Assembly (NCBI GenBank): GCA_030427885.1
Contig: JAUICM010000005.1
Location: 310,001 to 374,000, forward strand
Source: Rhodothermia bacterium
GTDB lineage: Bacteria; Bacteroidota; Rhodothermia; Balneolales; Balneolaceae
Direction: 5' to 3'
DNA length: 64,000 bases
Shown here: piece by piece, positions 1-64,000 of the stretch
Position numbering within the stretch: the first letter of the stretch is position 1
Layout: each line of letters opens with the position of its first letter
Program-made: the position numbers and the translations under genes
Notes under the pieces: generated by a model
What the model saw: the letters and a program-made list of their open reading frames with translations, nothing else
Told to the model about the DNA's origin: nothing
Database searches by the model: none

Positions 1-3000
1 CAAGGAGGCTCAGGTGGCTTAATAGGCAGTATAGCAAATGGAGGTTCTTCAGGTTCACCAGGAGGAACCGGAGGTTTTGGCGGCGGCGGGGGAGCTGGTG
101 CAAGCGCCACTATATCGAATGGGGGTTCAGGTGGCTTCGGCGGCGGAGGTGGATCAGGAGCATATCTCTATAATGGTCTAGGTATTGGGGGGAGTGGTGG
201 ATTTGGTGCTGGTTCCGGAGGTAATTTTTACAGCGGAGGAGGAGGAGGAGCCGGTTTTGGAGGAGCCATTTTTAACAGACTTGGTGAAATCGTGGTGACT
301 AATTCAGAGTTTACGGGAAATTCTGCAATCGGAGGCGTACACAATGGTTCGGGGGGTACAAACGGTAGCAGTTATGGCGGGGCTATTTTTAATTATGGTG
401 GAAAAATTTTAGAGTTAAATGTAAGCTATGGCACGGGAGGAAATGCTAATTCTTCAATTAATGAAGTTAATCACTATAGTTACGACCCCGAAAATTCGGG
501 CTTAGAAATAATTGAGGTATTACCGGTTTCAAATCTCTCAGGTTCTTCAGTTACTATTAATGGTACTGTTACCACGCTCGGTTTTTCGGGAACATATCAT
601 ATTGAGTATGGCACTGACATTACCAATCTAACAAACTCATCCAGTAGTGTTAGTTATACTGGGGTAAATTCAATGGAGAATATTTCAACGACTCTTTCAG
701 CACTTACATTAAGTGATATGTACTACTATAAGATTGTAGTGGTGAATGAATTAGAAACTTTTGAGTCTGGTATAAACAGCGTAGTGTACGACACTTCACT
801 GCCTTCAGATAGTCTTCAGCTATGGATCTCGGCAGACCGAGGTCTCCAGCTATCCGAAGATAAACTGGTAAACTGGCTTGATGCCTCAAACCAGTTAAAC
901 AATGCCAGGCAGCCGTTAGCAACAAATCAACCGGTTTTGGTAGACAGTGTTATAAACAACAAGCCGGTTATAAGGTTCAACGGAAGCAGTTCCTATCTGA
1001 CATTACCAGAAGCCGATGAACTTGGAATTCAAAATTCCGATTATGAGCTGTTTATCGTGACAAGATCGACAAGCAGCGAATTGCAGTTTTTATATAGCGG
1101 GGCATCGGAAGCCTATGAACTACATTTAAACGGTGGATTAGGTGCAAGGGTGATTCCAAGATCAGGGGTATATATTGATTCGGGTTCTCCATCAGATTAT
1201 ACAAATGGTCAGGCATATATTATTAATTCACAGATAAGTTCAACCAGTGGTGGATTAAGAATTGATGACGAACTTGTGGCTTTAGTAAACAGTAATTCAC
1301 AAAACTCTTCGAATGTCGCTATTAATCTGGGAAGAAGATTCAACGGTTCATATTATTTGAATGGCGATGTTGCCGAAATGATCATATACAATAAGGCGCT
1401 TTCTGCAAATGACCGGGAATCAGTTGTTAGTTATTTGTCTAACAAATATGATATTGAAACATACATACCTTCAACACCAGACGTGAATGCTTCAGAACCA
1501 GAGATCACGAGTTTGTCTACCAATTCAATAAGTGGACTTGTAACTAAGGGTAATGGGGTGAAGAGATTGATCCTGGCCAAAAAGGGAAGTGCCGTGGATG
1601 CTTCCCCTGCAGATGATCAGGTTTACACCGCGAATACAACTTTTGGTTCTGGTACACAAATCGGAACAGGAAACCATGTAGTATATAATGGTAGTGATTC
1701 AGTATTTACTTTGACCGGGTTGGAAGCCGGGAATAAGTATCACTTCTCGGTGTTTGAATACAATGGGACGCAAGAACCAAAGTACCTGACAAGTTCTGTA
1801 TTAAGCTTTTCAGAGAGCACAATAGGAAGCATTCCGGAAGGACTTCCGGGTTCTGCGATTACCTTTGGTGGCGATGATGAAGACATCATGGTTCCTCATA
1901 GTTCAGAGTTCAATACAAGTGCAGTCACTATGGAGCTCTGGTTCAAATCGGATGATTCTGGCAGTGATTTAGACTTCCTGACGAGCAAGGCGAGCGAGGA
2001 ACTTGAAATTCACCTTGGTGCCGATGGAGTGGCAAATTCAATACGGTTTATTCCTACTACCCAAGTGTACCTTGATTCACCAGTTGGAGTATTTACCGCA
2101 GGTGAGTGGACACATCTGGCAGTGGTGTATGATCCATCTGTTTCGTTAGCCAAAATGTATATTAATGGAGAAGAGGTATCGCTTACCAATAGCGGAACTA
2201 ATCCGCTTACAACCCCTCTTAAACAGACTGCAAGTCCTTTTTATCTGGGATCCAGAGCGAGTTCTATATTATTCTATAACGGAAGCATGGATGAAGTGAG
2301 GATCTGGAATAAGGTTCGAACGGTCGATGAGATCCGGGAATTCATGCACCGCCCGATACAGTCAGACTACCATGATATGATTGCATACTGGCAGTTCAAT
2401 GATAGCTCAGGGACAACAGTAGAGGATAAAATATCCGGATTAGACGGTGCCCTGCAGAATTTTGAATTTAATGCCTCAAATGGGTGGGAAGATTCTGAGA
2501 TCGCCTTTGGTTCGGGAACATTCGTCTCTGTTGATGGGGTAACTTCAGGAACTCATGCACTAAGCGATCTAAGCCTTACACTTACAGAAGATTTCGATAA
2601 TGCGGTTAGTCTTACTTCAAACTATTTGAATACTGCACCCAATGTTCTTCCGGAAATTACATTGCCGCTGGAGGATGCGTACTGGATTGTTAATGCACTT
2701 GGTACTCCCGGGGACTTTGAAGCAACTCTTACCTTTACCGTGCCTTCTGTAATGATTTCAAAAGGACAACCAGCTAACTCCCAATTCAAACTATACCAGC
2801 GATCACTTAATGGAACCGGGAACTGGACGATAATAAAGGAAGCTGCATCTTCCTATGGGTCTAACACGATCAGTTTCTCTGGGATTTCAGAACTGGGTCA
2901 GTTTACGGTTGGCCGCGAGATCAATATCGAATATGCTCAAGGCCCGGGAAGCGCACTCCGGTTTGATGGAACAGACGACTACATCAGTATTCCGGATAAT

Positions 3001-5016
3001 AATGCGTTCGATGTTTCGAAATACACCCTGGAACTTTGGTTCAAATGGAATGAAGGGGAAAATAGCGTGGAGTTTTTGATGGGAAAAGCTCTATCGGAAT
3101 TCGAGATTCATACAAATGGGTCTAATAACTCCATACGTTTTATTCCAGTATCCGGTGTATTTATCGATTCTCCTGCTGACGCTTTTGAATCAAACACCTG
3201 GACCCACCTTGCATTAGTGTACGATCCGTCACAATCGCTGGCTAAGATGTATTTCGATGGTGAGGAAGTAACACCATCGGTTACCGGAAGCAAAGCTACC
3301 AGTCTGTCAGGTAGTTCTTCTCCCTTTAATTTTGGAAGAAGGAGCAATAACAGTTATTACTTCAATGGTGAGATGGATGAAGTTCGGCTTTGGAATACTG
3401 TACGTACACAGGCCCAAATCCAGCAGGATATGAACAAACCAACTTCATCAGGATATGCGCCGGGTTTAGTAGCCTACTGGCAGTTTAATGAAGGTACAGG
3501 AAGCACTACCTCAGAGCTGACCAGTAATTTATCTGGTACCCTTAATAACTTCGACTTTGATGCCACGTCAGGATGGATAAACTCAAGAGCGCCGGTCCAG
3601 GACAGAGTCAGGGTGCAAACCTCGTTGACCGGAACCGAAGGGTGGAGACTGCTTGCTACTCCGGTTTCAGATTCCTCTTTATCGTCTCTGTTATCCAATA
3701 TCTGGACTCAGGGATTTACCGGAGCCAAGGTTACTAATGGTTCACCGAATGTATTTACCTGGTCTGTGGAGAATGGATCCAATGGAAGTTCAAACTGGAG
3801 CCCACTCACTGACATATCCAACTCACCTTCGAATGGAGCAGGTGCTCTGGTGTATGTCTTCAGTGATGATGATGGCCCGGGCGTGGGTGGTGATGCCGGA
3901 TTCCCAAAAACGATAGGTATTGGTGGACTGGAACCAACGGAGGATCGCGATCTTAGTTCTGTACTCAACGCAAATGCGAACGGATGGTCGCTGATCGGGA
4001 ATCCATTCAAAAAGGATGTGGATTGGAGTCAGTTTAGTAAAACAAGCCTCTCTGATGTGGTTTATGTGTATGATAATAACATCTCAAACTGGAAAGAATG
4101 GAGCGATGGAGCGGGTGATCTTACTAATGGTGAGATCGGAGCTTTCAATGCCTTCTTCGTACAAACCACAGGAGAGAACCCGAGCCTGACCATTCCCCGA
4201 AGTGCACGACTCGACTCAGCCAGGAAATTTCTGGGTAAGTCGAATCTGGAAAGAGGTATTTACACGCTTTCGCTCTCGGTGGAAAATGAGGCAGGATTCG
4301 AGGATAACGCCTGGTTCAGAATATCAGACGAGGGAGATTTGGGGATCGATAATAAAGATGCCCATAATCTTGTCCCACTGAGCACAGATTACCTGATGTT
4401 GGGAGCATTGCTAAACGACGGGACTGCTCTCGCTATTAATAACCTGCCTGTTCTGGATGATCTATATGAATTCCCGCTCTCGGTGAGTTCCACTAATTCG
4501 GGAGAACATCAGATATCACTTGGGGAATTATCACTTCCGGAAGGCTGGGCAGTTCAATTGACTGACAAAGAAACCGGTAAGACCTCAGATCTGAGCGAAC
4601 CGTATGTCTTCAATATGAATGCGAATGTGGAAAAAGCGAAGGTATCTGCTTTGGCGGCTCCCGCGATAGGTGCGGTGTCTAAGAAGAAAGGGGATACCCG
4701 GTTTGTATTTTCTATCTCACCAAACGGAGTAGATGGCCTTATCACCCTTCCGGATATATTTGCCCTTGATCAAAACTACCCGAATCCATTTAATCCGAGT
4801 ACCATCATTCAGTATCAGCTTCCTGAAGATGCTAATGTGGTATTACAGGTGTTCGATATACTCGGACGCAAGGTAGCGGAGCTGGTTAATGGCGAGATCA
4901 AAGCCGGGTATCACAAAGTACAATTCGATGCCCGTGACCTGGCTTCAGGGATGTATATCTACCGATTAAAAGCGGGAAGTCAGGTATTCACCAAAAAACT
5001 AACACTAATCAAGTAA
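1..5016 (+). CDS. Large secreted T9SS cargo protein with Gly-rich N-terminal part and three LamG-like domains (5' end outside window)
   Basis: The frame is open from base 1, so the gene begins upstream; the first internal ATG/GTG should not be taken as its start. The first ~290 bases encode a glycine-rich stretch that runs into GGAIFN repeats of the polymorphic-membrane-protein / beta-helix kind (about nt 250-440). Then follow a LamG/lectin-like domain (about nt 800-1450), an Fn3-like domain with an AKKGSAVD segment (1490-1830), a second LamG (1850-2450) and a third LamG (2950-3570), both of the latter with the DEVRIWN / DEVRLWN signature. A GWRLLATP...IWTQGF region starts near 3640. The C-terminus (about 4770-5016) is a type A T9SS sorting domain (NYPNPFNPST, LGRKV, SGMYIYRLK). 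Expected role: secretion through the outer membrane and attachment to the cell surface, perhaps as an adhesin or glycan binder; the ligand is unknown. A small PID-CTERM gene follows after 80 bp. Confidence 0.9.
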   Translation, partial: QGGSGGLIGSIANGGSSGSPGGTGGFGGGGGAGASATISNGGSGGFGGGGGSGAYLYNGLGIGGSGGFGAGSGGNFYSGGGGGAGFGGAIFNRLGEIVVTNSEFTGNSAIGGVHNGSGGTNGSSYGGAIFNYGGKILELNVSYGTGGNANSSINEVNHYSYDPENSGLEIIEVLPVSNLSGSSVTINGTVTTLGFSGTYHIEYGTDITNLTNSSSSVSYTGVNSMENISTTLSALTLSDMYYYKIVVVNELETFESGINSVVYDTSLPSDSLQLWISADRGLQLSEDKLVNWLDASNQLNNARQPLATNQPVLVDSVINNKPVIRFNGSSSYLTLPEADELGIQNSDYELFIVTRSTSSELQFLYSGASEAYELHLNGGLGARVIPRSGVYIDSGSPSDYTNGQAYIINSQISSTSGGLRIDDELVALVNSNSQNSSNVAINLGRRFNGSYYLNGDVAEMIIYNKALSANDRESVVSYLSNKYDIETYIPSTPDVNASEPEITSLSTNSISGLVTKGNGVKRLILAKKGSAVDASPADDQVYTANTTFGSGTQIGTGNHVVYNGSDSVFTLTGLEAGNKYHFSVFEYNGTQEPKYLTSSVLSFSESTIGSIPEGLPGSAITFGGDDEDIMVPHSSEFNTSAVTMELWFKSDDSGSDLDFLTSKASEELEIHLGADGVANSIRFIPTTQVYLDSPVGVFTAGEWTHLAVVYDPSVSLAKMYINGEEVSLTNSGTNPLTTPLKQTASPFYLGSRASSILFYNGSMDEVRIWNKVRTVDEIREFMHRPIQSDYHDMIAYWQFNDSSGTTVEDKISGLDGALQNFEFNASNGWEDSEIAFGSGTFVSVDGVTSGTHALSDLSLTLTEDFDNAVSLTSNYLNTAPNVLPEITLPLEDAYWIVNALGTPGDFEATLTFTVPSVMISKGQPANSQFKLYQRSLNGTGNWTIIKEAASSYGSNTISFSGISELGQFTVGREINIEYAQGPGSALRFDGTDDYISIPDNNAFDVSKYTLELWFKWNEGENSVEFLMGKALSEFEIHTNGSNNSIRFIPVSGVFIDSPADAFESNTWTHLALVYDPSQSLAKMYFDGEEVTPSVTGSKATSLSGSSSPFNFGRRSNNSYYFNGEMDEVRLWNTVRTQAQIQQDMNKPTSSGYAPGLVAYWQFNEGTGSTTSELTSNLSGTLNNFDFDATSGWINSRAPVQDRVRVQTSLTGTEGWRLLATPVSDSSLSSLLSNIWTQGFTGAKVTNGSPNVFTWSVENGSNGSSNWSPLTDISNSPSNGAGALVYVFSDDDGPGVGGDAGFPKTIGIGGLEPTEDRDLSSVLNANANGWSLIGNPFKKDVDWSQFSKTSLSDVVYVYDNNISNWKEWSDGAGDLTNGEIGAFNAFFVQTTGENPSLTIPRSARLDSARKFLGKSNLERGIYTLSLSVENEAGFEDNAWFRISDEGDLGIDNKDAHNLVPLSTDYLMLGALLNDGTALAINNLPVLDDLYEFPLSVSSTNSGEHQISLGELSLPEGWAVQLTDKETGKTSDLSEPYVFNMNANVEKAKVSALAAPAIGAVSKKKGDTRFVFSISPNGVDGLITLPDIFALDQNYPNPFNPSTIIQYQLPEDANVVLQVFDILGRKVAELVNGEIKAGYHKVQFDARDLASGMYIYRLKAGSQVFTKKLTLIK

Positions 5017-5099
5017 TTCAAAATGAAAGATTAAAAATTGGTTGGTAACTCTACCCAATTTTTAATCTTAAATTTTTCATTCTTAATTGATTTAAAATG
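5015..5099. repeat. AT-rich inverted repeat between T9SS cargo gene and PID-CTERM gene
   Basis: A 15-bp perfect inverted repeat has arms at 5027-5041 and 5055-5069 (core AAAAATTGG / CCAATTTTT). The left flank (AATTCAAAATGAAAG) resembles the reverse complement of the right arm of the element at 55086-55228. The right flank runs into the start codon of the next gene. It could act as an attenuator or processing hairpin between the two genes, or be one copy of an AT-rich palindrome family. Confidence 0.6.
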
Positions 5100-5279
5100 A
5101 AAACAACGTATCAAATCTTATTCACGTTTCTGGTCATTATAATCACAACCGTAGTAGTTCAAGCTCAACCCGGAATGCCATCAGCACCTTCTCAGGCTCC
5201 TATTGATGGGGGACTCGGACTTCTTGCTGTTGCAGGTGGAGCTTATGCATGGAAAAAGCTGAAGGAAAGGAAAGAATAA
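5097..5279 (+). CDS. Small PID-CTERM sorting-domain protein (60 aa)
   Basis: A 60-residue protein made almost only of sorting signals: a Sec signal peptide (residues 1-23, ending VVQAQ), a short Pro/Ser/Ala linker, and a PIDGGLGLLAVAGGAYAW segment followed by a basic KKLKERK tail. That layout (PID motif, hydrophobic Gly/Ala-rich helix, positive tail) is the PID-CTERM domain known from Bacteroidota, which resembles other C-terminal membrane-anchoring/sorting signals. The mature part is only about 10 residues, so its function may lie in the helix itself. It is 80 bp downstream of a giant T9SS cargo gene; a nearly identical tail occurs in the protein at 37020-37409 in the same arrangement. Family assignment is by recognition; the role is unknown. 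Confidence 0.8.
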   Translation: MKTTYQILFTFLVIIITTVVVQAQPGMPSAPSQAPIDGGLGLLAVAGGAYAWKKLKERKE

Positions 5280-5379
5280 TCTCAGGGATGAAATAAAAAA
5301 TCAGGCCCCACTCCCAAATGAATCAATATCCTTGTATTTTCAAGGCTAAATAAATATTCAGCCTAACAATCAGGATATC

Positions 5380-6102
5380 ATGGGTAGGATTTTTGAAGTA
5401 CGTAAAGCCGCGAAATTTGCACGTTGGGACCGGATGGCCAAGCAGTTTTCGCGTATCGGTAAAGAAATTGTTATCGCAGTAAAAGAAGGCGGAGATGATC
5501 CGGATTCCAACCCGGCACTTCGGCGAGCCATTCAAAACGGCCGTGGTGTTAATATGCCCAAGGATCTCATCGAGCGTGCGATCAAACGTGCGATGGGAAA
5601 AGATGCCACCAATTATGAGGAAGTGCTTTTTGAAGGATATGCTCCTCATGGAGTGGCAGTTCTGGTTGAAACAGCAACCGATAACAACACTCGAACTGTG
5701 GGGAATGTTCGCCCGATCTTCACTAAAAATGGTGGAAACCTCGGTAACTCTGGCAGTGTAGCCTTTCAGTTCGAAAAAGTTGGTTCTTTCAAAATTAAGC
5801 CCGGCGATTTTGATGAAGAAGAACTTGAATTGGAACTCATCGATTTTGGCCTCACTGAAATGGGGGAATCAGAAGACGATGAAGGGGAACGCATTCTGGT
5901 GTTACGATGTGAATTCAAAGAGTTTGGCAATATGCAGCACGCACTTGAAGACCGGGGGATAGAACCGGTAAGTGCCGAAACCGATTGGATTCCGCAATCC
6001 ACCGTTTCTCTGGATGAAGAAAAGTCAGACGAAGTACTTCAACTTATTGATAAGCTGGAACAGGACGAAGACGTACAGAGGGTTTTTCATAATTTGGTTT
6101 GA
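5380..6102 (+). CDS. yebC: YebC/PmpR (TACO1) family protein
   Basis: A 240-residue protein, normal length for the family. It begins [19 protein letters not shown], the family's N-terminal signature, followed by [32 protein letters not shown], and the central [14 protein letters not shown]...[12 protein letters not shown] block. The C-terminal two-thirds are acidic. Members have been described as DNA-binding regulators (PmpR) and as ribosome-associated factors that relieve stalling (TACO1/YebC); the sequence does not show which applies. The ATG at 5380 fits the conserved N-terminus exactly. Gene 100 bp after the PID-CTERM gene and 24 bp before tpm; it may be co-transcribed with tpm. Confidence 0.92.
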
Positions 6103-6126
6103 ACTCAGTTACTTTTAGATTCCAAC

Positions 6127-6762
6127 ATGGATAGAAAGTTTTGGCACCAGCGCTGGGAATCAAACAGTATTGGTTTTCACGGAAGTAAGCCTCACCCAAT
6201 GTTGGTTCAGTATTTTAAAGAACTGGAACTGGATGAAGGGGATCGGATTTTCGTTCCACTATGTGGTAAAACACTGGATATAGGATGGCTGCTCTCTCAG
6301 GGCTTTAAAGTTGTAGGTGCAGAATTAAGTGAGATTGCGATTCGGCAATTATTTGATGAACTCGGCCAGAAACCCGAGGTCAAAGATCTGGAAAATCATA
6401 GATATTATAGTATCGATGGTCTGGAAATTTTTGTTGGGGATATATTTGAGCTGACACCAGATATACTTGGGTCGGTTAATGCAGTTTATGATCGTGCTGC
6501 TTTAGTGGCGTTGCCAAAGGAGCTCAGAAAAAAATATTCTGCTCATTTAATAAACATAACGGATAAGGCTCCTCAATTAATGATATGTTTTGAATATGAT
6601 CAGGAGCAAATGGATGGGCCACCTTTTTCTGTTTCTGATAAAGAGGTAACAGAACATTATGCAGATCTCTTCAAACCATACCTGCTTGAAAGTAGTGAAG
6701 TACCAGGCGGGTTAAAGGGACAATGCCCGGCAGTTGAAAAAGCCTGGTTAATAATGAAATGA
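6127..6762 (+). CDS. tpm: Thiopurine S-methyltransferase family protein
   Basis: A 211-residue class I SAM-dependent methyltransferase. The N-terminal FWHQRWESNSIGFH matches the TPMT active-site loop, FVPLCGKTLDIGWLLSQGF is the TPMT version of motif I, and VVGAELSEIAI holds the acidic residue that binds the ribose. YDRAALVALP is also characteristic. Bacterial members methylate thiols, selenium or tellurium compounds, or small amines; the substrate here cannot be read from sequence. It follows yebC by 24 bp and is separated from the next gene by an inverted repeat that may end transcription. Confidence 0.88.
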   Translation: MDRKFWHQRWESNSIGFHGSKPHPMLVQYFKELELDEGDRIFVPLCGKTLDIGWLLSQGFKVVGAELSEIAIRQLFDELGQKPEVKDLENHRYYSIDGLEIFVGDIFELTPDILGSVNAVYDRAALVALPKELRKKYSAHLINITDKAPQLMICFEYDQEQMDGPPFSVSDKEVTEHYADLFKPYLLESSEVPGGLKGQCPAVEKAWLIMK

Positions 6763-6771
6763 TACAATTTG

Positions 6772-6824
6772 ATTTAGTTCCTTTTTTCTGGCATTTCTAA
6801 AATCTCTACCTTCTGGAACTAAAT
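6772..6824. terminator. Inverted repeat after tpm, possible terminator or 5'-leader hairpin
   Basis: A perfect 10-bp inverted repeat (ATTTAGTTCC at 6772-6781 and GGAACTAAAT at 6815-6824) with a 33-nt T-rich loop lies between tpm and the next gene. No clear U-tract follows, so it may instead be a leader structure of the downstream operon, whose ATG lies 21 nt further on. Confidence 0.35.
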
Positions 6825-6845
6825 TGCACAACTAGAAAGGTATAA

Positions 6846-8642
6846 ATGGGGCGAAATCTACAGGCGATCATATTGGCGGCAGGCTATGCAAGAAGGATGC
6901 GTCCGCTTACCAACAGTACACATAAGACACTACTTGAGATCAATGATGAGAGTGTACTTTCTCATATCATTCAGAAGCTGGTAAAAAATGATATTACAGA
7001 CATAACCCTTGTTCTTGGTTATCTGGCAGATGAGCTGAAGGAACACGTTGAGCAAAGGTTTCCTGATATTGTATTCAATTATGTGGTGAACGAGGACTAT
7101 GATACAACCAATAATCTGGTCTCTCTGCACATGGCGCTCGAAGAGGTTGAACTCCGATCAGATGTGATCATCATTGAATCGGACCTTATCTACAGTGAAG
7201 AAGTACTTCAACAGATCCTGAATTCAAAGTATGAGAATGTGGCCCTGGTGGATCATTTTCAGCCGGGAATGGACGGAACGGTGGTTTCTATTAACGGAAA
7301 TCAGATCACAGGAGTAATACCGCCTCATCTACAGGGGGAGGATTTTAACTTCAATGATAAGTTCAAGACCCTCAATATCTATAAGTTTTCAAGTGAGTTT
7401 TGTTTTGGTCCGTTCAAAGACCTGTTGTCTCATTACACCTCTTCCAGAAAAGACAGCTATTACGAATTGATGCTGGGTGTGATCATTTATTTGAGAGCTG
7501 AAACTATTCATGCTGAAATTCTGAATGGCGAGAAATGGGCCGAGATCGACGATCCTAATGATCTTCAAATAGCGCGGTATAAATTTGAGAACAAACCTAA
7601 AAAGATTCTGGATGAGGCTTATGGTGGATTTTGGAATTACGATGTGACTGACTTTTGCTATTTGAGAAATATGTATTTCCCACCTTCAGCTATGCTTTCA
7701 GAACTGAAGAATAACCTTACAAAAACAATTTTTGAGTATGGTTCATCACAAAAGATCCTCAACCGGAAAATGAGTTACTTTCTGGAGTGTTCTGAGGATC
7801 ATGTGGTTTGTGTGAATGGGATCTCACAATTATACCCGATCATGAGAAATCACTTTAGGGGGAGATCTGTGCTTCATCCGAGTCCGACTTTTGGTGATTA
7901 TTTCCGGGTTTTTCCTGAAGCCTCCCACTACTACGATGAAGTAGGAATCGATACGACTGATTTTGAAAATACCGAAGAAGAAGTCATTATTTTTGTAAAC
8001 CCGAATAATCCAACCGGAAGTATGGTTTCTTCTGAGTGGATCTATGAATTTGCTGAAACTCATCCCGATAAGACCATTCTTGTGGATGAATCATTTATAG
8101 ATTTCAGCGATGAGCCATCCCTGGTCCCAATGTTGATGAAAAAGCCAGTGCAGAATGTGATCGTAATCACAAGTCTGTCAAAGATCATGGGGATCGCTGG
8201 CCTCAGGTTAGGATATTGTTATACCCACAATGAAGAGTTTTTGGAAACACTCAGGAACGAGATCCCGATCTGGAATATTAATACGATCGCAGAGAATTTT
8301 CTGGAGATACTGTTGAAATTCAGAAGGGAATACGGAGAATCACTGGTTCATGTAAAAGCTGACCGTGAGTCGTTTTTCAATGAACTCAGGAAGGTGGATT
8401 TTATAAAACATCTTTATCCAGGTGGGGGGAATTATCTTCTTGCTGAACTGACGTTAGATGATGAGCAACTTTCTGACTTAAACGATCATTTTTTAAGTGA
8501 GCATAATCTGTATCTAAAACCTGTAAGCGAGAAATTTCGGACCGGGAACTGGATGAGGTTTGCGGTCCATAATCCAACAGAAAATGAGAATCTGGTTCAG
8601 AGATTGACCGAATACAGCCCTATTAGTACAAAAACAGTATGA
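6846..8642 (+). CDS. Bifunctional nucleotidyltransferase / PLP-dependent aminotransferase fusion (PntC-like)
   Basis: A 598-residue two-domain protein. Residues ~1-245 are a sugar-phosphate-type nucleotidyltransferase: AIILAAGYARRMRPLT (NTP-binding loop), KTLLEI, and acidic metal-binding residues (IIESDLIY; EIDDPNDL). Residues ~255-590 are a fold-type I class I/II aminotransferase: NPNNPTGS, LVDESFIDF, and SLSKIMGIAGLRLGY, in which the Lys should form the PLP Schiff base. This fusion resembles PntC, which in spirochaete phosphonate synthesis joins CMP to 2-aminoethylphosphonate and carries a transaminase domain; single-domain relatives include LicC-type cytidylyltransferases. No phosphoenolpyruvate mutase gene is in the window, so the substrate may be another phospho-amino compound. 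An AGAAAGG site lies just upstream of the ATG. It overlaps the next gene by 4 bp (ATGA). Confidence 0.8.
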   Translation: MGRNLQAIILAAGYARRMRPLTNSTHKTLLEINDESVLSHIIQKLVKNDITDITLVLGYLADELKEHVEQRFPDIVFNYVVNEDYDTTNNLVSLHMALEEVELRSDVIIIESDLIYSEEVLQQILNSKYENVALVDHFQPGMDGTVVSINGNQITGVIPPHLQGEDFNFNDKFKTLNIYKFSSEFCFGPFKDLLSHYTSSRKDSYYELMLGVIIYLRAETIHAEILNGEKWAEIDDPNDLQIARYKFENKPKKILDEAYGGFWNYDVTDFCYLRNMYFPPSAMLSELKNNLTKTIFEYGSSQKILNRKMSYFLECSEDHVVCVNGISQLYPIMRNHFRGRSVLHPSPTFGDYFRVFPEASHYYDEVGIDTTDFENTEEEVIIFVNPNNPTGSMVSSEWIYEFAETHPDKTILVDESFIDFSDEPSLVPMLMKKPVQNVIVITSLSKIMGIAGLRLGYCYTHNEEFLETLRNEIPIWNINTIAENFLEILLKFRREYGESLVHVKADRESFFNELRKVDFIKHLYPGGGNYLLAELTLDDEQLSDLNDHFLSEHNLYLKPVSEKFRTGNWMRFAVHNPTENENLVQRLTEYSPISTKTV

Positions 8643-9235
8643 TCACACGAATATTCCAGTATGTACAGAGATTTTCGGCCGTCTATCTGAACGCCTTACC
8701 AGGTGCATACAACCGGCGTAAACTGGAACTGCTCAAAGAATTTTATGAGAAGACCAACAGTTTTCTAAAAGATCTGGGTGTTGAATACTGGCTTTCTTAC
8801 GGAACCCTGCTTGGCTGGTACCGGGAGGGGGGAATAATTGCCCATGATATTGACATAGACTATGCGGCATCCAGTGACATGTATGAAAGAATCCTGAAGG
8901 ATGAAGATAAACTCCCTGTAGGATTGAAACTGTTTGACACCTCTGAGAATCACAAAGGACCTAAGTTGTACTTCAGCTACAAAGGGTTTGATGCGGATAT
9001 TTATTTTTATGAAAAAAGAGAGGGGATGATGTATCCGACCCTGATTAGCAGTATTCCGTCAGATATGATCGAGTTTCCGGAGGAATGGATATATCCTTTG
9101 CGGGAAGTTAGTTTTCTAAATAACCAAACCTATGTGCCTTCAAATACCAAAGCATATTTAGAGCACTGCTATGGCTATATTGGGAAAAACGCAGCTTTTG
9201 ATAAAAAGACGGGATATTATTATCCAAAGGAATAA
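8639..9235 (+). CDS. LicD-family phosphotransferase
   Basis: A 198-residue LicD/fukutin-type protein. The motif YWLSYGTLLGWYREGG, followed by IIAHDIDIDYA, is the family hallmark, the Asp-rich part being the predicted metal/nucleotide site. LicD proteins transfer phosphocholine or a similar headgroup from a CMP-activated donor to surface glycans. The gene starts inside the stop of the nucleotidyltransferase-aminotransferase gene (4-bp overlap), so the two are translationally coupled; the upstream enzyme plausibly makes the CMP-linked donor used here. No membrane segment is evident; activity at the cytoplasmic face of the inner membrane is inferred. Confidence 0.82.
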   Translation: MITRIFQYVQRFSAVYLNALPGAYNRRKLELLKEFYEKTNSFLKDLGVEYWLSYGTLLGWYREGGIIAHDIDIDYAASSDMYERILKDEDKLPVGLKLFDTSENHKGPKLYFSYKGFDADIYFYEKREGMMYPTLISSIPSDMIEFPEEWIYPLREVSFLNNQTYVPSNTKAYLEHCYGYIGKNAAFDKKTGYYYPKE

Positions 9236-9257
9236 ACCAACCGAAGCATAATTAAAA

Positions 9258-9324
9258 AGAGAAGCAGGGTTCGAAAAAAGGAGATCCCTTAATTTATTTC
9301 TTTTTTTCTACTACCTGCTTCTCT
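9258..9324. terminator. Inverted repeat between convergent licD-like gene and nifJ partner
   Basis: A perfect 11-bp repeat (AGAGAAGCAGG at 9258-9268; CCTGCTTCTCT at 9314-9324) separates two convergent genes. The loop (45 nt) is large and contains a T-run at 9298-9308. It probably works as a shared transcription end, though the loop size makes it an unusual intrinsic terminator. Confidence 0.45.
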
Positions 9325-9343
9325 CCGGTTTATTCAGAAGTTC

Positions 9344-10360
9344 TTACCACCACAATTTGCCGGTTGGATCCTGTTGTATTGAACGAAGTACCTTCATATA
9401 GTTTGCCCGTTCGAAAGCAGCTGGCTCCTTCGTATTGATCTGGCTCATGCTACCTCTCATCTGAGAGACGGAAGAATATTCATTTTGTTCCATCCAGTCC
9501 CGAAGATCAGATTCAATATCTGCTATACGATGAATACCATTCTTCAGAAGTTCAGCTGCCATCATAGTTATATTGGCACCTGCCAGAAGTCCTTTCACTA
9601 CATCTGTTGCAGAATGAACACCTCCCGTAATGGCGATGTCAGCTTGAATACGCTTGTACAGAATAGCTGTCCAGCGCAATGGAAGCCGTAGTTCATCCGA
9701 AGTACTTAGGGTGAGGTTCGGGGTTACTTCAAAAAGTTCGATATCAAGGTCAGGCTGGTAGAACCTGTTGAACATCACCAGACCTTTTGCTCCCAGCCCG
9801 GTCATTTTTTTGGCAATATTTGGAATGGAAGAGAAGAAAGGTGAAAGTTTTACCGAAACAGGAATATGTACTTTTTCACAAACACGGCGTAAAGTTTTCA
9901 GATACATAGTTTCAACTTCCGCACTGGAAAGATCCGGGTCGGTTGGGATGTAATACATATTAAGCTCAATAGCATCGGCTCCCGCCTGTTGCATCAAAGC
10001 AGCGTATTTGGTCCATCCCCCACTGGATATCCCGTTTAAACTGGCTATGACCGGCATGTCAACCTTGGATTTTGCTTTTGCAATATGCTCCAGATAGGTT
10101 TCGGGGCCTACTTCATAAGAATCCATTTCGGGGAAGTAGCTTAGGGCTTCTCCATAACTCTCGGCTCCATGAGACAGATAGTGATCGACTTCAATACTGG
10201 CGATATTGATCTGCTCCTCAAAAAGAGAATGCATAACCACAGCTCCGGCTCCCACATCTTCCATTAACCGGATATTATCCAGGTTCTGTGAAAGGGGAGA
10301 GGCGGAGGGAACAAGGGGTGATTTCAGTTCGAGTCCTAGGTATGAGGTTGAGATATCCAT
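9344..10360 (-). CDS. Dihydroorotate dehydrogenase-like FMN protein, NifJ partner
   Basis: A 338-residue TIM-barrel protein starting [20 protein letters not shown], typical of dihydroorotate dehydrogenase-like proteins found beside nifJ. Visible elements: [23 protein letters not shown] (Asn-rich active-site strand), VSVKLSPF (FMN-contacting Lys) and [23 protein letters not shown] (phosphate-binding). Two starts are possible, a GTG at 10366 overlapping nifJ and an ATG at 10360; the ATG matches the family N-terminus and was chosen. It is downstream of nifJ with essentially no gap, so the two form an operon. The family's usual substrate is not settled; true pyrimidine synthesis is not assured by sequence. 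Confidence 0.85.
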
Positions 10361-10362
10361 GA

Positions 10363-13300
10363 TCACTCCTGTTCGTTAGTTTCAGTTACGGGTTCTTTTG
10401 CCATTTCTTCCAGGGATTTCCAATGTCCATCCACCCAATCCTGAGCCTCTTTAAGTAATTCGCGGGCTTTTCTCGGGTGAGTCTGGGTCAAGAGCTTGTA
10501 GCGTTGTTCATTGTAGATGTAATCCTTAAGTGGAATTTTTGGTGCTCTGGAATCAAGTTGTAATGGATTCTTACCTTCAAGTCTTAGTCGTGGATCATAT
10601 CGGTATATCGGCCAGTGACCGCTTTGATTAGCCAGTTTCTGCTGATCCAATCCTTTAGACATATCAATACCGTGAGCTATACAGTGGCTGTAAGCTATGA
10701 TAAGTGATGGCCCTTCGTAAGATTCTGCTTCTTTAAAAGCTTTGATCAGCTGATTCTCATTAGCACCCATCGCAACCTGAGCTACATATACATAGCCATA
10801 GTTCATTGCGATGCGCCCAAGATCCTTCTTAGGAGTTGGTTTACCGCCAGCAGCGAATTTAGCGATGGCTCCGAGTCCGGTAGCTTTAGAAGCCTGACCA
10901 CCGGTATTCGAGTACACTTCAGTATCCATAACCAGGACATTCACATTTTTACCAGAAGCCAGCACATGATCGAGTCCTCCGAATCCGATATCATAAGCCC
11001 AACCATCTCCGCCTATGATCCAAACAGATTTTTTGATCAATGAATCGGCGAATTCTTCCAGTCTGCGGGCAGTTGAATTGGGTTTGTGGGATAATCGTTT
11101 GAGAAGTTCATCCACACGATGCTGTTGATTTTTGATCTCTTCTTCGGTGGATTGATCCGACGAGATCAAATGTTCAGCCAGGGATTCAGGAATTTCCTTA
11201 CCTCTCATTTGTTTGAGCAAGTTGACTGCGGTCTCTGTCTGTTTGTCGATCGAGAGCCTCATTCCTAAACCAAACTCGGCATTATCTTCGAACAGAGAGT
11301 TATTCCAGGCCGGGCCACATCCATTGGAATCGGTGCTCCATGGAGTTGTAGGCAGGTTTCCACCATATATACTGGAACAACCTGTTGCATTGGCTACCAC
11401 CATTCTATCACCAAAAAGGCGGGTTAGTAAACTCAGATAAGGAGTTTCGCCACAACCGGCGCAGGCACCTGAAAACTCGAAATAAGGATCCAGTAACTGT
11501 GTTTCTTTGGTTTTATTGAATTCCATTTCGGTATGTTCTTTAATCTTCATGGAGGGAAGGTCGACAAAGAAATTCCAGTTAGCTTCTTCCTGTTCCTGGA
11601 TCGGAAGCTTGGATTCCATATTAAGGGCTTTACGACTCAGATTGGTTTTATCCTTCGCAGGACAAACTTCAACACACAATGAACAGCCGGTGCAGTCATC
11701 CACAGAAACCTGAAGGGTGTATTGCTGGTCAGGTAATTCTTTGAATCGTGCTTTGGAGAATTTAAAGGCATCCGGAGCCTCAGCTAATAATTCAACTGGC
11801 ACCACTTTAGAACGGATTACAGCATGTGGACAAGCCATAACACATTTACCACACTGTATACAGATATCGGGATCCCAAACGGGAATCTCCATGGCGATAT
11901 CTCTTTTCTCCCATTTAGTTGTGTTACTTGGATAAGTTCCGTCACAAGGGAGAGCACTTACCGGAAGATTATCTCCATTTCCATTGATTATCTCCGCGAT
12001 CACGTTTTGCACAAATTCAGGTGATTCAGCTGGTAATGCACCACTCATCTTAATGTTTGAAGTGGCGCGTTTTGGGATAGTCACTTCATGCAAATGTTCC
12101 AGCGACATATCCACAGCCCTGAAATTCATCTCAACAATGGTTTTGCCACGTTTGCTGTAGGTCTTCTCGATATACTCTTTGATTTTTTCGATGGCCTGTT
12201 TTTTAGGAAGTACATTGGAGATGGCAAAGAAACAGGTTTGCATCACCGTATTGATACGAATGCCCAGATTAGCCTCACGGGCAACTTTGTAAGCATCAAT
12301 CACATAAAGCTTCAGTTCTTTATCGAGGATCTGTTTCTGGACTTTATTCGGAAGGTTCTTCCAGACCGTTTTATCATCAAAAGGGCTGTTCAGCAGAACG
12401 GTTGCTCCTTTGGAAGCCAATGCCAAAGTATCGTAACGCTGTAAGAATCCAAACTGGTGAACACCTACAAAATCTGCGTTTCTGATGAGGTATGGCCGGT
12501 TTACAGGATCTGGTCCGAATCTCAGGTGAGAAATGGTTTTAGCACCAGATTTCTTAGAATCATACACAAAATAACCCTGAGCGTTGAGCTCAGTTTCCTC
12601 ACCAATGATCTTGATCGAATTTTTATTAGCCCCTACAGTACCATCAGAGCCCAGGCCCCAGAAAACAGCTTTAGTAGTTTTCCTGGTCTCAATATCAAAA
12701 TCAGGGTCAAATGGGAGAGAAGTATGGGTTACATCATCATTGATACCGATGGTAAAATGGTTCTTAGGATAATCTTTGGCTGTTTCATCGAAGATGGCTT
12801 TAACCATACCCGGTGTAAATTCCTTGGATGACAAACCATAACGACCACCAGTAATACGTGGTATCCTTTCAAATTTTGGAGTTTCAGAGCTTTGATCTTC
12901 GATCAACGCTGTAACAACATCCTGGTATAAGGGTTCTCCCATACCACCAGGTTCTTTTGTACGGTCAAGAACGGCAATAGTCTGCACTGTTTTGGGCAGA
13001 GCTTTGATCAGATGTTCCATTGAAAACGGACGGAATAACCTGACTTTGACCACCCCGATCTTCTCACCTTTTTTTGAAAGATACTGAACTGTTTCCTCGA
13101 CAGTATCAGCACCGGAACCCATAATCACGATCACACGCTCAGCATCGTTAGCACCCGTATAATCGAAGAGTTTATAGCTGCGCCCTGTTTTTTTCTTGAA
13201 ATCTTTCATTACGGACTCAACAATTTCAGGAGTAGCCAGATAGTAGGGATTTACTGTTTCCCTTGACTGGAAGAACACATCAGGATTTTGTGCTGTTCCG

Positions 13301-13947
13301 CGAATAAATGGCTTATTAGGATTCATGCCACGGTTACGGTGCGCTTTCACAAGCTCCGGATCTATCATCTTCTGGATCACTTTATCCGGGATCACTTCAA
13401 TTTTAGCAATCTCATGGGAGGTGCGGAACCCATCAAATACATGGAGAAACGGGATACGGGATTGTAAGGTAGCCGCCTGTGAGATGAGAGCGAAGTCCAT
13501 TGCTTCCTGAACCGAGTTGGCAAAAAGCATTCCCCAGCCGGTGGAACGTGCAGCCATCACATCACTGTGATCCCCGAAGATTGAGAGTGCCTGTGTGGCA
13601 ACCGATCTTGCAGCAATATGAAAAACAGTAGGAGTTAATTCTCCAGCAATTTTATACATATTGGGGAGCATAAGCAGCAGGCCCTGACTCGCGGTGAATG
13701 TAGTAGTAAGTGAACCACCCTGCAGAGCCCCATGAACGGCTCCGGCAGCCCCGCCTTCACTTTGCATTTCAACAACCTTGGGAATGTCGCCCCAAATGTT
13801 TTTCTGGCTCTTTACACTCCAGAGGTCAGCCCATTCTCCCATAGGTGAAGCAGGAGTTATCGGATAGATTGCAATTACTTCGTTGGTTCTGAATGCAACA
13901 TGAGCTGCTGCTTCATTTCCGTCCATTGTTCTGAATATACTTTTCAT
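10363..13947 (-). CDS. nifJ: Pyruvate:ferredoxin (flavodoxin) oxidoreductase
   Basis: A 1194-residue single-chain PFOR with the standard order: alpha domain I with [14 protein letters not shown], domain II, gamma domain ([17 protein letters not shown] near residue 430), a two-cluster ferredoxin domain ([14 protein letters not shown] near 696; [13 protein letters not shown] near 752), and a C-terminal TPP domain ([42 protein letters not shown]). The fourth 4Fe-4S cluster ligands are CAGC plus a later Cys ([10 protein letters not shown]). It oxidises pyruvate to acetyl-CoA + CO2, or works in reverse, with ferredoxin or flavodoxin. All cofactor motifs look intact. An AGGGGA stretch lies just before the ATG. 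It is transcribed divergently from the kinase genes, with the DHOD-like gene behind it. Confidence 0.95.
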
Positions 13948-14075
13948 GATGGTTCCCCTATTCCTTATTCATGACTTTGATTCACATTAACCTTGAATTA
14001 TGAAATTTGAATGAATTCCAATGCAATGGAAAAACCGGGGATTAGGAAAATTTATTAAGCATTGGGGCTCTTTAA

Positions 14076-14106
14076 TTTGTTTTTCTGAGGGTGGTATGTA
14101 TTTTCA
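14076..14106 (+). promoter_or_regulatory. Candidate Bacteroidota-type promoter for the sensor-kinase block
   Basis: TTTG at 14076-14079 and TATTTTCA at 14099-14106 are separated by 19 bp, resembling the TTTG / TAnnTTTG promoter of Bacteroidota (the second box matches 6 of 8 positions). It lies 47 bp upstream of the first kinase start, in the divergent region between nifJ and the kinases. Confidence 0.35.
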
Positions 14107-14152
14107 TCGCAATTATAAAGACTGGGATAGCTAAGGAAGTAGCGGTAAGGCA

Positions 14153-17137
14153 GTGAGAAGTTTAATAATGTTGGCGTTAGTATTATTAGCCGTGGACATT
14201 AGTTTAGGGCAGAATATACCATCCCAAAGTTATGTGGTAACACATTTTGGGATGGAGGATGGACTGCCCCAAAGTTCTGTGAATGATATCATTCAAACCA
14301 AAGACGGTTATATCTGGTTGGCAACCTTTGGCGGACTTGTTAGGTTCGATGGTAATACCTTCACAACTTTTGATCGTTCAAATACTGAGAATTTCAATTC
14401 AGATAGAATCCTCAGATTATTTGAAGATAGTGAAGGGGGGTTGTGGATCTTTCCTGAAAACGTGGAAACTATAATGTATCGCTTTAAAGATGGAAAGATC
14501 AGACGTTATACTTTTCCTGAAAAGAAAGCGACCCTACTGGACATGTATACCGATAGAAGAGGAGTGCTTTGGCTGACAGCTTTTGGTAAAAGCTACCAGT
14601 TTAAGAATAATGAATTTGTTGAGGTGCCTGTAAGTAATGATCAGAATCTGTTGGAGGCAGCACTTTCAGATACAAATGGAGTTTGGATTCTGGGTGGATC
14701 GAGGCTCCTTAAAACGTATGGTGATCAGGTTGTTCAGTACATGGATATTAAAACCAAAATGAACATTATACCTAACAGGATCATTGAATATCCAAGGGGA
14801 TCGGGAACGATCTATCTGGGAACGATAGATGAAGGTGTTATCCGCGTAAGGAATAAGGAACTGGATTTTTTCAATTCAGGTAATGGCCTTCCAAGCAATT
14901 ATGTACTCGATTTTATCACAGACAAATCAGGTAATTTTTATACATATATGTTTTCGAGGTTTGCCAAATGGAACGGCTCATATTTTGAGGAGTTCGATCC
15001 GGTAAAAGAACCGGAAGACCTTCAGTATAAAGCAATACTTGAAGATTATGAGGGGAACTTATGGATGGGAACAGCAGGTAATGGGTTATTTCGCCTACGA
15101 CCTTCAGCTATCAGTATGATAGATAAAGACCAGGGCCTTGCAACCGAGATTATGTTATCAATAACCATGTTAAGAGATGGTTCTGCATTACTCTCTACTA
15201 ATTGTGGAGGAATTTATGAATGGAGAGATGGAAGAGCTACATATTCGAAACTTCATAAATTCATGGGCGGAGGTTGCAACTGGTCGGTCTATGAGGACTC
15301 AAAAGAAAGAATATGGATCGGAGCCGAATATCCATATGTGATAAACTCGTTTGATAAAGAAGGAATTTACCTGGGAAAGGGAGCCGGATATACACCAGGA
15401 GTTATATTTACCATAACTGAAGATAAAGATCACAAAGTATGGGTGGGTACTTCTACAGGACTTTATGTTTTTGAAAATGATAAGATCGTTAAACATTACA
15501 CTACAGAAAACGGGTTATCCTACCTTGATGTAAGAACATTGTTTGAAGACAACGATGGCACGATGTGGGTAGGTACAATGAGTGGGTTAAATGCAATCCG
15601 TGGTGATCAGGTAACAAGGATCAGCCTGGCTAATGATTATGAGGGGGAAGAAGAATATGTACAGCCTACAATAAGGGCCATCTATAAAGATGAAGAAGGG
15701 ACTATGTGGGTCGGTTCCTATGGAAATGGTCTTTTTCGGATAAAAGATAGTGAAATTACCAACCTTACAGTTTCGGACGGGCTATTTGATAATATAATCT
15801 CTCATATCATAGAAGATATGTATGGCTACTTCTGGATGGGTAGTAACAGAGGAATCGCCAGGGTCAGTAGATCAGACCTTAATAAGTATATCAGCGGCGA
15901 GATCAATGAATTTAAAGTAAGTAGTTATGGAGCCTCTGATGGAATGAATTCTGCAGAGACCAACGGTGGGTTTCAGCCAAATGCTGTAATGGATTCTCTT
16001 GGCAGGATCTATTTCCCAACAGTAGCTGGGGTTGCTGTGGTGGATCCTGAAAAAGTGAAGATAAATGAAATTCCACCACCAGTACAAATTGAACATCTGC
16101 GAACTATTGATGAGGAGTTATCCTTTGATAACTCGATTGAGCTCTCGTATGACAATCCGTTTATTGAGCTCGCATATACTGCAATCAGTTTTACGGACCC
16201 AAAAAATGTAAACTTTAAATATAAGATGGAGGGACTGGACGATTCCTGGATAGATGTGGGGAACAGGAGAGTGGCTCTATATTCAAAATTACCGGCAGGT
16301 AAATATACATTTAGAGTGATTGCCAGTAATAACGATGGGGTATGGAATGAAACCGGTGACTCATTAGAGATCATCATTGTTCCTCCGTTTTGGCAAACTA
16401 TTTGGTTTTACGGTATTATCGGATTCTTATTGTTAACCGTGGGGCCACTCATATTTTATTATCGTGTTAAGCAGCTCAAAAAAGAAAACGATCGCCAAAA
16501 AAGATTTACCGAGCAGCTGATCGAATCTCAGGAACAGGAGAGGCGTCGTATTGCAGCTGAACTTCATGATGGTTTAGGACAACAGATACTTGTGATAAAA
16601 AACCGAGTGGAACTGGCCAAGAAGCAATCCGGGAACACTGAAATGTTAAAAGAACAGTTGGATGAGATCCTGCAAAGTGCCGTTGTTTCCATTTCAGATG
16701 TACGTACTATTTCGCATGGATTGAGGCCTGTTCACCTGGAAAAATTTGGTCTAACTGACTCTTTGAACAATCTGTGTGAACAATTACAGAAGACTTCGGA
16801 AATTGAATGGAGTTATTATTTCGAGAATATTGATGGGTATATACCTGAAGACAAAGAGATCAATTTTTATCGGGTTATCCAGGAATCCATTAATAATATT
16901 CTAAAACATTCGGAAGCAGAGGAAGCTTCAGTTGTGGTAAAAAAAATAGATGGTGAGATTCGTGGTACGATCTGGGACAATGGAAAAGGGTTCGATATGA
17001 AGAAAGAGTCAGGATTTCACGGCTTGGGTTTTGTTGGAATGAAAGAACGTGTTGAAAGCCTTGGAGGAAATATTTCAATTAATTCTGAAAGCGGAGTTGG
17101 CACATCTATAAAAATTACCGTTCCTTTTTCTGGTTAA
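14153..17137 (+). CDS. Propeller-type sensor histidine kinase (paralogue 1)
   Basis: A 994-residue sensor kinase. A signal sequence (residues ~1-20, ends SLGQ) precedes a periplasmic two-component-regulator propeller with repeats such as LPQSSVNDIIQTKDGYIWLATFGG, MWVGT and FWMGSNRG, then a Y_Y_Y domain (FKYKMEGLDDSW...AGKYTFRV). One membrane helix lies at ~746-770. The cytoplasmic part is a HisKA_3 dimerisation domain with ELHDGLGQQ (phospho-His, ~805-810) and a HATPase_c domain with N box (ESINNILKHSEAEEA) and G box (DNGKGFD; GLGFVGMKERV). The start used is a GTG; an in-frame ATG lies 15 bp inside. It is 17 bp upstream of a close paralogue and is followed by a NarL-type regulator. The signal sensed may be periplasmic oligosaccharides, as known for some relatives; inference only. 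Confidence 0.9.
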   Translation: MRSLIMLALVLLAVDISLGQNIPSQSYVVTHFGMEDGLPQSSVNDIIQTKDGYIWLATFGGLVRFDGNTFTTFDRSNTENFNSDRILRLFEDSEGGLWIFPENVETIMYRFKDGKIRRYTFPEKKATLLDMYTDRRGVLWLTAFGKSYQFKNNEFVEVPVSNDQNLLEAALSDTNGVWILGGSRLLKTYGDQVVQYMDIKTKMNIIPNRIIEYPRGSGTIYLGTIDEGVIRVRNKELDFFNSGNGLPSNYVLDFITDKSGNFYTYMFSRFAKWNGSYFEEFDPVKEPEDLQYKAILEDYEGNLWMGTAGNGLFRLRPSAISMIDKDQGLATEIMLSITMLRDGSALLSTNCGGIYEWRDGRATYSKLHKFMGGGCNWSVYEDSKERIWIGAEYPYVINSFDKEGIYLGKGAGYTPGVIFTITEDKDHKVWVGTSTGLYVFENDKIVKHYTTENGLSYLDVRTLFEDNDGTMWVGTMSGLNAIRGDQVTRISLANDYEGEEEYVQPTIRAIYKDEEGTMWVGSYGNGLFRIKDSEITNLTVSDGLFDNIISHIIEDMYGYFWMGSNRGIARVSRSDLNKYISGEINEFKVSSYGASDGMNSAETNGGFQPNAVMDSLGRIYFPTVAGVAVVDPEKVKINEIPPPVQIEHLRTIDEELSFDNSIELSYDNPFIELAYTAISFTDPKNVNFKYKMEGLDDSWIDVGNRRVALYSKLPAGKYTFRVIASNNDGVWNETGDSLEIIIVPPFWQTIWFYGIIGFLLLTVGPLIFYYRVKQLKKENDRQKRFTEQLIESQEQERRRIAAELHDGLGQQILVIKNRVELAKKQSGNTEMLKEQLDEILQSAVVSISDVRTISHGLRPVHLEKFGLTDSLNNLCEQLQKTSEIEWSYYFENIDGYIPEDKEINFYRVIQESINNILKHSEAEEASVVVKKIDGEIRGTIWDNGKGFDMKKESGFHGLGFVGMKERVESLGGNISINSESGVGTSIKITVPFSG

Positions 17138-17154
17138 TGCGATGTACATGAAAA

Positions 17155-20145
17155 ATGAATAAGAAGGTAACTTTAGCATCAGTCATTTGTTTTTTGCTTG
17201 TATTTTGGGGACAGATCTTGTTAGGGCAGGGTATTGAGCTTCAAAACTATGTGGTTACTCAATGGGGGATGGAGGAAGGACTACCTCAGAGTTCGGTGAA
17301 TGATATTATACAAACAAGGGACGGTTATATCTGGATGGCTACTTTTGGAGGTATAGTACGATTCGATGGGGTATCATTTACGACTTTTGATCGTGCTAAT
17401 ACGGAAGAGATGCGATCTGATAGAGTATTGACTCTATTCGAAGACAGTCAGGGTTCCATTTGGATTGGTACAGAGGATGGACTCCTGAAATACAATCATG
17501 GGAATTTTGAGACCTATTTATTAACTGTGAATGGGCAGGTGTATGCTCCTAACTGGTTGATTGAAGATGGAAATGGAAAAATCTGGATCTCCGTAAATGG
17601 AGAAATATTTACACTAAAAGACAATCAATTTGTAAAACAACCTGTCCTGATTGATGACCGGGTAAAGAAGGCTGCACTAAAAGATCCCGATGGGGTATGG
17701 ATTGCACATGCAAAAGAATTGCTAAGAACCACAGGGGATACCGTGGTTCAGGTCATGGATCTGGGTAATATGCTTCCTTCCAATATCATAGATTTTATTG
17801 AATACCCGCAAGGTTCTGGTACTTATTTTTTTGGTACTGATGGAGATGGTGTTATTCGCTATGAGGATGAGGAGTTCACAAAATACAGCGCGGATGCAGG
17901 ACTGGCATCCAGGTATATTTGGAATTTTAATACCGATCGTCAGGGTAATTTCTGGGTCTCTGCTTATAATGGTCAGAGTTTTTGGACCGGCAAGGGATTT
18001 CAGGAATTCAAAGCTGTTACCTCAAAAGAAGATATTCAGTTTACCAGTATTCTTGAGGACAATGAAGGGAACTATTGGGTTGGTACAATGGAAAAAGGGG
18101 TATATAAATTACGCCCTTCTGTTATAACAACTATTGGGTTCGACCAAGGTTTGTTGAACGATAAAATGCTATCGCTTACCACCCTTAAGGATGGAAGAGT
18201 TCTTTTTGCCACAAACTGTGGAGGGATCTACGAATTCAAGGGTAAAGAAGTAGAACCACTAGCTTTAAATCAATGGCTTCCTAACCAGTGCGTATGGTCA
18301 ATCTTTGAAGATTCGAAGGGGCGGGTCTGGTTCGGAGCCAGAGAATTATACAGAGTAAATTCTCTGGATAAACCGGGAAACCTGATTGGAAAGGAACAAG
18401 GGTTTACTGGCAACGATATTTATGCCATTTATGAAGATTCAGAAGGAAATATCTGGATTGGTTGTTTTAACGGCTTATATAGATTCGATGGTAAATCATA
18501 TCATCGGTTTTCAATTGAAGACGGACTGGCCTATAATGATACAAGGACAATTTTTGAAGACAGCAAGGGGAATCTGTGGGTAGGTTCTTCATCGGGTCTG
18601 AGTGTATTAAGGGGTGATGAGATTCGAAAGATCAGTTTGCTTGATGGTGTGGACGTCTCAAAATCTAATCCTGAGCCATACATTCGTGCAATTCATGAAG
18701 ATGAGAATGGAACCATGTGGTTTGGTTCTTATGGAAGTGGAATTTTCAGATTGAAAGATGGAGAACTTTCAAATATCCGAGCCGAAGATGGATTATTCGA
18801 TAATATTGTTTCCCATCTGAGGGAAGATGAATTCGGAAATTTCTGGATGGGAAGTAACAGAGGAATATTCAGAGCAAAAAGGGCAGATCTTAATGATTTC
18901 AGTGATGGAAAAGTAAATTCTGTAAGCAGTATTTCCTATGGTGTTGAGGATGGAATGAAATCTGCAGAAACCAATGGTGGATTTCAGCCCAGTACAATTT
19001 TTGATGAGGAAGGTAATATCTATTTTCCAACAATCAGTGGAGTGGCAGTTGTAGCGACAAAGAAAATTGAAGATGTTACCAATGCGCCTCCGGTATATAT
19101 AGAACGTCTCAGTTCCAGCGAAGACCAGATCCCATTATCAGAAAGTATAACATTGCCATATGATAATGCATATATAGAGATCAGATACACAGCTTTGAAT
19201 TATAAGGATCCAGATAAGCTTATTTTCAGATATAAGATGGAAGGGTTTGATAATAACTGGATAAATGTAGATAACCGGAGAATTGCACTCTATTCTAAGA
19301 TCCCTCCGGGAAATTATACATTTCAGGTGAATGCAAGTACTAATAATGGAGTTTGGAGTGAGAAAGGAGCTTCGTTAAAAATAACTGTAGTACCTCCGTT
19401 CTGGCAGACAACCTGGTTTTATGTCCTAATCGGTTTTCTTTTCCTGATATCGGGTCCACTGATATTTTATTATAGGTTCAGCCTGCTTAAAAAAGACCGG
19501 GACAGGCAGAAACGATTTACAGAACAGCTCATCGAATCACAGGAACAGGAACGCCGTCGTATTGCCTCTGAACTACATGATGGTCTTGGTCAGCAAATAC
19601 TGGTAATAAAGAACCGAGTTGAGTTAGCAAAGAAACAGGTTTCTGATCCGAAAATGTTGACAGAGCAGCTGGACGAAATTTTGCAAAGTGCAGTGGTTTC
19701 TATCTCCGATGTCAGATCTATTTCACATGGATTGCGTCCTGTTAATCTGGAGAAGTTCGGACTTACAGAGGCACTGTCTAATCTTTGTGATCAGGTACAG
19801 GATGCTTCTGAAGTTAATTGGAGTTATTATTTTGACAATATTGACGGGGTTATCCCTGAAGAAAAGGAGATCAATTTTTATAGAGTGATTCAGGAAGCCA
19901 TCAATAATATCTTAAAACATTCATCAGCTGAGGAAGCCTCAGTAATGGTAAAACAAGTAGGGAATGAAATAAAAGCGACCATTTGGGATGATGGAATTGG
20001 TTTCGATCCGAAAGAGGAGGTTATCTTTGGCGGACTCGGTTTTATCGGGATGAAGGAAAGAATTGAAACGTTGGGAGGTACCATCAGTTTGGAATCGAAA
20101 ATAACTGAGGGTACCACTTTGAGAATTATAATACCGATAGCATAA
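17155..20145 (+). CDS. Propeller-type sensor histidine kinase (paralogue 2)
   Basis: A 996-residue tandem paralogue of the preceding kinase with the same order: signal peptide (ends LLGQ), propeller repeats beginning LPQSSVNDIIQTRDGYIWMATFGG, Y_Y_Y domain (FRYKMEGFDNNW), one membrane helix, HisKA_3 (RRRIASELHDGLGQQ) and HATPase_c (WDDGIGFD; GLGFIGMKERIE). The region around the phospho-acceptor His is almost identical in both copies, whereas the propeller blades differ clearly. This suggests that both act on the same regulator but respond to different cues. The stop codon is directly followed by the ATG of the response regulator, indicating one operon. Confidence 0.9.
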   Translation: MNKKVTLASVICFLLVFWGQILLGQGIELQNYVVTQWGMEEGLPQSSVNDIIQTRDGYIWMATFGGIVRFDGVSFTTFDRANTEEMRSDRVLTLFEDSQGSIWIGTEDGLLKYNHGNFETYLLTVNGQVYAPNWLIEDGNGKIWISVNGEIFTLKDNQFVKQPVLIDDRVKKAALKDPDGVWIAHAKELLRTTGDTVVQVMDLGNMLPSNIIDFIEYPQGSGTYFFGTDGDGVIRYEDEEFTKYSADAGLASRYIWNFNTDRQGNFWVSAYNGQSFWTGKGFQEFKAVTSKEDIQFTSILEDNEGNYWVGTMEKGVYKLRPSVITTIGFDQGLLNDKMLSLTTLKDGRVLFATNCGGIYEFKGKEVEPLALNQWLPNQCVWSIFEDSKGRVWFGARELYRVNSLDKPGNLIGKEQGFTGNDIYAIYEDSEGNIWIGCFNGLYRFDGKSYHRFSIEDGLAYNDTRTIFEDSKGNLWVGSSSGLSVLRGDEIRKISLLDGVDVSKSNPEPYIRAIHEDENGTMWFGSYGSGIFRLKDGELSNIRAEDGLFDNIVSHLREDEFGNFWMGSNRGIFRAKRADLNDFSDGKVNSVSSISYGVEDGMKSAETNGGFQPSTIFDEEGNIYFPTISGVAVVATKKIEDVTNAPPVYIERLSSSEDQIPLSESITLPYDNAYIEIRYTALNYKDPDKLIFRYKMEGFDNNWINVDNRRIALYSKIPPGNYTFQVNASTNNGVWSEKGASLKITVVPPFWQTTWFYVLIGFLFLISGPLIFYYRFSLLKKDRDRQKRFTEQLIESQEQERRRIASELHDGLGQQILVIKNRVELAKKQVSDPKMLTEQLDEILQSAVVSISDVRSISHGLRPVNLEKFGLTEALSNLCDQVQDASEVNWSYYFDNIDGVIPEEKEINFYRVIQEAINNILKHSSAEEASVMVKQVGNEIKATIWDDGIGFDPKEEVIFGGLGFIGMKERIETLGGTISLESKITEGTTLRIIIPIA

Positions 20146-20793
20146 ATGAAAGAAATAAAAATAGTCATCGCAGACGATCATGCTCTGATCAGAAGAGGAT
20201 TGGTTACAGTACTAAGTGCACACAATGACCTCAATATCATTGAAACAGTGAATGGAGAGGAGGCACTTAAACAGATACGGGAACACGAGCCACCTATTGC
20301 TATTCTTGATGTTGAGATGCCAAAAATGACTGGTTTCGAAGTAGCCAGAAAGGTCGAAAAAGAAGGTCTGAATACCAGTATCGTATTTTTAACAATGCTG
20401 AATGATGAATCAGCCTTCAATACCGCCATGGATATTGGAATAAGAGGCTATGTATTAAAAGAAAATACGGTAAACGAGATCGAGGATTGTGTTAGAAGAG
20501 TTCTTGAGGGTAAGTATTATATAAGTCCCGATTTATCTGATCTGTTGATGAAAAGAAACTCCAAAGCAGCATCACCCTCTAGTGATAAAGACGGTTTACA
20601 TCAGTTAACGCCATCCGAAAGTACTATTCTTAAATTGATCTCACAGATGAAGACAAGCAAGGAGATCGCAAAGAGTCTGGGCATAAGTATCAAAACAGTA
20701 CAGAACCACCGTAATAACATCTGTAAAAAACTTGATCTAAGTGGAACTCACGCGCTTCTGAAGTTCGCTATGGAAAAAGCAGATCACCTATAG
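20146..20793 (+). CDS. NarL/FixJ-family response regulator
   Basis: A 215-residue two-domain regulator. The receiver domain (1-120) has the acidic pair in VIADDH, phospho-acceptor Asp55 (AILDVEMPKMTG), a Thr switch (VFLTML) and the conserved Lys (YVLKEN). A LuxR-type HTH (about 152-210: LTPSESTILKLISQ...SKEIAKSLGISIKTVQNHRNNI) binds DNA. It starts immediately after the stop of kinase 2, so it is very probably the partner of one or both HisKA_3 kinases. Its targets are unknown, but the giant T9SS gene 620 bp downstream is a natural candidate. Confidence 0.92.
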   Translation: MKEIKIVIADDHALIRRGLVTVLSAHNDLNIIETVNGEEALKQIREHEPPIAILDVEMPKMTGFEVARKVEKEGLNTSIVFLTMLNDESAFNTAMDIGIRGYVLKENTVNEIEDCVRRVLEGKYYISPDLSDLLMKRNSKAASPSSDKDGLHQLTPSESTILKLISQMKTSKEIAKSLGISIKTVQNHRNNICKKLDLSGTHALLKFAMEKADHL

Positions 20794-20830
20794 ATGCCTC
20801 GATCATAATAGGGTGAAAGTACGTTACTTT

Positions 20831-21004
20831 ATAGGTTAAACTACCTATGAATCCCTGGGTAATAGTACCCAGTCATTCCGGGAACAAGTACCTATGCTTT
20901 TGAGCATTTATCCCCATTGTATTCCGCCGGTGCAGGTTTGATCTTCCTAACAAACGGGGTACAGACTTTTTTTCGGGACCGGATAAAATGATCCGGTATT
21001 CCCG
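20831..21004. promoter_or_regulatory. Intergenic region with three hairpins between two regulator genes
   Basis: The 250-bp gap between the NarL-type and CheY-like genes holds three separate inverted repeats: ATAGGT/ACCTAT (20831-20836, 20843-20848), CTGGGTA/TACCCAG with a 4-nt loop (20855-20861, 20866-20872), and CGGGACCGGAT...ATCCGGT..TCCCG (20974-21004, 7-bp core with a 6-nt loop). The last may be a terminator-like or leader structure before the CheY-like gene. The words TACCTATG at 20843 and 20889 are repeated and could be regulator sites. Function not established. Confidence 0.4.
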
Positions 21005-21043
21005 GGAGGAAGGCCCGCCTAACAGATCATTACAAAAGTATTA

Positions 21044-21403
21044 ATGAGAATAATGATTGTGGACGACCATGCAGACATGCGTCGTATGCTAAGAAGTGTA
21101 GTTTCCTTTTCTGCACAAAAGAATATCGATTTCCTGGAATGCGAAAGCGGGGAAGTGGCAATGGATGAGTATGCGAATTTTAATCCGGACTTCGTGATCA
21201 TGGATATAGAACTGGGTGGTATGAACGGATTTGTTACAACCGCTAAAATCAGTGATCAGGATTCAAAAGCAAAGATCCTGATAGTCACCAGCCACGATAG
21301 CGCTTCATTCCGAAAAAAGGCAAAAGACTTAAATGTGATCGGGTATGTCACTAAAGACAACCTGTCGAACATAAACGAATATCTACAAAACCAAACAACC
21401 TAA
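21044..21403 (+). CDS. Single-domain CheY-like response regulator
   Basis: A 119-residue receiver-only protein. It has the acidic pair (IVDDHAD), phospho-acceptor Asp54 (VIMDIELGGMNG), the Thr/Ser switch (ILIVTSHDS) and Lys near 105 (GYVTKDN). No output domain is present, so it must act by protein-protein contact or as a phosphate sink. It sits between the kinase/NarL operon and the giant T9SS gene, 13 bp upstream of the latter, which suggests co-transcription with the cargo gene. A partner kinase cannot be told from sequence. Confidence 0.88.
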   Translation: MRIMIVDDHADMRRMLRSVVSFSAQKNIDFLECESGEVAMDEYANFNPDFVIMDIELGGMNGFVTTAKISDQDSKAKILIVTSHDSASFRKKAKDLNVIGYVTKDNLSNINEYLQNQTT

Positions 21404-21416
21404 TTGGGGTTACACC

Positions 21417-24400
21417 ATGAAACATCTGTTACATATAGTTTCAATAATTTTTCTTCTAACGGGAATAGTTCAGGCTCAGGATATGGAGGTTACTTCAACC
21501 ACTCCTACGGATGGGAGTAGCTGGCAGGAACTGGATGCTAATATTACTGTCACTTTTGACGAAAATATTGCACCGGCAAGTGCAAATTATAACTCCATAA
21601 CGGTAGTTGGGAGTACAAGCGGTAATCTTAGTTTTGGTTCCAACTACTCTGTAAGTGGAAATGTCGTTACTATTAATCCTGGAGCCGATTTCTCGTATTC
21701 TGAAACGATTACAGTGACAGTAACTACTCAGGTTCAAAGTTCGGCCACCTATGATAATGGAGAAGGTGTTTTTCTACCTGCAGATTTAGCATCAGACTCA
21801 GTATTTACATTTACAACCAAAGGGCCTGCTCCAAGACCTTCAGTTGTTTCAACCGTGCCTTCAGCTAATGCGTTTAATGTGGATGCAGATCAGATCATTT
21901 CCATTACGTTTGATACCTTGATGGCTGGTACTGGTTTTGATGAAGGTGTAATTGAAATATACGGGTCGATAGGTGGTAACTATGATTTTGATGATGCAGA
22001 ACAAGGTGAGGATATCGGTAATCCTGATATCACAGGAAGTGGTGCAACCGTATCAATAGATCTGGATAATTCATTTGTAGCAGGGGAGATTGTAACAGTG
22101 ATCCTTACTACCGGTGTTTCTACCTGGAATGAGGAACGACAGGAATATGGATATCTGGAATCACCCTATATATGGCAATTTCAGGTAGGAAGTGTAAGTA
22201 ATAATGCGCTTGTAAAAGTAGATAGTTCTTACACAAGTGGTACCAGTCCTGTAGGTATTGCTTTTGCAGATATGGATAATGACGGGGATGTGGATATCGT
22301 AACCGCAAATAGTGGGGATAATAATTTTTCGGTTTATTCAAATAATGGAAGCGGGTTTTTTGGTTCTCCTGCCAATTACAGTACCGGATCAACACAGCCT
22401 GAGAATCTTGTGGTAGCTGATTTTGATCAGGATGGGTTTGAGGATGTTGCTGTTTCAAGCCAGGGTTCAAACGACGTTAAGGTTTTTACTAGCAATAATG
22501 GTTCAGGTTTTAACGGAGCAGAAACTTATACCGTTGGCTTCGCACCCAGAGCAATTACAACAGGCGATTTTGATGGCGATGGCAAATTGGATCTGGCTAC
22601 TTCTGCATCAAGCAGCGATAGCGTTGCCGTTTTAATAAATGCGTATTCATTAACTAATAATGGATTCTTTGGACCGTATAAATTTGAGGTTGGGCAAGGT
22701 CCTATTGGTATCACTTCCTTTGACCTGAATAATGATAATATCATGGATATTGTGGCAACTTCACATGGTACGGATAATGTATCTGTGTTAGTTGGCTCAG
22801 GAAATGGAACTAATTTTTCCGCATACTCAAACTTTGCGGTGGGTGATGGTCCATTCTCAGTAGAAGCTGGTGATGTGGATGGTGATGGATATTCAGATCT
22901 GGTAACAGCCAATGAATATGCAAGCACTGTAAGTGTGCTTATCAATGATGGTGCATCCGGTTTCGATACCAAGGTGGATTACTCAGTAGGAACAACTCCC
23001 AAAGATGTTCGTTTGGTAGATGTGAATGGTGATGGCGATCTGGATATTCTTACCGTTGATAACGGAGGAACTGCAACGGTTACTTATCTGGAAAATGCAG
23101 GGGATGGAACCTTCTCTTTAGCGTATACCTATGATGCCACTGGTGGTGCTTTTGGGTTTAACGCCGGTGACCTGAACGGGGATGAGATCATTGATTTTGC
23201 GGTAGGTAGTTCCGGTAATACTTTTCTACAGGTTGTTTCTTTATATGATGGCCCAATGGTTACATCGGTAAGTCCGGTTACCAATACCTTTAATGTAAGT
23301 GCTTCAACTAATATCTCAGCAACCTTAGATGAAAGCATCGGAACTTCATCGGTAAGTTCAACTACATTTACCGTTCATGGTTCTGTCAGTGGTCAGCATA
23401 CGGGATCTTTTTCGTTCTCAAATAGTGATAAGACAATAACATTTGATCCTACTAATGATTTTGAGCCTGGTGAAAGAGTAACTGTTACCGTTAGTTCAGG
23501 TATACAGGATCCTGGGGGAAATAGTCTGCCTGAGCCACATTCTTTCCAATTCAATGTGAGTTCAAACAGTGGATACGGGGATTTTGGAAATTTAACCAGC
23601 TACACTGTATCTGGTACTAATACCGATAATATTGTAGATGGTGCTACCGCCGATTTTAATGGTGATGGATATCCTGATATCGTAGCGATTGATTATAATA
23701 ATGCCCAGTTAAAAGTATTTTTCAATGATGGAGACGGTACTTTTGATGATGCTTCTGTGACGATCAGTACACCAGGTTTTCCGGTGGATGTAGCTGCAGC
23801 TGATATTGACAATGATGGAGATATGGACTTGCTGACAGCAAACAATAATGCGGCTGGGTTCTCGATCATCAAAAACAACGGGAACAGTACCTTCGCTACC
23901 CGTACAGATATTTCATACTCATCAGCAACAACTATTGCCATCGGTGATATGGACAATGATGGTTATATGGATGCTTTATTAGATAAAGCAGGTTCTGATA
24001 CCCTCTACACCTTCTTTAACGATGGTAGTGGTGGTTATTCAGGTGCACCATCTAAAACAAAGATAGCCTCCAGCATGACGGACATCGAAATTGTGGATGC
24101 AGAAAATGACAATTATCTGGATATAGCAACAGTACATGGTGGTTCTGTTAATACGATATATCTGCTTTCCAATAATGGGGATGGAACCTTTACCAATGAA
24201 GATTCAAGATCTGTTTCAGGTAGTCCTGCAGCAGTGGCTTTTGGAGAGCCTTATGGTAGTTTAACTTTTGGGGTAGCAACTTCAAGCGGTAACAGCTTTT
24301 TCAGAACTGGATTAAATACAAACTATACTGAGTTTGCAGGAAATGTGAATTTATCAGCTGGAAGTAATCCTCAGAGTATCATCGTGTCTGATTTTGATGA

Positions 24401-27400
24401 TATTTCTACCAATAGTGACAACAGCGGTGACTTCCTGATGGCTAACTATGGCAATTCGACATTGTCATTATTAAGCTCTGATGATTTTGATTACAGCTTT
24501 ACCGAAACAACGATTTCACTCACCGCAAATCCCTGGGATTTAGCTACAGCTGATTTCGATGGAGATGGACGTATGGACGTAGTGACCTTTAACAACAACG
24601 GTGAAATTTCAGTGTTGTATAACATGGATACCACACCGCCAACGGTCAGTTCTGTTAGTCCGGTAAATAATGCTACTAACATTGCAGTTTCCTCCAACAT
24701 TACCGTCAATTTTGATATGGCGATAAACTCATCTACACTGGATTCGAGTTCAGTCGTAGTTATGGGTAGTCTCTATGGGCAGTATGACGGAACCTATTCA
24801 TATAATTCAAATACACTGACGATTGATCCGGATACTGATTTCTTACCTGGTGAGCAAATTACCGTTTCAGTAACCACGGGTGTAGAAAATACAAATGGCA
24901 TTTCTGCAGTTGCTTATATCACTCAATTTAACACCGCCGGCGGAAGCGCAAATATTCTGGCAGACGATGTGAAGGTAGGGGCAACCAATCCGTATGGCGC
25001 AGAGTTGGCAGATGTAGACGGTGATGGTGATCTTGATCTTCTTGTAGTTAATTTTTCGGCTGACAGTGTTAGTATCCGGTTAAATGATGGGGCCGGTACT
25101 TTTGGTGCAATAACTCCATATTCGACAGGTGCCGGACCAATTGGAGTTGAAACCGGAGATTTTGACCGTCAAAACGGAATGGATTTTGTTGTTAGTAACT
25201 ATTCAAGCAATACCGTTTCTGTATTTACGAACAATGGTTCGGGTTCATACTCCTCAACAGATTATGCAACAGGTTCAAACCCAATTGATGCAGTAACAGA
25301 AGACTTTAATAAAGATGGCTATACCGATATTATTGTATTTAACAGAAGTGGGGCATCCGCAACTATTCTGTTAAATGATGGCGACGGAACTTTCACATCT
25401 TCCGGTACCATAACCAATTTAGGTACCAATAAAGATATGATTTGGGCAACCGATATTGATAACGATAACGATATTGATATTGTAACCGGTGGGGCTGGTC
25501 AAACCCTCACAATCGCAAAAAACAATGGAGATGCAACTTTTGCTGCAGCATCAGCAACAAGTATTGTTTCTCACGGAGCAGCTTTTACCGATATAGATGG
25601 TGATAATGAAGTAGATCTGATCGTTTCAAGTGATGCAACAAATACTGTTTCTGTTTATTTAAATGATGGCGATGGAGGATTTTCTTCAGCTTCTGATACG
25701 GATACACTTACCAGTGCACAAGCATTAACCACTATTGATTTTGAAAATGATGGAGACGCTGATATTCTGGTGATCAATTATGATGACCAGGAAGTGGAAT
25801 TACTGGTTAACGATGGTTCAGGAGCCTTTGATAGTACTGCAACCTTTAATGTGGGCCAATATGCCCGAACCATTACGGCAGCAGATCTCGATGGTGATGG
25901 CGATCTTGACATCGTTACCGCAAACAGAGGTAGTAACGATATTTCAATTAATTTCAGTGCTGCAGAATTACCACTGGTAACCAGTGTTGCTGCAAGTTCT
26001 GTTACCGATTCTTCTGCTACGTTGAATGGGACTATAAACGCCAGGAACTATGCTACAGATGCAGAATTTGCATACAAACTGAGTTCCTCCGGAACGTATA
26101 GCGATACCTTGACCGCAACACCATCGCAGGTAACAGGGTCATCAGATACAAATATAAGCTTCACGCTTACCGGACTTCTGCCAAATACCAGCTACGACTT
26201 TAAAGCTTTAGGTACTAATGAAGCCGGTGAAGTTGCAGGTACCGAGCTTTCATTTGCAACCGGAGAGCGCGCGCCTTATCTAGTAACAGGGAATGCCTCT
26301 TCAATCACACTTACTTCCGCAACAATTAATGGTACGGTTAGTGCACAAAACTCATCAGCAAATGCATACGTGGCCTACGGTACTTCAACAGGTGTATATT
26401 CTGATACAGTAGCGGTAAATGAAAATCCGTTGGGTAGTGCCATGGATACTTTAAGTGTTACTGCAAGCCTGAGTGGTTTAAACAATAGTACTACGTATTA
26501 CTACACCGTTTTCGCTACTAATAACGCCGGAACAACCACAGGTACTGAACAAACCTTTTCAACACTTGCGCTTCCACTCGTTGTGACATCATCTCCGGAT
26601 TCAATAAGCGGAACCGGGGTGAAATTACAGGGAACTATTAACGCGCAGAATACAACAACCGATGCCAGGTTTGTATATAAACTCAGTTCCTCAGGAACCT
26701 ATGCCGATACAGTTACAGCTTCTCCTGCTCAGGTGACAGGTTCTTCTGTAACGCCAATTTGGGCGGCCTTAACCGGGTTAACTCCAAACACCTCTTATGA
26801 TTTTAAAGCGCTGGGTATAAACGAAAATGGTGAGGTTAGTGGAGCAGATTCGACCTTCACAACTGGTGGACTTGCGCCTGTTGTAACTACAAATGCTGCC
26901 ACCGATATTGAAAAAAATACGGTTACACTAAATGGTGCTGTTAATGCTCAGAATGAAGCAACCAATGCATATTTTGAGTACGGTACAACAGCCGGAGTAT
27001 ATACGGATACCGTTGCTGCCAATGAAAATCCATTTAATGATGGCACTAATGATGTAAGTATCACCGGAAGTGTTACCGGATTATCACCACTTACTAAATA
27101 TTATTTCCGCGCATTTGCGACTAACAGCGGAGGAACTACAATTGGCGAGGTGGATTCAGTAACTACTTTACCTGAACCACCAGTTATAACTTCAGTTTCA
27201 CCGGTAGCCAATTCTGTGGATGGAGCACTGGCAGCTGACATTGTGATCAACTTTGATCAGGCAATGGATAATGGCACCATTACGAGTTCAACAGTACGGG
27301 TGATCGGATCGATGAGAGGTTTATATTCCGGCTCATTCAGTTATGGTACCAATTCCGCAACCTTTGACCCGGATTCCTCTTTCTTCCCTGGAGAAACAAT

Positions 27401-30400
27401 AAAAATCAGTCTCACCACAGGCATTGAAAGCGCACTGAGCGAGCCATTGGCATCTGCGTATGTGTACAGTATTGTGGCTGAGCAGGTAACCGGATCAGAA
27501 GTATTTGCCATTTCAAAAAGCACTTCATATTCATGGGCAGGGGCGGAACAAGTTGCTCTGGCCGACTTTAATGATGACGGCTACCTGGATATCGTGGGAA
27601 CGGTTAATGGTGGTACTGCACTAACATTTACCAGAATGAACAACGGAGACGGGACATTCTCCAGCTCCGTATCAAATAGTTTAACGGGATCTATCGGGGT
27701 GGCAACAGGTGACATCAATAACGATGGGTATGTTGATATTGCATACACGGTTAAAACTGGTGGAATGGCTATTTACTGGAATAATGGTACTAATCCTTTT
27801 AATTCAGGACAAACCTTGAGTGGTTCATCTGCTGCTCAGAATGTTGCTTTGGCAGATATAAACGGGGATGGATACCTGGATTTCATTTTTACTGAATCTG
27901 GTGTAAAAGTAGTTCCAAACAACGGAAGTGGAAACTTTAACACAGCAGCTTCTGCAACCTATGGTTCTTCAGGGGTATGGGATGTTTCCGTTGCTGACAT
28001 CAACGACGACAACCACCCTGATATCGTTGCTTCGCTTGGTACAAGTGGTGGTGTTACTGTCTATACAAATGACGGTGATGGTACCTTTACCTCAGACAGT
28101 ACCTATACAGCTGGAACAGGTTCTCAGGGTGTTCAGGTAGTGGATGTGAATGGCGACGATGTTGCCGATATCGTGGTATCCAATCTTACCTCTGATAATA
28201 TATCTGTGTTGATTGGTAACGGTGATGGTACTTTTGCAACAGCCGTAAATTATGCTGTAGCCGATGAACCTTATGACTTTGTGGCTTTCGACATAAATGG
28301 GGATGGTTATACTGATATCGCAACCACCCATCAGTCTATCGACTCTGTGTCTACGATGATAAACAATGGGGATGGTACCTTTGCCGATCCGGTATATTAT
28401 CTCACAGGGGATGGTCCGAGAGGTATCGCCGCGGGAGATGTGAACAATGATGGCGAAATGGATATCCTGACAGCTGATAATCTCTCAACATCTCATACCC
28501 TGAGATTAAAATCACCGCTGGCACCTTCAATTGCTTCATCAACGCCAGCAGCAAATGCACTCAATGTTGCTACAACATCAAACATATCAGTGACATTTGA
28601 AGTCCCAATTGATGTAGCAACCCTGGATTCCAGCAAAATTGCCGTAATCGGATCACTAACTGGTGAGTATTTCGGTTCCTTTACAAGCGTAAGTAGTACA
28701 GGATTTACTTTTGATCCGGACAGCACATTCAAAGAAGGAGAATTCATAACAGTAACCCTGTTTGGTATTGAGTCACAATCGGGTATAGCCATGGGTGTTC
28801 AAACCTTTGATTTTTCTACTCCATGGCCAACCGTGAGTGCAACCAAAGAGTTTGTTGATGGTGGTACTTTTCAATCCGTCACTGCTCCAGTTGAAATGAT
28901 AAGTACAGATGTAGATAACGATGGTGACTTGGACCTATTAATTGTAGGTAATGGAAACCAGTTATATGTAAGACTTAATAATGGTGACGGAACATTTGCT
29001 TCTTCTGTGAGTTACTCAACGAATTCCAACGTTGCTGATATGTATCTTTCGGACATTGACGGGGATGGTGATCTGGATGTTATGACAGCCCATACGGGTA
29101 ATAGTGGTATTGATACACAATTGAATGATGGAGATGGTACTTTTACTGGCGGTTATACCGGTTTCGGTACAGTAGCTGCAATTGTAACTACTGATCTGGA
29201 TAATGACGGTTATATCGATGTGATCGGAGCGAACCCAAGTGATAATTATCTGTCATTCAACAGGAATCAGGGTAATAATTCCTATCAACCGGCAGGGTTT
29301 GGAGGATCCTTATCATTCGCAGCTGGAACCACTCCGGTAGACATTGCAATGGCTGATCTGAATGGTGATGGAAGACCAGATTTTGTTACAGCAAACTCTG
29401 GTTCAGACAATGTTTCCTACTTTATGAATAATGGAGATGGAACAGTTGCAACAGCAGTCAATTACTCAGTAGGTACCGGGCCAACAAGTGTAGTTATTTC
29501 GGATGTGGACGAAGATGGTTATGCTGATATAATTGTGGCAAACGAAACCTCAGATAACGTTTCCGTTTTAATTAACAATGGAGACGGCACGTTTGCCGCA
29601 GCTGTTAATTATGCAGCAGGAGATGGTCCTGGCTCAATTACCTTGTATGACTTTAATGGTGATGGAGATATTGACTTACTCATTCCTAATTCAGTATCTG
29701 ATAGTGTATCGGTATTGGAAAGCAATGGCGATGGAACTTTCGGAACAAGAACAGCATATGCTGCAGGTGATGAACCAGTATCAGTAGTAATGCTTGATTA
29801 CGATAATGATGGTGATATCGATATGCTGGTGGCAAATAAAACCGGCAATACAATATCGATCATCGAAGCAACCGGTGGCCCGAGTGTAGAACGAATTCTA
29901 CCTGTGGCAAACCGACATTATGTACCTGCTGACACTAATATTGTAGTGAAGTTTGACCGGCCTATGGATGGTACTTCATTAACTTCAAACACAATTACCG
30001 TTGTTGGTTCATTGTCGGGTAGGCATGGTGGAACCATCAGCCTGTCAAATTCTGATAGTACAGCAATTTTTAATCCTTCCAGTGACTTTGAAGAGGGTGA
30101 AAAAGTAACGGTCGTTGTAACTACCAATGTGGAAGACGCTAACAACGATAAAATGGAGCTTCCGTACACTTCAGAATTTACAGTTGAATCAACAGCAGAA
30201 TCTATTGTTCTCCAGAAAACTGATTATAGTGATGCAGACAATGTCACAGGAATGGCAACTGCCGACTTGGATGGTGATGGAGATAATGACATCGTAGTTA
30301 CAGATACAGAAAACAGTTATGCCATTGTTTATCTAAATAATGGAGGAACATTCAGCTATAGTAGCGATTATTCAGTAGGAAGTAATCCAAGAGCCGTTTC

Positions 30401-33400
30401 ATTAGCTGATGTTGATAACGACGGGGATATTGATATCATGACATTGAACAGCTCATCAAATAATGTCTCTGTCCTTCTAAATAACGGGAGTGGTTCATTC
30501 GCATCTGCAGTGAACTATTCGGCATCTTCTGGATTATATGACATCAAAAATGCTGATATAAATGGAGATGGCTACACCGATATCTTATTAACAAAAGGGT
30601 ATTTTGCCGCTCTGCTAAATAACGGAGATGGTACATTCGGGTCTCTTGTTAACTTTTCAACGTTTTCGTACTCATACCTCGGTTATGATTTAGACCTTGC
30701 TGATATGGATGGCGATGGAGACCTGGATGCGGTTCAGGTAGCAAGCAGTAATAACCCTCCAATGCAGGTTATATATAATGATGGGAACGGAGATTTTACT
30801 TCAAATGAGTTGTACTACCTGGAAACAAGTATCTCAGATGTTGTAACAGCAGATTTTGATCAGGATGGATATCCGGATATTGCAGTTACTGACTATAGTG
30901 ATAACGTAGTTAAGATTCTGACCAATAACGGAGACGGTACGGTAGATTCCACTGCAAGCATTTCTGTTAACTCCAGTCCTCAGGCATTAACCGTGGGTGA
31001 TTATGACGGCGATGGCGATCTGGATATTTCAGTTTATCATCAATATCAACAATACATTAGTATCATATTAAACGATGGAAGCGGAAATTTCGGAACTGCA
31101 ACGACGTATCAAACCAATCAGCTGACCAGTGACTATCCGGTACTTGTTTCTGCTGATTTTGACGGGGATGGCCAAATAGATATCGCTGTTCCATATGGAA
31201 GTGGATTTAACGTGATGATCCCGAGTCCGCCACCAGCAGCTCCAAGTGTAGCCAGTTCTTTGAATTTTGGAACTCCTTCAAATTCGCAGGTAAGTATCTC
31301 TGCTAATAAAGGAAGTGCAACCGGGATGCTCTTTATTATGAAAGAGGGAAGTGCCGTTGACTTCGTGCCAAGTAATGATGTGAGTTATTCCGCAAACAGT
31401 ACGTTTGGATCAGGATCTGATCTTGGCGGAGGAAACTATGCTGTATTAAATTTTACAGGGTATCAAAGCGGAGGTGCTGTTTACGGTTTAACAAGAGATA
31501 CTGAATATCACGTTGCCGTATACACCTATAACTCTGCTGATGGGCGAATCACTTACAGCACCACAGCTGCAACAGGTAATATAACGACCTTGCTTGCACC
31601 AACACAGTCAGGTGGTATTTCTGTCTCTGGTAATTTTGGTACCAGATTGCAGGTATATAAGAATGGTGGAAACGGATCAGCCAGAATTCTGGCAATAAGA
31701 GAAGGTTCGTCAGTAACCTGGACTCCGGATGATAGTACCACCTATACAGCGAATACTGATTTCTCAAGTGCTGTTGATCTGGGAGATGGAACTAAAATTG
31801 TCTCAAATGACAACAGCAGTTCTCCCGTTGAAATAAGTGGCCTTAGCTTGAATACAACCTATTATTTCGCTCAATTCGAGTATTTCGGAGATGCTGGTAC
31901 AGAGAACTATTATACCACACCTGCCACTGCTAACGTGACCACAAGCGGTACAGCCGGGTATGCATTCGATAGTACAGCTGGAAATGCGATCTCATTTGCC
32001 GGCTACGATGGAGAAGAGTATTACTATACAAGTTTGGATAATCAGTTCGAATTCACTGATAGCTTTACCGTAGAACTATGGGTTAAACCAGATTCTATCG
32101 GTACTGCAACTAACTTCCTGTATCATTCAGGTTCTTCCGATAGCTTACTGGTGTTAGGATTGAACGCCGCCGGTAATTTCACCGGTATTGTTCGGGATGC
32201 GAATACATCCAGTAATGTTAAAGTTACCAGCTCTACTGTTGCAGCAGAAGGTCAGTGGTATCATGTTGCGATCAGTGCGGATAGCGCCGATAAAGTTCGC
32301 TTATATGTGAACGCAGTGGCAGAAGACTCTGCAGCGATCGTTGACGTGGCATTGGGTGGTGAGCTCGACTACACCGAGATCGGGGGAGTTGATGGTGAAG
32401 GTAATTTCTTCTATGGTGATATGGATGAATTACGTTTCTGGGGTGACCAAAGAACAGTATCAGAACTTCGAAGCAACAGAAGGGTCACATTAACTGGTTT
32501 CCCTGATAACCTGATCGGCTACTGGCAGTTCAATGAGGATTACGGAAATGATGCTGAAGATCCATATATAAGCTTCAATTCTTTCGGTAGTCCCGAATTG
32601 GTGGCATCAAGTGCACCACTGGGTGGAACACTGACAACCCTTGCTGATTTCCAATCAGGAACAGCTAACCTGGGTAATGTTCAGTTAACGCTAACTGATG
32701 CATTTGATAACCCGGTTGATATTGAAGTACTTGAGATCAGCTCTGAACCAGTAAACGTTCCGAGTGGATATAAATCTACGGTAGGAGACCGGTTCTTTAT
32801 CATCGAACTTATCGGTGATCCGGGTACCTTCTCAGCTGATCTGACTCTGACATATGGTTCTGGTGTGATCACATCGAATGAGGAAGCAAGTCCTGATAGT
32901 GTAATTCTATACAAACAGGATTCTAATGAAACCAGCAGCTGGCTGGCATTTGGTGGTGCAACTTCAGCTACCTCTGCAACTGGTGTGGTGACCTGGACAG
33001 GAATCACTTCATTCAGCCAGTTCGTGGCTGTAGGTCCTGATGATGCGATACCTGCACCAACCTATTGGGATAAAGACGATGCTGTAACCACGTTCACGAA
33101 GCTTAATTATGCCGACTGGACTGATTCTGCAAATCAGGATTGTATCACAGATGATGTATGTCTGACCCGTGAGGACAGAAGAGGACTCTTTAACATTATT
33201 ACGGAGACTGAATTTGATACTGATAACTATACGTCTCCGGATGGTACCGAGTGGGCAATAGGTACGGTTGATGATGTGGAATCTCTGACTTTTGATACGT
33301 TCTATAACACCTTAGATCAAAGTATCGGAAGCAACATCCTTGATAATGACATGGTTCTTCACCTGATCGATGAAAACATTTATATCGATATCAAATTTAC

Positions 33401-36400
33401 CTCCTGGACCGAAAGCGGTGATGGCGGTGGATATGGATATATTCGTGGAAAAGGACCAAACGAAGAATTCAACAGTCCGTTCCAGGCTACTGCAGGCTCT
33501 GCGATCAACTTCGACGGAGGGAATAACTACTATTACTCTGAAGCCTACTTTGATAGTCTGCCAAACGACTTTACCATTGAAATGTGGACGAAACCAAATT
33601 CGATTGGTAGTCAAATGGTAATACTTACTCACGACAGCGAGTATATGTGGATGGGTATTGACGCATCAGGCAACTTCTTCGGACTCTTGTTAGACGAAAC
33701 CCTGGGTGACACGGTAAGAATAACCGGTACCACTACGGCCACTGCCGGCGACTGGTATCACCTGGCGTTGACTGGTGAGACGGATGGAAATATGAAGCTG
33801 TATGTAAATGGCAGGGAAGAAGCTTCCACTTCCATCGGCCAGGTAGAAACCAATACTGGTACCTACTGGCTGGGAACTGATTACGGCGAGGACTACTATT
33901 ATGACGGATCGATAGATGAAGTTCGCATCTGGAATGCTGTACGTACACCAAGCCAGATTCGTGGAAATATGTACACTCCATTGAGTGGTTTGCCATCAGA
34001 TCTTAAGGTTTACTGGCAATTCAATGAAGGTACCGGTGATTATACCGCAGATTATCTGAATGGCTATTCAGCAGCTGTTGAATACGATTACGGTGAGTGG
34101 GTTACTTCTGGTGCACCATATGGTTCTGGCTCCGTAAATACCATATCAGCGTTCCAGAGTGGAAGTACCTCTGCAGGTAATGCAGCGCTTAGCATGAGTG
34201 ATGGATTTGATAATCCGGTAGATATTCAGGTAAGTGAATTGTCTTCCGCACCAAACAGCTTCCCTAGTGGTTACAACTCAAACATGGGTGGTAAATATTT
34301 CATCATCGACCTGTTTGGTGATCCGGGAACCTTCTCGGCTAATCTTACCCTATCCTTCGGTTCGGGTGTGGTAACAGCTGCTCAGGAAACTGATCCGAGT
34401 ACGATCAAGCTGTTTAAACGCGAATCCAATTCTTCAGGAAGCTGGACCGAATTTGGTGGTGCAACAACAGCGATCGCTTCTACAGGTACTGTAACCTGGA
34501 CGGGCATAACTTCATTTAGTCAGTTCATTGCGGTCGGTGAGGATAACGAGACACCTCCAAAAACGATCTGGAGTTTTGCTAATGATTCCGTCAGCTTTGC
34601 TAAAGCAAATTTTGCTGACTATACCGATTCTGCTAACCAGGACTGTCTGACTGAAAACGTGTGTATTACCCGTGCGGATTCAAAAGGCCTGTTTAATTAT
34701 GTAGAAGAATCAGGATTTACAGCAAGTTGGGATGATAGTCCTTCACCAGAGGGTACACTTTGGGCATACGGTACCACAGCCGATGTTGAAACAATGACCT
34801 TTATTCCGTTAATGCGCGCTATCTATGATGACGCCGGATTCTCAGGAACCTCAGATATAGTGGGTGAGCAATTCGTAATGTATATGGAAACAGATGATAT
34901 CTATGTGGATGTGCTCTTTACTTCTTGGCAGGAAGGTGCAGGAGGTGGAACACCAGGTGGAGGTGGATTCTCATACATCCGTGGAGCTGCTGCACCTGAA
35001 GTGCTTGATATCCAGATCGATGACGACACCAATGTGATAGCCTACATTGACAGTGCATATACATTCGAGTCAACCTTCTTCGATCTGTCCGATAACTTTG
35101 CTGATTCAGCTCTTACTTTGAGCATAGATGCTTCTCTCGAAGGTGCTCTGTTCATCGATAATGACAGTAACGGTGATTACGATTCAGGAACAGATGATCT
35201 GATCCTCGAAAGTTCAACTTACACCTATACTCCGAGTGGTTCAGCCAAACTGCGCTATATAACAGATACAGGTGGTATTGAATCAGTAACTGTGAAACTG
35301 GCAAGTGCAGGTTCAGCGGATTCTGTACTGCTTAACATCTACGGTGTTGAAGGGGATCCAAGTATCTCTGGTGTGGCTGATGAAAATAGCTGGCATCTGA
35401 TGTCCAATCCATTCACTACTAATCTGGGAACTCTGTTTGCGGATATTTGGACTCAGGGTGCGGTGAACTCGAATGCGCCTCAGGGTAATGCCACCCTCTA
35501 TACATTCAGTCAGGATAGTGGTGTCTATGTTCCAATAGAAACCGATCTGGATACCACATCGCTGGAGGCTGGTACTGGTGTTCTTGCCTATATCTTCGCC
35601 TTCGATGATTATGCTGAAGGAGTGCCAGAAAGTGGTGGATGGCCTAAAACCATTACCAACTATGGTAACCCATTTGGCTCTGCGGTTGATGTTACAGTTA
35701 AGAATGTGGATTATGATGAAAGCACTGCAACTTCAGGGTATGAAGGATTCGCATTGTTTGGTAACCCATTTGGGTGGTCATTATCTGCTGATTCATTAAT
35801 TGCTACTGTTAAGCGTGGTGACGCAACTGCCAATAACTACGTATACCGATGGGATGCAGTAAATGGCCAGTTTGAGCAAATCACTACAGGTGCCATCGAT
35901 CCTTACGAATCAGTATTCCTAAGGGTTGAAGCTTCCGGAACTTCTGTGGATATGAACCTTGATTACAGTGACCGTTATCAGGACAATCCGACTAAACGAA
36001 GAAAGGAAACTACGGTTGAAATGATACTATCGCATAAAGGAAGTGGTATTAGATCGGAATCGTACCTGAGATTTGATGAGAAAGCTAAAGCAGGAATCGA
36101 CCCATCTGATGCATACTATCTAGGTTCATATGCAAATAAGTATGCTAACATGTACACCCTGATCGGCGATCAGACACTTACGATTAACAACGTTCCTGCC
36201 AAATCCGGAGGAGAACTGGAGTACCCGGTTTATCTGGATGCATCAGTAACCGGCGATTTTGAGCTCCAGTGGAATTCACAAACGCTACCTGAAAATGGAT
36301 CTTATATTCTTGAAGATCTGAAAACAGGTATTAGAATTGATCTGAAGGAACAAAGTAAGTATTCATTTACCCGGGGAATCAGAACTAAGATTACTCCGAA

Positions 36401-36938
36401 TGCGGAAGATGAAACTGAAGTCGATAGTGGTACGAAGGAAGATGACCTGGAGGCCATTGATGAACTTGCTGATAAACAAGTTGCAAGAGATCTCGACATC
36501 GAAAGTCAGAAGAATGGCCAGTCTACCGAAAAATCGGTAAAACGTAAAACTGGCTTGTTGCTTCCTTCAAAATCTAAATCAGTAGCTACTCCAACGATTG
36601 ATGAGCAGATATTCAAACTGATCATTAACACGGGCGTAGTGAATGACATTGAAGAGGATCTGGGCCTTCCTGCAGTAGTTGAGCTTTATCAGAACTATCC
36701 AAACCCATTCAACCCGACTTCCATCATACGATACGGAGTTCCGGAAATGAGTGATGTTACCCTGGAAGTATTTGATATGCTGGGACGTAAGGTCTATACA
36801 TTGATCGATGGTGAGACCAAACAACCAGGCAGATATAATGTTCAGTTCAATGCACGATCACTGGCATCAGGTATGTATATCTATCGATTGAAGATCGGTA
36901 ACAAAGTACTGACCAAGAAAATGACACTGATCAAATAA
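21417..36938 (+). CDS. Giant T9SS-secreted multidomain surface protein (5173 aa)
   Basis: A very large exported protein. After a signal peptide (1-20, ends VQAQ) come seven Big_5/SbsA-type Ig-like domains (two at ~21-260; others near 611, 1071, 1921, 2366, 2821). All but the first are followed by arrays of FG-GAP/VCBS repeats with Ca-binding loops (DMDNDGDVDI, DGDGDLDI), except that four Fn3-like domains stand at ~1518-1918. The C-terminal third has Fn3-like segments (~3271-3510), two LamG domains (~3521 and ~4025) and two copies of an unfamiliar module with NQDC...VC...FTSW...GG (~3878-4015; ~4381-4525). A WHLMSNPF...IWTQG region (~4656) matches the cargo protein at the left edge. The type A sorting domain is at ~5090-5173. 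Likely a Ca-stabilised adhesin or surface-filament protein; ligand unknown. 13 bp separate it from the receiver gene. Confidence 0.92.
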   Translation: MKHLLHIVSIIFLLTGIVQAQDMEVTSTTPTDGSSWQELDANITVTFDENIAPASANYNSITVVGSTSGNLSFGSNYSVSGNVVTINPGADFSYSETITVTVTTQVQSSATYDNGEGVFLPADLASDSVFTFTTKGPAPRPSVVSTVPSANAFNVDADQIISITFDTLMAGTGFDEGVIEIYGSIGGNYDFDDAEQGEDIGNPDITGSGATVSIDLDNSFVAGEIVTVILTTGVSTWNEERQEYGYLESPYIWQFQVGSVSNNALVKVDSSYTSGTSPVGIAFADMDNDGDVDIVTANSGDNNFSVYSNNGSGFFGSPANYSTGSTQPENLVVADFDQDGFEDVAVSSQGSNDVKVFTSNNGSGFNGAETYTVGFAPRAITTGDFDGDGKLDLATSASSSDSVAVLINAYSLTNNGFFGPYKFEVGQGPIGITSFDLNNDNIMDIVATSHGTDNVSVLVGSGNGTNFSAYSNFAVGDGPFSVEAGDVDGDGYSDLVTANEYASTVSVLINDGASGFDTKVDYSVGTTPKDVRLVDVNGDGDLDILTVDNGGTATVTYLENAGDGTFSLAYTYDATGGAFGFNAGDLNGDEIIDFAVGSSGNTFLQVVSLYDGPMVTSVSPVTNTFNVSASTNISATLDESIGTSSVSSTTFTVHGSVSGQHTGSFSFSNSDKTITFDPTNDFEPGERVTVTVSSGIQDPGGNSLPEPHSFQFNVSSNSGYGDFGNLTSYTVSGTNTDNIVDGATADFNGDGYPDIVAIDYNNAQLKVFFNDGDGTFDDASVTISTPGFPVDVAAADIDNDGDMDLLTANNNAAGFSIIKNNGNSTFATRTDISYSSATTIAIGDMDNDGYMDALLDKAGSDTLYTFFNDGSGGYSGAPSKTKIASSMTDIEIVDAENDNYLDIATVHGGSVNTIYLLSNNGDGTFTNEDSRSVSGSPAAVAFGEPYGSLTFGVATSSGNSFFRTGLNTNYTEFAGNVNLSAGSNPQSIIVSDFDDISTNSDNSGDFLMANYGNSTLSLLSSDDFDYSFTETTISLTANPWDLATADFDGDGRMDVVTFNNNGEISVLYNMDTTPPTVSSVSPVNNATNIAVSSNITVNFDMAINSSTLDSSSVVVMGSLYGQYDGTYSYNSNTLTIDPDTDFLPGEQITVSVTTGVENTNGISAVAYITQFNTAGGSANILADDVKVGATNPYGAELADVDGDGDLDLLVVNFSADSVSIRLNDGAGTFGAITPYSTGAGPIGVETGDFDRQNGMDFVVSNYSSNTVSVFTNNGSGSYSSTDYATGSNPIDAVTEDFNKDGYTDIIVFNRSGASATILLNDGDGTFTSSGTITNLGTNKDMIWATDIDNDNDIDIVTGGAGQTLTIAKNNGDATFAAASATSIVSHGAAFTDIDGDNEVDLIVSSDATNTVSVYLNDGDGGFSSASDTDTLTSAQALTTIDFENDGDADILVINYDDQEVELLVNDGSGAFDSTATFNVGQYARTITAADLDGDGDLDIVTANRGSNDISINFSAAELPLVTSVAASSVTDSSATLNGTINARNYATDAEFAYKLSSSGTYSDTLTATPSQVTGSSDTNISFTLTGLLPNTSYDFKALGTNEAGEVAGTELSFATGERAPYLVTGNASSITLTSATINGTVSAQNSSANAYVAYGTSTGVYSDTVAVNENPLGSAMDTLSVTASLSGLNNSTTYYYTVFATNNAGTTTGTEQTFSTLALPLVVTSSPDSISGTGVKLQGTINAQNTTTDARFVYKLSSSGTYADTVTASPAQVTGSSVTPIWAALTGLTPNTSYDFKALGINENGEVSGADSTFTTGGLAPVVTTNAATDIEKNTVTLNGAVNAQNEATNAYFEYGTTAGVYTDTVAANENPFNDGTNDVSITGSVTGLSPLTKYYFRAFATNSGGTTIGEVDSVTTLPEPPVITSVSPVANSVDGALAADIVINFDQAMDNGTITSSTVRVIGSMRGLYSGSFSYGTNSATFDPDSSFFPGETIKISLTTGIESALSEPLASAYVYSIVAEQVTGSEVFAISKSTSYSWAGAEQVALADFNDDGYLDIVGTVNGGTALTFTRMNNGDGTFSSSVSNSLTGSIGVATGDINNDGYVDIAYTVKTGGMAIYWNNGTNPFNSGQTLSGSSAAQNVALADINGDGYLDFIFTESGVKVVPNNGSGNFNTAASATYGSSGVWDVSVADINDDNHPDIVASLGTSGGVTVYTNDGDGTFTSDSTYTAGTGSQGVQVVDVNGDDVADIVVSNLTSDNISVLIGNGDGTFATAVNYAVADEPYDFVAFDINGDGYTDIATTHQSIDSVSTMINNGDGTFADPVYYLTGDGPRGIAAGDVNNDGEMDILTADNLSTSHTLRLKSPLAPSIASSTPAANALNVATTSNISVTFEVPIDVATLDSSKIAVIGSLTGEYFGSFTSVSSTGFTFDPDSTFKEGEFITVTLFGIESQSGIAMGVQTFDFSTPWPTVSATKEFVDGGTFQSVTAPVEMISTDVDNDGDLDLLIVGNGNQLYVRLNNGDGTFASSVSYSTNSNVADMYLSDIDGDGDLDVMTAHTGNSGIDTQLNDGDGTFTGGYTGFGTVAAIVTTDLDNDGYIDVIGANPSDNYLSFNRNQGNNSYQPAGFGGSLSFAAGTTPVDIAMADLNGDGRPDFVTANSGSDNVSYFMNNGDGTVATAVNYSVGTGPTSVVISDVDEDGYADIIVANETSDNVSVLINNGDGTFAAAVNYAAGDGPGSITLYDFNGDGDIDLLIPNSVSDSVSVLESNGDGTFGTRTAYAAGDEPVSVVMLDYDNDGDIDMLVANKTGNTISIIEATGGPSVERILPVANRHYVPADTNIVVKFDRPMDGTSLTSNTITVVGSLSGRHGGTISLSNSDSTAIFNPSSDFEEGEKVTVVVTTNVEDANNDKMELPYTSEFTVESTAESIVLQKTDYSDADNVTGMATADLDGDGDNDIVVTDTENSYAIVYLNNGGTFSYSSDYSVGSNPRAVSLADVDNDGDIDIMTLNSSSNNVSVLLNNGSGSFASAVNYSASSGLYDIKNADINGDGYTDILLTKGYFAALLNNGDGTFGSLVNFSTFSYSYLGYDLDLADMDGDGDLDAVQVASSNNPPMQVIYNDGNGDFTSNELYYLETSISDVVTADFDQDGYPDIAVTDYSDNVVKILTNNGDGTVDSTASISVNSSPQALTVGDYDGDGDLDISVYHQYQQYISIILNDGSGNFGTATTYQTNQLTSDYPVLVSADFDGDGQIDIAVPYGSGFNVMIPSPPPAAPSVASSLNFGTPSNSQVSISANKGSATGMLFIMKEGSAVDFVPSNDVSYSANSTFGSGSDLGGGNYAVLNFTGYQSGGAVYGLTRDTEYHVAVYTYNSADGRITYSTTAATGNITTLLAPTQSGGISVSGNFGTRLQVYKNGGNGSARILAIREGSSVTWTPDDSTTYTANTDFSSAVDLGDGTKIVSNDNSSSPVEISGLSLNTTYYFAQFEYFGDAGTENYYTTPATANVTTSGTAGYAFDSTAGNAISFAGYDGEEYYYTSLDNQFEFTDSFTVELWVKPDSIGTATNFLYHSGSSDSLLVLGLNAAGNFTGIVRDANTSSNVKVTSSTVAAEGQWYHVAISADSADKVRLYVNAVAEDSAAIVDVALGGELDYTEIGGVDGEGNFFYGDMDELRFWGDQRTVSELRSNRRVTLTGFPDNLIGYWQFNEDYGNDAEDPYISFNSFGSPELVASSAPLGGTLTTLADFQSGTANLGNVQLTLTDAFDNPVDIEVLEISSEPVNVPSGYKSTVGDRFFIIELIGDPGTFSADLTLTYGSGVITSNEEASPDSVILYKQDSNETSSWLAFGGATSATSATGVVTWTGITSFSQFVAVGPDDAIPAPTYWDKDDAVTTFTKLNYADWTDSANQDCITDDVCLTREDRRGLFNIITETEFDTDNYTSPDGTEWAIGTVDDVESLTFDTFYNTLDQSIGSNILDNDMVLHLIDENIYIDIKFTSWTESGDGGGYGYIRGKGPNEEFNSPFQATAGSAINFDGGNNYYYSEAYFDSLPNDFTIEMWTKPNSIGSQMVILTHDSEYMWMGIDASGNFFGLLLDETLGDTVRITGTTTATAGDWYHLALTGETDGNMKLYVNGREEASTSIGQVETNTGTYWLGTDYGEDYYYDGSIDEVRIWNAVRTPSQIRGNMYTPLSGLPSDLKVYWQFNEGTGDYTADYLNGYSAAVEYDYGEWVTSGAPYGSGSVNTISAFQSGSTSAGNAALSMSDGFDNPVDIQVSELSSAPNSFPSGYNSNMGGKYFIIDLFGDPGTFSANLTLSFGSGVVTAAQETDPSTIKLFKRESNSSGSWTEFGGATTAIASTGTVTWTGITSFSQFIAVGEDNETPPKTIWSFANDSVSFAKANFADYTDSANQDCLTENVCITRADSKGLFNYVEESGFTASWDDSPSPEGTLWAYGTTADVETMTFIPLMRAIYDDAGFSGTSDIVGEQFVMYMETDDIYVDVLFTSWQEGAGGGTPGGGGFSYIRGAAAPEVLDIQIDDDTNVIAYIDSAYTFESTFFDLSDNFADSALTLSIDASLEGALFIDNDSNGDYDSGTDDLILESSTYTYTPSGSAKLRYITDTGGIESVTVKLASAGSADSVLLNIYGVEGDPSISGVADENSWHLMSNPFTTNLGTLFADIWTQGAVNSNAPQGNATLYTFSQDSGVYVPIETDLDTTSLEAGTGVLAYIFAFDDYAEGVPESGGWPKTITNYGNPFGSAVDVTVKNVDYDESTATSGYEGFALFGNPFGWSLSADSLIATVKRGDATANNYVYRWDAVNGQFEQITTGAIDPYESVFLRVEASGTSVDMNLDYSDRYQDNPTKRRKETTVEMILSHKGSGIRSESYLRFDEKAKAGIDPSDAYYLGSYANKYANMYTLIGDQTLTINNVPAKSGGELEYPVYLDASVTGDFELQWNSQTLPENGSYILEDLKTGIRIDLKEQSKYSFTRGIRTKITPNAEDETEVDSGTKEDDLEAIDELADKQVARDLDIESQKNGQSTEKSVKRKTGLLLPSKSKSVATPTIDEQIFKLIINTGVVNDIEEDLGLPAVVELYQNYPNPFNPTSIIRYGVPEMSDVTLEVFDMLGRKVYTLIDGETKQPGRYNVQFNARSLASGMYIYRLKIGNKVLTKKMTLIK

Positions 36939-36960
36939 ATTAACATGAATCATGGGTCTT

Positions 36961-36990
36961 GGGTGAATAGTCCGGGGTCCATATTCAACC
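36961..36990 (+). promoter_or_regulatory. Stem-loop between giant T9SS gene and PID-CTERM gene
   Basis: GGGTGAATA (36961-36969) pairs with TATTCAACC (36982-36990), one mismatch, 12-nt loop. It occupies the 81-bp spacer between the two genes, as an inverted repeat does in the equivalent spacer at 5027-5069. It may lower or stabilise expression of the small downstream gene. Confidence 0.35.
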
Positions 36991-37019
36991 GACAGGTACA
37001 ACTCAGAACAAATTGAAAC

Positions 37020-37409
37020 ATGAAAAGTTGCCACTACTGCGGATCAATCGAGGGAAAGCCAAGACCTGTTGGCCGGTATATCGTGGAGCTTAAACCCATA
37101 GATGATGGGGAATCAGAGAAAATGGCGTGTCAGAGTTGTTATCGGTCTGAACAAAGAAATTTTATAATTAAACCTTCAAACGACAATCCAATGGAAAGAT
37201 CTTTTTTCAAACGAGTTCAACAAGCAGTGATGAAGATATTCGGAATTCTGATGTTCATGGTAATCATGACATCAGCCCTGTATGCACAGGGGCTTCCAAT
37301 GTTCCCAAGTAACCCGGAAGCAGCACCAATAGATGGTGGCCTGGGGCTGCTTGCTGCAGCGGGTGGTGCATATGCCTATAAAAAGCTGAAAGAGCGAAAA
37401 GCAGAATAA
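37020..37409 (+). CDS. PID-CTERM protein with N-terminal zinc-ribbon-like segment (129 aa)
   Basis: The C-terminal half repeats the plan of the small protein at 5097-5279: hydrophobic segment ending LYAQ (~70-90), short linker, PIDGGLGLLAAAGGAYAY and KKLKERKAE. About 24 of 26 residues of the tail are identical between the two. The N-terminal half has CHYCG near residue 4 and CQSCY near 39, a CxxC...CxxC pattern of a small zinc ribbon, which is unusual before an export signal. Alternative starts at 37191 (MERSFFKR) or 37230 (MKIFGILM) would give a plain signal-peptide protein like its paralogue; the zinc-ribbon part could then be a leader peptide or a separate overlapping product. It is 81 bp after the giant gene, and its stop is 2 bp from that of the convergent hexosaminidase. 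Confidence 0.7.
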   Translation: MKSCHYCGSIEGKPRPVGRYIVELKPIDDGESEKMACQSCYRSEQRNFIIKPSNDNPMERSFFKRVQQAVMKIFGILMFMVIMTSALYAQGLPMFPSNPEAAPIDGGLGLLAAAGGAYAYKKLKERKAE

Positions 37410-37411
37410 GA

Positions 37412-39031
37412 TTACTTCTTATACTGCTTTCCATAATTAACACCCATGATATCCAATCGGGTAAAGACCGATTGGATTCTTGCGAGGAAGTCATCCCAGT
37501 TTTTATGCTGAACCGGACTCCAAAGAACTTCTGATAAGGCAATAGCCCGGGGATAGGCCATGTATTCAACTTTTGAAGGGGTGTGCATGTATTCGGTCCA
37601 TACATTTCCCTGCGCTCCAAGCACATATTTGGCTTCTTCAGCAGTGAGGGTATCAGGTATTGGCTCGTAGTTAAACACGTCTTCCAGAGTCGTTAATCCA
37701 CCAATGGCGATCGGCTCTTCTTCCCATTTATCCTGGTAGTGATCCAGGTAATTGGTATCACCCGGGGTCATGATTACATCATGTCCCATCTTAGCTGCTT
37801 CGATACCGCCAGCTTCTCCACGCCAGCTCATTACCGTAGCCTGAGGAGCAAGCCCACCCTCAAGAATCTCATCCCAGCCAATGATCTGCCGGCCTTTGGA
37901 GTTCAGGTACTTTTCAATGCGGTGGATAAAATAACTTTGAAGTTCGTGTTCATCTTTCAGTCCTTCGCGTTTGATCACCTCCTGGGCAATAGGACTTTCT
38001 TCCCATTGCTTTTTGGGAGCTTCATCACCACCGATATGGATATAAGTTCCGGGAAAAAGTTCGATCACCTCATCCAGTACATCTTCCAGGAAATCAAAGG
38101 TTTCTTCTTTAGGGCAGTAGATATCCTCAAACACTCCCCAGGTAGAAGTAACATGATATTCCTTATCAAAACAGCCAAGCTCTGGGTAAGCCGCCAGTGC
38201 CGCACTGGAATGTCCGGGCATCTCGATCTCCGGGATGATGGTAACCTGTCGGTCCGCAGCGTACTGCACCACTTCTTTGATTTCTTCCTGCGTATAGAAT
38301 CCACCATGTAGGATCCCGTCATATTTACCGGATCCGTAATTCCCGATCAGGGTTGAATCGCGCCATGCTCCGATCTCGGTTAACCTCGGATATTTTTTGA
38401 TCTCTATTCTCCAGCCCTGGTCTTCAGTTAGATGCCAGTGGAAACGGTTCATCTTAAAAGTGGCTAGCAAGTCGATATATCTCTTCACAAATTCCACAGG
38501 AAAGAAATGCCGGGCTACGTCAAGGTGAAGACCACGATATTGAAAACGGGGATAATCAACGATCTCAACCCCCGGTACTACCCATTTCTGATAACGCGAG
38601 ATCATAGATGGATCTGTATGTTCTATCTGAACCGGTAGCAGCTGGCGCAAGGTTTGAATACCATAGAATAATCCGGAAGAATGTGGTGCTTTAATAATCA
38701 CACCATTCTCAGATACGGTAAGCGAGTAAGCTTCATCATTTGAATATTCGCCACTTTTATCCAGAGAAAGTATGATCGAGTTTTTTTCAGGTGAAGTCTT
38801 GAAAGTTTTAACCGGGTATCCTTTCCAGTTCGTTACAAAGAGCAGATCACTCAGATATTCTCCCAGTCCGGAAAGTTCATCTGAGGAGGTGAGGATGAGG
38901 AGGCTGTCGTTGAGTTCAAAGCTTCCAGACGACTCTCCGATAGAAACGGGTTGAGGAATGATGTTGATTTGTGCAAACCCTGATATAGTAAATAAGGAGA
39001 TCAGGAAAAGGAGTAAAAAAGTAGGCTTCAT
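37412..39031 (-). CDS. Secreted beta-N-acetylhexosaminidase (GH20)
   Basis: A 539-residue exported glycosidase. The start was moved to the ATG at 39031, which opens a clear signal peptide (MKPTFLLLFLISLF...GFAQ); a longer reading adds 23 residues without any sign of being coding. An N-terminal GH20b-like domain (INIIPQPVSIGESSG) precedes the GH20 barrel: YRGLHLDVARHFFPV, FHWHLTEDQGWRIEI, PEIEMPGHS and the catalytic HIGGDEAPKKQW (Asp-Glu pair near 331). RGLHLD and GWDEILEGG are also family landmarks. It removes terminal GlcNAc/GalNAc from chitooligosaccharides or glycoconjugates, probably in the periplasm or outside. It faces the PID-CTERM gene end to end and is divergent from the lipoprotein genes. 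Confidence 0.93.
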   Translation of the reverse strand: MKPTFLLLFLISLFTISGFAQINIIPQPVSIGESSGSFELNDSLLILTSSDELSGLGEYLSDLLFVTNWKGYPVKTFKTSPEKNSIILSLDKSGEYSNDEAYSLTVSENGVIIKAPHSSGLFYGIQTLRQLLPVQIEHTDPSMISRYQKWVVPGVEIVDYPRFQYRGLHLDVARHFFPVEFVKRYIDLLATFKMNRFHWHLTEDQGWRIEIKKYPRLTEIGAWRDSTLIGNYGSGKYDGILHGGFYTQEEIKEVVQYAADRQVTIIPEIEMPGHSSAALAAYPELGCFDKEYHVTSTWGVFEDIYCPKEETFDFLEDVLDEVIELFPGTYIHIGGDEAPKKQWEESPIAQEVIKREGLKDEHELQSYFIHRIEKYLNSKGRQIIGWDEILEGGLAPQATVMSWRGEAGGIEAAKMGHDVIMTPGDTNYLDHYQDKWEEEPIAIGGLTTLEDVFNYEPIPDTLTAEEAKYVLGAQGNVWTEYMHTPSKVEYMAYPRAIALSEVLWSPVQHKNWDDFLARIQSVFTRLDIMGVNYGKQYKK

Positions 39032-39119
39032 AGATAGATAATTAAATTCGGACGAGAGTTTAGCTAAAGTAAGGACCTTTAACAATACAATTCCGATCAT
39101 GTAATTTCATAATATTGAT

Positions 39120-39132
39120 TATAATACCTTTG
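39120..39132 (+). promoter_or_regulatory. Candidate promoter -7/-10 region upstream of lipoprotein gene
   Basis: TATAATACCTTTG contains both a sigma70-like TATAAT (39120-39125) and the Bacteroidota box TAccTTTG (39125-39132, all four TTTG positions matched). It lies 41 bp before the start codon of the first propeller lipoprotein. A convincing -33 TTTG was not found. Confidence 0.4.
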
Positions 39133-39173
39133 TAAGTTATTCAAGTGAAAACAAGAGTGAATAGGAAATTGAT

Positions 39174-40280
39174 ATGAAGAGGAATTTATGGGGTATGACC
39201 GTATTTGGGATTGGAATGATATTGATCTCCTGCGCTGGAGATAAAGGTGAAAAGACCGTTGATCTGACCAAAGTTCCATTATTTGAACCACAGGAGATTC
39301 AACGTTTCGATCATTTTGGAGATTTTTATTACAGCTACCTGGGAATTAGTTCAGCTGCAACGGAAGATGGAGGATTTGTTATCCCTTCATGGAATCCGGC
39401 TCATTTAATAATTGTAGGAAAAGATGGGATTCCAATTAAGCAAACAAGTTTAGGTAAAGGGCCGGGGGAATTTATTGATGTAGGAGTACCTGGATTTGGT
39501 TTAAGTATGATCACTACTTTTGATCAAATGCAGAAAAAAGTAGTTGTACTGGATAGTGCACTTAATCTGATCAGAGAATTCATAGTGGAACCTGTTGCAG
39601 ATTATGGAATGTACAGGGTTGAACCCTTGTCAGATTCAAAGGTATTTATTGAAATGATGTCCAATAATATTTTTAGTGCAAATGAAGAGAAAACAAAAAT
39701 GTATGGGATTTATAGTATTGAGAACGATGAGTTAGAGCATCAGATTATCACAAAAGCAAAAAATTGGGCCCCGATAGGAGATGTGATTAATTCCCGGTCA
39801 GGTTCAATAGTTCAGGTTCCCTATTCAGTTGACCAGCTATCAGCAGTTGACCCGGTAAGTGAAACAGTATTTATGTTCGATACCCGTACAGATGTCATAG
39901 CAGAACAGAATGCAGAACTGGATACGGTCCATACGATCAAAGTAAGAGTACCTAAGGAATTATTAAATGAAGCAGACAGAGATTCGCTTAAAGCAGATGA
40001 AAATTATAGTGAAGACTGGGAGTATCTGGAACCTTATTTAGCTGAGGAAAAAGCATTAGCAGAGAAAATGATGATCTTTGAAGATCAGATCTGGTTGCAG
40101 ACAAACCTCCGTGGCGAACACACAATTTGGATTGTGTTGAACAAAGAAGGGGAGCTCATCAAAAAGGTAAATCTGCCAAAAAATAGTATGCTTACACATA
40201 TTTCAAGGCTTCACCTGGGGGTTCGTTTAAATGAGATCGAATTTGCATTATTCGCATACCCTGAACAAGACGGCGAATAA
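39174..40280 (+). CDS. 6-bladed beta-propeller lipoprotein (paralogue 1)
   Basis: A 368-residue predicted lipoprotein with signal sequence and lipobox LISC near residue 20, so probably anchored in the periplasm-facing or outer membrane. The body resembles 6-bladed beta-propeller proteins of Bacteroidota: GKGPGEFIDV is the usual signature, with blade-like strands throughout. Near the C-terminus it shares FDTRTDVIAE, SEDWEYLEPYL, QTNLRGEH and SMLTHISRLHLGVRLNE with the next gene. Function unknown; relatives are often near nutrient-uptake genes, but none is adjacent here. It is 65 bp upstream of its paralogue. Confidence 0.75.
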   Translation: MKRNLWGMTVFGIGMILISCAGDKGEKTVDLTKVPLFEPQEIQRFDHFGDFYYSYLGISSAATEDGGFVIPSWNPAHLIIVGKDGIPIKQTSLGKGPGEFIDVGVPGFGLSMITTFDQMQKKVVVLDSALNLIREFIVEPVADYGMYRVEPLSDSKVFIEMMSNNIFSANEEKTKMYGIYSIENDELEHQIITKAKNWAPIGDVINSRSGSIVQVPYSVDQLSAVDPVSETVFMFDTRTDVIAEQNAELDTVHTIKVRVPKELLNEADRDSLKADENYSEDWEYLEPYLAEEKALAEKMMIFEDQIWLQTNLRGEHTIWIVLNKEGELIKKVNLPKNSMLTHISRLHLGVRLNEIEFALFAYPEQDGE

Positions 40281-40345
40281 TCCTGTAACCTTTTCTGGAA
40301 AGAATCCGTTAGAGCCTGAAACCGATAACCAATAAAATCAGGATT

Positions 40346-41452
40346 ATGAGAGTAATATTATCAATAATAACGGGGATCGTATTAATAGTAAGTGTTTCGG
40401 GTTGTACCAGTAAAAAGGGGAAGGAAGGGAATAATACTACCAGAAATGTGGAAGTTAGAACTCCGGGAGAGTTGGTCAGGTTCACCCAGGTAGATACATT
40501 GTTATACTCGTATGCAGGGGTGAGTTCCATGGCTTTACCAAACGGGGATCTCATCTTTTCTTCGATAGAACCTTTTCTTCTCATTAAAACAAACAAAGAA
40601 GTATCGAGGTTGTTAGCTAAGACATCCACAGGCCCGGGACCTGGAGAAATGCTTGCCTTCCTGAATTTTGATAAAGGTGCCGATGGGAATCTTTATGCAT
40701 ATGATGTGGCATTGAAGAAGGTCGTAGCTTTTGATGAGGATTTAGAAGTAACCTCGGAATTCCTGGTTCCCAATTATGATACACGCCCTATAAGCAGAGT
40801 GTATGCTTTACAAGATGATATGGTCATACTGGAATTAGGCTCTGTTACTCCTTTTAAGGTAGATGAAAAGCAAACGAAGGCTATTACACAGTTTCACCCG
40901 GAAACTGGTGAGTATGGAAAAGTGATGGTACTGAATGGAGATGACAAAGCGCCAATTGGGACAGTAAATGCTAATAATATTGCGGGAAGTTCAGTAATTG
41001 TACCCTATGGTGAAAGGCAATTGATTGCTCCCTCATCAGATGGAAGTACATTATATCTGTTTGATACCCGTACGGATATTATCGCAGAAGTAAACGCTGC
41101 ATTTGACACCGTACATACGATTAACGTCAGTTTACCCTCAGAGTTGGTCAATCAGAGAGATATTGATTCTTTGAAGTCAGACCCGAATTTTTCAGAAGAC
41201 TGGGAACAGATAGATCCATATTTACCTGAGCTGAAGGCAAAAGCCAGTGCAATGCTGATCTCGGAAAAGTACATATGGATACAGACAAACCTGAGAGGCA
41301 AATATTCGCAATGGCAGATTCTGAGTAAAGAAGGAAAACTTATAAGAAAGGTTTATCTGCCTGCTAAAAGTATGCTGACTCATATTTCCGGACATCATCT
41401 CGGGGTAAGACTGAATGATTCTGAATTCGCTTTATTTGAGCCTGTGGAATAA
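40346..41452 (+). CDS. 6-bladed beta-propeller lipoprotein (paralogue 2)
   Basis: A 368-residue paralogue of the preceding gene with the same length and plan: signal sequence with lipobox VSGC (Cys near 20), a TGPGPGEM signature, and the shared C-terminal blocks FDTRTDIIAEVNAAFDTVHTI, SEDWEQIDPYL, QTNLRGKY, SMLTHISGHHLGVRLND. The N-terminal half is more diverged. The strong conservation of the C-terminal third points to a shared functional surface there. Probably the product of a local duplication; function unknown. Confidence 0.75.
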   Translation: MRVILSIITGIVLIVSVSGCTSKKGKEGNNTTRNVEVRTPGELVRFTQVDTLLYSYAGVSSMALPNGDLIFSSIEPFLLIKTNKEVSRLLAKTSTGPGPGEMLAFLNFDKGADGNLYAYDVALKKVVAFDEDLEVTSEFLVPNYDTRPISRVYALQDDMVILELGSVTPFKVDEKQTKAITQFHPETGEYGKVMVLNGDDKAPIGTVNANNIAGSSVIVPYGERQLIAPSSDGSTLYLFDTRTDIIAEVNAAFDTVHTINVSLPSELVNQRDIDSLKSDPNFSEDWEQIDPYLPELKAKASAMLISEKYIWIQTNLRGKYSQWQILSKEGKLIRKVYLPAKSMLTHISGHHLGVRLNDSEFALFEPVE

Positions 41453-41480
41453 AAAAGGTCAAAATTTTTGTTGCCCCTTA

Positions 41481-41508
41481 TTTGAGAACTTAAAATTCCG
41501 CATCTTTG
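41481..41508 (+). promoter_or_regulatory. Candidate promoter for the antiporter gene
   Basis: TTTG at 41481-41484 and CATCTTTG at 41501-41508 (7 of 8 matches to TAnnTTTG) with a 16-bp spacer, 24 bp ahead of the chosen ATG at 41533. An AGAAGG sequence just before that ATG may serve as ribosome binding site. Confidence 0.45.
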
Positions 41509-41532
41509 GCGTTCAAATTCAGAAGGCCATTT

Positions 41533-42618
41533 ATGACCGTTTTTTTATTTATCGCAGGACTGGTAGCACTGATTGCCGGGGCAGAACTTTTTCTTAAAGC
41601 AGTTGATCACTTTGGGTTAAAATGGGGAGTATCTCCACTTATAATGGGTTTAACGGTGGTAGCATTTGCCACCGGAGCCCCTGAGCTGGCGATCAGTATA
41701 AAAGCAGCATCTTCAGGTAGTGCAGACCTGGTACTTGGAAATATCGTAGGGAGCAACATCGCAAATATATTGTTGATCCTGGGTATTACTTCCGTATTGA
41801 CTCCTCTTGCCATTTCAGGACGTATCGTGCGTGTTGATGTACCCATTGTGATAGCTTCGAGTGCCCTTTTATTTGGATTATCGCTGGATGGAAAGCTGAC
41901 AGAGCTGGACGGCATCATCCTCATGCTAGGATTGGTGGCTTATTCCGCATTCACCTATTATCAGATACAGAAAAGCAAGAAAGATGGGGTAGAGGAAGAG
42001 ATCTTCGAATACGCAGAATCACCGGATGAACTGGCTCAGGGATCATTTTTTTATATCAAGAACATCGGGTTCTTGATTATTGGCCTTGCAATGATCGTAC
42101 AGGGCTCCGACTGGATGGTAGACAGCGCTGTTACTATTGCGGAAGCTCTTGGTCTTTCAGAACTGGTGATTGGCCTGACCATAGTTTCGATTGGTACTTC
42201 ATTACCGGAAATAGCTACGTCCTTGTCGGCAGCCAGAAAAGGCAAAGCAGATATCGCTGTAGCTAATGTAATGGGGAGTAATCTGTATAATATGCTGTTA
42301 ACTCTTGGACTAACCCTCATCATAGCACCCAATGTGCTGGACGTTTCTGTTAAAGCCATAAACCTGGATCTGCCCTTCATGCTTGCTGTAAGTATCGCAT
42401 GTATCCCGATCTTTATTGCAGGTTTTAATATGACACGTTCCGATGGGAGCATCTTCCTGTTCTATTATGCAGCTTACCTAACCTATTTGGTAATGGATTC
42501 CGTTGGCTCCGGATATGTGGATATAGCACGAAATACCATGCTTTGGGTGGTTATTCCTGCTACAGTGTTGTATATGGTACTCAGGATCAGGATTTATAAG
42601 AAGACCAGGCTTGGCTGA
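41533..42618 (+). CDS. CaCA-family sodium/calcium antiporter (YrbG-like)
   Basis: A 361-residue integral membrane protein of the cation/Ca2+ exchanger superfamily with about ten helices in two inverted repeats. Alpha-1 has ATGAPELAISIKAA and GNIVGSNIANILLILG; alpha-2 has SIGTSLPEIATSLSAA and ANVMGSNLYNMLLTLG, the GSN motifs that bind cation. The acidic Glu in APEL and LPE are present in both repeats. It exchanges Na+ (or H+) for Ca2+ across the inner membrane. The ATG at 41533 places the first helix (TVFLFIAGLVALIAGAE) at the N-terminus; a TTG 27 bp upstream is possible but overlaps the candidate promoter. The long Asp-rich calcium-binding cargo protein nearby is suggestive but not proof of a link. 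Confidence 0.9.
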   Translation: MTVFLFIAGLVALIAGAELFLKAVDHFGLKWGVSPLIMGLTVVAFATGAPELAISIKAASSGSADLVLGNIVGSNIANILLILGITSVLTPLAISGRIVRVDVPIVIASSALLFGLSLDGKLTELDGIILMLGLVAYSAFTYYQIQKSKKDGVEEEIFEYAESPDELAQGSFFYIKNIGFLIIGLAMIVQGSDWMVDSAVTIAEALGLSELVIGLTIVSIGTSLPEIATSLSAARKGKADIAVANVMGSNLYNMLLTLGLTLIIAPNVLDVSVKAINLDLPFMLAVSIACIPIFIAGFNMTRSDGSIFLFYYAAYLTYLVMDSVGSGYVDIARNTMLWVVIPATVLYMVLRIRIYKKTRLG

Positions 42619-42625
42619 CGCCTGG
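42605..42625. repeat. Small hairpin over the antiporter stop codon
   Basis: CCAGGC (42605-42610) and GCCTGG (42620-42625) flank the stop codon at 42616-42618. It may add to the transcript end formed by the larger hairpin that follows. Confidence 0.35.
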
Positions 42626-42653
42626 AATGAGTTTTCTGTAAAAGGTGAGATAT

Positions 42654-42686
42654 AAACCACCCTGCACTTTAGCTGCAGGATGGTTT
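42654..42686. terminator. Bidirectional terminator between antiporter and GH43 gene
   Basis: A 13-bp stem (42654-42666 with 42674-42686, one mismatch) and 7-nt loop; both arms begin or end in AAACC/GGTTT, giving short U-runs in either direction. It separates two convergent genes. Confidence 0.7.
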
Positions 42687-42702
42687 AGAAAAGCAGTGGA
42701 GC

Positions 42703-44166
42703 TTAATTTTTATCCCTGAAGTTCCACTTAGAGTTATCACTACTCATATCAAATTCTCCCAGCGTTGGTGTACTGTCTCCAATAGAGATTAACGCCAGTT
42801 TTTTGTCTGAACCAGGAATCGATTTAGGCATGATTCTGTACGTTCCATCTGTCAACTGGTCAATACGCCAAAGTTGTTCTGGAGCCCCGGTAAATTTCGG
42901 AACAGTTACTAATTCCGCATCTGCTGTTGCTGCTAATGCTCTTTCTGTTCCTGCGATCACTATTTTATAAGCTGGAGTTCCCAGAAAGCCCGGCGCATCA
43001 GGGACGGCTGTTATGGTCCATCGCTGATGAGGACGAGCCAAGTAGTCTCCGTTTCTTACATCGATGTTTCCGCTTGGCCAGGTATCAATAACATCAGATA
43101 ATTGCTGAGATGGAATTGGTTCCACCTTTGCATCCGGATTATTTCTGAAATATCCCCATGAAGTAGCACGTGGCATTCGTACAAAATCAACAACCAGTTC
43201 CAGACCATAGCCTCTTCGTTCAGATTCAATTTCATAGGTGCCGTCTTTCAGGTTTTCACCTGCTTCAGGCCATCCTTTATCCCATAGTAATGGCTTGATC
43301 GCTAATACACTTCGTCCACTTCGGTTCAGATCAGCTTCGTAATGGAGCGACACTTTTTCAACGCCATCTTCAAGAATGACACGACCAAAGTGACCGGCTC
43401 CGTTAGTTCTTCCGCCACCGGATGAAACCACCATTTTGGCTCCACCTCTTAGCATGTCTCTTCCCATGTTATCCACATAAGGACCGGTTACATTTTTAGA
43501 ACGTCCCACAATGATATTATAGGTTGCGTTTGCAGCATCACAGCAGGTGCCATGTGTTCCAAGAAGGTAATACCATCCATCACGATACTCCAGATCGGTA
43601 GCTTCACAATCAATAGCAATATCGATAGCCTCATTACCTTCCACACGTTTTCCGGTTTTTGGGTCCAATTCAACAAGTCGAATGTTTCCGAAATAGGTAC
43701 CATAAGACATCCATAGACGGCCAGTGGTTGGGTCTAATAAAAGTCCTGGATCGATAGCGTCATTGTCTTCCATATTTTTGGATTCCGCCACCAGAACAGG
43801 TTCCGTAAATTCAAAATCAGGAGAGTTCGGGTCAAGCGTTTTGTTCCACATTGTCATGATCTGGCCATCATGTCCGCCTCCTAAACCACCACCTGTAACG
43901 CCATAGGCAATAAGGTAACGATCGCCAATTTTAATTGCATCAGGAGCTGCACCGCCACCGGGACGTACTGCGCCACCTTTCCAGTTCCAGCCGTCTTCGG
44001 ATATTAATCCACCTCCGCCTGTGCCGAAAGTATAGTACTTTCCGTCAGATTTCATGATGGTTGAAGGATCATGAATATAGGGACTCCCAACTTGTGCCGT
44101 TGCTGTACCGGCCAGCACCACAAGGAACAGAGCTGCCAGCGTTAATTTTAGGATATTAAATTTCAT
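42703..44166 (-). CDS. Secreted GH43-like glycosidase with ricin-type domain
   Basis: A 487-residue exported protein. The ATG at 44166 opens a signal peptide (MKFNILKLTLAALFLVVLAG...TAQ); upstream in-frame codons add only a Ser-rich stretch. Residues ~25-320 form a five-bladed propeller of GH43 type: SPYIHDPSTIMKSDGKYYTF (general base Asp), DAIDPGLLLDPTTGRLWMSYG (pKa-modulating Asp) and IDCEATDLEYRDGWYYLLGTHGTCC (Glu acid). The C-terminal ~110 residues (HQRWTI; EQLWRIDQLTDGTYRIMP) look like a ricin B-type beta-trefoil binding module. This points to an arabinan/xylan-type arabinofuranosidase or arabinanase. The 244-residue gene 43 bp upstream is probably in the same operon. Confidence 0.85.
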   Translation of the reverse strand: MKFNILKLTLAALFLVVLAGTATAQVGSPYIHDPSTIMKSDGKYYTFGTGGGGLISEDGWNWKGGAVRPGGGAAPDAIKIGDRYLIAYGVTGGGLGGGHDGQIMTMWNKTLDPNSPDFEFTEPVLVAESKNMEDNDAIDPGLLLDPTTGRLWMSYGTYFGNIRLVELDPKTGKRVEGNEAIDIAIDCEATDLEYRDGWYYLLGTHGTCCDAANATYNIIVGRSKNVTGPYVDNMGRDMLRGGAKMVVSSGGGRTNGAGHFGRVILEDGVEKVSLHYEADLNRSGRSVLAIKPLLWDKGWPEAGENLKDGTYEIESERRGYGLELVVDFVRMPRATSWGYFRNNPDAKVEPIPSQQLSDVIDTWPSGNIDVRNGDYLARPHQRWTITAVPDAPGFLGTPAYKIVIAGTERALAATADAELVTVPKFTGAPEQLWRIDQLTDGTYRIMPKSIPGSDKKLALISIGDSTPTLGEFDMSSDNSKWNFRDKN

Positions 44167-44209
44167 CAGTAAGTAAGTTTTAAAAATTGATATTGAAGAA
44201 GAACTCATG

Positions 44210-44944
44210 TTATTCATAAGTAATGGTCAGGTTTTTGATGGGTTCTCCTTGTTCATCAAGAAAGCGTACACAGAAATCACTCATTCCGGGACCGTTAATA
44301 ACCACTCCGCGAATGATATTTTTTCCTTTTTTCAACGTAAGACGCTCAGAGACAACATCATCCATTACCATTCGCCGGTCGCCCGAAAGTAAGGCTGCTT
44401 CTTCGCCATTCAGCCACCACATAGATGCTGAATTCGATCCGATAGCCATTCTCACATTCTTCATTTCCACCGGGCTGTTAACCACGGTTACTGCCCAGAA
44501 CAGAACGCCGTAGATTTTCTTCTCTAAGCCAAAGGCAAAACGAAATAATTTCACATTATAATTATTGCTTTCCAGTGCATGCCATTGTAGTTCCTGATCT
44601 CCTACTTTGACCATATCGCCATGTTCTGGAACCCCAGTAAACTGGTTTTCGAAATACAAGGTATCGAAAGCATTTCTGAGGTAGCTATCAGTAAAAACCG
44701 TATTCGTGCGGTTTGGTTTGTCGATTGGTTCTAAGAGCAGCCATCGCTGAATGAACCCATCCGGATCAGGGGTCATTTTTTTTGTTGTTGCTTCAGTGAA
44801 GTATGGTGCAATGGTTCTTTCTACATCAAGATTGGATTCATAATCAGCCTGCCGCTGAGCAAAAGCAGAATTGCTGTTTAATCCAAGTCCTGCAAAAAGT
44901 AAGAACACTATCGCTACTGGCCCCGTTTTGCGTTTATTTCTCAT
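44210..44944 (-). CDS. Secreted protein of unknown function, co-transcribed with GH43
   Basis: A 244-residue protein with signal peptide (AIVFLLFAGL...SAFAQ, cleavage after ~residue 29). The rest is predicted soluble and rich in beta strands and aromatic residues (FIQRWLLLEPI, ELQWHALESNNYNVKLFRFAFGL, GSNSASMWWLNGEEAALLSGDRR, KKGKNIIRGVVINGPG). The last segment (MWWLNGEE...LKKGKNIIRG) resembles the beta-sandwich accessory domains attached to glycosidases and esterases, where such a motif describes galactose-binding-like folds. No catalytic motif was recognised. Its position just before the GH43 gene suggests a binding or accessory role in breakdown of the same polysaccharide; inferred from context. 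Confidence 0.65.
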   Translation of the reverse strand: MRNKRKTGPVAIVFLLFAGLGLNSNSAFAQRQADYESNLDVERTIAPYFTEATTKKMTPDPDGFIQRWLLLEPIDKPNRTNTVFTDSYLRNAFDTLYFENQFTGVPEHGDMVKVGDQELQWHALESNNYNVKLFRFAFGLEKKIYGVLFWAVTVVNSPVEMKNVRMAIGSNSASMWWLNGEEAALLSGDRRMVMDDVVSERLTLKKGKNIIRGVVINGPGMSDFCVRFLDEQGEPIKNLTITYE

Positions 44945-45494
44945 ATCAATTATATACAGTTGGTTAGTATTATTCCTTTAAAAAACACTTTTAACAGATC
45001 TAAAAAAAGATCTTCCGTTACTACCCAACGTCTAATTGAATATCATTAATAAATATTCAATAAAAACATCATCTTAAATAGAGTAGAGTGAGTATTGTAT
45101 TTTTCAAATGATGATGAATTGTATTCTTTTTTTTTAAAAAGTCACAGCCATTATGAAAAATTTTACACTCTCCTTAGTGGTTGAATGCTAAGAACTTAAT
45201 AGGTTAAAAAATTCATTTTTTTGCCAAAAGTTCATTCTGAGTACTCTAAGGGTGTATTTTTAACACTTATAATCAAAAAAACAGGAACTAAATTTCAGAA
45301 ATAAGAAAAAAAATAAATTTTTGAATGCAGCATATTTTGCTGGAAAAGGGGCATGCAGTACAGCCGATTTGTCTTGGTGGGGTAGACATTCAGCATATAA
45401 TGTGAATCTGATTTTAGAAAGACTAAAATCAAAAAATCAGAAGAATGAAGTGTGCAATGATTTGAAAAAAAGCTGTTTCAATTTGTGGGTATAA
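44945..45494. other. 550-bp AT-rich intergenic region with palindromes, no clear gene
   Basis: It separates two minus-strand genes, so it should hold the promoter of the GH43 pair and the end of the aldolase transcript. Visible structures are AGATCT...AGATCT near 44996-45013 and GATTTTAG/CTAAAATC at 45410-45417/45423-45430 (5-nt loop), which could end the aldolase transcript although no good U-run follows. A plus-strand reading from 45321 to 45494 stays open for 58 codons but has no start codon signal or recognisable family. No RNA gene was seen. Confidence 0.5.
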
Positions 45495-46790
45495 TCACCC
45501 TAAAAATTTCTTTCTCAATGCCTCTACCTGCTCCTCATTGATAGGTACTAATTTACCCAGTGAAGCCCCCATCACAAGTGATTTAGCACTAAATTCAGCT
45601 ACTTCAAGCCTGTCAAAAGTCCCCAGCAGTTTGTCGCCAGTAACCAGTACCGAGTCGTTGCTGATAATGACGGCAGGTGAATCTTCTGACAAATTATTTA
45701 AAATGGTTTCATCACCCGCGAAATGGGATCCAAATGGAACATTAGGTACATCCTGCAGGAAGATCCAGCTCTCGGGAATGGTCCGTACATCGAGTTTCTC
45801 ATGGCTCACACTGTAGGCCATCAAATAAGGAGTTTGCGAATGAATGATCGAGTTTATTCCGGGATTACGGCGATAGATCTCCTGATGCAGCCAGGTAGCC
45901 CGACTCGGTATTTTCCCGGGTTCGCGTTTTCCATCTTTGATCTGAACCAGATCATCATTTTGAATATCCCAACGAGACACATCTGTTGGGGTGATCAGAA
46001 AATCATTATTGCGCCAGCGAACTGAAACCGTTCCGTACGAACTTATCATCAGCCCCTGATCACAGGCCCTATGGACGATCTTTTTAATTTCTTCTCTTAT
46101 CGCACGTTCATCCGATGGATGTTCCACATCATTCTGTTCCGGGAGCAATCTCGGTATCTGATTTTCAAATTGTTCGATCTCACCATCTGTTAAATAATTG
46201 GGAGTGCCAATGGTATTTCCATAGATGATCGTTCTACCACAGAATTCTAAAGTTTCAAATCGTTGAAATGCATCACGAAGATCAGAACCACCCACCACGG
46301 TTCCATGATTTTCCATGATCACGGCATTAAATCCTTTAATGAATTCATCGGCTATTTTGCTCCCAAGTTCCTCACTGCCCGGCAGTTCATAGGGAGCATA
46401 CCCTATTCCGCCACACACATTTTTTGCCTGTGGAATGATATTGGTATTTGGTATTTGCCGGACTATGCTGAATGAAACCAAAGCGGGGGGGTGAGCATGA
46501 ACAATCGCTTTGATATCGGGCCTGCAATCATAGATCGCTTTATGAAAGGGATACTCCGACGAAGGTTTGTGACGGCCTTCGATCGTTCCATCACTTTTAA
46601 CCCGAACAATATCAGAAGCTCTGAGCGAGCCTTTATCAATGGCAGATGGTGTGACCCAGATATCTCCATTTTCATCAATGATCGAAACATTCCCGCCGGA
46701 AGTGGTAGTTAATCCACTCCGGTAGATCTTATCAATGATCAGGGTGATCTGATCGCGGGGGTGCATCAAAGAAGTATCTAAATTTTTCAT
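45495..46790 (-). CDS. Tandem class II aldolase/adducin protein with a degenerate second domain
   Basis: A 431-residue protein made of two class II aldolase/adducin domains. Domain 1 (~8-205) is complete: TTTSGGNVSI (phosphate loop), Glu79 in SSEYPFH, His98/His100 in VHAHPP and His162 in ENHGTV as metal ligands. Domain 2 (~225-425) aligns well but has Ala298, Gln319 and Asp379 where domain 1 has the catalytic Glu and two of the three His ligands; only His317 remains. Thus only the first half should bind metal and catalyse, with the second probably structural or regulatory. Family members cleave sugar phosphates such as fuculose-1-phosphate or epimerise ribulose-5-phosphate; the substrate here is unknown. 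It stands alone in its transcript. Confidence 0.82.
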   Translation of the reverse strand: MKNLDTSLMHPRDQITLIIDKIYRSGLTTTSGGNVSIIDENGDIWVTPSAIDKGSLRASDIVRVKSDGTIEGRHKPSSEYPFHKAIYDCRPDIKAIVHAHPPALVSFSIVRQIPNTNIIPQAKNVCGGIGYAPYELPGSEELGSKIADEFIKGFNAVIMENHGTVVGGSDLRDAFQRFETLEFCGRTIIYGNTIGTPNYLTDGEIEQFENQIPRLLPEQNDVEHPSDERAIREEIKKIVHRACDQGLMISSYGTVSVRWRNNDFLITPTDVSRWDIQNDDLVQIKDGKREPGKIPSRATWLHQEIYRRNPGINSIIHSQTPYLMAYSVSHEKLDVRTIPESWIFLQDVPNVPFGSHFAGDETILNNLSEDSPAVIISNDSVLVTGDKLLGTFDRLEVAEFSAKSLVMGASLGKLVPINEEQVEALRKKFLG

Positions 46791-46910
46791 GATTGAATAA
46801 TAAAACTGCTGGTTTAAAGAAGCCGTTGAAACGAAGTTAAATCAGTCTGCCCTTCGAAAGATACACTTGAAACGCTTGCTTTGCAGTTAACTTTGTTTAT
46901 TTAAGTAAAC

Positions 46911-46938
46911 TGATTATGAAGTTCCTTCTTCGTAATCA
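46911..46938 (-). terminator. Hairpin upstream of the aldolase gene
   Basis: An 11-bp stem with one G-T pair and a 6-nt loop (46911-46921 with 46928-46938). On the minus strand it follows the NTF2-like lipoprotein gene and is followed by an AT-rich stretch, so it may end that transcript; it also lies ~120 bp ahead of the aldolase start. Confidence 0.4.
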
Positions 46939-47024
46939 TTACAATGAACACTAACTTCCAATCAATAATAAAGTGGTAGTGAGGTATGTAGATAGTTAAA
47001 GAAACGTATTCAGTAACAGATTCT

Positions 47025-47495
47025 TTAATTGCTGCTGCTGGAAACACTCACCAGTTTCCAGGATCCGGTAAGGTCAGACCAAACCTGGGTTCCGCCACCT
47101 TTGCCATCCATCACTTCACCACTTTTTAGTCGTACCTGATCGTGATATTCATTCACCAGAATGACAGTATGCTCATCAATAACCGTGATATGTATGGAAT
47201 CAAAAACCAGGGATTCAAATTCTTCGATCATTTCAAATCCAGGTTTGTACAATTCTTCGAATTCAGAAAAGGAACGTATGATTGTTCCATCCGCACTTAG
47301 TCCCGAGAATTTTTCTTCATCGAAATACGATCTGTATCGATCGAAGTCCAACGATCTGGTGGCTTCAACTAATCCTAGAAAAGCCCGGTTCACCGATTCT
47401 TTTATTTCTGTTTCATTCAACAAGTTCTGTTCTTTTTTGCAGGACGAGAAAGGGATGATCAGTAACAGTACTAATAATGGTATGCTCAGTTTCAT
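47025..47495 (-). CDS. Small lipoprotein with NTF2/SnoaL-like fold
   Basis: A 156-residue predicted lipoprotein with signal sequence and lipobox FSSC at about residue 19. The mature part (EIKESVNRAFLGLVEATRSLDFDRYRSYFDEEKF...DGTIIRSFSEFEELY...HTVILVNEYHDQVRL...WSDLTGSWKLVSV) follows the NTF2-like/DUF4440 pattern of a cone-shaped alpha+beta domain. Most such proteins bind small ligands; no catalytic residues can be named. It is monocistronic, 153 bp from the DNA glycosylase gene. Confidence 0.7.
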   Translation of the reverse strand: MKLSIPLLVLLLIIPFSSCKKEQNLLNETEIKESVNRAFLGLVEATRSLDFDRYRSYFDEEKFSGLSADGTIIRSFSEFEELYKPGFEMIEEFESLVFDSIHITVIDEHTVILVNEYHDQVRLKSGEVMDGKGGGTQVWSDLTGSWKLVSVSSSSN

Positions 47496-47648
47496 GTCTT
47501 AAAGCATTGGTTGCCTGACCAATTCATATTCAGTAATGATACCGAAATTTTGATTATATGAATGAATTGAAGCGACTGAATTAATTTCTTTCCAAAAGGG
47601 AAACGACCGTCGTTTGTCAAACGTCAATCGTCAATTATCGTTCAGTAT

Positions 47649-48602
47649 TCAGGATTTCTTCTTAGCCCGTTCTTCTTTTTCTTTCATAATGTAATTCAGA
47701 TAAAGAAATTCGAGAGCACAGCTTTCGTAACCTTTCCAGTTCTGTATCAGTTTCTGAAATTTCTCTTCAGAGCAGTTATGCGGATCTTCTCCATAGCTCC
47801 AGATGATCCAGCGGCGAAGCCCTTTTTCTTCATCCTTTTGCTTGTTACTGGGGAATACCGCTTCGGTTTTTCCCCGCATCATGATGAGATCCTGCGCGGC
47901 AGATGGTCCGATTCCACGTACTGAGGTCAATTGTTCATAGGCTTCAAGAGGGTCGCAGTTTGTTACGTGATCTACGTCAAAGGTTCCACCTACGATATCA
48001 GCAGCCAGGCCGGTCAGGTATTGTCCTTTGCGTAGGGTAGGACCAAGTTTCCGGATGTTGGCAGGATCGGCTTTCATGAGCTGGAAGGGGCGGGGCCAGG
48101 CAGCCAGTGTTCCACCTTTATATTCAAGAGCAGTGCCATAAGCTTCCCGGATGGCATACATCATTTTCTTTGCGGTGGGCTTGTGGTTCATCTGCATTTC
48201 CACGATCCGGTACTGGATGTCTTCGAACAGGTTGGCCCGGGTCATGCGTTTCAGACCATAGAAAGCAGATAGTTTGTCACCAAGAACTTTATCATTAGCT
48301 GCTTTATCGTAAAGGGGACGAATATCCATATCCGTTCCAAGGATCTTACTCAGACTTTTATTGGCTTCGTCGATCTCATCCTTACTGAGCGATTCTTTGC
48401 ATTCAATATTGAATTCGGGACTGTCAGGGTCACCATTAAAAAAGACGGTTACGATAACATCCCGTTCACCTACAGGTATCGGACGGGTGAATCCTTCTTC
48501 GAATAAGGTTTCAGGATCGTGTTCGTGATCAAAATAGGATTCCACATCCAGGCACAGAAACCAGTCGTGCGGAGGAATGGATTTGAGAGTCCAGCTGCTC
48601 AT
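47649..48602 (-). CDS. HhH-GPD family DNA glycosylase (AlkA-like)
   Basis: A 317-residue protein resembling 3-methyladenine DNA glycosylases. The helix-hairpin-helix is clear (LTSVRGIGPSAAQDLIMMRG at ~225-245) and is followed by VFPSN...DEEKGLRRWI. In AlkA-type enzymes an Asp just after the VFP-type motif attacks the sugar; here the nearby residues are SN/DEE, so the position of the catalytic acid is uncertain. The N-terminal ~110 residues fit the AlkA-like N-terminal domain. Predicted role: excision of alkylated bases, if the acid is functional. The start codon abuts a perfect 20-bp inverted repeat. Confidence 0.75.
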   Translation of the reverse strand: MSSWTLKSIPPHDWFLCLDVESYFDHEHDPETLFEEGFTRPIPVGERDVIVTVFFNGDPDSPEFNIECKESLSKDEIDEANKSLSKILGTDMDIRPLYDKAANDKVLGDKLSAFYGLKRMTRANLFEDIQYRIVEMQMNHKPTAKKMMYAIREAYGTALEYKGGTLAAWPRPFQLMKADPANIRKLGPTLRKGQYLTGLAADIVGGTFDVDHVTNCDPLEAYEQLTSVRGIGPSAAQDLIMMRGKTEAVFPSNKQKDEEKGLRRWIIWSYGEDPHNCSEEKFQKLIQNWKGYESCALEFLYLNYIMKEKEERAKKKS

Positions 48603-48603
48603 T

Positions 48604-48694
48604 TCAATTAAGAATTAAGAATGTTTCAATTTTGGATGGTTATGCACCAACATAGTAATGTATGAGGACATTCCCATTCTTAATTCTTAATTGA
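48604..48694. repeat. Perfect 20-bp inverted repeat upstream of the DNA glycosylase
   Basis: Arms at 48604-48623 and 48675-48694 are exact reverse complements, built from the word TTAATTCTTAATT, with a 51-bp spacer. The element begins 2 bp from the glycosylase start codon. It resembles in composition and placement the elements at 5015-5099 and 55086-55228. Confidence 0.7.
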
Positions 48695-48755
48695 ATTATT
48701 TGATCAGCATCTTTTTTACGATCTCACAGGACAGAATAATTCTAATTATTCAACC

Positions 48756-48787
48756 AAAAAAAAGCTCCCGGCCTAAGACCGGAAGCT
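48756..48787 (-). terminator. Intrinsic terminator of the RND efflux operon
   Basis: On the minus strand a 9-bp stem (48763-48771 with 48779-48787, one G-U pair), 7-nt loop and then eight T residues (complement of 48756-48763) follow the RND gene stop by about 25 bp. It is a textbook intrinsic terminator. Confidence 0.88.
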
Positions 48788-48810
48788 TTCAACTACTCAG
48801 GATAAAACAA

Positions 48811-51800
48811 TCATGATTTGGCCAGCTCTACCTTTTCTTCAGAACGACTGAATGGATTCCAGTTATAGGATTTAACTTTTTCCAGCACCTGATCGGATGT
48901 GATATACACCACTGGGATAAATACCAGAGTGACCAGGGTGGAAGCAGTAAGTCCGCCAATCACCACACGGGCAAGAGATGCCTGGATTTCAGCGCCTGCA
49001 CCAATACCCAGGGCTAAAGGCATCAATCCAAGAACGGTGGTGAGTGTGGTCATAAGAATAGGGCGGAGGCGAAGCTTTCCGGAAGCGATCACAGCCTCAG
49101 TAACGCTCATTCCTTTCTCGCGCCGCAGCAGGTTGATGTAATCGACGAGTACGATGGCATTGTTAACCACGATACCGATCAGCATGATCATTCCCATCAA
49201 ACTCTGAATATTGAGCGTGGTACCCGTTAGCATCAGTGTGGGAACCACACCGATCACAGCCAGTGGCACAGAGAACATTACAACCAACGGGTCAAAAAAT
49301 CGTTCAAACTGACCAGCCATTACCATGTAGATCAGAATCAGTGCCATGATGATGGAAAGCTGGAAATCGGCAGCTGCTTTCTGCTGTTCTTCATATTCCC
49401 CTCCAAATACAATACTGTATCCTTCAGGAAGCTGGAAATCAACCAACCGGTCTCTGATAGTTTCAACAGCTTCACCAAGAGCTACACCGGGTTCCAGTTC
49501 TGCTGTGATATTTGTCACACGCTGACCATTAATACGGCTGATTCCTGTTGGCCCACGGGCATTATCTTTTCTAATTACTGATGAAACCGGAAGTACACGT
49601 CCATCCGGAGTTCGGATCGAAATATTATCCAGATCCAGGGCACTCAGGCGGTCTTCGGGACGCAGACGTACGGTGATAGGATATTCATCACCACCGACCC
49701 GGTAACTTCCGGCCCGGCTTCCACCAATATTGGTCTGGATCACACTGGCAACCTGATTAACAGATAAGCCAAGATCAGCTATTTTTTCGCGGTCGAACTG
49801 AATGCGTTGCTCAGGCCGGCCTTCGCTGCGTCCTACACGTGCGCCAAATACACCCGGAATAGTTTCCATCTCCAGTTTGATCTTCTGGGCGAGTTCATAT
49901 GATTTTTCCACATCGTATCCCCTTAACTGTACCTGAACAGCTTCAGTACCATCGCCAGAGCCGAAAATTCGTCGCAGTATCCAGAGGCCAGATTGGGCAC
50001 TTACCCTGATATCGGCACCAGGAATCTTTCCTTCCACAGCTTTTCGGATATTCTCTGCTATTTCTGAGGTATTTCCTTTTCTTTCGGTTGCAGGCTTCAT
50101 AGCAATCTCAACCTCAGCACGGCCATCACGAACCTCTGTTGTTACATTCTTAACATCATCCATTGGAAGATTTGCCAATACGATCTTCTCCAGTTCCTGC
50201 AAATAAAGATTCTGTACGGCAATATTGGTTCCATCGGCCATTTCAAGGTTGATATCGATCTCATCAGCATCGGTTTGCGGGGCAAGTTCTACAGGAATCA
50301 AGGGTACCAGCAAGAAACTTCCAACTACTAATATGGTTGTAACTCCGAAAACGGAAACACGGTGTCTGAGCACTACCTTCAGGAATTCTGAATAGCGAAT
50401 CTCCAGCCTCTCAAAGAACAACTGAAATCGACCTTTTTTCTTTACAGTTCCAGCTTTTTTGACTGTCAGGAATTTACTGGAAAGCATCGGAACCAGTGTC
50501 AGGGCCACTAATAACGAACACATCAATGCAAATACTACCACCAGGGCTAGTTGTTTGAATAACAAGCCTGAAATAGTTTGCATGAAAACCACCGGAAGGA
50601 AGATCACGGTGGTGGTAAGGGTAGAGGCAATGATCGCTCCTGCTACCTGCTTGGTACCAATAAGAGAACTGGTTTTGAGGTCTTCGCCTTCTTCTTCCCG
50701 CAGCCGGATGATATTCTCCAACACCACAATGGCATTGTCAACAATGAGACCTACCCCAAGTGCAAGCCCTCCGAAACTCATTTGATTCAGTGTAAGATCA
50801 CTGAAGTACAGCAATCCAAAAGTTGCGATAATAGAGATCGGGATCGCAACAGCGATAATAAAAGTAGAAGAACCATTTCGGAAAAACACATAAAGAACGA
50901 TAACAGCCAAAAGGGCACCCCATATAGCTGAATTCTGGACATTATCGATCGAATCCTGGATAAACTGACTTTGGTCAACGGTAACGAAGAGCTCCATATC
51001 ATTGCGTTCGGCATTGATACGAGCCACTTCATTTCTGATATCTTCGGCCACCGCTACTGTGTTAGCTCCTGTTTGCTTTCTGATCCCAAAGCGAACCATG
51101 GGTTTTCCATCGATGGTTACAAGCCGGTCCAGATCTTCATAGCCAAAACTTACATTCGCTACATCTTTAACCCGGATCGGTTTACCATCAATTGTAGTGA
51201 TCACGGTATTGGCGATCTCATCAACAGATTCATATTCCCCAAGGGTTCGAACATACAGGCGTTGAGTTCCTGAGTTCACATTTCCGCCGGGCAGATTTGT
51301 ATTCTCACGTGCAATGGCCTGCTGAACCTGCTGAGTGGAAAGTCCGCTGGCAATGAGGCGATCACGTTTGATATCAACTTTTACCTCCCGGTTGATACCA
51401 CCCCAAATATCAATAGAGCCCACTCCGTTGATCTGTTCAAAGCGTTTGGTTATCTCCCTGTCTAGTAGAAGAGTAAGTTCAGCGAGATCTTTATCGGAGT
51501 TAGCTCCAATAATTACGATAGGGAAGTTATTTGGATCGAATTTCCAGATACGCGGGGGATCAGCTTCTGGAGGAAGACTACCTCGAACACGATCAAGTGC
51601 AGCGCGTATGTCATTAGCGGCAGCGTCAATATTCACACCCTGGGCAAATTCAAGAGTTACACGGCTGCTACCTTCGTTTGAATTGGAACGTACGCGTTCA
51701 ACACCGGGTACTCCTGCAACGGCATTTTCAATTCGTTCAGTTATGATGTTCTCAATTTCCTCCGGACCAACGTTCGAATAGTTGGTAGCTATTGTTAGTT

Positions 51801-51930
51801 GGGGATATTCAATTGGAGGGAGCAGATCCACTGGCAGATATCTGAATCCCATCACTCCGAGGGTGATGATGATCAGAAATACCATGGACGTGGCTATAGG
51901 TCGTTTTACAGAAGCTTCAGTAATAGGCAT
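48811..51930 (-). CDS. RND (HAE1-type) efflux pump inner-membrane subunit
   Basis: A 1039-residue pump of the AcrB/MexB type: 12 membrane helices in two halves with two large periplasmic loops. The proton-relay helix TM4 reads GLALGVGLIVDNAIVVLENI, with Asp followed by Asn rather than the Asp-Asp pair of AcrB, as is common in HAE1 pumps of this lineage. TM10 carries GMIMLIGIVVNNAIVLVDYIN. N-terminus ITEASVKRPIATSMVFLIIITLG is typical. With its adaptor it expels hydrophobic drugs, bile-like compounds or dyes, driven by the proton gradient. It starts 15 bp after the adaptor gene. No outer-membrane factor (TolC-type) is next to it, so one encoded elsewhere must be used. Confidence 0.93.
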   Translation of the reverse strand: MPITEASVKRPIATSMVFLIIITLGVMGFRYLPVDLLPPIEYPQLTIATNYSNVGPEEIENIITERIENAVAGVPGVERVRSNSNEGSSRVTLEFAQGVNIDAAANDIRAALDRVRGSLPPEADPPRIWKFDPNNFPIVIIGANSDKDLAELTLLLDREITKRFEQINGVGSIDIWGGINREVKVDIKRDRLIASGLSTQQVQQAIARENTNLPGGNVNSGTQRLYVRTLGEYESVDEIANTVITTIDGKPIRVKDVANVSFGYEDLDRLVTIDGKPMVRFGIRKQTGANTVAVAEDIRNEVARINAERNDMELFVTVDQSQFIQDSIDNVQNSAIWGALLAVIVLYVFFRNGSSTFIIAVAIPISIIATFGLLYFSDLTLNQMSFGGLALGVGLIVDNAIVVLENIIRLREEEGEDLKTSSLIGTKQVAGAIIASTLTTTVIFLPVVFMQTISGLLFKQLALVVVFALMCSLLVALTLVPMLSSKFLTVKKAGTVKKKGRFQLFFERLEIRYSEFLKVVLRHRVSVFGVTTILVVGSFLLVPLIPVELAPQTDADEIDINLEMADGTNIAVQNLYLQELEKIVLANLPMDDVKNVTTEVRDGRAEVEIAMKPATERKGNTSEIAENIRKAVEGKIPGADIRVSAQSGLWILRRIFGSGDGTEAVQVQLRGYDVEKSYELAQKIKLEMETIPGVFGARVGRSEGRPEQRIQFDREKIADLGLSVNQVASVIQTNIGGSRAGSYRVGGDEYPITVRLRPEDRLSALDLDNISIRTPDGRVLPVSSVIRKDNARGPTGISRINGQRVTNITAELEPGVALGEAVETIRDRLVDFQLPEGYSIVFGGEYEEQQKAAADFQLSIIMALILIYMVMAGQFERFFDPLVVMFSVPLAVIGVVPTLMLTGTTLNIQSLMGMIMLIGIVVNNAIVLVDYINLLRREKGMSVTEAVIASGKLRLRPILMTTLTTVLGLMPLALGIGAGAEIQASLARVVIGGLTASTLVTLVFIPVVYITSDQVLEKVKSYNWNPFSRSEEKVELAKS

Positions 51931-51945
51931 AACGTACTCTTCAGG

Positions 51946-53253
51946 TTAAAGGGTTGCGTTTTGCGATGGATTGGTATCACCGAGAGCCTGTTTAAGCAGG
52001 TCTTCGCGTTGCATATTCTGCAGGCCAAGCACTTTCTCCCATGATACTGTGCGGATACGGGCTTGTTCACGTCCTTCGCCAAGAAGATCCTGCCCGATAG
52101 TAACTACCCACTGACCACTTTCCATCCCGCCAACACCTACTTCCATGCGGCCACGGGCCAAAATATTAATTGGGGTGAAGGTAACATCCGTAGGTTCTGT
52201 CAGCGCGGTTAATTCACCTGAATTGTTAGATTCATCAGCTGCAGGTACGATCTCTGAACCAATGGAAGAGGCGATGAACACTCCTTCCTTTCCAGTAGCG
52301 GGATCAGTATAGATGGCGCTTACCGGGATAAGGGTTGCCTGCTCGCTTTCTCCAAAATGAACATCAACGGGAACAAACATTCCGGGTTTGAGCAATCCAT
52401 TGGTATTATCAACATCAATTTCGGCTTCAGTGCTTCGGGTCACTTCATTAAGGAATGGCGAAATGCGTGATAATTTAGCTCTCACCTCACGCGTATTACC
52501 TTTGCTATCTTCTACATAAATACTGGCTGACTGCCCTATGGAAATCTTATTTAGCATGCTTTCGGTGAGTACGATCTCAACACGAAGTTTGGTAAGATCA
52601 CCTATCATAAAGAGTTGGGTTGCTGATGATACCTGCATCCCAACCTGTGCATTACGCTGCCCGATAGTACCGGAGATCGGTGCCAACACAAGCGTTCTGC
52701 TCAGTGTTTCTTTTCGTTCATCTACTAGTGATTCAGACTGCTGCACCTGAGCTTCAGCAAGCTCAACATCGGCTTCTGCTGAAATAAGTTGAGCTTCCAG
52801 TTGCTCGATCTCAGCGTCACTGCTCAGATTTTTTTCTGCCAGTTGCTTTGCACGATCATATCTGGATTTTAATTCAGAATATTGAGCTTCCGCTTGTCGA
52901 AGCCGGGCTTTATTGATCCTTAAGCCTGCTTCAGCCTGAAGTAATTGCTGTTGAGCTTGTTCATCATTAAGCTGGACAAGTTTTTCGCCTTTACGAACAA
53001 AATCACCGTTTTCAGCAAATACCTGTTCAACACGTCCGGATATTTGAGGATAGAGCGGGACCTGGTTCTCAGAACGTACATTACCGCTGAAGCGCTCCAC
53101 AAGCGGGAGTGATCCATACCGGGCCTGAACTGCTTCTACAGCGGGTATTACCTGGGTACCGCGACCCTGTTGGTTGTTGGTTCCGGATTCGTCATCACCA
53201 GAACATGCAGCAAATAAAATGATCAAAGCTGCAAGGTGTATTCCTTTATGCAT
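51946..53253 (-). CDS. RND efflux periplasmic adaptor (HlyD/MFP family lipoprotein)
   Basis: A 435-residue membrane-fusion protein. The signal sequence ends in lipobox FAAC (Cys17), so it is lipid anchored. The order is typical: first half of the lipoyl domain (PLYPQISGRVEQVFAENGDFVRKGEKLVQLND), a long coiled-coil hairpin (~95-185, QAEAGLRINKARLRQAEAQYSELKSRYDRAKQLAEKN), second lipoyl half (APISGTIGQRNAQVG) and a beta-barrel domain (VDVHFGESEQATLIPVSAIY). The C-terminus carries a MRED-like extension of about 40 residues beyond the usual domain. It is the first gene of the efflux operon and pairs with the pump encoded directly behind it. Confidence 0.92.
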   Translation of the reverse strand: MHKGIHLAALIILFAACSGDDESGTNNQQGRGTQVIPAVEAVQARYGSLPLVERFSGNVRSENQVPLYPQISGRVEQVFAENGDFVRKGEKLVQLNDEQAQQQLLQAEAGLRINKARLRQAEAQYSELKSRYDRAKQLAEKNLSSDAEIEQLEAQLISAEADVELAEAQVQQSESLVDERKETLSRTLVLAPISGTIGQRNAQVGMQVSSATQLFMIGDLTKLRVEIVLTESMLNKISIGQSASIYVEDSKGNTREVRAKLSRISPFLNEVTRSTEAEIDVDNTNGLLKPGMFVPVDVHFGESEQATLIPVSAIYTDPATGKEGVFIASSIGSEIVPAADESNNSGELTALTEPTDVTFTPINILARGRMEVGVGGMESGQWVVTIGQDLLGEGREQARIRTVSWEKVLGLQNMQREDLLKQALGDTNPSQNATL

Positions 53254-53367
53254 TGAAGAGCAGAATTTTAAAATATTATCATTGGTTAGTTACTCGTACA
53301 AAGAAACGTATTTAGCCTGAAAACCCATTCATACCTGTTGTTAAATACTTTAAAAATCAGCGGCTTT

Positions 53368-55092
53368 TTACTTCTTTTTATATCTGAAAGAAGGGTTTAT
53401 GGACTGTGTTTCCCTGACCTCATTCAGTTTCTGCTGATACATCCGTTCCACATCTTTGAGTGTATCAGCATCTTTAACTGAGAGATCCCATCGGATGGCT
53501 TTAAATCGGGGTAATCGCAGGGTGTACTTAGCTTTTGTGCGCTTGTTAACCTGGATGTCCTCGAATTCAAGTTCCACGATGATGTCCGGCTTTAACAGAA
53601 GGGTAGGTCCGAATCGTTCCAGCGTAAGTACTTTGATGCGTTTGTTGATCTCGGCCAGTTCTTCATTGGAGTATCCACCATATGCTTTCCCAATCGGAAT
53701 GAATTCTTCCTCATAGCGCTCATCGTCTTTAACAGAAATTCCCAAGGTGAAATCGGAGTAGGTACCGCCGCGTTTCCCGCTTCCGGCGTGGGCATACAGG
53801 ATAACGGTATCAAGTGAGCCGCTGGGTTTCTTTACCTTCAGCCAGGATTTCCGGCGCTGACCATATTCATACGTGGAGTCTTTTTTCTTCAGCATCAATC
53901 CTTCGTTGCCGTGGGCCAGCGCCTGTTCAAAAAGTTCTTCCACATCATCTTCGCTTGAGATCTGTTTTTGAGTGGTAACAGGCAGGTGATATTCACCGGC
54001 AATGCGCTCGAGTATTTCACGACGTTCTGTTAATGGTTTTTCAAAGATCGGGGATGAGTTCACATAGATGATATCATACGCGATGAATAAGACCGGATAT
54101 TGATCCAGCAACTTCTTTGAGGGCTTTTTGACACCCATTCTTTTCTGAAGGAGCTGGAAGGGAAGAATGGTGTCGTCCTTGAATACACAGATCTCCCCAT
54201 CCAAAACTACATCCGGCATATTCCGTTCCTGAAAGAATTGTACGATCTCAGGAAAAGAAGAAGTGACTACATTAAGATCCCGGGAATACAATTCCACTTT
54301 CTGTCCGGAGATATGAGCCTGACACCGCATACCATCAAATTTCTCTTCGGCAATGTACTCTTCAAGATTTTCAACTGCGCGACTTTCAATAGCTGAGGCC
54401 AGCATAAATGAAAGTGGATGGAAAAGCTCGAAGGTGGCTTTATTGAGATTTCCCTGCTTAGCCAGTACCGCCGTTTCGCCCAGGCTCCCGGTGATCATAT
54501 GGGCATATCGCACGGCTTCAGGATCTTTATCAAAGGCTTTGGCGATGGCGTTTACCACACTTTTGGTTTCGAATCCGATCCGCAGGGAACCCTGGCCCAT
54601 GATCCGGATGAAGAACTTAACTTCCAGTGGGGTCATTTTACTCCAGGTATCCAGAATGATCTGCTTCTTGCGATCCCGGTTGGAAGTGATGTACAACTCT
54701 TCGTAAATGGCAGCGATTTCCTTCAGGCTCATTCTGTCGTCCGACCATTTGCTCCGGGCTTCGGGCAAATTTTCCATCAGCTTTTGGATGGTTTCTGAAG
54801 AACTTCCGGTGGCTGTTTTACTGGGTTTGAAAACCAGCTCATAATCGATCTCACAGAAGTCGGAAGCCAGCACCGCAATGGTCCGGTATCCGACCGAAGC
54901 CCGTTTGCTCGATACATCCGAAAAAGCTCCTTCCCCCAGATACTGAGCCGCCAGCCGGAGGTCTTCTTCATGTTCAACAGAAGCAAAATACTCAGCACAG
55001 AGTTTAATCTTAGCATTCGATCCCCGGGTCTCCAGAATGGATTGGGCAAGAGAGCAAAGTTCGTAAAAGGTATGTGGAGTTGTTGAATTCAA
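53368..55092 (-). CDS. ATP-dependent DNA ligase (ligase-associated gene set)
   Basis: A 574-residue ATP-dependent ligase of the archaeal/LigB-like type. The N-terminal DNA-binding domain (~1-225) precedes the nucleotidyltransferase core with motif I EEKFDGMRC (adenylated Lys251), motif III VLDGEICVF, IV NEGLMLKKKDSTYEYGQR and V SWLKVKKP. A C-terminal OB-fold follows (RFGPTLLLKPDIIVELEFEDIQ). All motifs are intact. The first codon is a TTG within an AT-rich inverted repeat; no ATG is present for more than 100 residues inside the N-terminal domain. The MBL-fold exonuclease gene 145 bp upstream is the usual partner of such ligases, implying a role in DNA repair. Confidence 0.9.
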   Translation of the reverse strand: MNSTTPHTFYELCSLAQSILETRGSNAKIKLCAEYFASVEHEEDLRLAAQYLGEGAFSDVSSKRASVGYRTIAVLASDFCEIDYELVFKPSKTATGSSSETIQKLMENLPEARSKWSDDRMSLKEIAAIYEELYITSNRDRKKQIILDTWSKMTPLEVKFFIRIMGQGSLRIGFETKSVVNAIAKAFDKDPEAVRYAHMITGSLGETAVLAKQGNLNKATFELFHPLSFMLASAIESRAVENLEEYIAEEKFDGMRCQAHISGQKVELYSRDLNVVTSSFPEIVQFFQERNMPDVVLDGEICVFKDDTILPFQLLQKRMGVKKPSKKLLDQYPVLFIAYDIIYVNSSPIFEKPLTERREILERIAGEYHLPVTTQKQISSEDDVEELFEQALAHGNEGLMLKKKDSTYEYGQRRKSWLKVKKPSGSLDTVILYAHAGSGKRGGTYSDFTLGISVKDDERYEEEFIPIGKAYGGYSNEELAEINKRIKVLTLERFGPTLLLKPDIIVELEFEDIQVNKRTKAKYTLRLPRFKAIRWDLSVKDADTLKDVERMYQQKLNEVRETQSINPSFRYKKK

Positions 55093-55228
55093 GATTTAAA
55101 ATTTAAAATGAAAAATAAGGTCGAAGTTTTTACTAAATCCTATCAGTGAATTGAAGTTTCGAGACTATATAGAGAGTGAGAAATCACAGATCTCATTTTT
55201 AATTTTAAATCTTTCATTTTGAATTGAT
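55086..55228. repeat. Imperfect AT-rich inverted repeat between exonuclease and ligase genes
   Basis: Arms of about 31-35 bp (55086-55116 and 55194-55228) are imperfect reverse complements built of TTTAAAATTTAAAATG-like words. The right arm, read on the other strand, carries AATTCAAAATGAAAGATT, the word found at 5016-5031. The left arm overlaps the TTG start of the ligase. Confidence 0.6.
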
Positions 55229-55237
55229 CTCATAGAA

Positions 55238-56224
55238 TTAATCTGTTTCAGAAGCCTCTAAATCCAAAAACCTGCTTTTGATCCCCTTCTTATCCAGAAA
55301 ATGCTGAACCACCTTCGGATTCGGGGTATGGGTCATGTAGACCATTTTAGGATGTAATTCTTCACAAAGCCGTAACAGCTCAAAGAAATCGAGGTGATCG
55401 GAGATCGGGATGAGTTCGTCGGCGGTGAGCTGGGTTCGCCGTGCCTCGCTGGAGGCCCAGCCGCTGCAATAGGCCGTACGGAGTTTCTTCACATTACTGG
55501 CAAAACCGGATTCCGGGGAAGCACTGGGCGCTATCAGGATCTTGCCTTCGCAGGTCTCCCGGTCATAGCTTTCGTAATTGCCTAAGGAATAACCTTCTTC
55601 TTCATACACGTGACACAGTTTGTATCCGGCACCGTGGATCTGCATGGGATGATCCAGTTCTTTGAGCAGATACATCAGCTCCTGCGCCTTGCCGAGATTG
55701 TAAGCGAGAAACAGGGGAGTTGCTCCTTCCTCCAGTGATTCCCTCGCAAACTTCAGTATCATTTCCTTCAGTTCCTCTTCCGGCTTCCATTTGTAGATCG
55801 GCAGACTGAAGGTGGCTTCCGTGATGAAATAGTCCACCTGTTCCGGTATTTCAAAACCTTCGGTGGCAGGAGAGGGAGGAGTCCGGTAATCGCCGGTGTA
55901 CAGCACTGTTCCTTCCTCACTTTCGATATAGGTCATGGCTGAGCCGAGGATATGTCCGGCCGGATAAAAAGTGATCCGGGCTTTGTCCGTTTCCACAGGC
56001 TTTCCGAATTCCAGTTCGGTGATCTCCCCCTGAAATCCACGTAACCGCAGGAATTTGGCAGTCGGACGGGTGGCATAGACCGGAAGCCTCCGGTTGGAAG
56101 GAATATGATCCGAATGGGCATGCGACACAAAAATATGTTCTGCCTTCGAACCACCATAATCCAGCCCGATTCCCAGTTCGGGAATCAGAATACCATCACG
56201 TCCTGCTTTTTTTATTGAGATCAT
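55238..56224 (-). CDS. Ligase-associated MBL-fold DNA exonuclease
   Basis: A 328-residue metallo-beta-lactamase-fold protein. The HxHxDH motif HAHSDH (His35, His37, Asp39, His40) is followed by AGHILGSAM, LYTGDYRT (metal-bridging Asp) and SDHLDFFELL near 270. These features match the ligase-associated exonuclease branch related to CPSF/SNM1 nucleases. Its companion in many genomes is the ATP-dependent ligase found directly downstream, together with an Lhr-like helicase and a metallophosphoesterase; those two are not in this window. Expected role is end processing in DNA repair. Confidence 0.85.
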   Translation of the reverse strand: MISIKKAGRDGILIPELGIGLDYGGSKAEHIFVSHAHSDHIPSNRRLPVYATRPTAKFLRLRGFQGEITELEFGKPVETDKARITFYPAGHILGSAMTYIESEEGTVLYTGDYRTPPSPATEGFEIPEQVDYFITEATFSLPIYKWKPEEELKEMILKFARESLEEGATPLFLAYNLGKAQELMYLLKELDHPMQIHGAGYKLCHVYEEEGYSLGNYESYDRETCEGKILIAPSASPESGFASNVKKLRTAYCSGWASSEARRTQLTADELIPISDHLDFFELLRLCEELHPKMVYMTHTPNPKVVQHFLDKKGIKSRFLDLEASETD

Positions 56225-56297
56225 ACCTATTTATTTAATAGTCATTCTGATCCGCCAGCCGGAGGAGAAGAACCATATTTGTCATCCATTTATACAC

Positions 56298-56420
56298 ATT
56301 GTCATCCTGAGCGTAGCGAAGGATCTCAATTGTTGATTAACCCACAATTGGTTCAGGATTTGATACTCTTCGCGAGGCACATAATACCTCAAACCTTTTT
56401 GTGGCGCTCAGAGTGACAAT
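56298..56420. repeat. Palindromic intergenic repeat left of the TcmP cassette
   Basis: Ends ATTGTCATCCTGAGCG (56298-56313) and CGCTCAGAGTGACAAT (56405-56420) are inverted with 14 of 16 matches. GTCATCCTGAGCG...AGCGAAGGATC is a word seen repeatedly in Bacteroidota intergenic repeats. A nested hairpin CAATTGT/ACAATTG lies at 56327-56350. A smaller palindrome GAACATT-G-AATGTTC follows at 56514-56528. No gene is visible in 56225-56675. Confidence 0.65.
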
Positions 56421-56675
56421 AGTAAGAAACTACAACTCACCCATGACAACTCCTGTCACCCGGATGCGAACAAATAAACCAACATTTAACATTCAGGGTT
56501 CAATTATTCCAATGAACATTGAATGTTCCTTGTTGAATATTGAAAAAGATAGAAGGGCATACTGACAACGGTATGTCATTTAACTATCATAAAAAAATTG
56601 ACTCAAAAAATATTAAAGACTTATTTCTTAACTATATTATTTCTTTTATTTAAGACAATTATAGCAACAGCTTAT

Positions 56676-57788
56676 ATGGGATATATTGATTTACATTCCA
56701 AGCCTTTTGACGAAGGGACTCTTAAAAAGCTAGAATTTTTCGAGGATTATACTAAATCGTGGTTGCCAACATTTGTGATGTATGGTGCAAAAAATATCCA
56801 CATTTTTGATTTGTTTGCGGGACCTGGATATGACCAGAATAAGATCCCAGGTAGCCCTATTAGGATTCTAAATACGATTTACGATCAGATAGGAAATATC
56901 TTTTCAAAGAGAACGCATATTACACTTCATTTCAACGAATATGAACCAAAGAAAAAAACTCAGGCCAAGTTTGAATTGTTAAAAGAGAACTGCAAAGATT
57001 TTTTGAATAAACACCCAAGGCTCAAACACTGTACCGAAATTAAATATTACAATCAGGATGCTGGACTTTTATTCAATAGTCTACTTTTAGAATTAAAAAA
57101 ATATCCATCCCTATTATTTTTAGACCAAAATGGGGTTCGGTTTATTTCAAAAGAGTACATTAACTTACTAAAGAGTATTCGAACTTTAGATTTTCTTTAT
57201 TTCGTCTCTTCATCTTACTTAAAAAGGTTCGGTACTACTGAGGAGTTTAAAAAAGTCATTCCTTTTACAAAGAGGGAGTTGCAAGAGATAGAATGGAATA
57301 ATATTCATCGAGAGGTAGTATCAAAGCTGGAAGGAATAATAGGGGATGATAGCGATTTAAGGCTTTACCCTTATTCTATTAAGAAAAGTGGGAATATTTA
57401 TGGATTGATTTTTGGAGCGAGCCATCCTTTAGCGGTAGATAAGTTCTTGAAGATAGCATGGAAGAAAAATGAAACAAATGGAGAGGCAGATTTTGATATA
57501 GATGATGATAAAAATAAATATCAACCGGATCTTTTTTTTGGGAAGAGATTAACTAAAATTGAAAAATTTGAAAAAGAGCTAGAGGAAAAGATTCTAAAGA
57601 GCACCATAACAAATAATAAAGAAGCACTTGATTTTACTTATAAAACGGGGAACTATTATAAATATGCAAGTGATCTGATCCTGAATTTGAAAAGAAAAGG
57701 TAAGATTTATTTTGATGGTAATACTTCCGGTGTTAATTATGACAATGTATACAAGAAAAAAAATTTGGTTAATTATAGATTAAGATAA
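56676..57788 (+). CDS. Three-Cys-motif partner protein (TcmP family)
   Basis: A 370-residue protein recognised as TcmP: the N-terminal DLHSKPFDEGTLKKLEFFEDYTKSWLPTF, HIFDLFAGPGYD and later KYPSLLFLDQNGVRF are family features. FAGPG resembles the SAM-binding loop of class I methyltransferases, but methyl transfer is not shown. The start at the ATG 56676 fits the family; a TTG at 56598 would add a hydrophobic 26-residue leader that looks like translated AT-rich DNA. It is followed after 2 bp by the three-Cys DUF5131 gene. The sequence is visibly more AT-rich than the surrounding genes, suggesting transfer. A role in phage defence has been suspected from similar neighbourhoods but is not established. 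Confidence 0.82.
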   Translation: MGYIDLHSKPFDEGTLKKLEFFEDYTKSWLPTFVMYGAKNIHIFDLFAGPGYDQNKIPGSPIRILNTIYDQIGNIFSKRTHITLHFNEYEPKKKTQAKFELLKENCKDFLNKHPRLKHCTEIKYYNQDAGLLFNSLLLELKKYPSLLFLDQNGVRFISKEYINLLKSIRTLDFLYFVSSSYLKRFGTTEEFKKVIPFTKRELQEIEWNNIHREVVSKLEGIIGDDSDLRLYPYSIKKSGNIYGLIFGASHPLAVDKFLKIAWKKNETNGEADFDIDDDKNKYQPDLFFGKRLTKIEKFEKELEEKILKSTITNNKEALDFTYKTGNYYKYASDLILNLKRKGKIYFDGNTSGVNYDNVYKKKNLVNYRLR

Positions 57789-57790
57789 TT

Positions 57791-58516
57791 ATGGCACAAT
57801 CAACAATTGAATGGACGGAAATGACTTGGAATCCAACAACGGGATGTACAAAGGTTTCACAAGGTTGTAAGCATTGCTATGCAGAGATTATGTCTCAAAG
57901 ATTACAGGCTATGGGTGTTGAGAAATACAAGGATGCTTTTGAGGTAAGAGAACACCCAGATGCGTTAACAATACCGTATACATGGAAAAAATCTAAGATT
58001 GTATTTGTGAATTCCATGAGTGATTTATTTCACGAGAAAATTTCACTTTCATTTATTAAAAAAGTGTTTAAGGTTATGAATAATAATCCTCAGCATGTTT
58101 TTCAAGTTCTCACAAAACGAGAAAAAAGGTTACTGGAACTTCATACGGAATTAAAGTGGACTCATAATATTTGGATGGGCGTTTCTGTGGAAGACCAGCG
58201 TGTGGAACATCGAATTGATTTTTTAAGACAAACTAATGCTCGAACAAAGTTTCTTTCATTAGAACCATTAATTGGACCTCTACCTGATATGAATCTTACA
58301 AATATTGATTGGGTAATTGTTGGTGGAGAAAGTGGTCATAATCCAAGACCAATGAATCCGGAATGGGTAATTGATATACAAGATCAATGTGAGAAGGCTG
58401 AAGTCGCTTTTTTCTTTAAACAATGGGGTGGAAAGAACAAGAAAAAAGCGGGGCGTATTCTCAATGGCAGAACCTATGATGAGATGCCAGAAATAGAGTT
58501 ACAACAAAGTGTTTAA
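57791..58516 (+). CDS. DUF5131 / phage Gp37-Gp68 family three-Cys protein
   Basis: A 241-residue protein with Cys19, Cys26 and Cys29 in NPTTGCTKVSQGCKHCYAE, a C-x6-C-x2-C motif like that of radical SAM proteins, followed by family blocks FVNSMSDLFHE, QVLTKREKRL, NIWMGVSVEDQ, FLSLEPLIGPL, WVIVGGESG and FFFKQWGG. This is the three-Cys partner of TcmP. Whether it binds an iron-sulfur cluster and SAM is unproven, but the motif suggests so. The gene starts 2 bp after TcmP and its end overlaps the third gene by 8 bp, indicating one operon. Confidence 0.9.
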   Translation: MAQSTIEWTEMTWNPTTGCTKVSQGCKHCYAEIMSQRLQAMGVEKYKDAFEVREHPDALTIPYTWKKSKIVFVNSMSDLFHEKISLSFIKKVFKVMNNNPQHVFQVLTKREKRLLELHTELKWTHNIWMGVSVEDQRVEHRIDFLRQTNARTKFLSLEPLIGPLPDMNLTNIDWVIVGGESGHNPRPMNPEWVIDIQDQCEKAEVAFFFKQWGGKNKKKAGRILNGRTYDEMPEIELQQSV

Positions 58517-58850
58517 GAAAGGACATATTATTTGGGGTGAAAACCGAGATGGAGATAAATCGAAGGGTTATCATCCAATTGTATTTCTTAAAGAAGTTAA
58601 TGAACTCTTTTTTGAAGGAGCTATGCTTACACATTCAAGTAATTGGGGGAATATCAAAATGGAGAAAGAGTATTATCACTTAATAAAAAGTGATGATCGA
58701 ACACAATATTTGGTTAAGAATTTGCTAATAAAGAAAAATGAATGGGGACCGTTTGAACGTATTGGTTATTTGACAAAAGAAGGACTTAGATTTGTAGAAG
58801 AGAGTTTAGAAGGAACGGAACCAATGCATTGGGAAGACTTCATAAAATAA
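58509..58850 (+). CDS. Unknown third gene of the TcmP/DUF5131 cassette (113 aa)
   Basis: A 113-residue protein starting at a GTG that overlaps the end of the DUF5131 gene by 8 bp, so it should be translationally coupled. No family was recognised with confidence. The start GHIIWGENRDGDKSKGYHPIVFLKE has the general pattern of PemK/MazF-type small barrels (a GxIxW strand, then a KGxxPxxxL strand), but catalytic residues were not identified; this is a weak suggestion. No membrane segment or signal peptide. Like the other two genes it is AT-rich. Confidence 0.7.
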   Translation: MFKKGHIIWGENRDGDKSKGYHPIVFLKEVNELFFEGAMLTHSSNWGNIKMEKEYYHLIKSDDRTQYLVKNLLIKKNEWGPFERIGYLTKEGLRFVEESLEGTEPMHWEDFIK

Positions 58851-58854
58851 ACGA

Positions 58855-58911
58855 ATGCCCCTCCACATCCGACAAGAAACTCCCGAAGACATTAAAGCTG
58901 TGTATCCTGAG
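58855..58911 (+). pseudogene. N-terminal stub of a GNAT-type acetyltransferase gene
   Basis: Reading from the ATG at 58855 gives MPLHIRQETPEDIKAVY, which matches the beginning of many GNAT N-acetyltransferases (IRxETPxDIxAVY). Similarity ends at about residue 17-18, where the frame passes into the intergenic repeat beginning near 58927. No remainder of the gene was found to the right. It seems to be the left end of a gene destroyed by insertion or deletion. Confidence 0.55.
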
Positions 58912-58926
58912 GAGTTTTTTCGTCTT

Positions 58927-59081
58927 AAGGTTACCCAAAAAAATGCCTTCGACCTTAGATTGGTTGCGTAAAGTCTCCCCTTGAGGGGAGAGCCGCGAAG
59001 CGGGAGGGGTGTTAAAACATGTTGGATTAAACGACCAGGGCAATAGTAGTCGGGAGCCTTTGATTCTGGAGCCTTTGCTGA
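58927..59081 (+). repeat. Intergenic direct repeat, copy 1
   Basis: About 155 bp, closely similar to copy 2 at 59226-59379. The core forms two hairpins: CTCCCCTTGAGGGGAG and CCGCGAAGCGG, with a GGAGGGGTGTT tail. This word is a common intergenic repeat of Bacteroidota genomes. No ORF of it looks real. Confidence 0.8.
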
Positions 59082-59158
59082 TGAAAATCAGTAATGGCAC
59101 AAAAGAATAAGAAAACGGAAACCACAAAACCTTAAAAGGTTGAGAGCCATTTCATAAG

Positions 59159-59179
59159 ATCCTGAATCAAGTTCAGGAT
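59159..59179. repeat. Short palindrome between the two repeat copies
   Basis: ATCCTGAA (59159-59166) and TTCAGGAT (59172-59179) form a hairpin with a 5-nt loop, followed by GACTT. It resembles the ends of the GTCATCCTGA-type repeat at 56298-56420. Confidence 0.55.
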
Positions 59180-59225
59180 GACTTAATCTTTTATATCTGA
59201 TTAATTAAAAAAGTATTCCAAGGCA

Positions 59226-59379
59226 AAGGTTACAAAAGAATGCCTCCGACCTTAGATTGGTTGCGTAAAGTCTCCCCTTGAGGGGAGAGCCGCGAAGCGG
59301 GAGGGGTGTTAGAACACGTTGGATTAAATGCCCGTAGGTAATCGTAGTCGGAAGCTTTTGATTCTGGCGCCTGTGCTGA
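59226..59379 (+). repeat. Intergenic direct repeat, copy 2
   Basis: About 154 bp, offset 297-299 bp from copy 1 with the same hairpins and the same flanks (AAGGTTAC... at the left, GATTCTGG...TGCTGA at the right). Small differences (for example GTTAGAACACGTT for GTTAAAACATGTT) show the two copies are not a recent exact duplication. The remaining gap to the next gene (59380-59490) holds no gene. Confidence 0.8.
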
Positions 59380-59490
59380 ACCCGATTCAGTATTCAGCAC
59401 ATGATTCAGGAAGACTATTTACAGTAAGTATTGTATTTGCATTACTGAGATGATTCCTCCAACTTGAATTTTCATTTCAAAACACAACTG

Positions 59491-59913
59491 ATGAACCGAC
59501 CCCACTTATCTCAAAACAGTATTCATATAGAAGCCGATCCGGCAGAAGTATGGAAGGCATTGACGGAGCCGGAAATAGCTGAGAAGTATTTCTTCGGAGC
59601 AAGGATCAAAACAGATTGGAAGAAGGGAAGTTCGATCGTATTTGAAGGAGAATACAAAGGGAACTCCTATCTGGAAAAGGGGGAGATACTTGCAGTGGAG
59701 TATGAAGAGAGACTACAATACACGCACTGGAGCAACCTCGAAGGAATACCGGACATCCCCAAAAATTACCGCATCTGGACATTCGATCTTACCGGAGAAA
59801 CCACCCTCACGATTTCAGAAGACAATATTCCCACCGAGAAACAGAAAGCACGCTCCGATGAATTCTGGAGCGGAGTTCTGAGTACCATCAAAAAGCTGGT
59901 GGAAGCTAAATAG
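59491..59913 (+). CDS. SRPBCC / AHSA1-like domain protein
   Basis: A 140-residue protein with the START/AHSA1 pattern: NSIHIEADPAEVWKALTEPEIAEKYFFGA at the start, GSSIVFEGEYKGNSYLEKGEILAVE in the middle, and the C-terminal helix DEFWSGVLSTIKKLVEAK. These proteins have a deep hydrophobic cavity and bind lipids, steroids or partner proteins (Aha1-type). The ATG at 59491 was preferred over a TTG 27 bp upstream because it matches the family's N-terminus. Function cannot be named further. Confidence 0.8.
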   Translation: MNRPHLSQNSIHIEADPAEVWKALTEPEIAEKYFFGARIKTDWKKGSSIVFEGEYKGNSYLEKGEILAVEYEERLQYTHWSNLEGIPDIPKNYRIWTFDLTGETTLTISEDNIPTEKQKARSDEFWSGVLSTIKKLVEAK

Positions 59914-59934
59914 GTGCTTTTCTTAGCCCCTTAG

Positions 59935-61179
59935 TTACTTCACCACCAACATCTTTCTGGTTAAACGACGTCCACCCGCTTCCAGCTGATACAAATAGAC
60001 TCCACTCGAAAGCCCTGATGCATCAAAAGAAAGGATATTCTGGCGGAAAAGCTCCCATCGTTCATTGAGTCGCTTTCGGAATTTACCGTCATCAAACAGC
60101 ACCTTCCACCAAAACATCATCTGATACTGATCCCATTGAAACCCGGGGTCTTCAGCAAAATAATCCAGCTGCCATCCCTCAGTTTGGGTTCCATCATAAT
60201 AATCAGCATTGCCAAAACTGAAATTATAATCCCACACCGGACCGGCGATCAGTTTACCACCATCACTGTCCTTTTGTTTGGTGAGATAGGAACTAAGCCG
60301 GTATCCGTCCACATTCCGGCTCAATTCGTTCAGGATCAGATAATCCACAAAAGAATCGACATTCAGATAATTGGTATAACTGTTTTCAGGAGTCCGAAAA
60401 TCGCCTTCATGCATTACCTCTTCGAAATCGTTAATGAAGGAAGAGATATAATCTTCCTGTTCCTGTACTATCTCATCTGCTTTTGGGTAGTAATACTGGT
60501 AACGCAGGGTGATATCTGAATTAGGGCGGGGCGGGTAGGAGGAATTCACTCCGGGACTCCATTCTTCTTTATCAACCCGTAGGATATACCCACCGGTAAG
60601 GTCATCGCCCGAGATCTCATCAGGTGAAAGGGTGGCGATATCAACTCTTTCTTTGTCTCTTTTGATCTTCTCCATCAATACGTAAATACCCTGGTACTCG
60701 CCATTCAGGATCAATTCACAGTAGACTGTGCGGGAGGCATACCAGCCCATTTTTCTGGCCAGATCGAAAATAAGCACATTACGAAGCAGGGAACGGTCGT
60801 AAAAAGGAGCATGCAGGATCCAGTCCTGTTCTTCAGGAAGTCCAAGCAGAGAGACATTCCGGTTGGTGCTGTCTTCATTCTGGGTTTCGATTCCATAACT
60901 TTTGTAATCCCAGCCCGCAGAACTTTCTCCTCGTATTTCCATGCTGATCTTTCCGGAATAATGATCGGGGGAATCACTTACAGAATTCCGGTTTCCGGGT
61001 CCGTTATAGACCACATTCATGTCGGCCACTATTCTTGGGTCATCATACGGAATGTTCTGTCCATTGGTATTGATGATCACGATGGGAAGGTCGGAACTGG
61101 TGAGCTCAACCTGCCGTGCTGTAACAATGTTGATTCCCAAACAGAGGGAGCAAAGAAGAATAAGGCTGAATTTTGGCAA
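59935..61179 (-). CDS. CotH-like kinase-fold secreted protein with shortened T9SS tail
   Basis: A 414-residue exported protein: signal peptide 1-21 (LCSLCLGINIVTAR), then a CotH-type domain (SGKISMEIRGESSAGWDYKSYGIE, LRNVLIFDLARKMG, GIYVLMEKIKRDKERVDI, and PVWDYNFSFGNADY, which holds the conserved DxDxxxG-type catalytic region). Secreted CotH proteins can be atypical protein kinases, though the substrate here is unknown. The last 30 residues (FDASGLSSGVYLYQLEAGGRRLTRKMLVVK) are only the end of a type A T9SS sorting domain, joined directly to ERWELFRQNIL; the usual NYPNPFNP part is missing. This looks like an in-frame internal deletion, so secretion may be impaired. It is divergent from sqr. 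Confidence 0.82.
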   Translation of the reverse strand: MPKFSLILLCSLCLGINIVTARQVELTSSDLPIVIINTNGQNIPYDDPRIVADMNVVYNGPGNRNSVSDSPDHYSGKISMEIRGESSAGWDYKSYGIETQNEDSTNRNVSLLGLPEEQDWILHAPFYDRSLLRNVLIFDLARKMGWYASRTVYCELILNGEYQGIYVLMEKIKRDKERVDIATLSPDEISGDDLTGGYILRVDKEEWSPGVNSSYPPRPNSDITLRYQYYYPKADEIVQEQEDYISSFINDFEEVMHEGDFRTPENSYTNYLNVDSFVDYLILNELSRNVDGYRLSSYLTKQKDSDGGKLIAGPVWDYNFSFGNADYYDGTQTEGWQLDYFAEDPGFQWDQYQMMFWWKVLFDDGKFRKRLNERWELFRQNILSFDASGLSSGVYLYQLEAGGRRLTRKMLVVK

Positions 61180-61316
61180 GTGGGTTCCGGTTGGTTTGTA
61201 CTGATCTCCAGAATATATAAAAAGGAATCTGTTTCTATACCTTTCTTTGTTCCTGTGCCCACCTTCACACTCACTTCATATTAATAGTGCACCATTGAGT
61301 GTTGGAGATATTTAAA

Positions 61317-61323
61317 AAGGAGG
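61317..61323 (+). promoter_or_regulatory. Strong ribosome binding site that sets the sqr start
   Basis: AAGGAGG 5 bp before the ATG at 61329 is the clearest Shine-Dalgarno sequence in the window and rules out the in-frame TTG at 61299 as the main start. Confidence 0.8.
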
Positions 61324-61328
61324 TTGTT

Positions 61329-62531
61329 ATGAAAAAGATCTTGGTAGTCGGTGGAAATTTTGCCGGCTCAACAGCCGCAATGGAGATCAAAAGGAAGCTG
61401 AAAGATCATGTTGAAGTAACCCTGATCGACAGAAACCCGGATTTTATTTATGTACCTTCATTGATCTGGGTTCCCATAGGAAGAAGAGAAGTTTCTGAGA
61501 TCACTGTTCACCGGAAAGAAGTATTGGAAAAACGAGGGGTGAATTTCATACTGGATACGGCAGTTAAAGTTGACACAGAAAATAATAAGGTATTCACCGA
61601 AAACGGAGAATATGAGTATGATCAGCTTGTTATAGCTACTGGTCCCAAAGTAGCTTTTGATGCTGTTCCTGGATTGAGAGAGCATTGCATGTACATTGGT
61701 ACACCCAATGGAGCTATGCAAACACGGGACAAACTGGAGGAATTCAAAGAAAACCCTGGTCCAATTGTGATTGGTGCAACTCAGGGGGCCGGATGTATGG
61801 GGGCGGCGTATGAATTTTTGTTTAACCTTGAAAAATGGCTCAGAGATCAGGGAATCCGAAAGAAAACCGAACTCCATTGGGTCACGCCCGAACCATTCCT
61901 GGGACATTTCGGGATAGATGGAATGCCGCTTGGTGAGGCAATGCTCAAAAAATTCATGGATATGTTTCACATCACTTATCATACTTCAGTTGGTGTGGAA
62001 AAGGTAACCGATAGCGAAGTATTCCTGAGTGATGGTACTGTGATTGAATCAAAATTCAAGATGTTGATGCCGCCATTCACCGGAGTTGATTTTGTAATTA
62101 ACTCAAAAGGACTGGAAGTTGGTGCAAATGGGTTCATTCCAACACTGCCAAGCTATCGTCATGCAACCTTATCAAATGTATGGGGAGCAGGACTTGCTGT
62201 GGATGTAAAACCACCATTTGAACAAGGTGCCGTTCCATTCAGTGTGCCAAAAACCGGGTATCCAAGTGATGTAACTGGTAAGATCGTTGCAGAGAATATA
62301 GTTAAGGTGCTTAGTGGCAACACTAAATTGAAAGAGAAACCTTGGGGCAAGATCGCTGGACTATGTGTAATGGATGCAGGGGAGAAAGAGGTGCTTATAG
62401 TTTGCGATACTTTATTCAAGCCTCGCAAATTTGCAGTTATGGTGCCAAATGTACTATTCGACTTCTTTAAGGTTTTTCTGGAAAAATACTTCTTATGGAA
62501 GTTAAGAAGGGGGCTTTCATATCTGCCTTAA
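61329..62531 (+). CDS. sqr: Sulfide:quinone oxidoreductase family flavoprotein
   Basis: A 400-residue FAD-dependent oxidoreductase. KILVVGGNFAGSTAAMEI is the FAD-binding GxGxxG-type site and DQLVIATG the second. Cys120 (LREHCMY), Cys156 (GAGCMGAAYEF) and Cys346 (GLCVMDAGEKE) match the three redox Cys of sulfide:quinone reductases (124/156/347 in the Aquifex enzyme). The C-terminal helices (PNVLFDFFKVFLEKYFLWKLRRG) likely attach it to the membrane. It oxidises sulfide to polysulfide or sulfur and reduces quinone, which may serve detoxification. It is convergent with oxyR and divergent from the CotH gene; no other sulfur gene is near. Confidence 0.85.
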   Translation: MKKILVVGGNFAGSTAAMEIKRKLKDHVEVTLIDRNPDFIYVPSLIWVPIGRREVSEITVHRKEVLEKRGVNFILDTAVKVDTENNKVFTENGEYEYDQLVIATGPKVAFDAVPGLREHCMYIGTPNGAMQTRDKLEEFKENPGPIVIGATQGAGCMGAAYEFLFNLEKWLRDQGIRKKTELHWVTPEPFLGHFGIDGMPLGEAMLKKFMDMFHITYHTSVGVEKVTDSEVFLSDGTVIESKFKMLMPPFTGVDFVINSKGLEVGANGFIPTLPSYRHATLSNVWGAGLAVDVKPPFEQGAVPFSVPKTGYPSDVTGKIVAENIVKVLSGNTKLKEKPWGKIAGLCVMDAGEKEVLIVCDTLFKPRKFAVMVPNVLFDFFKVFLEKYFLWKLRRGLSYLP

Positions 62532-62563
62532 GTCTGTTTACTCACTCTCGTATAAAGTCCTGG

Positions 62564-62602
62564 CCCGGTCTTGCAGCGTCTCTTATGCAGGGCCGGGTTT
62601 TA
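62564..62602. terminator. Intrinsic terminator between sqr and oxyR
   Basis: A 12-bp stem with two G-U pairs (62564-62575 with 62586-62597), 10-nt loop and a TTTTA tail lies between convergent genes; on the plus strand it clearly follows sqr. Confidence 0.8.
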
Positions 62603-62604
62603 TA

Positions 62605-63537
62605 TTAATCAACCACGAGCTCGTCTTTCATTTCTTTCAATTCCTCAGGAATTGATTTTCTGATCTCTTCACTCATTGCTGTGATCAGATTTTCTTTAAG
62701 GAATTCACGGCTGTACACCATACGGATCTTTCGGGTTGGAACAGGATCACTGAATTCTTTTACCATTCCGGTGGCACAACGGGTGTCGTGGTCTTCCATG
62801 GAGAGGTAGGGCATTAAGGTAATACCAAAGTCCTGCTCTACTAGTCGTTTCAAAGTTTCCAGGTTTCCACTCTCGAATTTGATATGTTGGTTGTTCTTTT
62901 TGTTGTTCTCCTGCTTACAGATCTTCATGGCCTGATCGCGGAAACAATGTCCCTCGTTTAATAACCACAGGTTTTCAGATTCGAGATCATCAAATTCCAG
63001 TTTTTTCTTTTTGGCATATGGATGGGAGGTAGATACATAGCCCAGAAATGGTTCCAGGAATAACTCTTTTTCATACAAATTCTGATTAGTGGAAGTAGCA
63101 ATGATACCGACATCAAGACGATCGTCATGGAGTCCTTCAAGTACATCAGCGGTAAGGGCCTCTTCAAAGATCAGATTTACTTTTGGATATTTCTCAGTAA
63201 AAGGTCTTAAAAAGCGTGGCACAAGATAAGGTGCAATGGTAGGTATGATTCCCACTTTAAAGTTTCCCTGTAGCTCGCTGTCTGTTACTGAAGCGAGATC
63301 CTGAATATGTTTAGATCCACTCAGGATCACCTTTGCCTGATCGATGATTTTTTCACCAATAGGAGTTGGAATAACCGGGGTTTTAGACCGGTCGAATATC
63401 AGAACACCAAGTTCATCTTCCAGTTTCTGAATCTGCATACTGAGGGTCGGCTGAGTGATGTAGATCTTTTGAGCGGCAGTAGCAAAGTGTCTGTATTTAT
63501 CAACGGCTACGATATATGAGAGCTGGGTGAGAGTCAT
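62605..63537 (-). CDS. oxyR: Hydrogen peroxide-responsive LysR-type regulator OxyR
   Basis: A 310-residue LysR-type regulator. The winged HTH occupies 1-60 (FATAAQKIYITQPTLSMQIQKLEDELG). In the effector domain GHCFRDQAMKIC carries Cys198 and Cys207, equal to the peroxide-sensing Cys199/Cys208 pair of E. coli OxyR, within the typical LLNEGHC context. Disulfide formation should change DNA contacts and activate catalase/peroxidase genes; no such target gene is adjacent here. Length and all features are normal. Confidence 0.93.
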   Translation of the reverse strand: MTLTQLSYIVAVDKYRHFATAAQKIYITQPTLSMQIQKLEDELGVLIFDRSKTPVIPTPIGEKIIDQAKVILSGSKHIQDLASVTDSELQGNFKVGIIPTIAPYLVPRFLRPFTEKYPKVNLIFEEALTADVLEGLHDDRLDVGIIATSTNQNLYEKELFLEPFLGYVSTSHPYAKKKKLEFDDLESENLWLLNEGHCFRDQAMKICKQENNKKNNQHIKFESGNLETLKRLVEQDFGITLMPYLSMEDHDTRCATGMVKEFSDPVPTRKIRMVYSREFLKENLITAMSEEIRKSIPEELKEMKDELVVD

Positions 63538-63584
63538 GAATCAGTATCTAAATAATTTAACATCAAAGAGATTATCGAATACCG

Positions 63585-63592
63585 TAAAGATA
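63585..63592 (-). promoter_or_regulatory. Candidate -7 box of oxyR promoter
   Basis: Minus-strand TATCTTTA matches TAnnTTTG at 7 of 8 positions, 47 bp upstream of the oxyR start. No clear -33 box was found. Confidence 0.3.
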
Positions 63593-63598
63593 CACAAG

Positions 63599-64000
63599 TT
63601 AATTAGTAACTGTATCGGTAATTGAGCTGGAAATAAAAGGAGAGAGCCAGGAACGGGTGCATTTTGTGATAGCTTCAGCACCTGCCTTGTTAGGATGCGT
63701 GTCTCCGGAGATCTTGAAAGAATTGATATCTCCATCTGCTGAAACATACACGCAATCTTTGATATCAAAGAAAGGGTAATCGAGCTCGTTTTTATGTTCC
63801 TTCAGCCACTGATAAAACCGGTATGTATGGGGAGACGAAGATTCAGAATCAAAATAGCCTGTGGTAGCCAGAATGAAGGTACACCCGTTAGATTTACACC
63901 ATGTATTTATTTTCTTAGTGATCTGGCGTGCTAGCGCTAGAGAGTATTCAGATTCCAGACTCAGATCGTTGATATCCGGTAATGGAACTTCTGTTTTCTG
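63599..64000 (-). CDS. SGNH/GDSL-type hydrolase, C-terminal part (5' end outside window)
   Basis: A minus-strand frame is open from the window edge to a stop at 63599-63601, about 133 residues. It includes QITKKINTWCKSNGCTFILATTGYFDS and the C-terminal block ISGDTHPNKAGAEAITK, the DxHPN motif in which Asp and His complete the catalytic triad of SGNH hydrolases. The Ser block lies upstream of the window. Its stop is 61 bp from the start of oxyR. Likely an esterase or lipase acting on acyl groups; substrate unknown. Confidence 0.75.
   Translation of the reverse strand, partial: QKTEVPLPDINDLSLESEYSLALARQITKKINTWCKSNGCTFILATTGYFDSESSSPHTYRFYQWLKEHKNELDYPFFDIKDCVYVSADGDINSFKISGDTHPNKAGAEAITKCTRSWLSPFISSSITDTVTN

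Follow-up and report, generated by a model that had tools for sequence, protein, structure and literature searches.

A LicC-type cytidylyltransferase–PLP enzyme fusion coupled to licD: a candidate route to CDP-ethanolamine and glycan decoration in a Rhodothermia bacterium

The stretch of Rhodothermia DNA analysed here (64,000 nucleotides; the window) contains a gene in which a nucleotidyltransferase (NTase) is fused to a PLP enzyme, followed by an overlapping licD gene. Judged from sequence comparisons, there is about an even chance that this fused protein carries out two steps of CDP-ethanolamine synthesis and that LicD puts phosphoethanolamine on a glycan. The C-terminal PLP domain would decarboxylate O-phospho-L-serine to phosphoethanolamine, the N-terminal LicC-fold domain would join this to CMP from CTP to give CDP-ethanolamine, and LicD, translated from the overlapping start, would move phosphoethanolamine from CDP-ethanolamine to the glycan. 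All three catalytic steps are predicted, as are phosphoserine as the substrate and the glycan as the acceptor. The features concerned are:

6846..7595, + strand: N-terminal domain of the fusion, LicC/PntC-type cytidylyltransferase, residues 1-250 (PF12804, E 6.6e-12)
7176..7184, + strand: E111-S112-D113, from alignments; E111 is the amine-contacting Glu and D113 a predicted metal-ligand position
7464..7466, + strand: E207, the second amine-contacting Glu, from alignment
7542..7550, + strand: E233-I234-D235, predicted metal-binding motif at the alignment position of the LicC Glu216 region
7614..8642, + strand: C-terminal fold-type I, class I/II PLP domain of the SMUL_1544/CobD kind, residues 257-598 (PF00155, E 2.5e-26)
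8181..8183, + strand: K446, predicted PLP Schiff-base lysine (SLSK), aligned with the SxxK of CobD, HisC-like proteins and SMUL_1544
8639..8642, + strand: ATGA overlap of the fusion stop and the licD start, 4 nt shared
8639..9235, + strand: licD, LicD-family phosphotransferase of 198 aa (PF04991, 50.1 bits against a cut-off of 22.6)
8801..8863, + strand: LicD core motif GTLLGW...HDIDIDY, residues 55-75, from the sequence

The fusion is an ORF of 598 aa with an ATG start (6846-8642, + strand). Pfam places NTP_transf_3 (PF12804) and NTP_transferase (PF00483) at residues 7-127 (E 6.6e-12 and 1.4e-11) and Aminotran_1_2 at residues 269-587 (E 2.5e-26). Because its stop overlaps the start of licD (ATGA, 8639-8642), the two genes very probably form one translationally coupled operon, which sits on contig C10 of the source genome. 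Promoter and terminator scans gave no excess over shuffles. No glycan cluster adjoins the operon, a point against the proposed glycan decoration. The LicD protein is short (its best Pfam stretch is profile positions 4-61) and was the single match when the genome was searched for LicD. An earlier note on this DNA, made from the sequence alone, had claimed a nucleotidyltransferase-aminotransferase fusion with a coupled LicD, and the Pfam domains, the 4-nt overlap and the recurrence of the architecture elsewhere bear the arrangement out.

That recurrence in several phyla also means that the fusion is not an ORF artefact. It was found in Tychonema (48% identity), a delta-proteobacterial MAG, Gloeothece, Pseudonocardia, Fusobacterium, Priestia, Rahnella, Erwinia and three more genomes, the identities ranging over 28-55%. 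It is sparse in the sampled genomes: two phylum scans each found it in 1 of 395 sampled genomes, each time the centre genome itself, and a sample of the Tychonema phylum gave 4 of 291. Viral contigs held no full relatives, the LicD search of plasmids returned no full relatives, and the phage search matched the PLP half only, again with no full relatives. A literature search for a LicC-PLP fusion of this kind found nothing. More divergent fusions (28-29%) occur in plasmid clusters with ATP-grasp enzymes (L022, L023 and L024), whose output may be a phospho natural product. A DXP reductoisomerase homologue is present in the Priestia fusion cluster, and the Rahnella and Erwinia clusters have a CDP-alcohol phosphotransferase, HAD proteins and an MFS transporter. 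The Fusobacterium record (L021, NZ_CP084075.1, 2.1 Mb) is filed as a plasmid and is probably a chromosome.

The PLP half is predicted to be an O-phospho-L-serine decarboxylase. Its relatives of solved structure are CobD, SMUL_1544 and HisC-like proteins. In a tree of 23 PLP domains, built without Cj1436 and Cj1437, it clusters with SMUL_1544, the domains of other fusions and stand-alone enzymes of rhizobia, and CobD and HisC-like proteins fall outside this group (support 90/98; the grouping with SMUL_1544 is not starred and has long branches). A family profile found SMUL_1544 (6oux) the best of ten comparators (E 1.1e-46, with 1e-41 for HisC-like 3ftb and 8.5e-38 for CobD). This placement argues for the CDP-ethanolamine reading. 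The fusion PLP half and SMUL_1544 have in common the motifs D..(Y)L.N..Y, Y(P/G)S.Q, DESF and WNIN; at the DESF position CobD has DEAF, and the other, HisC-like paralogues in the source genome have DEAY. Against the reading we count K558 and H575, which stand where SMUL_1544 has Arg. The substrate of SMUL_1544 is reportedly phosphoserine, a result said to come from Keller et al. in 2016. Its PDB entry is titled a decarboxylase, and a role in providing the ethanolamine phosphate of norpseudo-B12 has been proposed for it (PMC4585668). Cj1436, a PLP enzyme whose decarboxylation of serine phosphate yields ethanolamine phosphate for a capsule (PMC12409886, PMC11800397), sets an established precedent that further supports CDP-ethanolamine as the product of the fusion.

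Three known identities were rejected for the fusion. It is not CobD (TIGR01140, 155.6 bits against a cut-off of 290.55) or HisC (TIGR01141, 124.8 bits against 276.55), and it is not PntC-AEPT, since its PLP half is class I/II rather than class V and it occurs apart from pepM; Pfam found no class V aminotransferase domain in it, only Aminotran_1_2. The AlphaFold model of the fusion is mediocre (pLDDT 73.6, pTM 0.55, four sequences). With the full-length model, the top Foldseek match was PntC-AEPT (6pd2) at an rmsd >21 Å, and because of this rmsd and the quality of the model we take the match to reflect nothing more than domain order. When single domains were compared, the PLP half matched best with 3fkd (named a threonine-phosphate decarboxylase) and SMUL_1544.

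A second pointer to serine comes from gene neighbours. In Fusobacterium and G680, a DUF1015 gene with DGHHR and PKST motifs overlaps the 3′ end of the fusion (L021:13826-14875 and L033:9042-10283). DUF1015 appears homologous to the archaeal enzyme SerK, a free serine kinase (PMC5120207), through a shallow profile match (hhalign E 4e-7, 157 columns, score 51.9, with 20 shuffles reaching at most 16.6); ordinary searches link the two weakly, with E 0.012 at best. A neighbouring serine kinase would suggest phosphoserine as the fusion substrate, and the overlap in two lineages is thus a further reason for the CDP-ethanolamine reading. The shallowness of the match is counted against it, as is the DUF1015 gene of the source genome, which is unlinked to the fusion (C5:28090). 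Carriers with no linked DUF1015 would draw on the phosphoserine of normal serine biosynthesis.

It is unlikely that the fusion makes some other amino-alcohol phosphate, whether serinol phosphate from DHAP, as Cj1437 does, or aminopropanol phosphate from threonine phosphate, as with CobD, and activates it to CDP-serinol or CDP-aminopropanol. In its favour, Cj1437, which is PLP-dependent like Cj1436 and works in one capsule pathway with it, transaminates DHAP to serinol phosphate (PMC11800397); CobD is related by its TIGR01140 score, and among single-domain folds 3fkd matched strongly. However, that score is far under the cut-off, profile and tree place the PLP half nearest SMUL_1544 rather than CobD or HisC, and the SerK-like neighbour points to serine.

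The solved relatives of the NTase half are LicC (PDB 1jyk, E 1.1e-12) and Tde-PntC (6pd1, E 5e-10); the 6pd1 match covers the NTase only and ends within it. In Tde-PntC the amine of aminoethylphosphonate (AEP) is contacted by Glu104 and Glu196, whereas LicC, which acts on phosphocholine, has Asp at both amine-site positions and coordinates the metal through Glu216 (PMC6697681). E111 of the fusion aligns with E104 of Tde-PntC and D105 of LicC, and E207 with E196 and D192, respectively; the choline-site Asp105 and Asp192 of LicC are missing from the window NTase, which has Glu at both. E111, D113 and E207 are invariant in 11 fusions. Tde-PntC, with its pocket glutamates, discriminates against phosphocholine (PMC6697681). 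Having the same two glutamates, the window pocket would favour a small primary amine, which agrees with CDP-ethanolamine as the product but does not separate AEP from phosphoethanolamine. Of the LicC-fold cytidylyltransferase signature GXG(T/S)RX4-8PK, the window sequence (GYARRM...THK) keeps Gly13, Arg17 and Lys27 but not the second Gly, the T/S or the Pro; the Fusobacterium fusion retains GMGSR...PK in its NTase half. The earlier description of the fusion as PntC-like holds for the NTase half, with its 1jyk and 6pd1 relatives and pocket glutamates, and fails for the PLP half, which is nearest SMUL_1544 and is not a class V AEPT.

A LicD or LicD-like gene lies by the fusion in the window, Gloeothece, Pseudonocardia, G680, G565 and Fusobacterium. 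The Pseudonocardia gene is similar to the window protein only and has no Pfam match; a 4-nt overlap is possible there (L020, ORF start 13842, fusion end 13845), although the record annotates a later start. A CDP-alcohol phosphotransferase comes after the fusion in Rahnella and Erwinia. Both kinds of partner consume CDP-linked donors, and this too argues for the CDP-ethanolamine reading. The transfer of a CMP-activated small amino-phospho group to LicD, proposed in the earlier note, gains support from the NTase relatives, the pocket glutamates and LicD as a recurrent neighbour; the chances that the activated group is ethanolamine phosphate itself seem evenly balanced.

No pepM or ppd lies near the fusion in the window, as the note had observed of PEP mutase and phosphonopyruvate decarboxylase. 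The genome search found both on contig C5, in an AEP cluster (C5:190999-201623, L016:6000-16624) with a class V AEPT that matches Aminotran_5, a PntC-like NTase, a CDP-alcohol phosphotransferase, a Stealth protein and a glycosyltransferase. Its pepM product begins with a cytidylyltransferase-like N-terminal domain and contains the motif EDKSGLKRNS, and its NTase matches 6pd1 at E 4.6e-33, against 5e-10 for the window NTase half. The cluster also encodes a putative membrane protein of 802 aa, for which Pfam gave no match. From its gene content this phosphonate pathway looks complete and would not need the fusion; that an AEPT and a PntC-like NTase are already part of it is another reason for reading the fusion as a CDP-ethanolamine synthase.

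The fusion and C-P chemistry occur apart in both directions. PEP mutase (TIGR02320) had no match in Tychonema (G395, 6.5 Mb), the 2.1-Mb Fusobacterium record, the delta-proteobacterial MAG or a Bacteroidetes single-cell genome that carries the fusion and is clearly partial. Among the four fusion genomes of the Tychonema phylum, pepM was found in G565, while G395, G666 and G680 were below the Pfam cut-off. Conversely, five relatives in the phylum scan (G369, G183, G259, G065 and G069) have pepM and no match to the fusion. This separation favours CDP-ethanolamine; the co-occurrence of fusion and pepM in G565 and the source genome we count against it. We count likewise the aepX-linked members of the PLP family. 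On rhizobial plasmids (L025, L026 and L027), aepX lies by a stand-alone PLP enzyme of the SMUL_1544 type and by a LicC-like NTase. The family therefore extends beyond phosphate esters. L026 and L027 also have a CDP-alcohol phosphotransferase, L025 and L027 have further class I/II aminotransferases, and none of the three stretches has a ppd annotation. This suggests that AEP is made there by decarboxylation of phosphonoalanine, perhaps for a phosphonolipid. That phosphonoalanine and phosphoserine are near-isosteric also weighs against CDP-ethanolamine.

A phosphonate role for the window operon is accordingly worth stating, though we think it rather improbable: the fusion would convert phosphonoalanine to AEP, AEP to CMP-AEP, or both, LicD would add AEP, and the C5 pepM would supply the C-P substrate. 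The pepM and ppd genes of the source genome, the match of the pocket glutamates to AEP-specific Tde-PntC and the rhizobial loci with same-family PLP enzymes and NTases beside aepX are in its favour. Yet the C5 cluster already has an AEPT, a 6pd1-like PntC and transferases of its own, its ppd route would skip phosphonoalanine, searches of four other fusion carriers gave no PEP mutase, and relatives with pepM are without the fusion. The note had left a choice between a pepM elsewhere and a phosphate ester. The first did turn up, on C5; the evidence nonetheless favours the second, and the decoration is probably a phosphate ester, not a phosphonate.

One methyltransferase family adjoins the fusion in four genomes, Tychonema, Gloeothece, G666 and G565 (33-68% identity; L013:9912-10607, L019:13875-14570, L032:10640-11359 and L034:10451-11173), and could methylate the amine. 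In the window, a TPMT-family gene lies 83 bp upstream of the fusion. We rejected it as a member of the system: it has no similarity to the methyltransferases beside other fusions, and 25 of the 57 relatives sampled have a homologue, although the fusion turned up in none of the relatives scanned. These two genes are what would recommend CDP-choline made from serine, the amino group being methylated before or after activation and phosphocholine decoration becoming independent of choline uptake. For the window this has little probability, both because of the dissimilarity and distribution of the TPMT gene and because the pocket glutamates resemble those of an enzyme that discriminates against phosphocholine. 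Least probable is that a conventional nucleotidyltransferase for sugar phosphates is joined to a sugar aminotransferase. Many sugar-nucleotide enzymes do belong to the NTP_transferase superfamily, but the best solved NTase relatives are LicC and PntC and the PLP half does not belong to a sugar aminotransferase family.

The proposed CDP-ethanolamine synthase can be set beside four known systems. PntC-AEPT of Treponema denticola (Tde1415, 6pd1/6pd2; PMC6697681) likewise has a LicC-fold cytidylyltransferase, with two pocket glutamates, followed by a fold-type I PLP domain; that domain is a class V AEPT, whereas the fusion has a class I/II SMUL_1544/CobD-like half and is unlinked to pepM (C10 and C5, respectively). 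SMUL_1544 is the closest solved relative of the PLP half by profile and tree and has the common motifs, but it is stand-alone, in a cobamide cluster, and has Arg where the fused domain has K558/H575. The LicC-LicD pair of Lic-1 also combines a cytidylyltransferase with LicD for glycan decoration; the window operon differs in having no choline kinase, Glu/Glu instead of Asp/Asp in the pocket, and an amine predicted to come from the fused PLP domain. Cj1436/Cj1437 of Campylobacter jejuni use PLP chemistry to supply ethanolamine or serinol phosphate for a surface glycan, but there an amide bond links the amine to glucuronate and the phosphate is cleaved off, with no cytidylyltransferase or LicD step (PMC12409886, PMC11800397).

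We put at slightly below even the wider proposal that one protein makes CDP-ethanolamine from phosphoserine for LicD, in parallel to the phosphonate pathway, and that the methyltransferase of some relatives extends this to choline with no need of uptake. The usual source of phosphoethanolamine on bacterial glycans is a lipid, phosphatidylethanolamine, and choline and AEP are known cases of decoration by way of CDP/CMP activation. If the proposal is true, a route to phosphate-ester decoration exists that is built like the known C-P route yet is separate from it, with a soluble, membrane-independent source of phosphoethanolamine in which one protein leads from phosphoserine to CDP-ethanolamine. 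It would account for genes annotated merely as ‘aminotransferase class I/II’, and a LicC-PLP fusion beside LicD would be no safe marker of phosphonates.

Elsewhere in the window, two adjacent genes (14153-20145) encode similar large proteins of 994 and 996 aa that resemble periplasmic two-component sensors with histidine-kinase ends, and a single ORF of 5173 aa spans 21417-36938.
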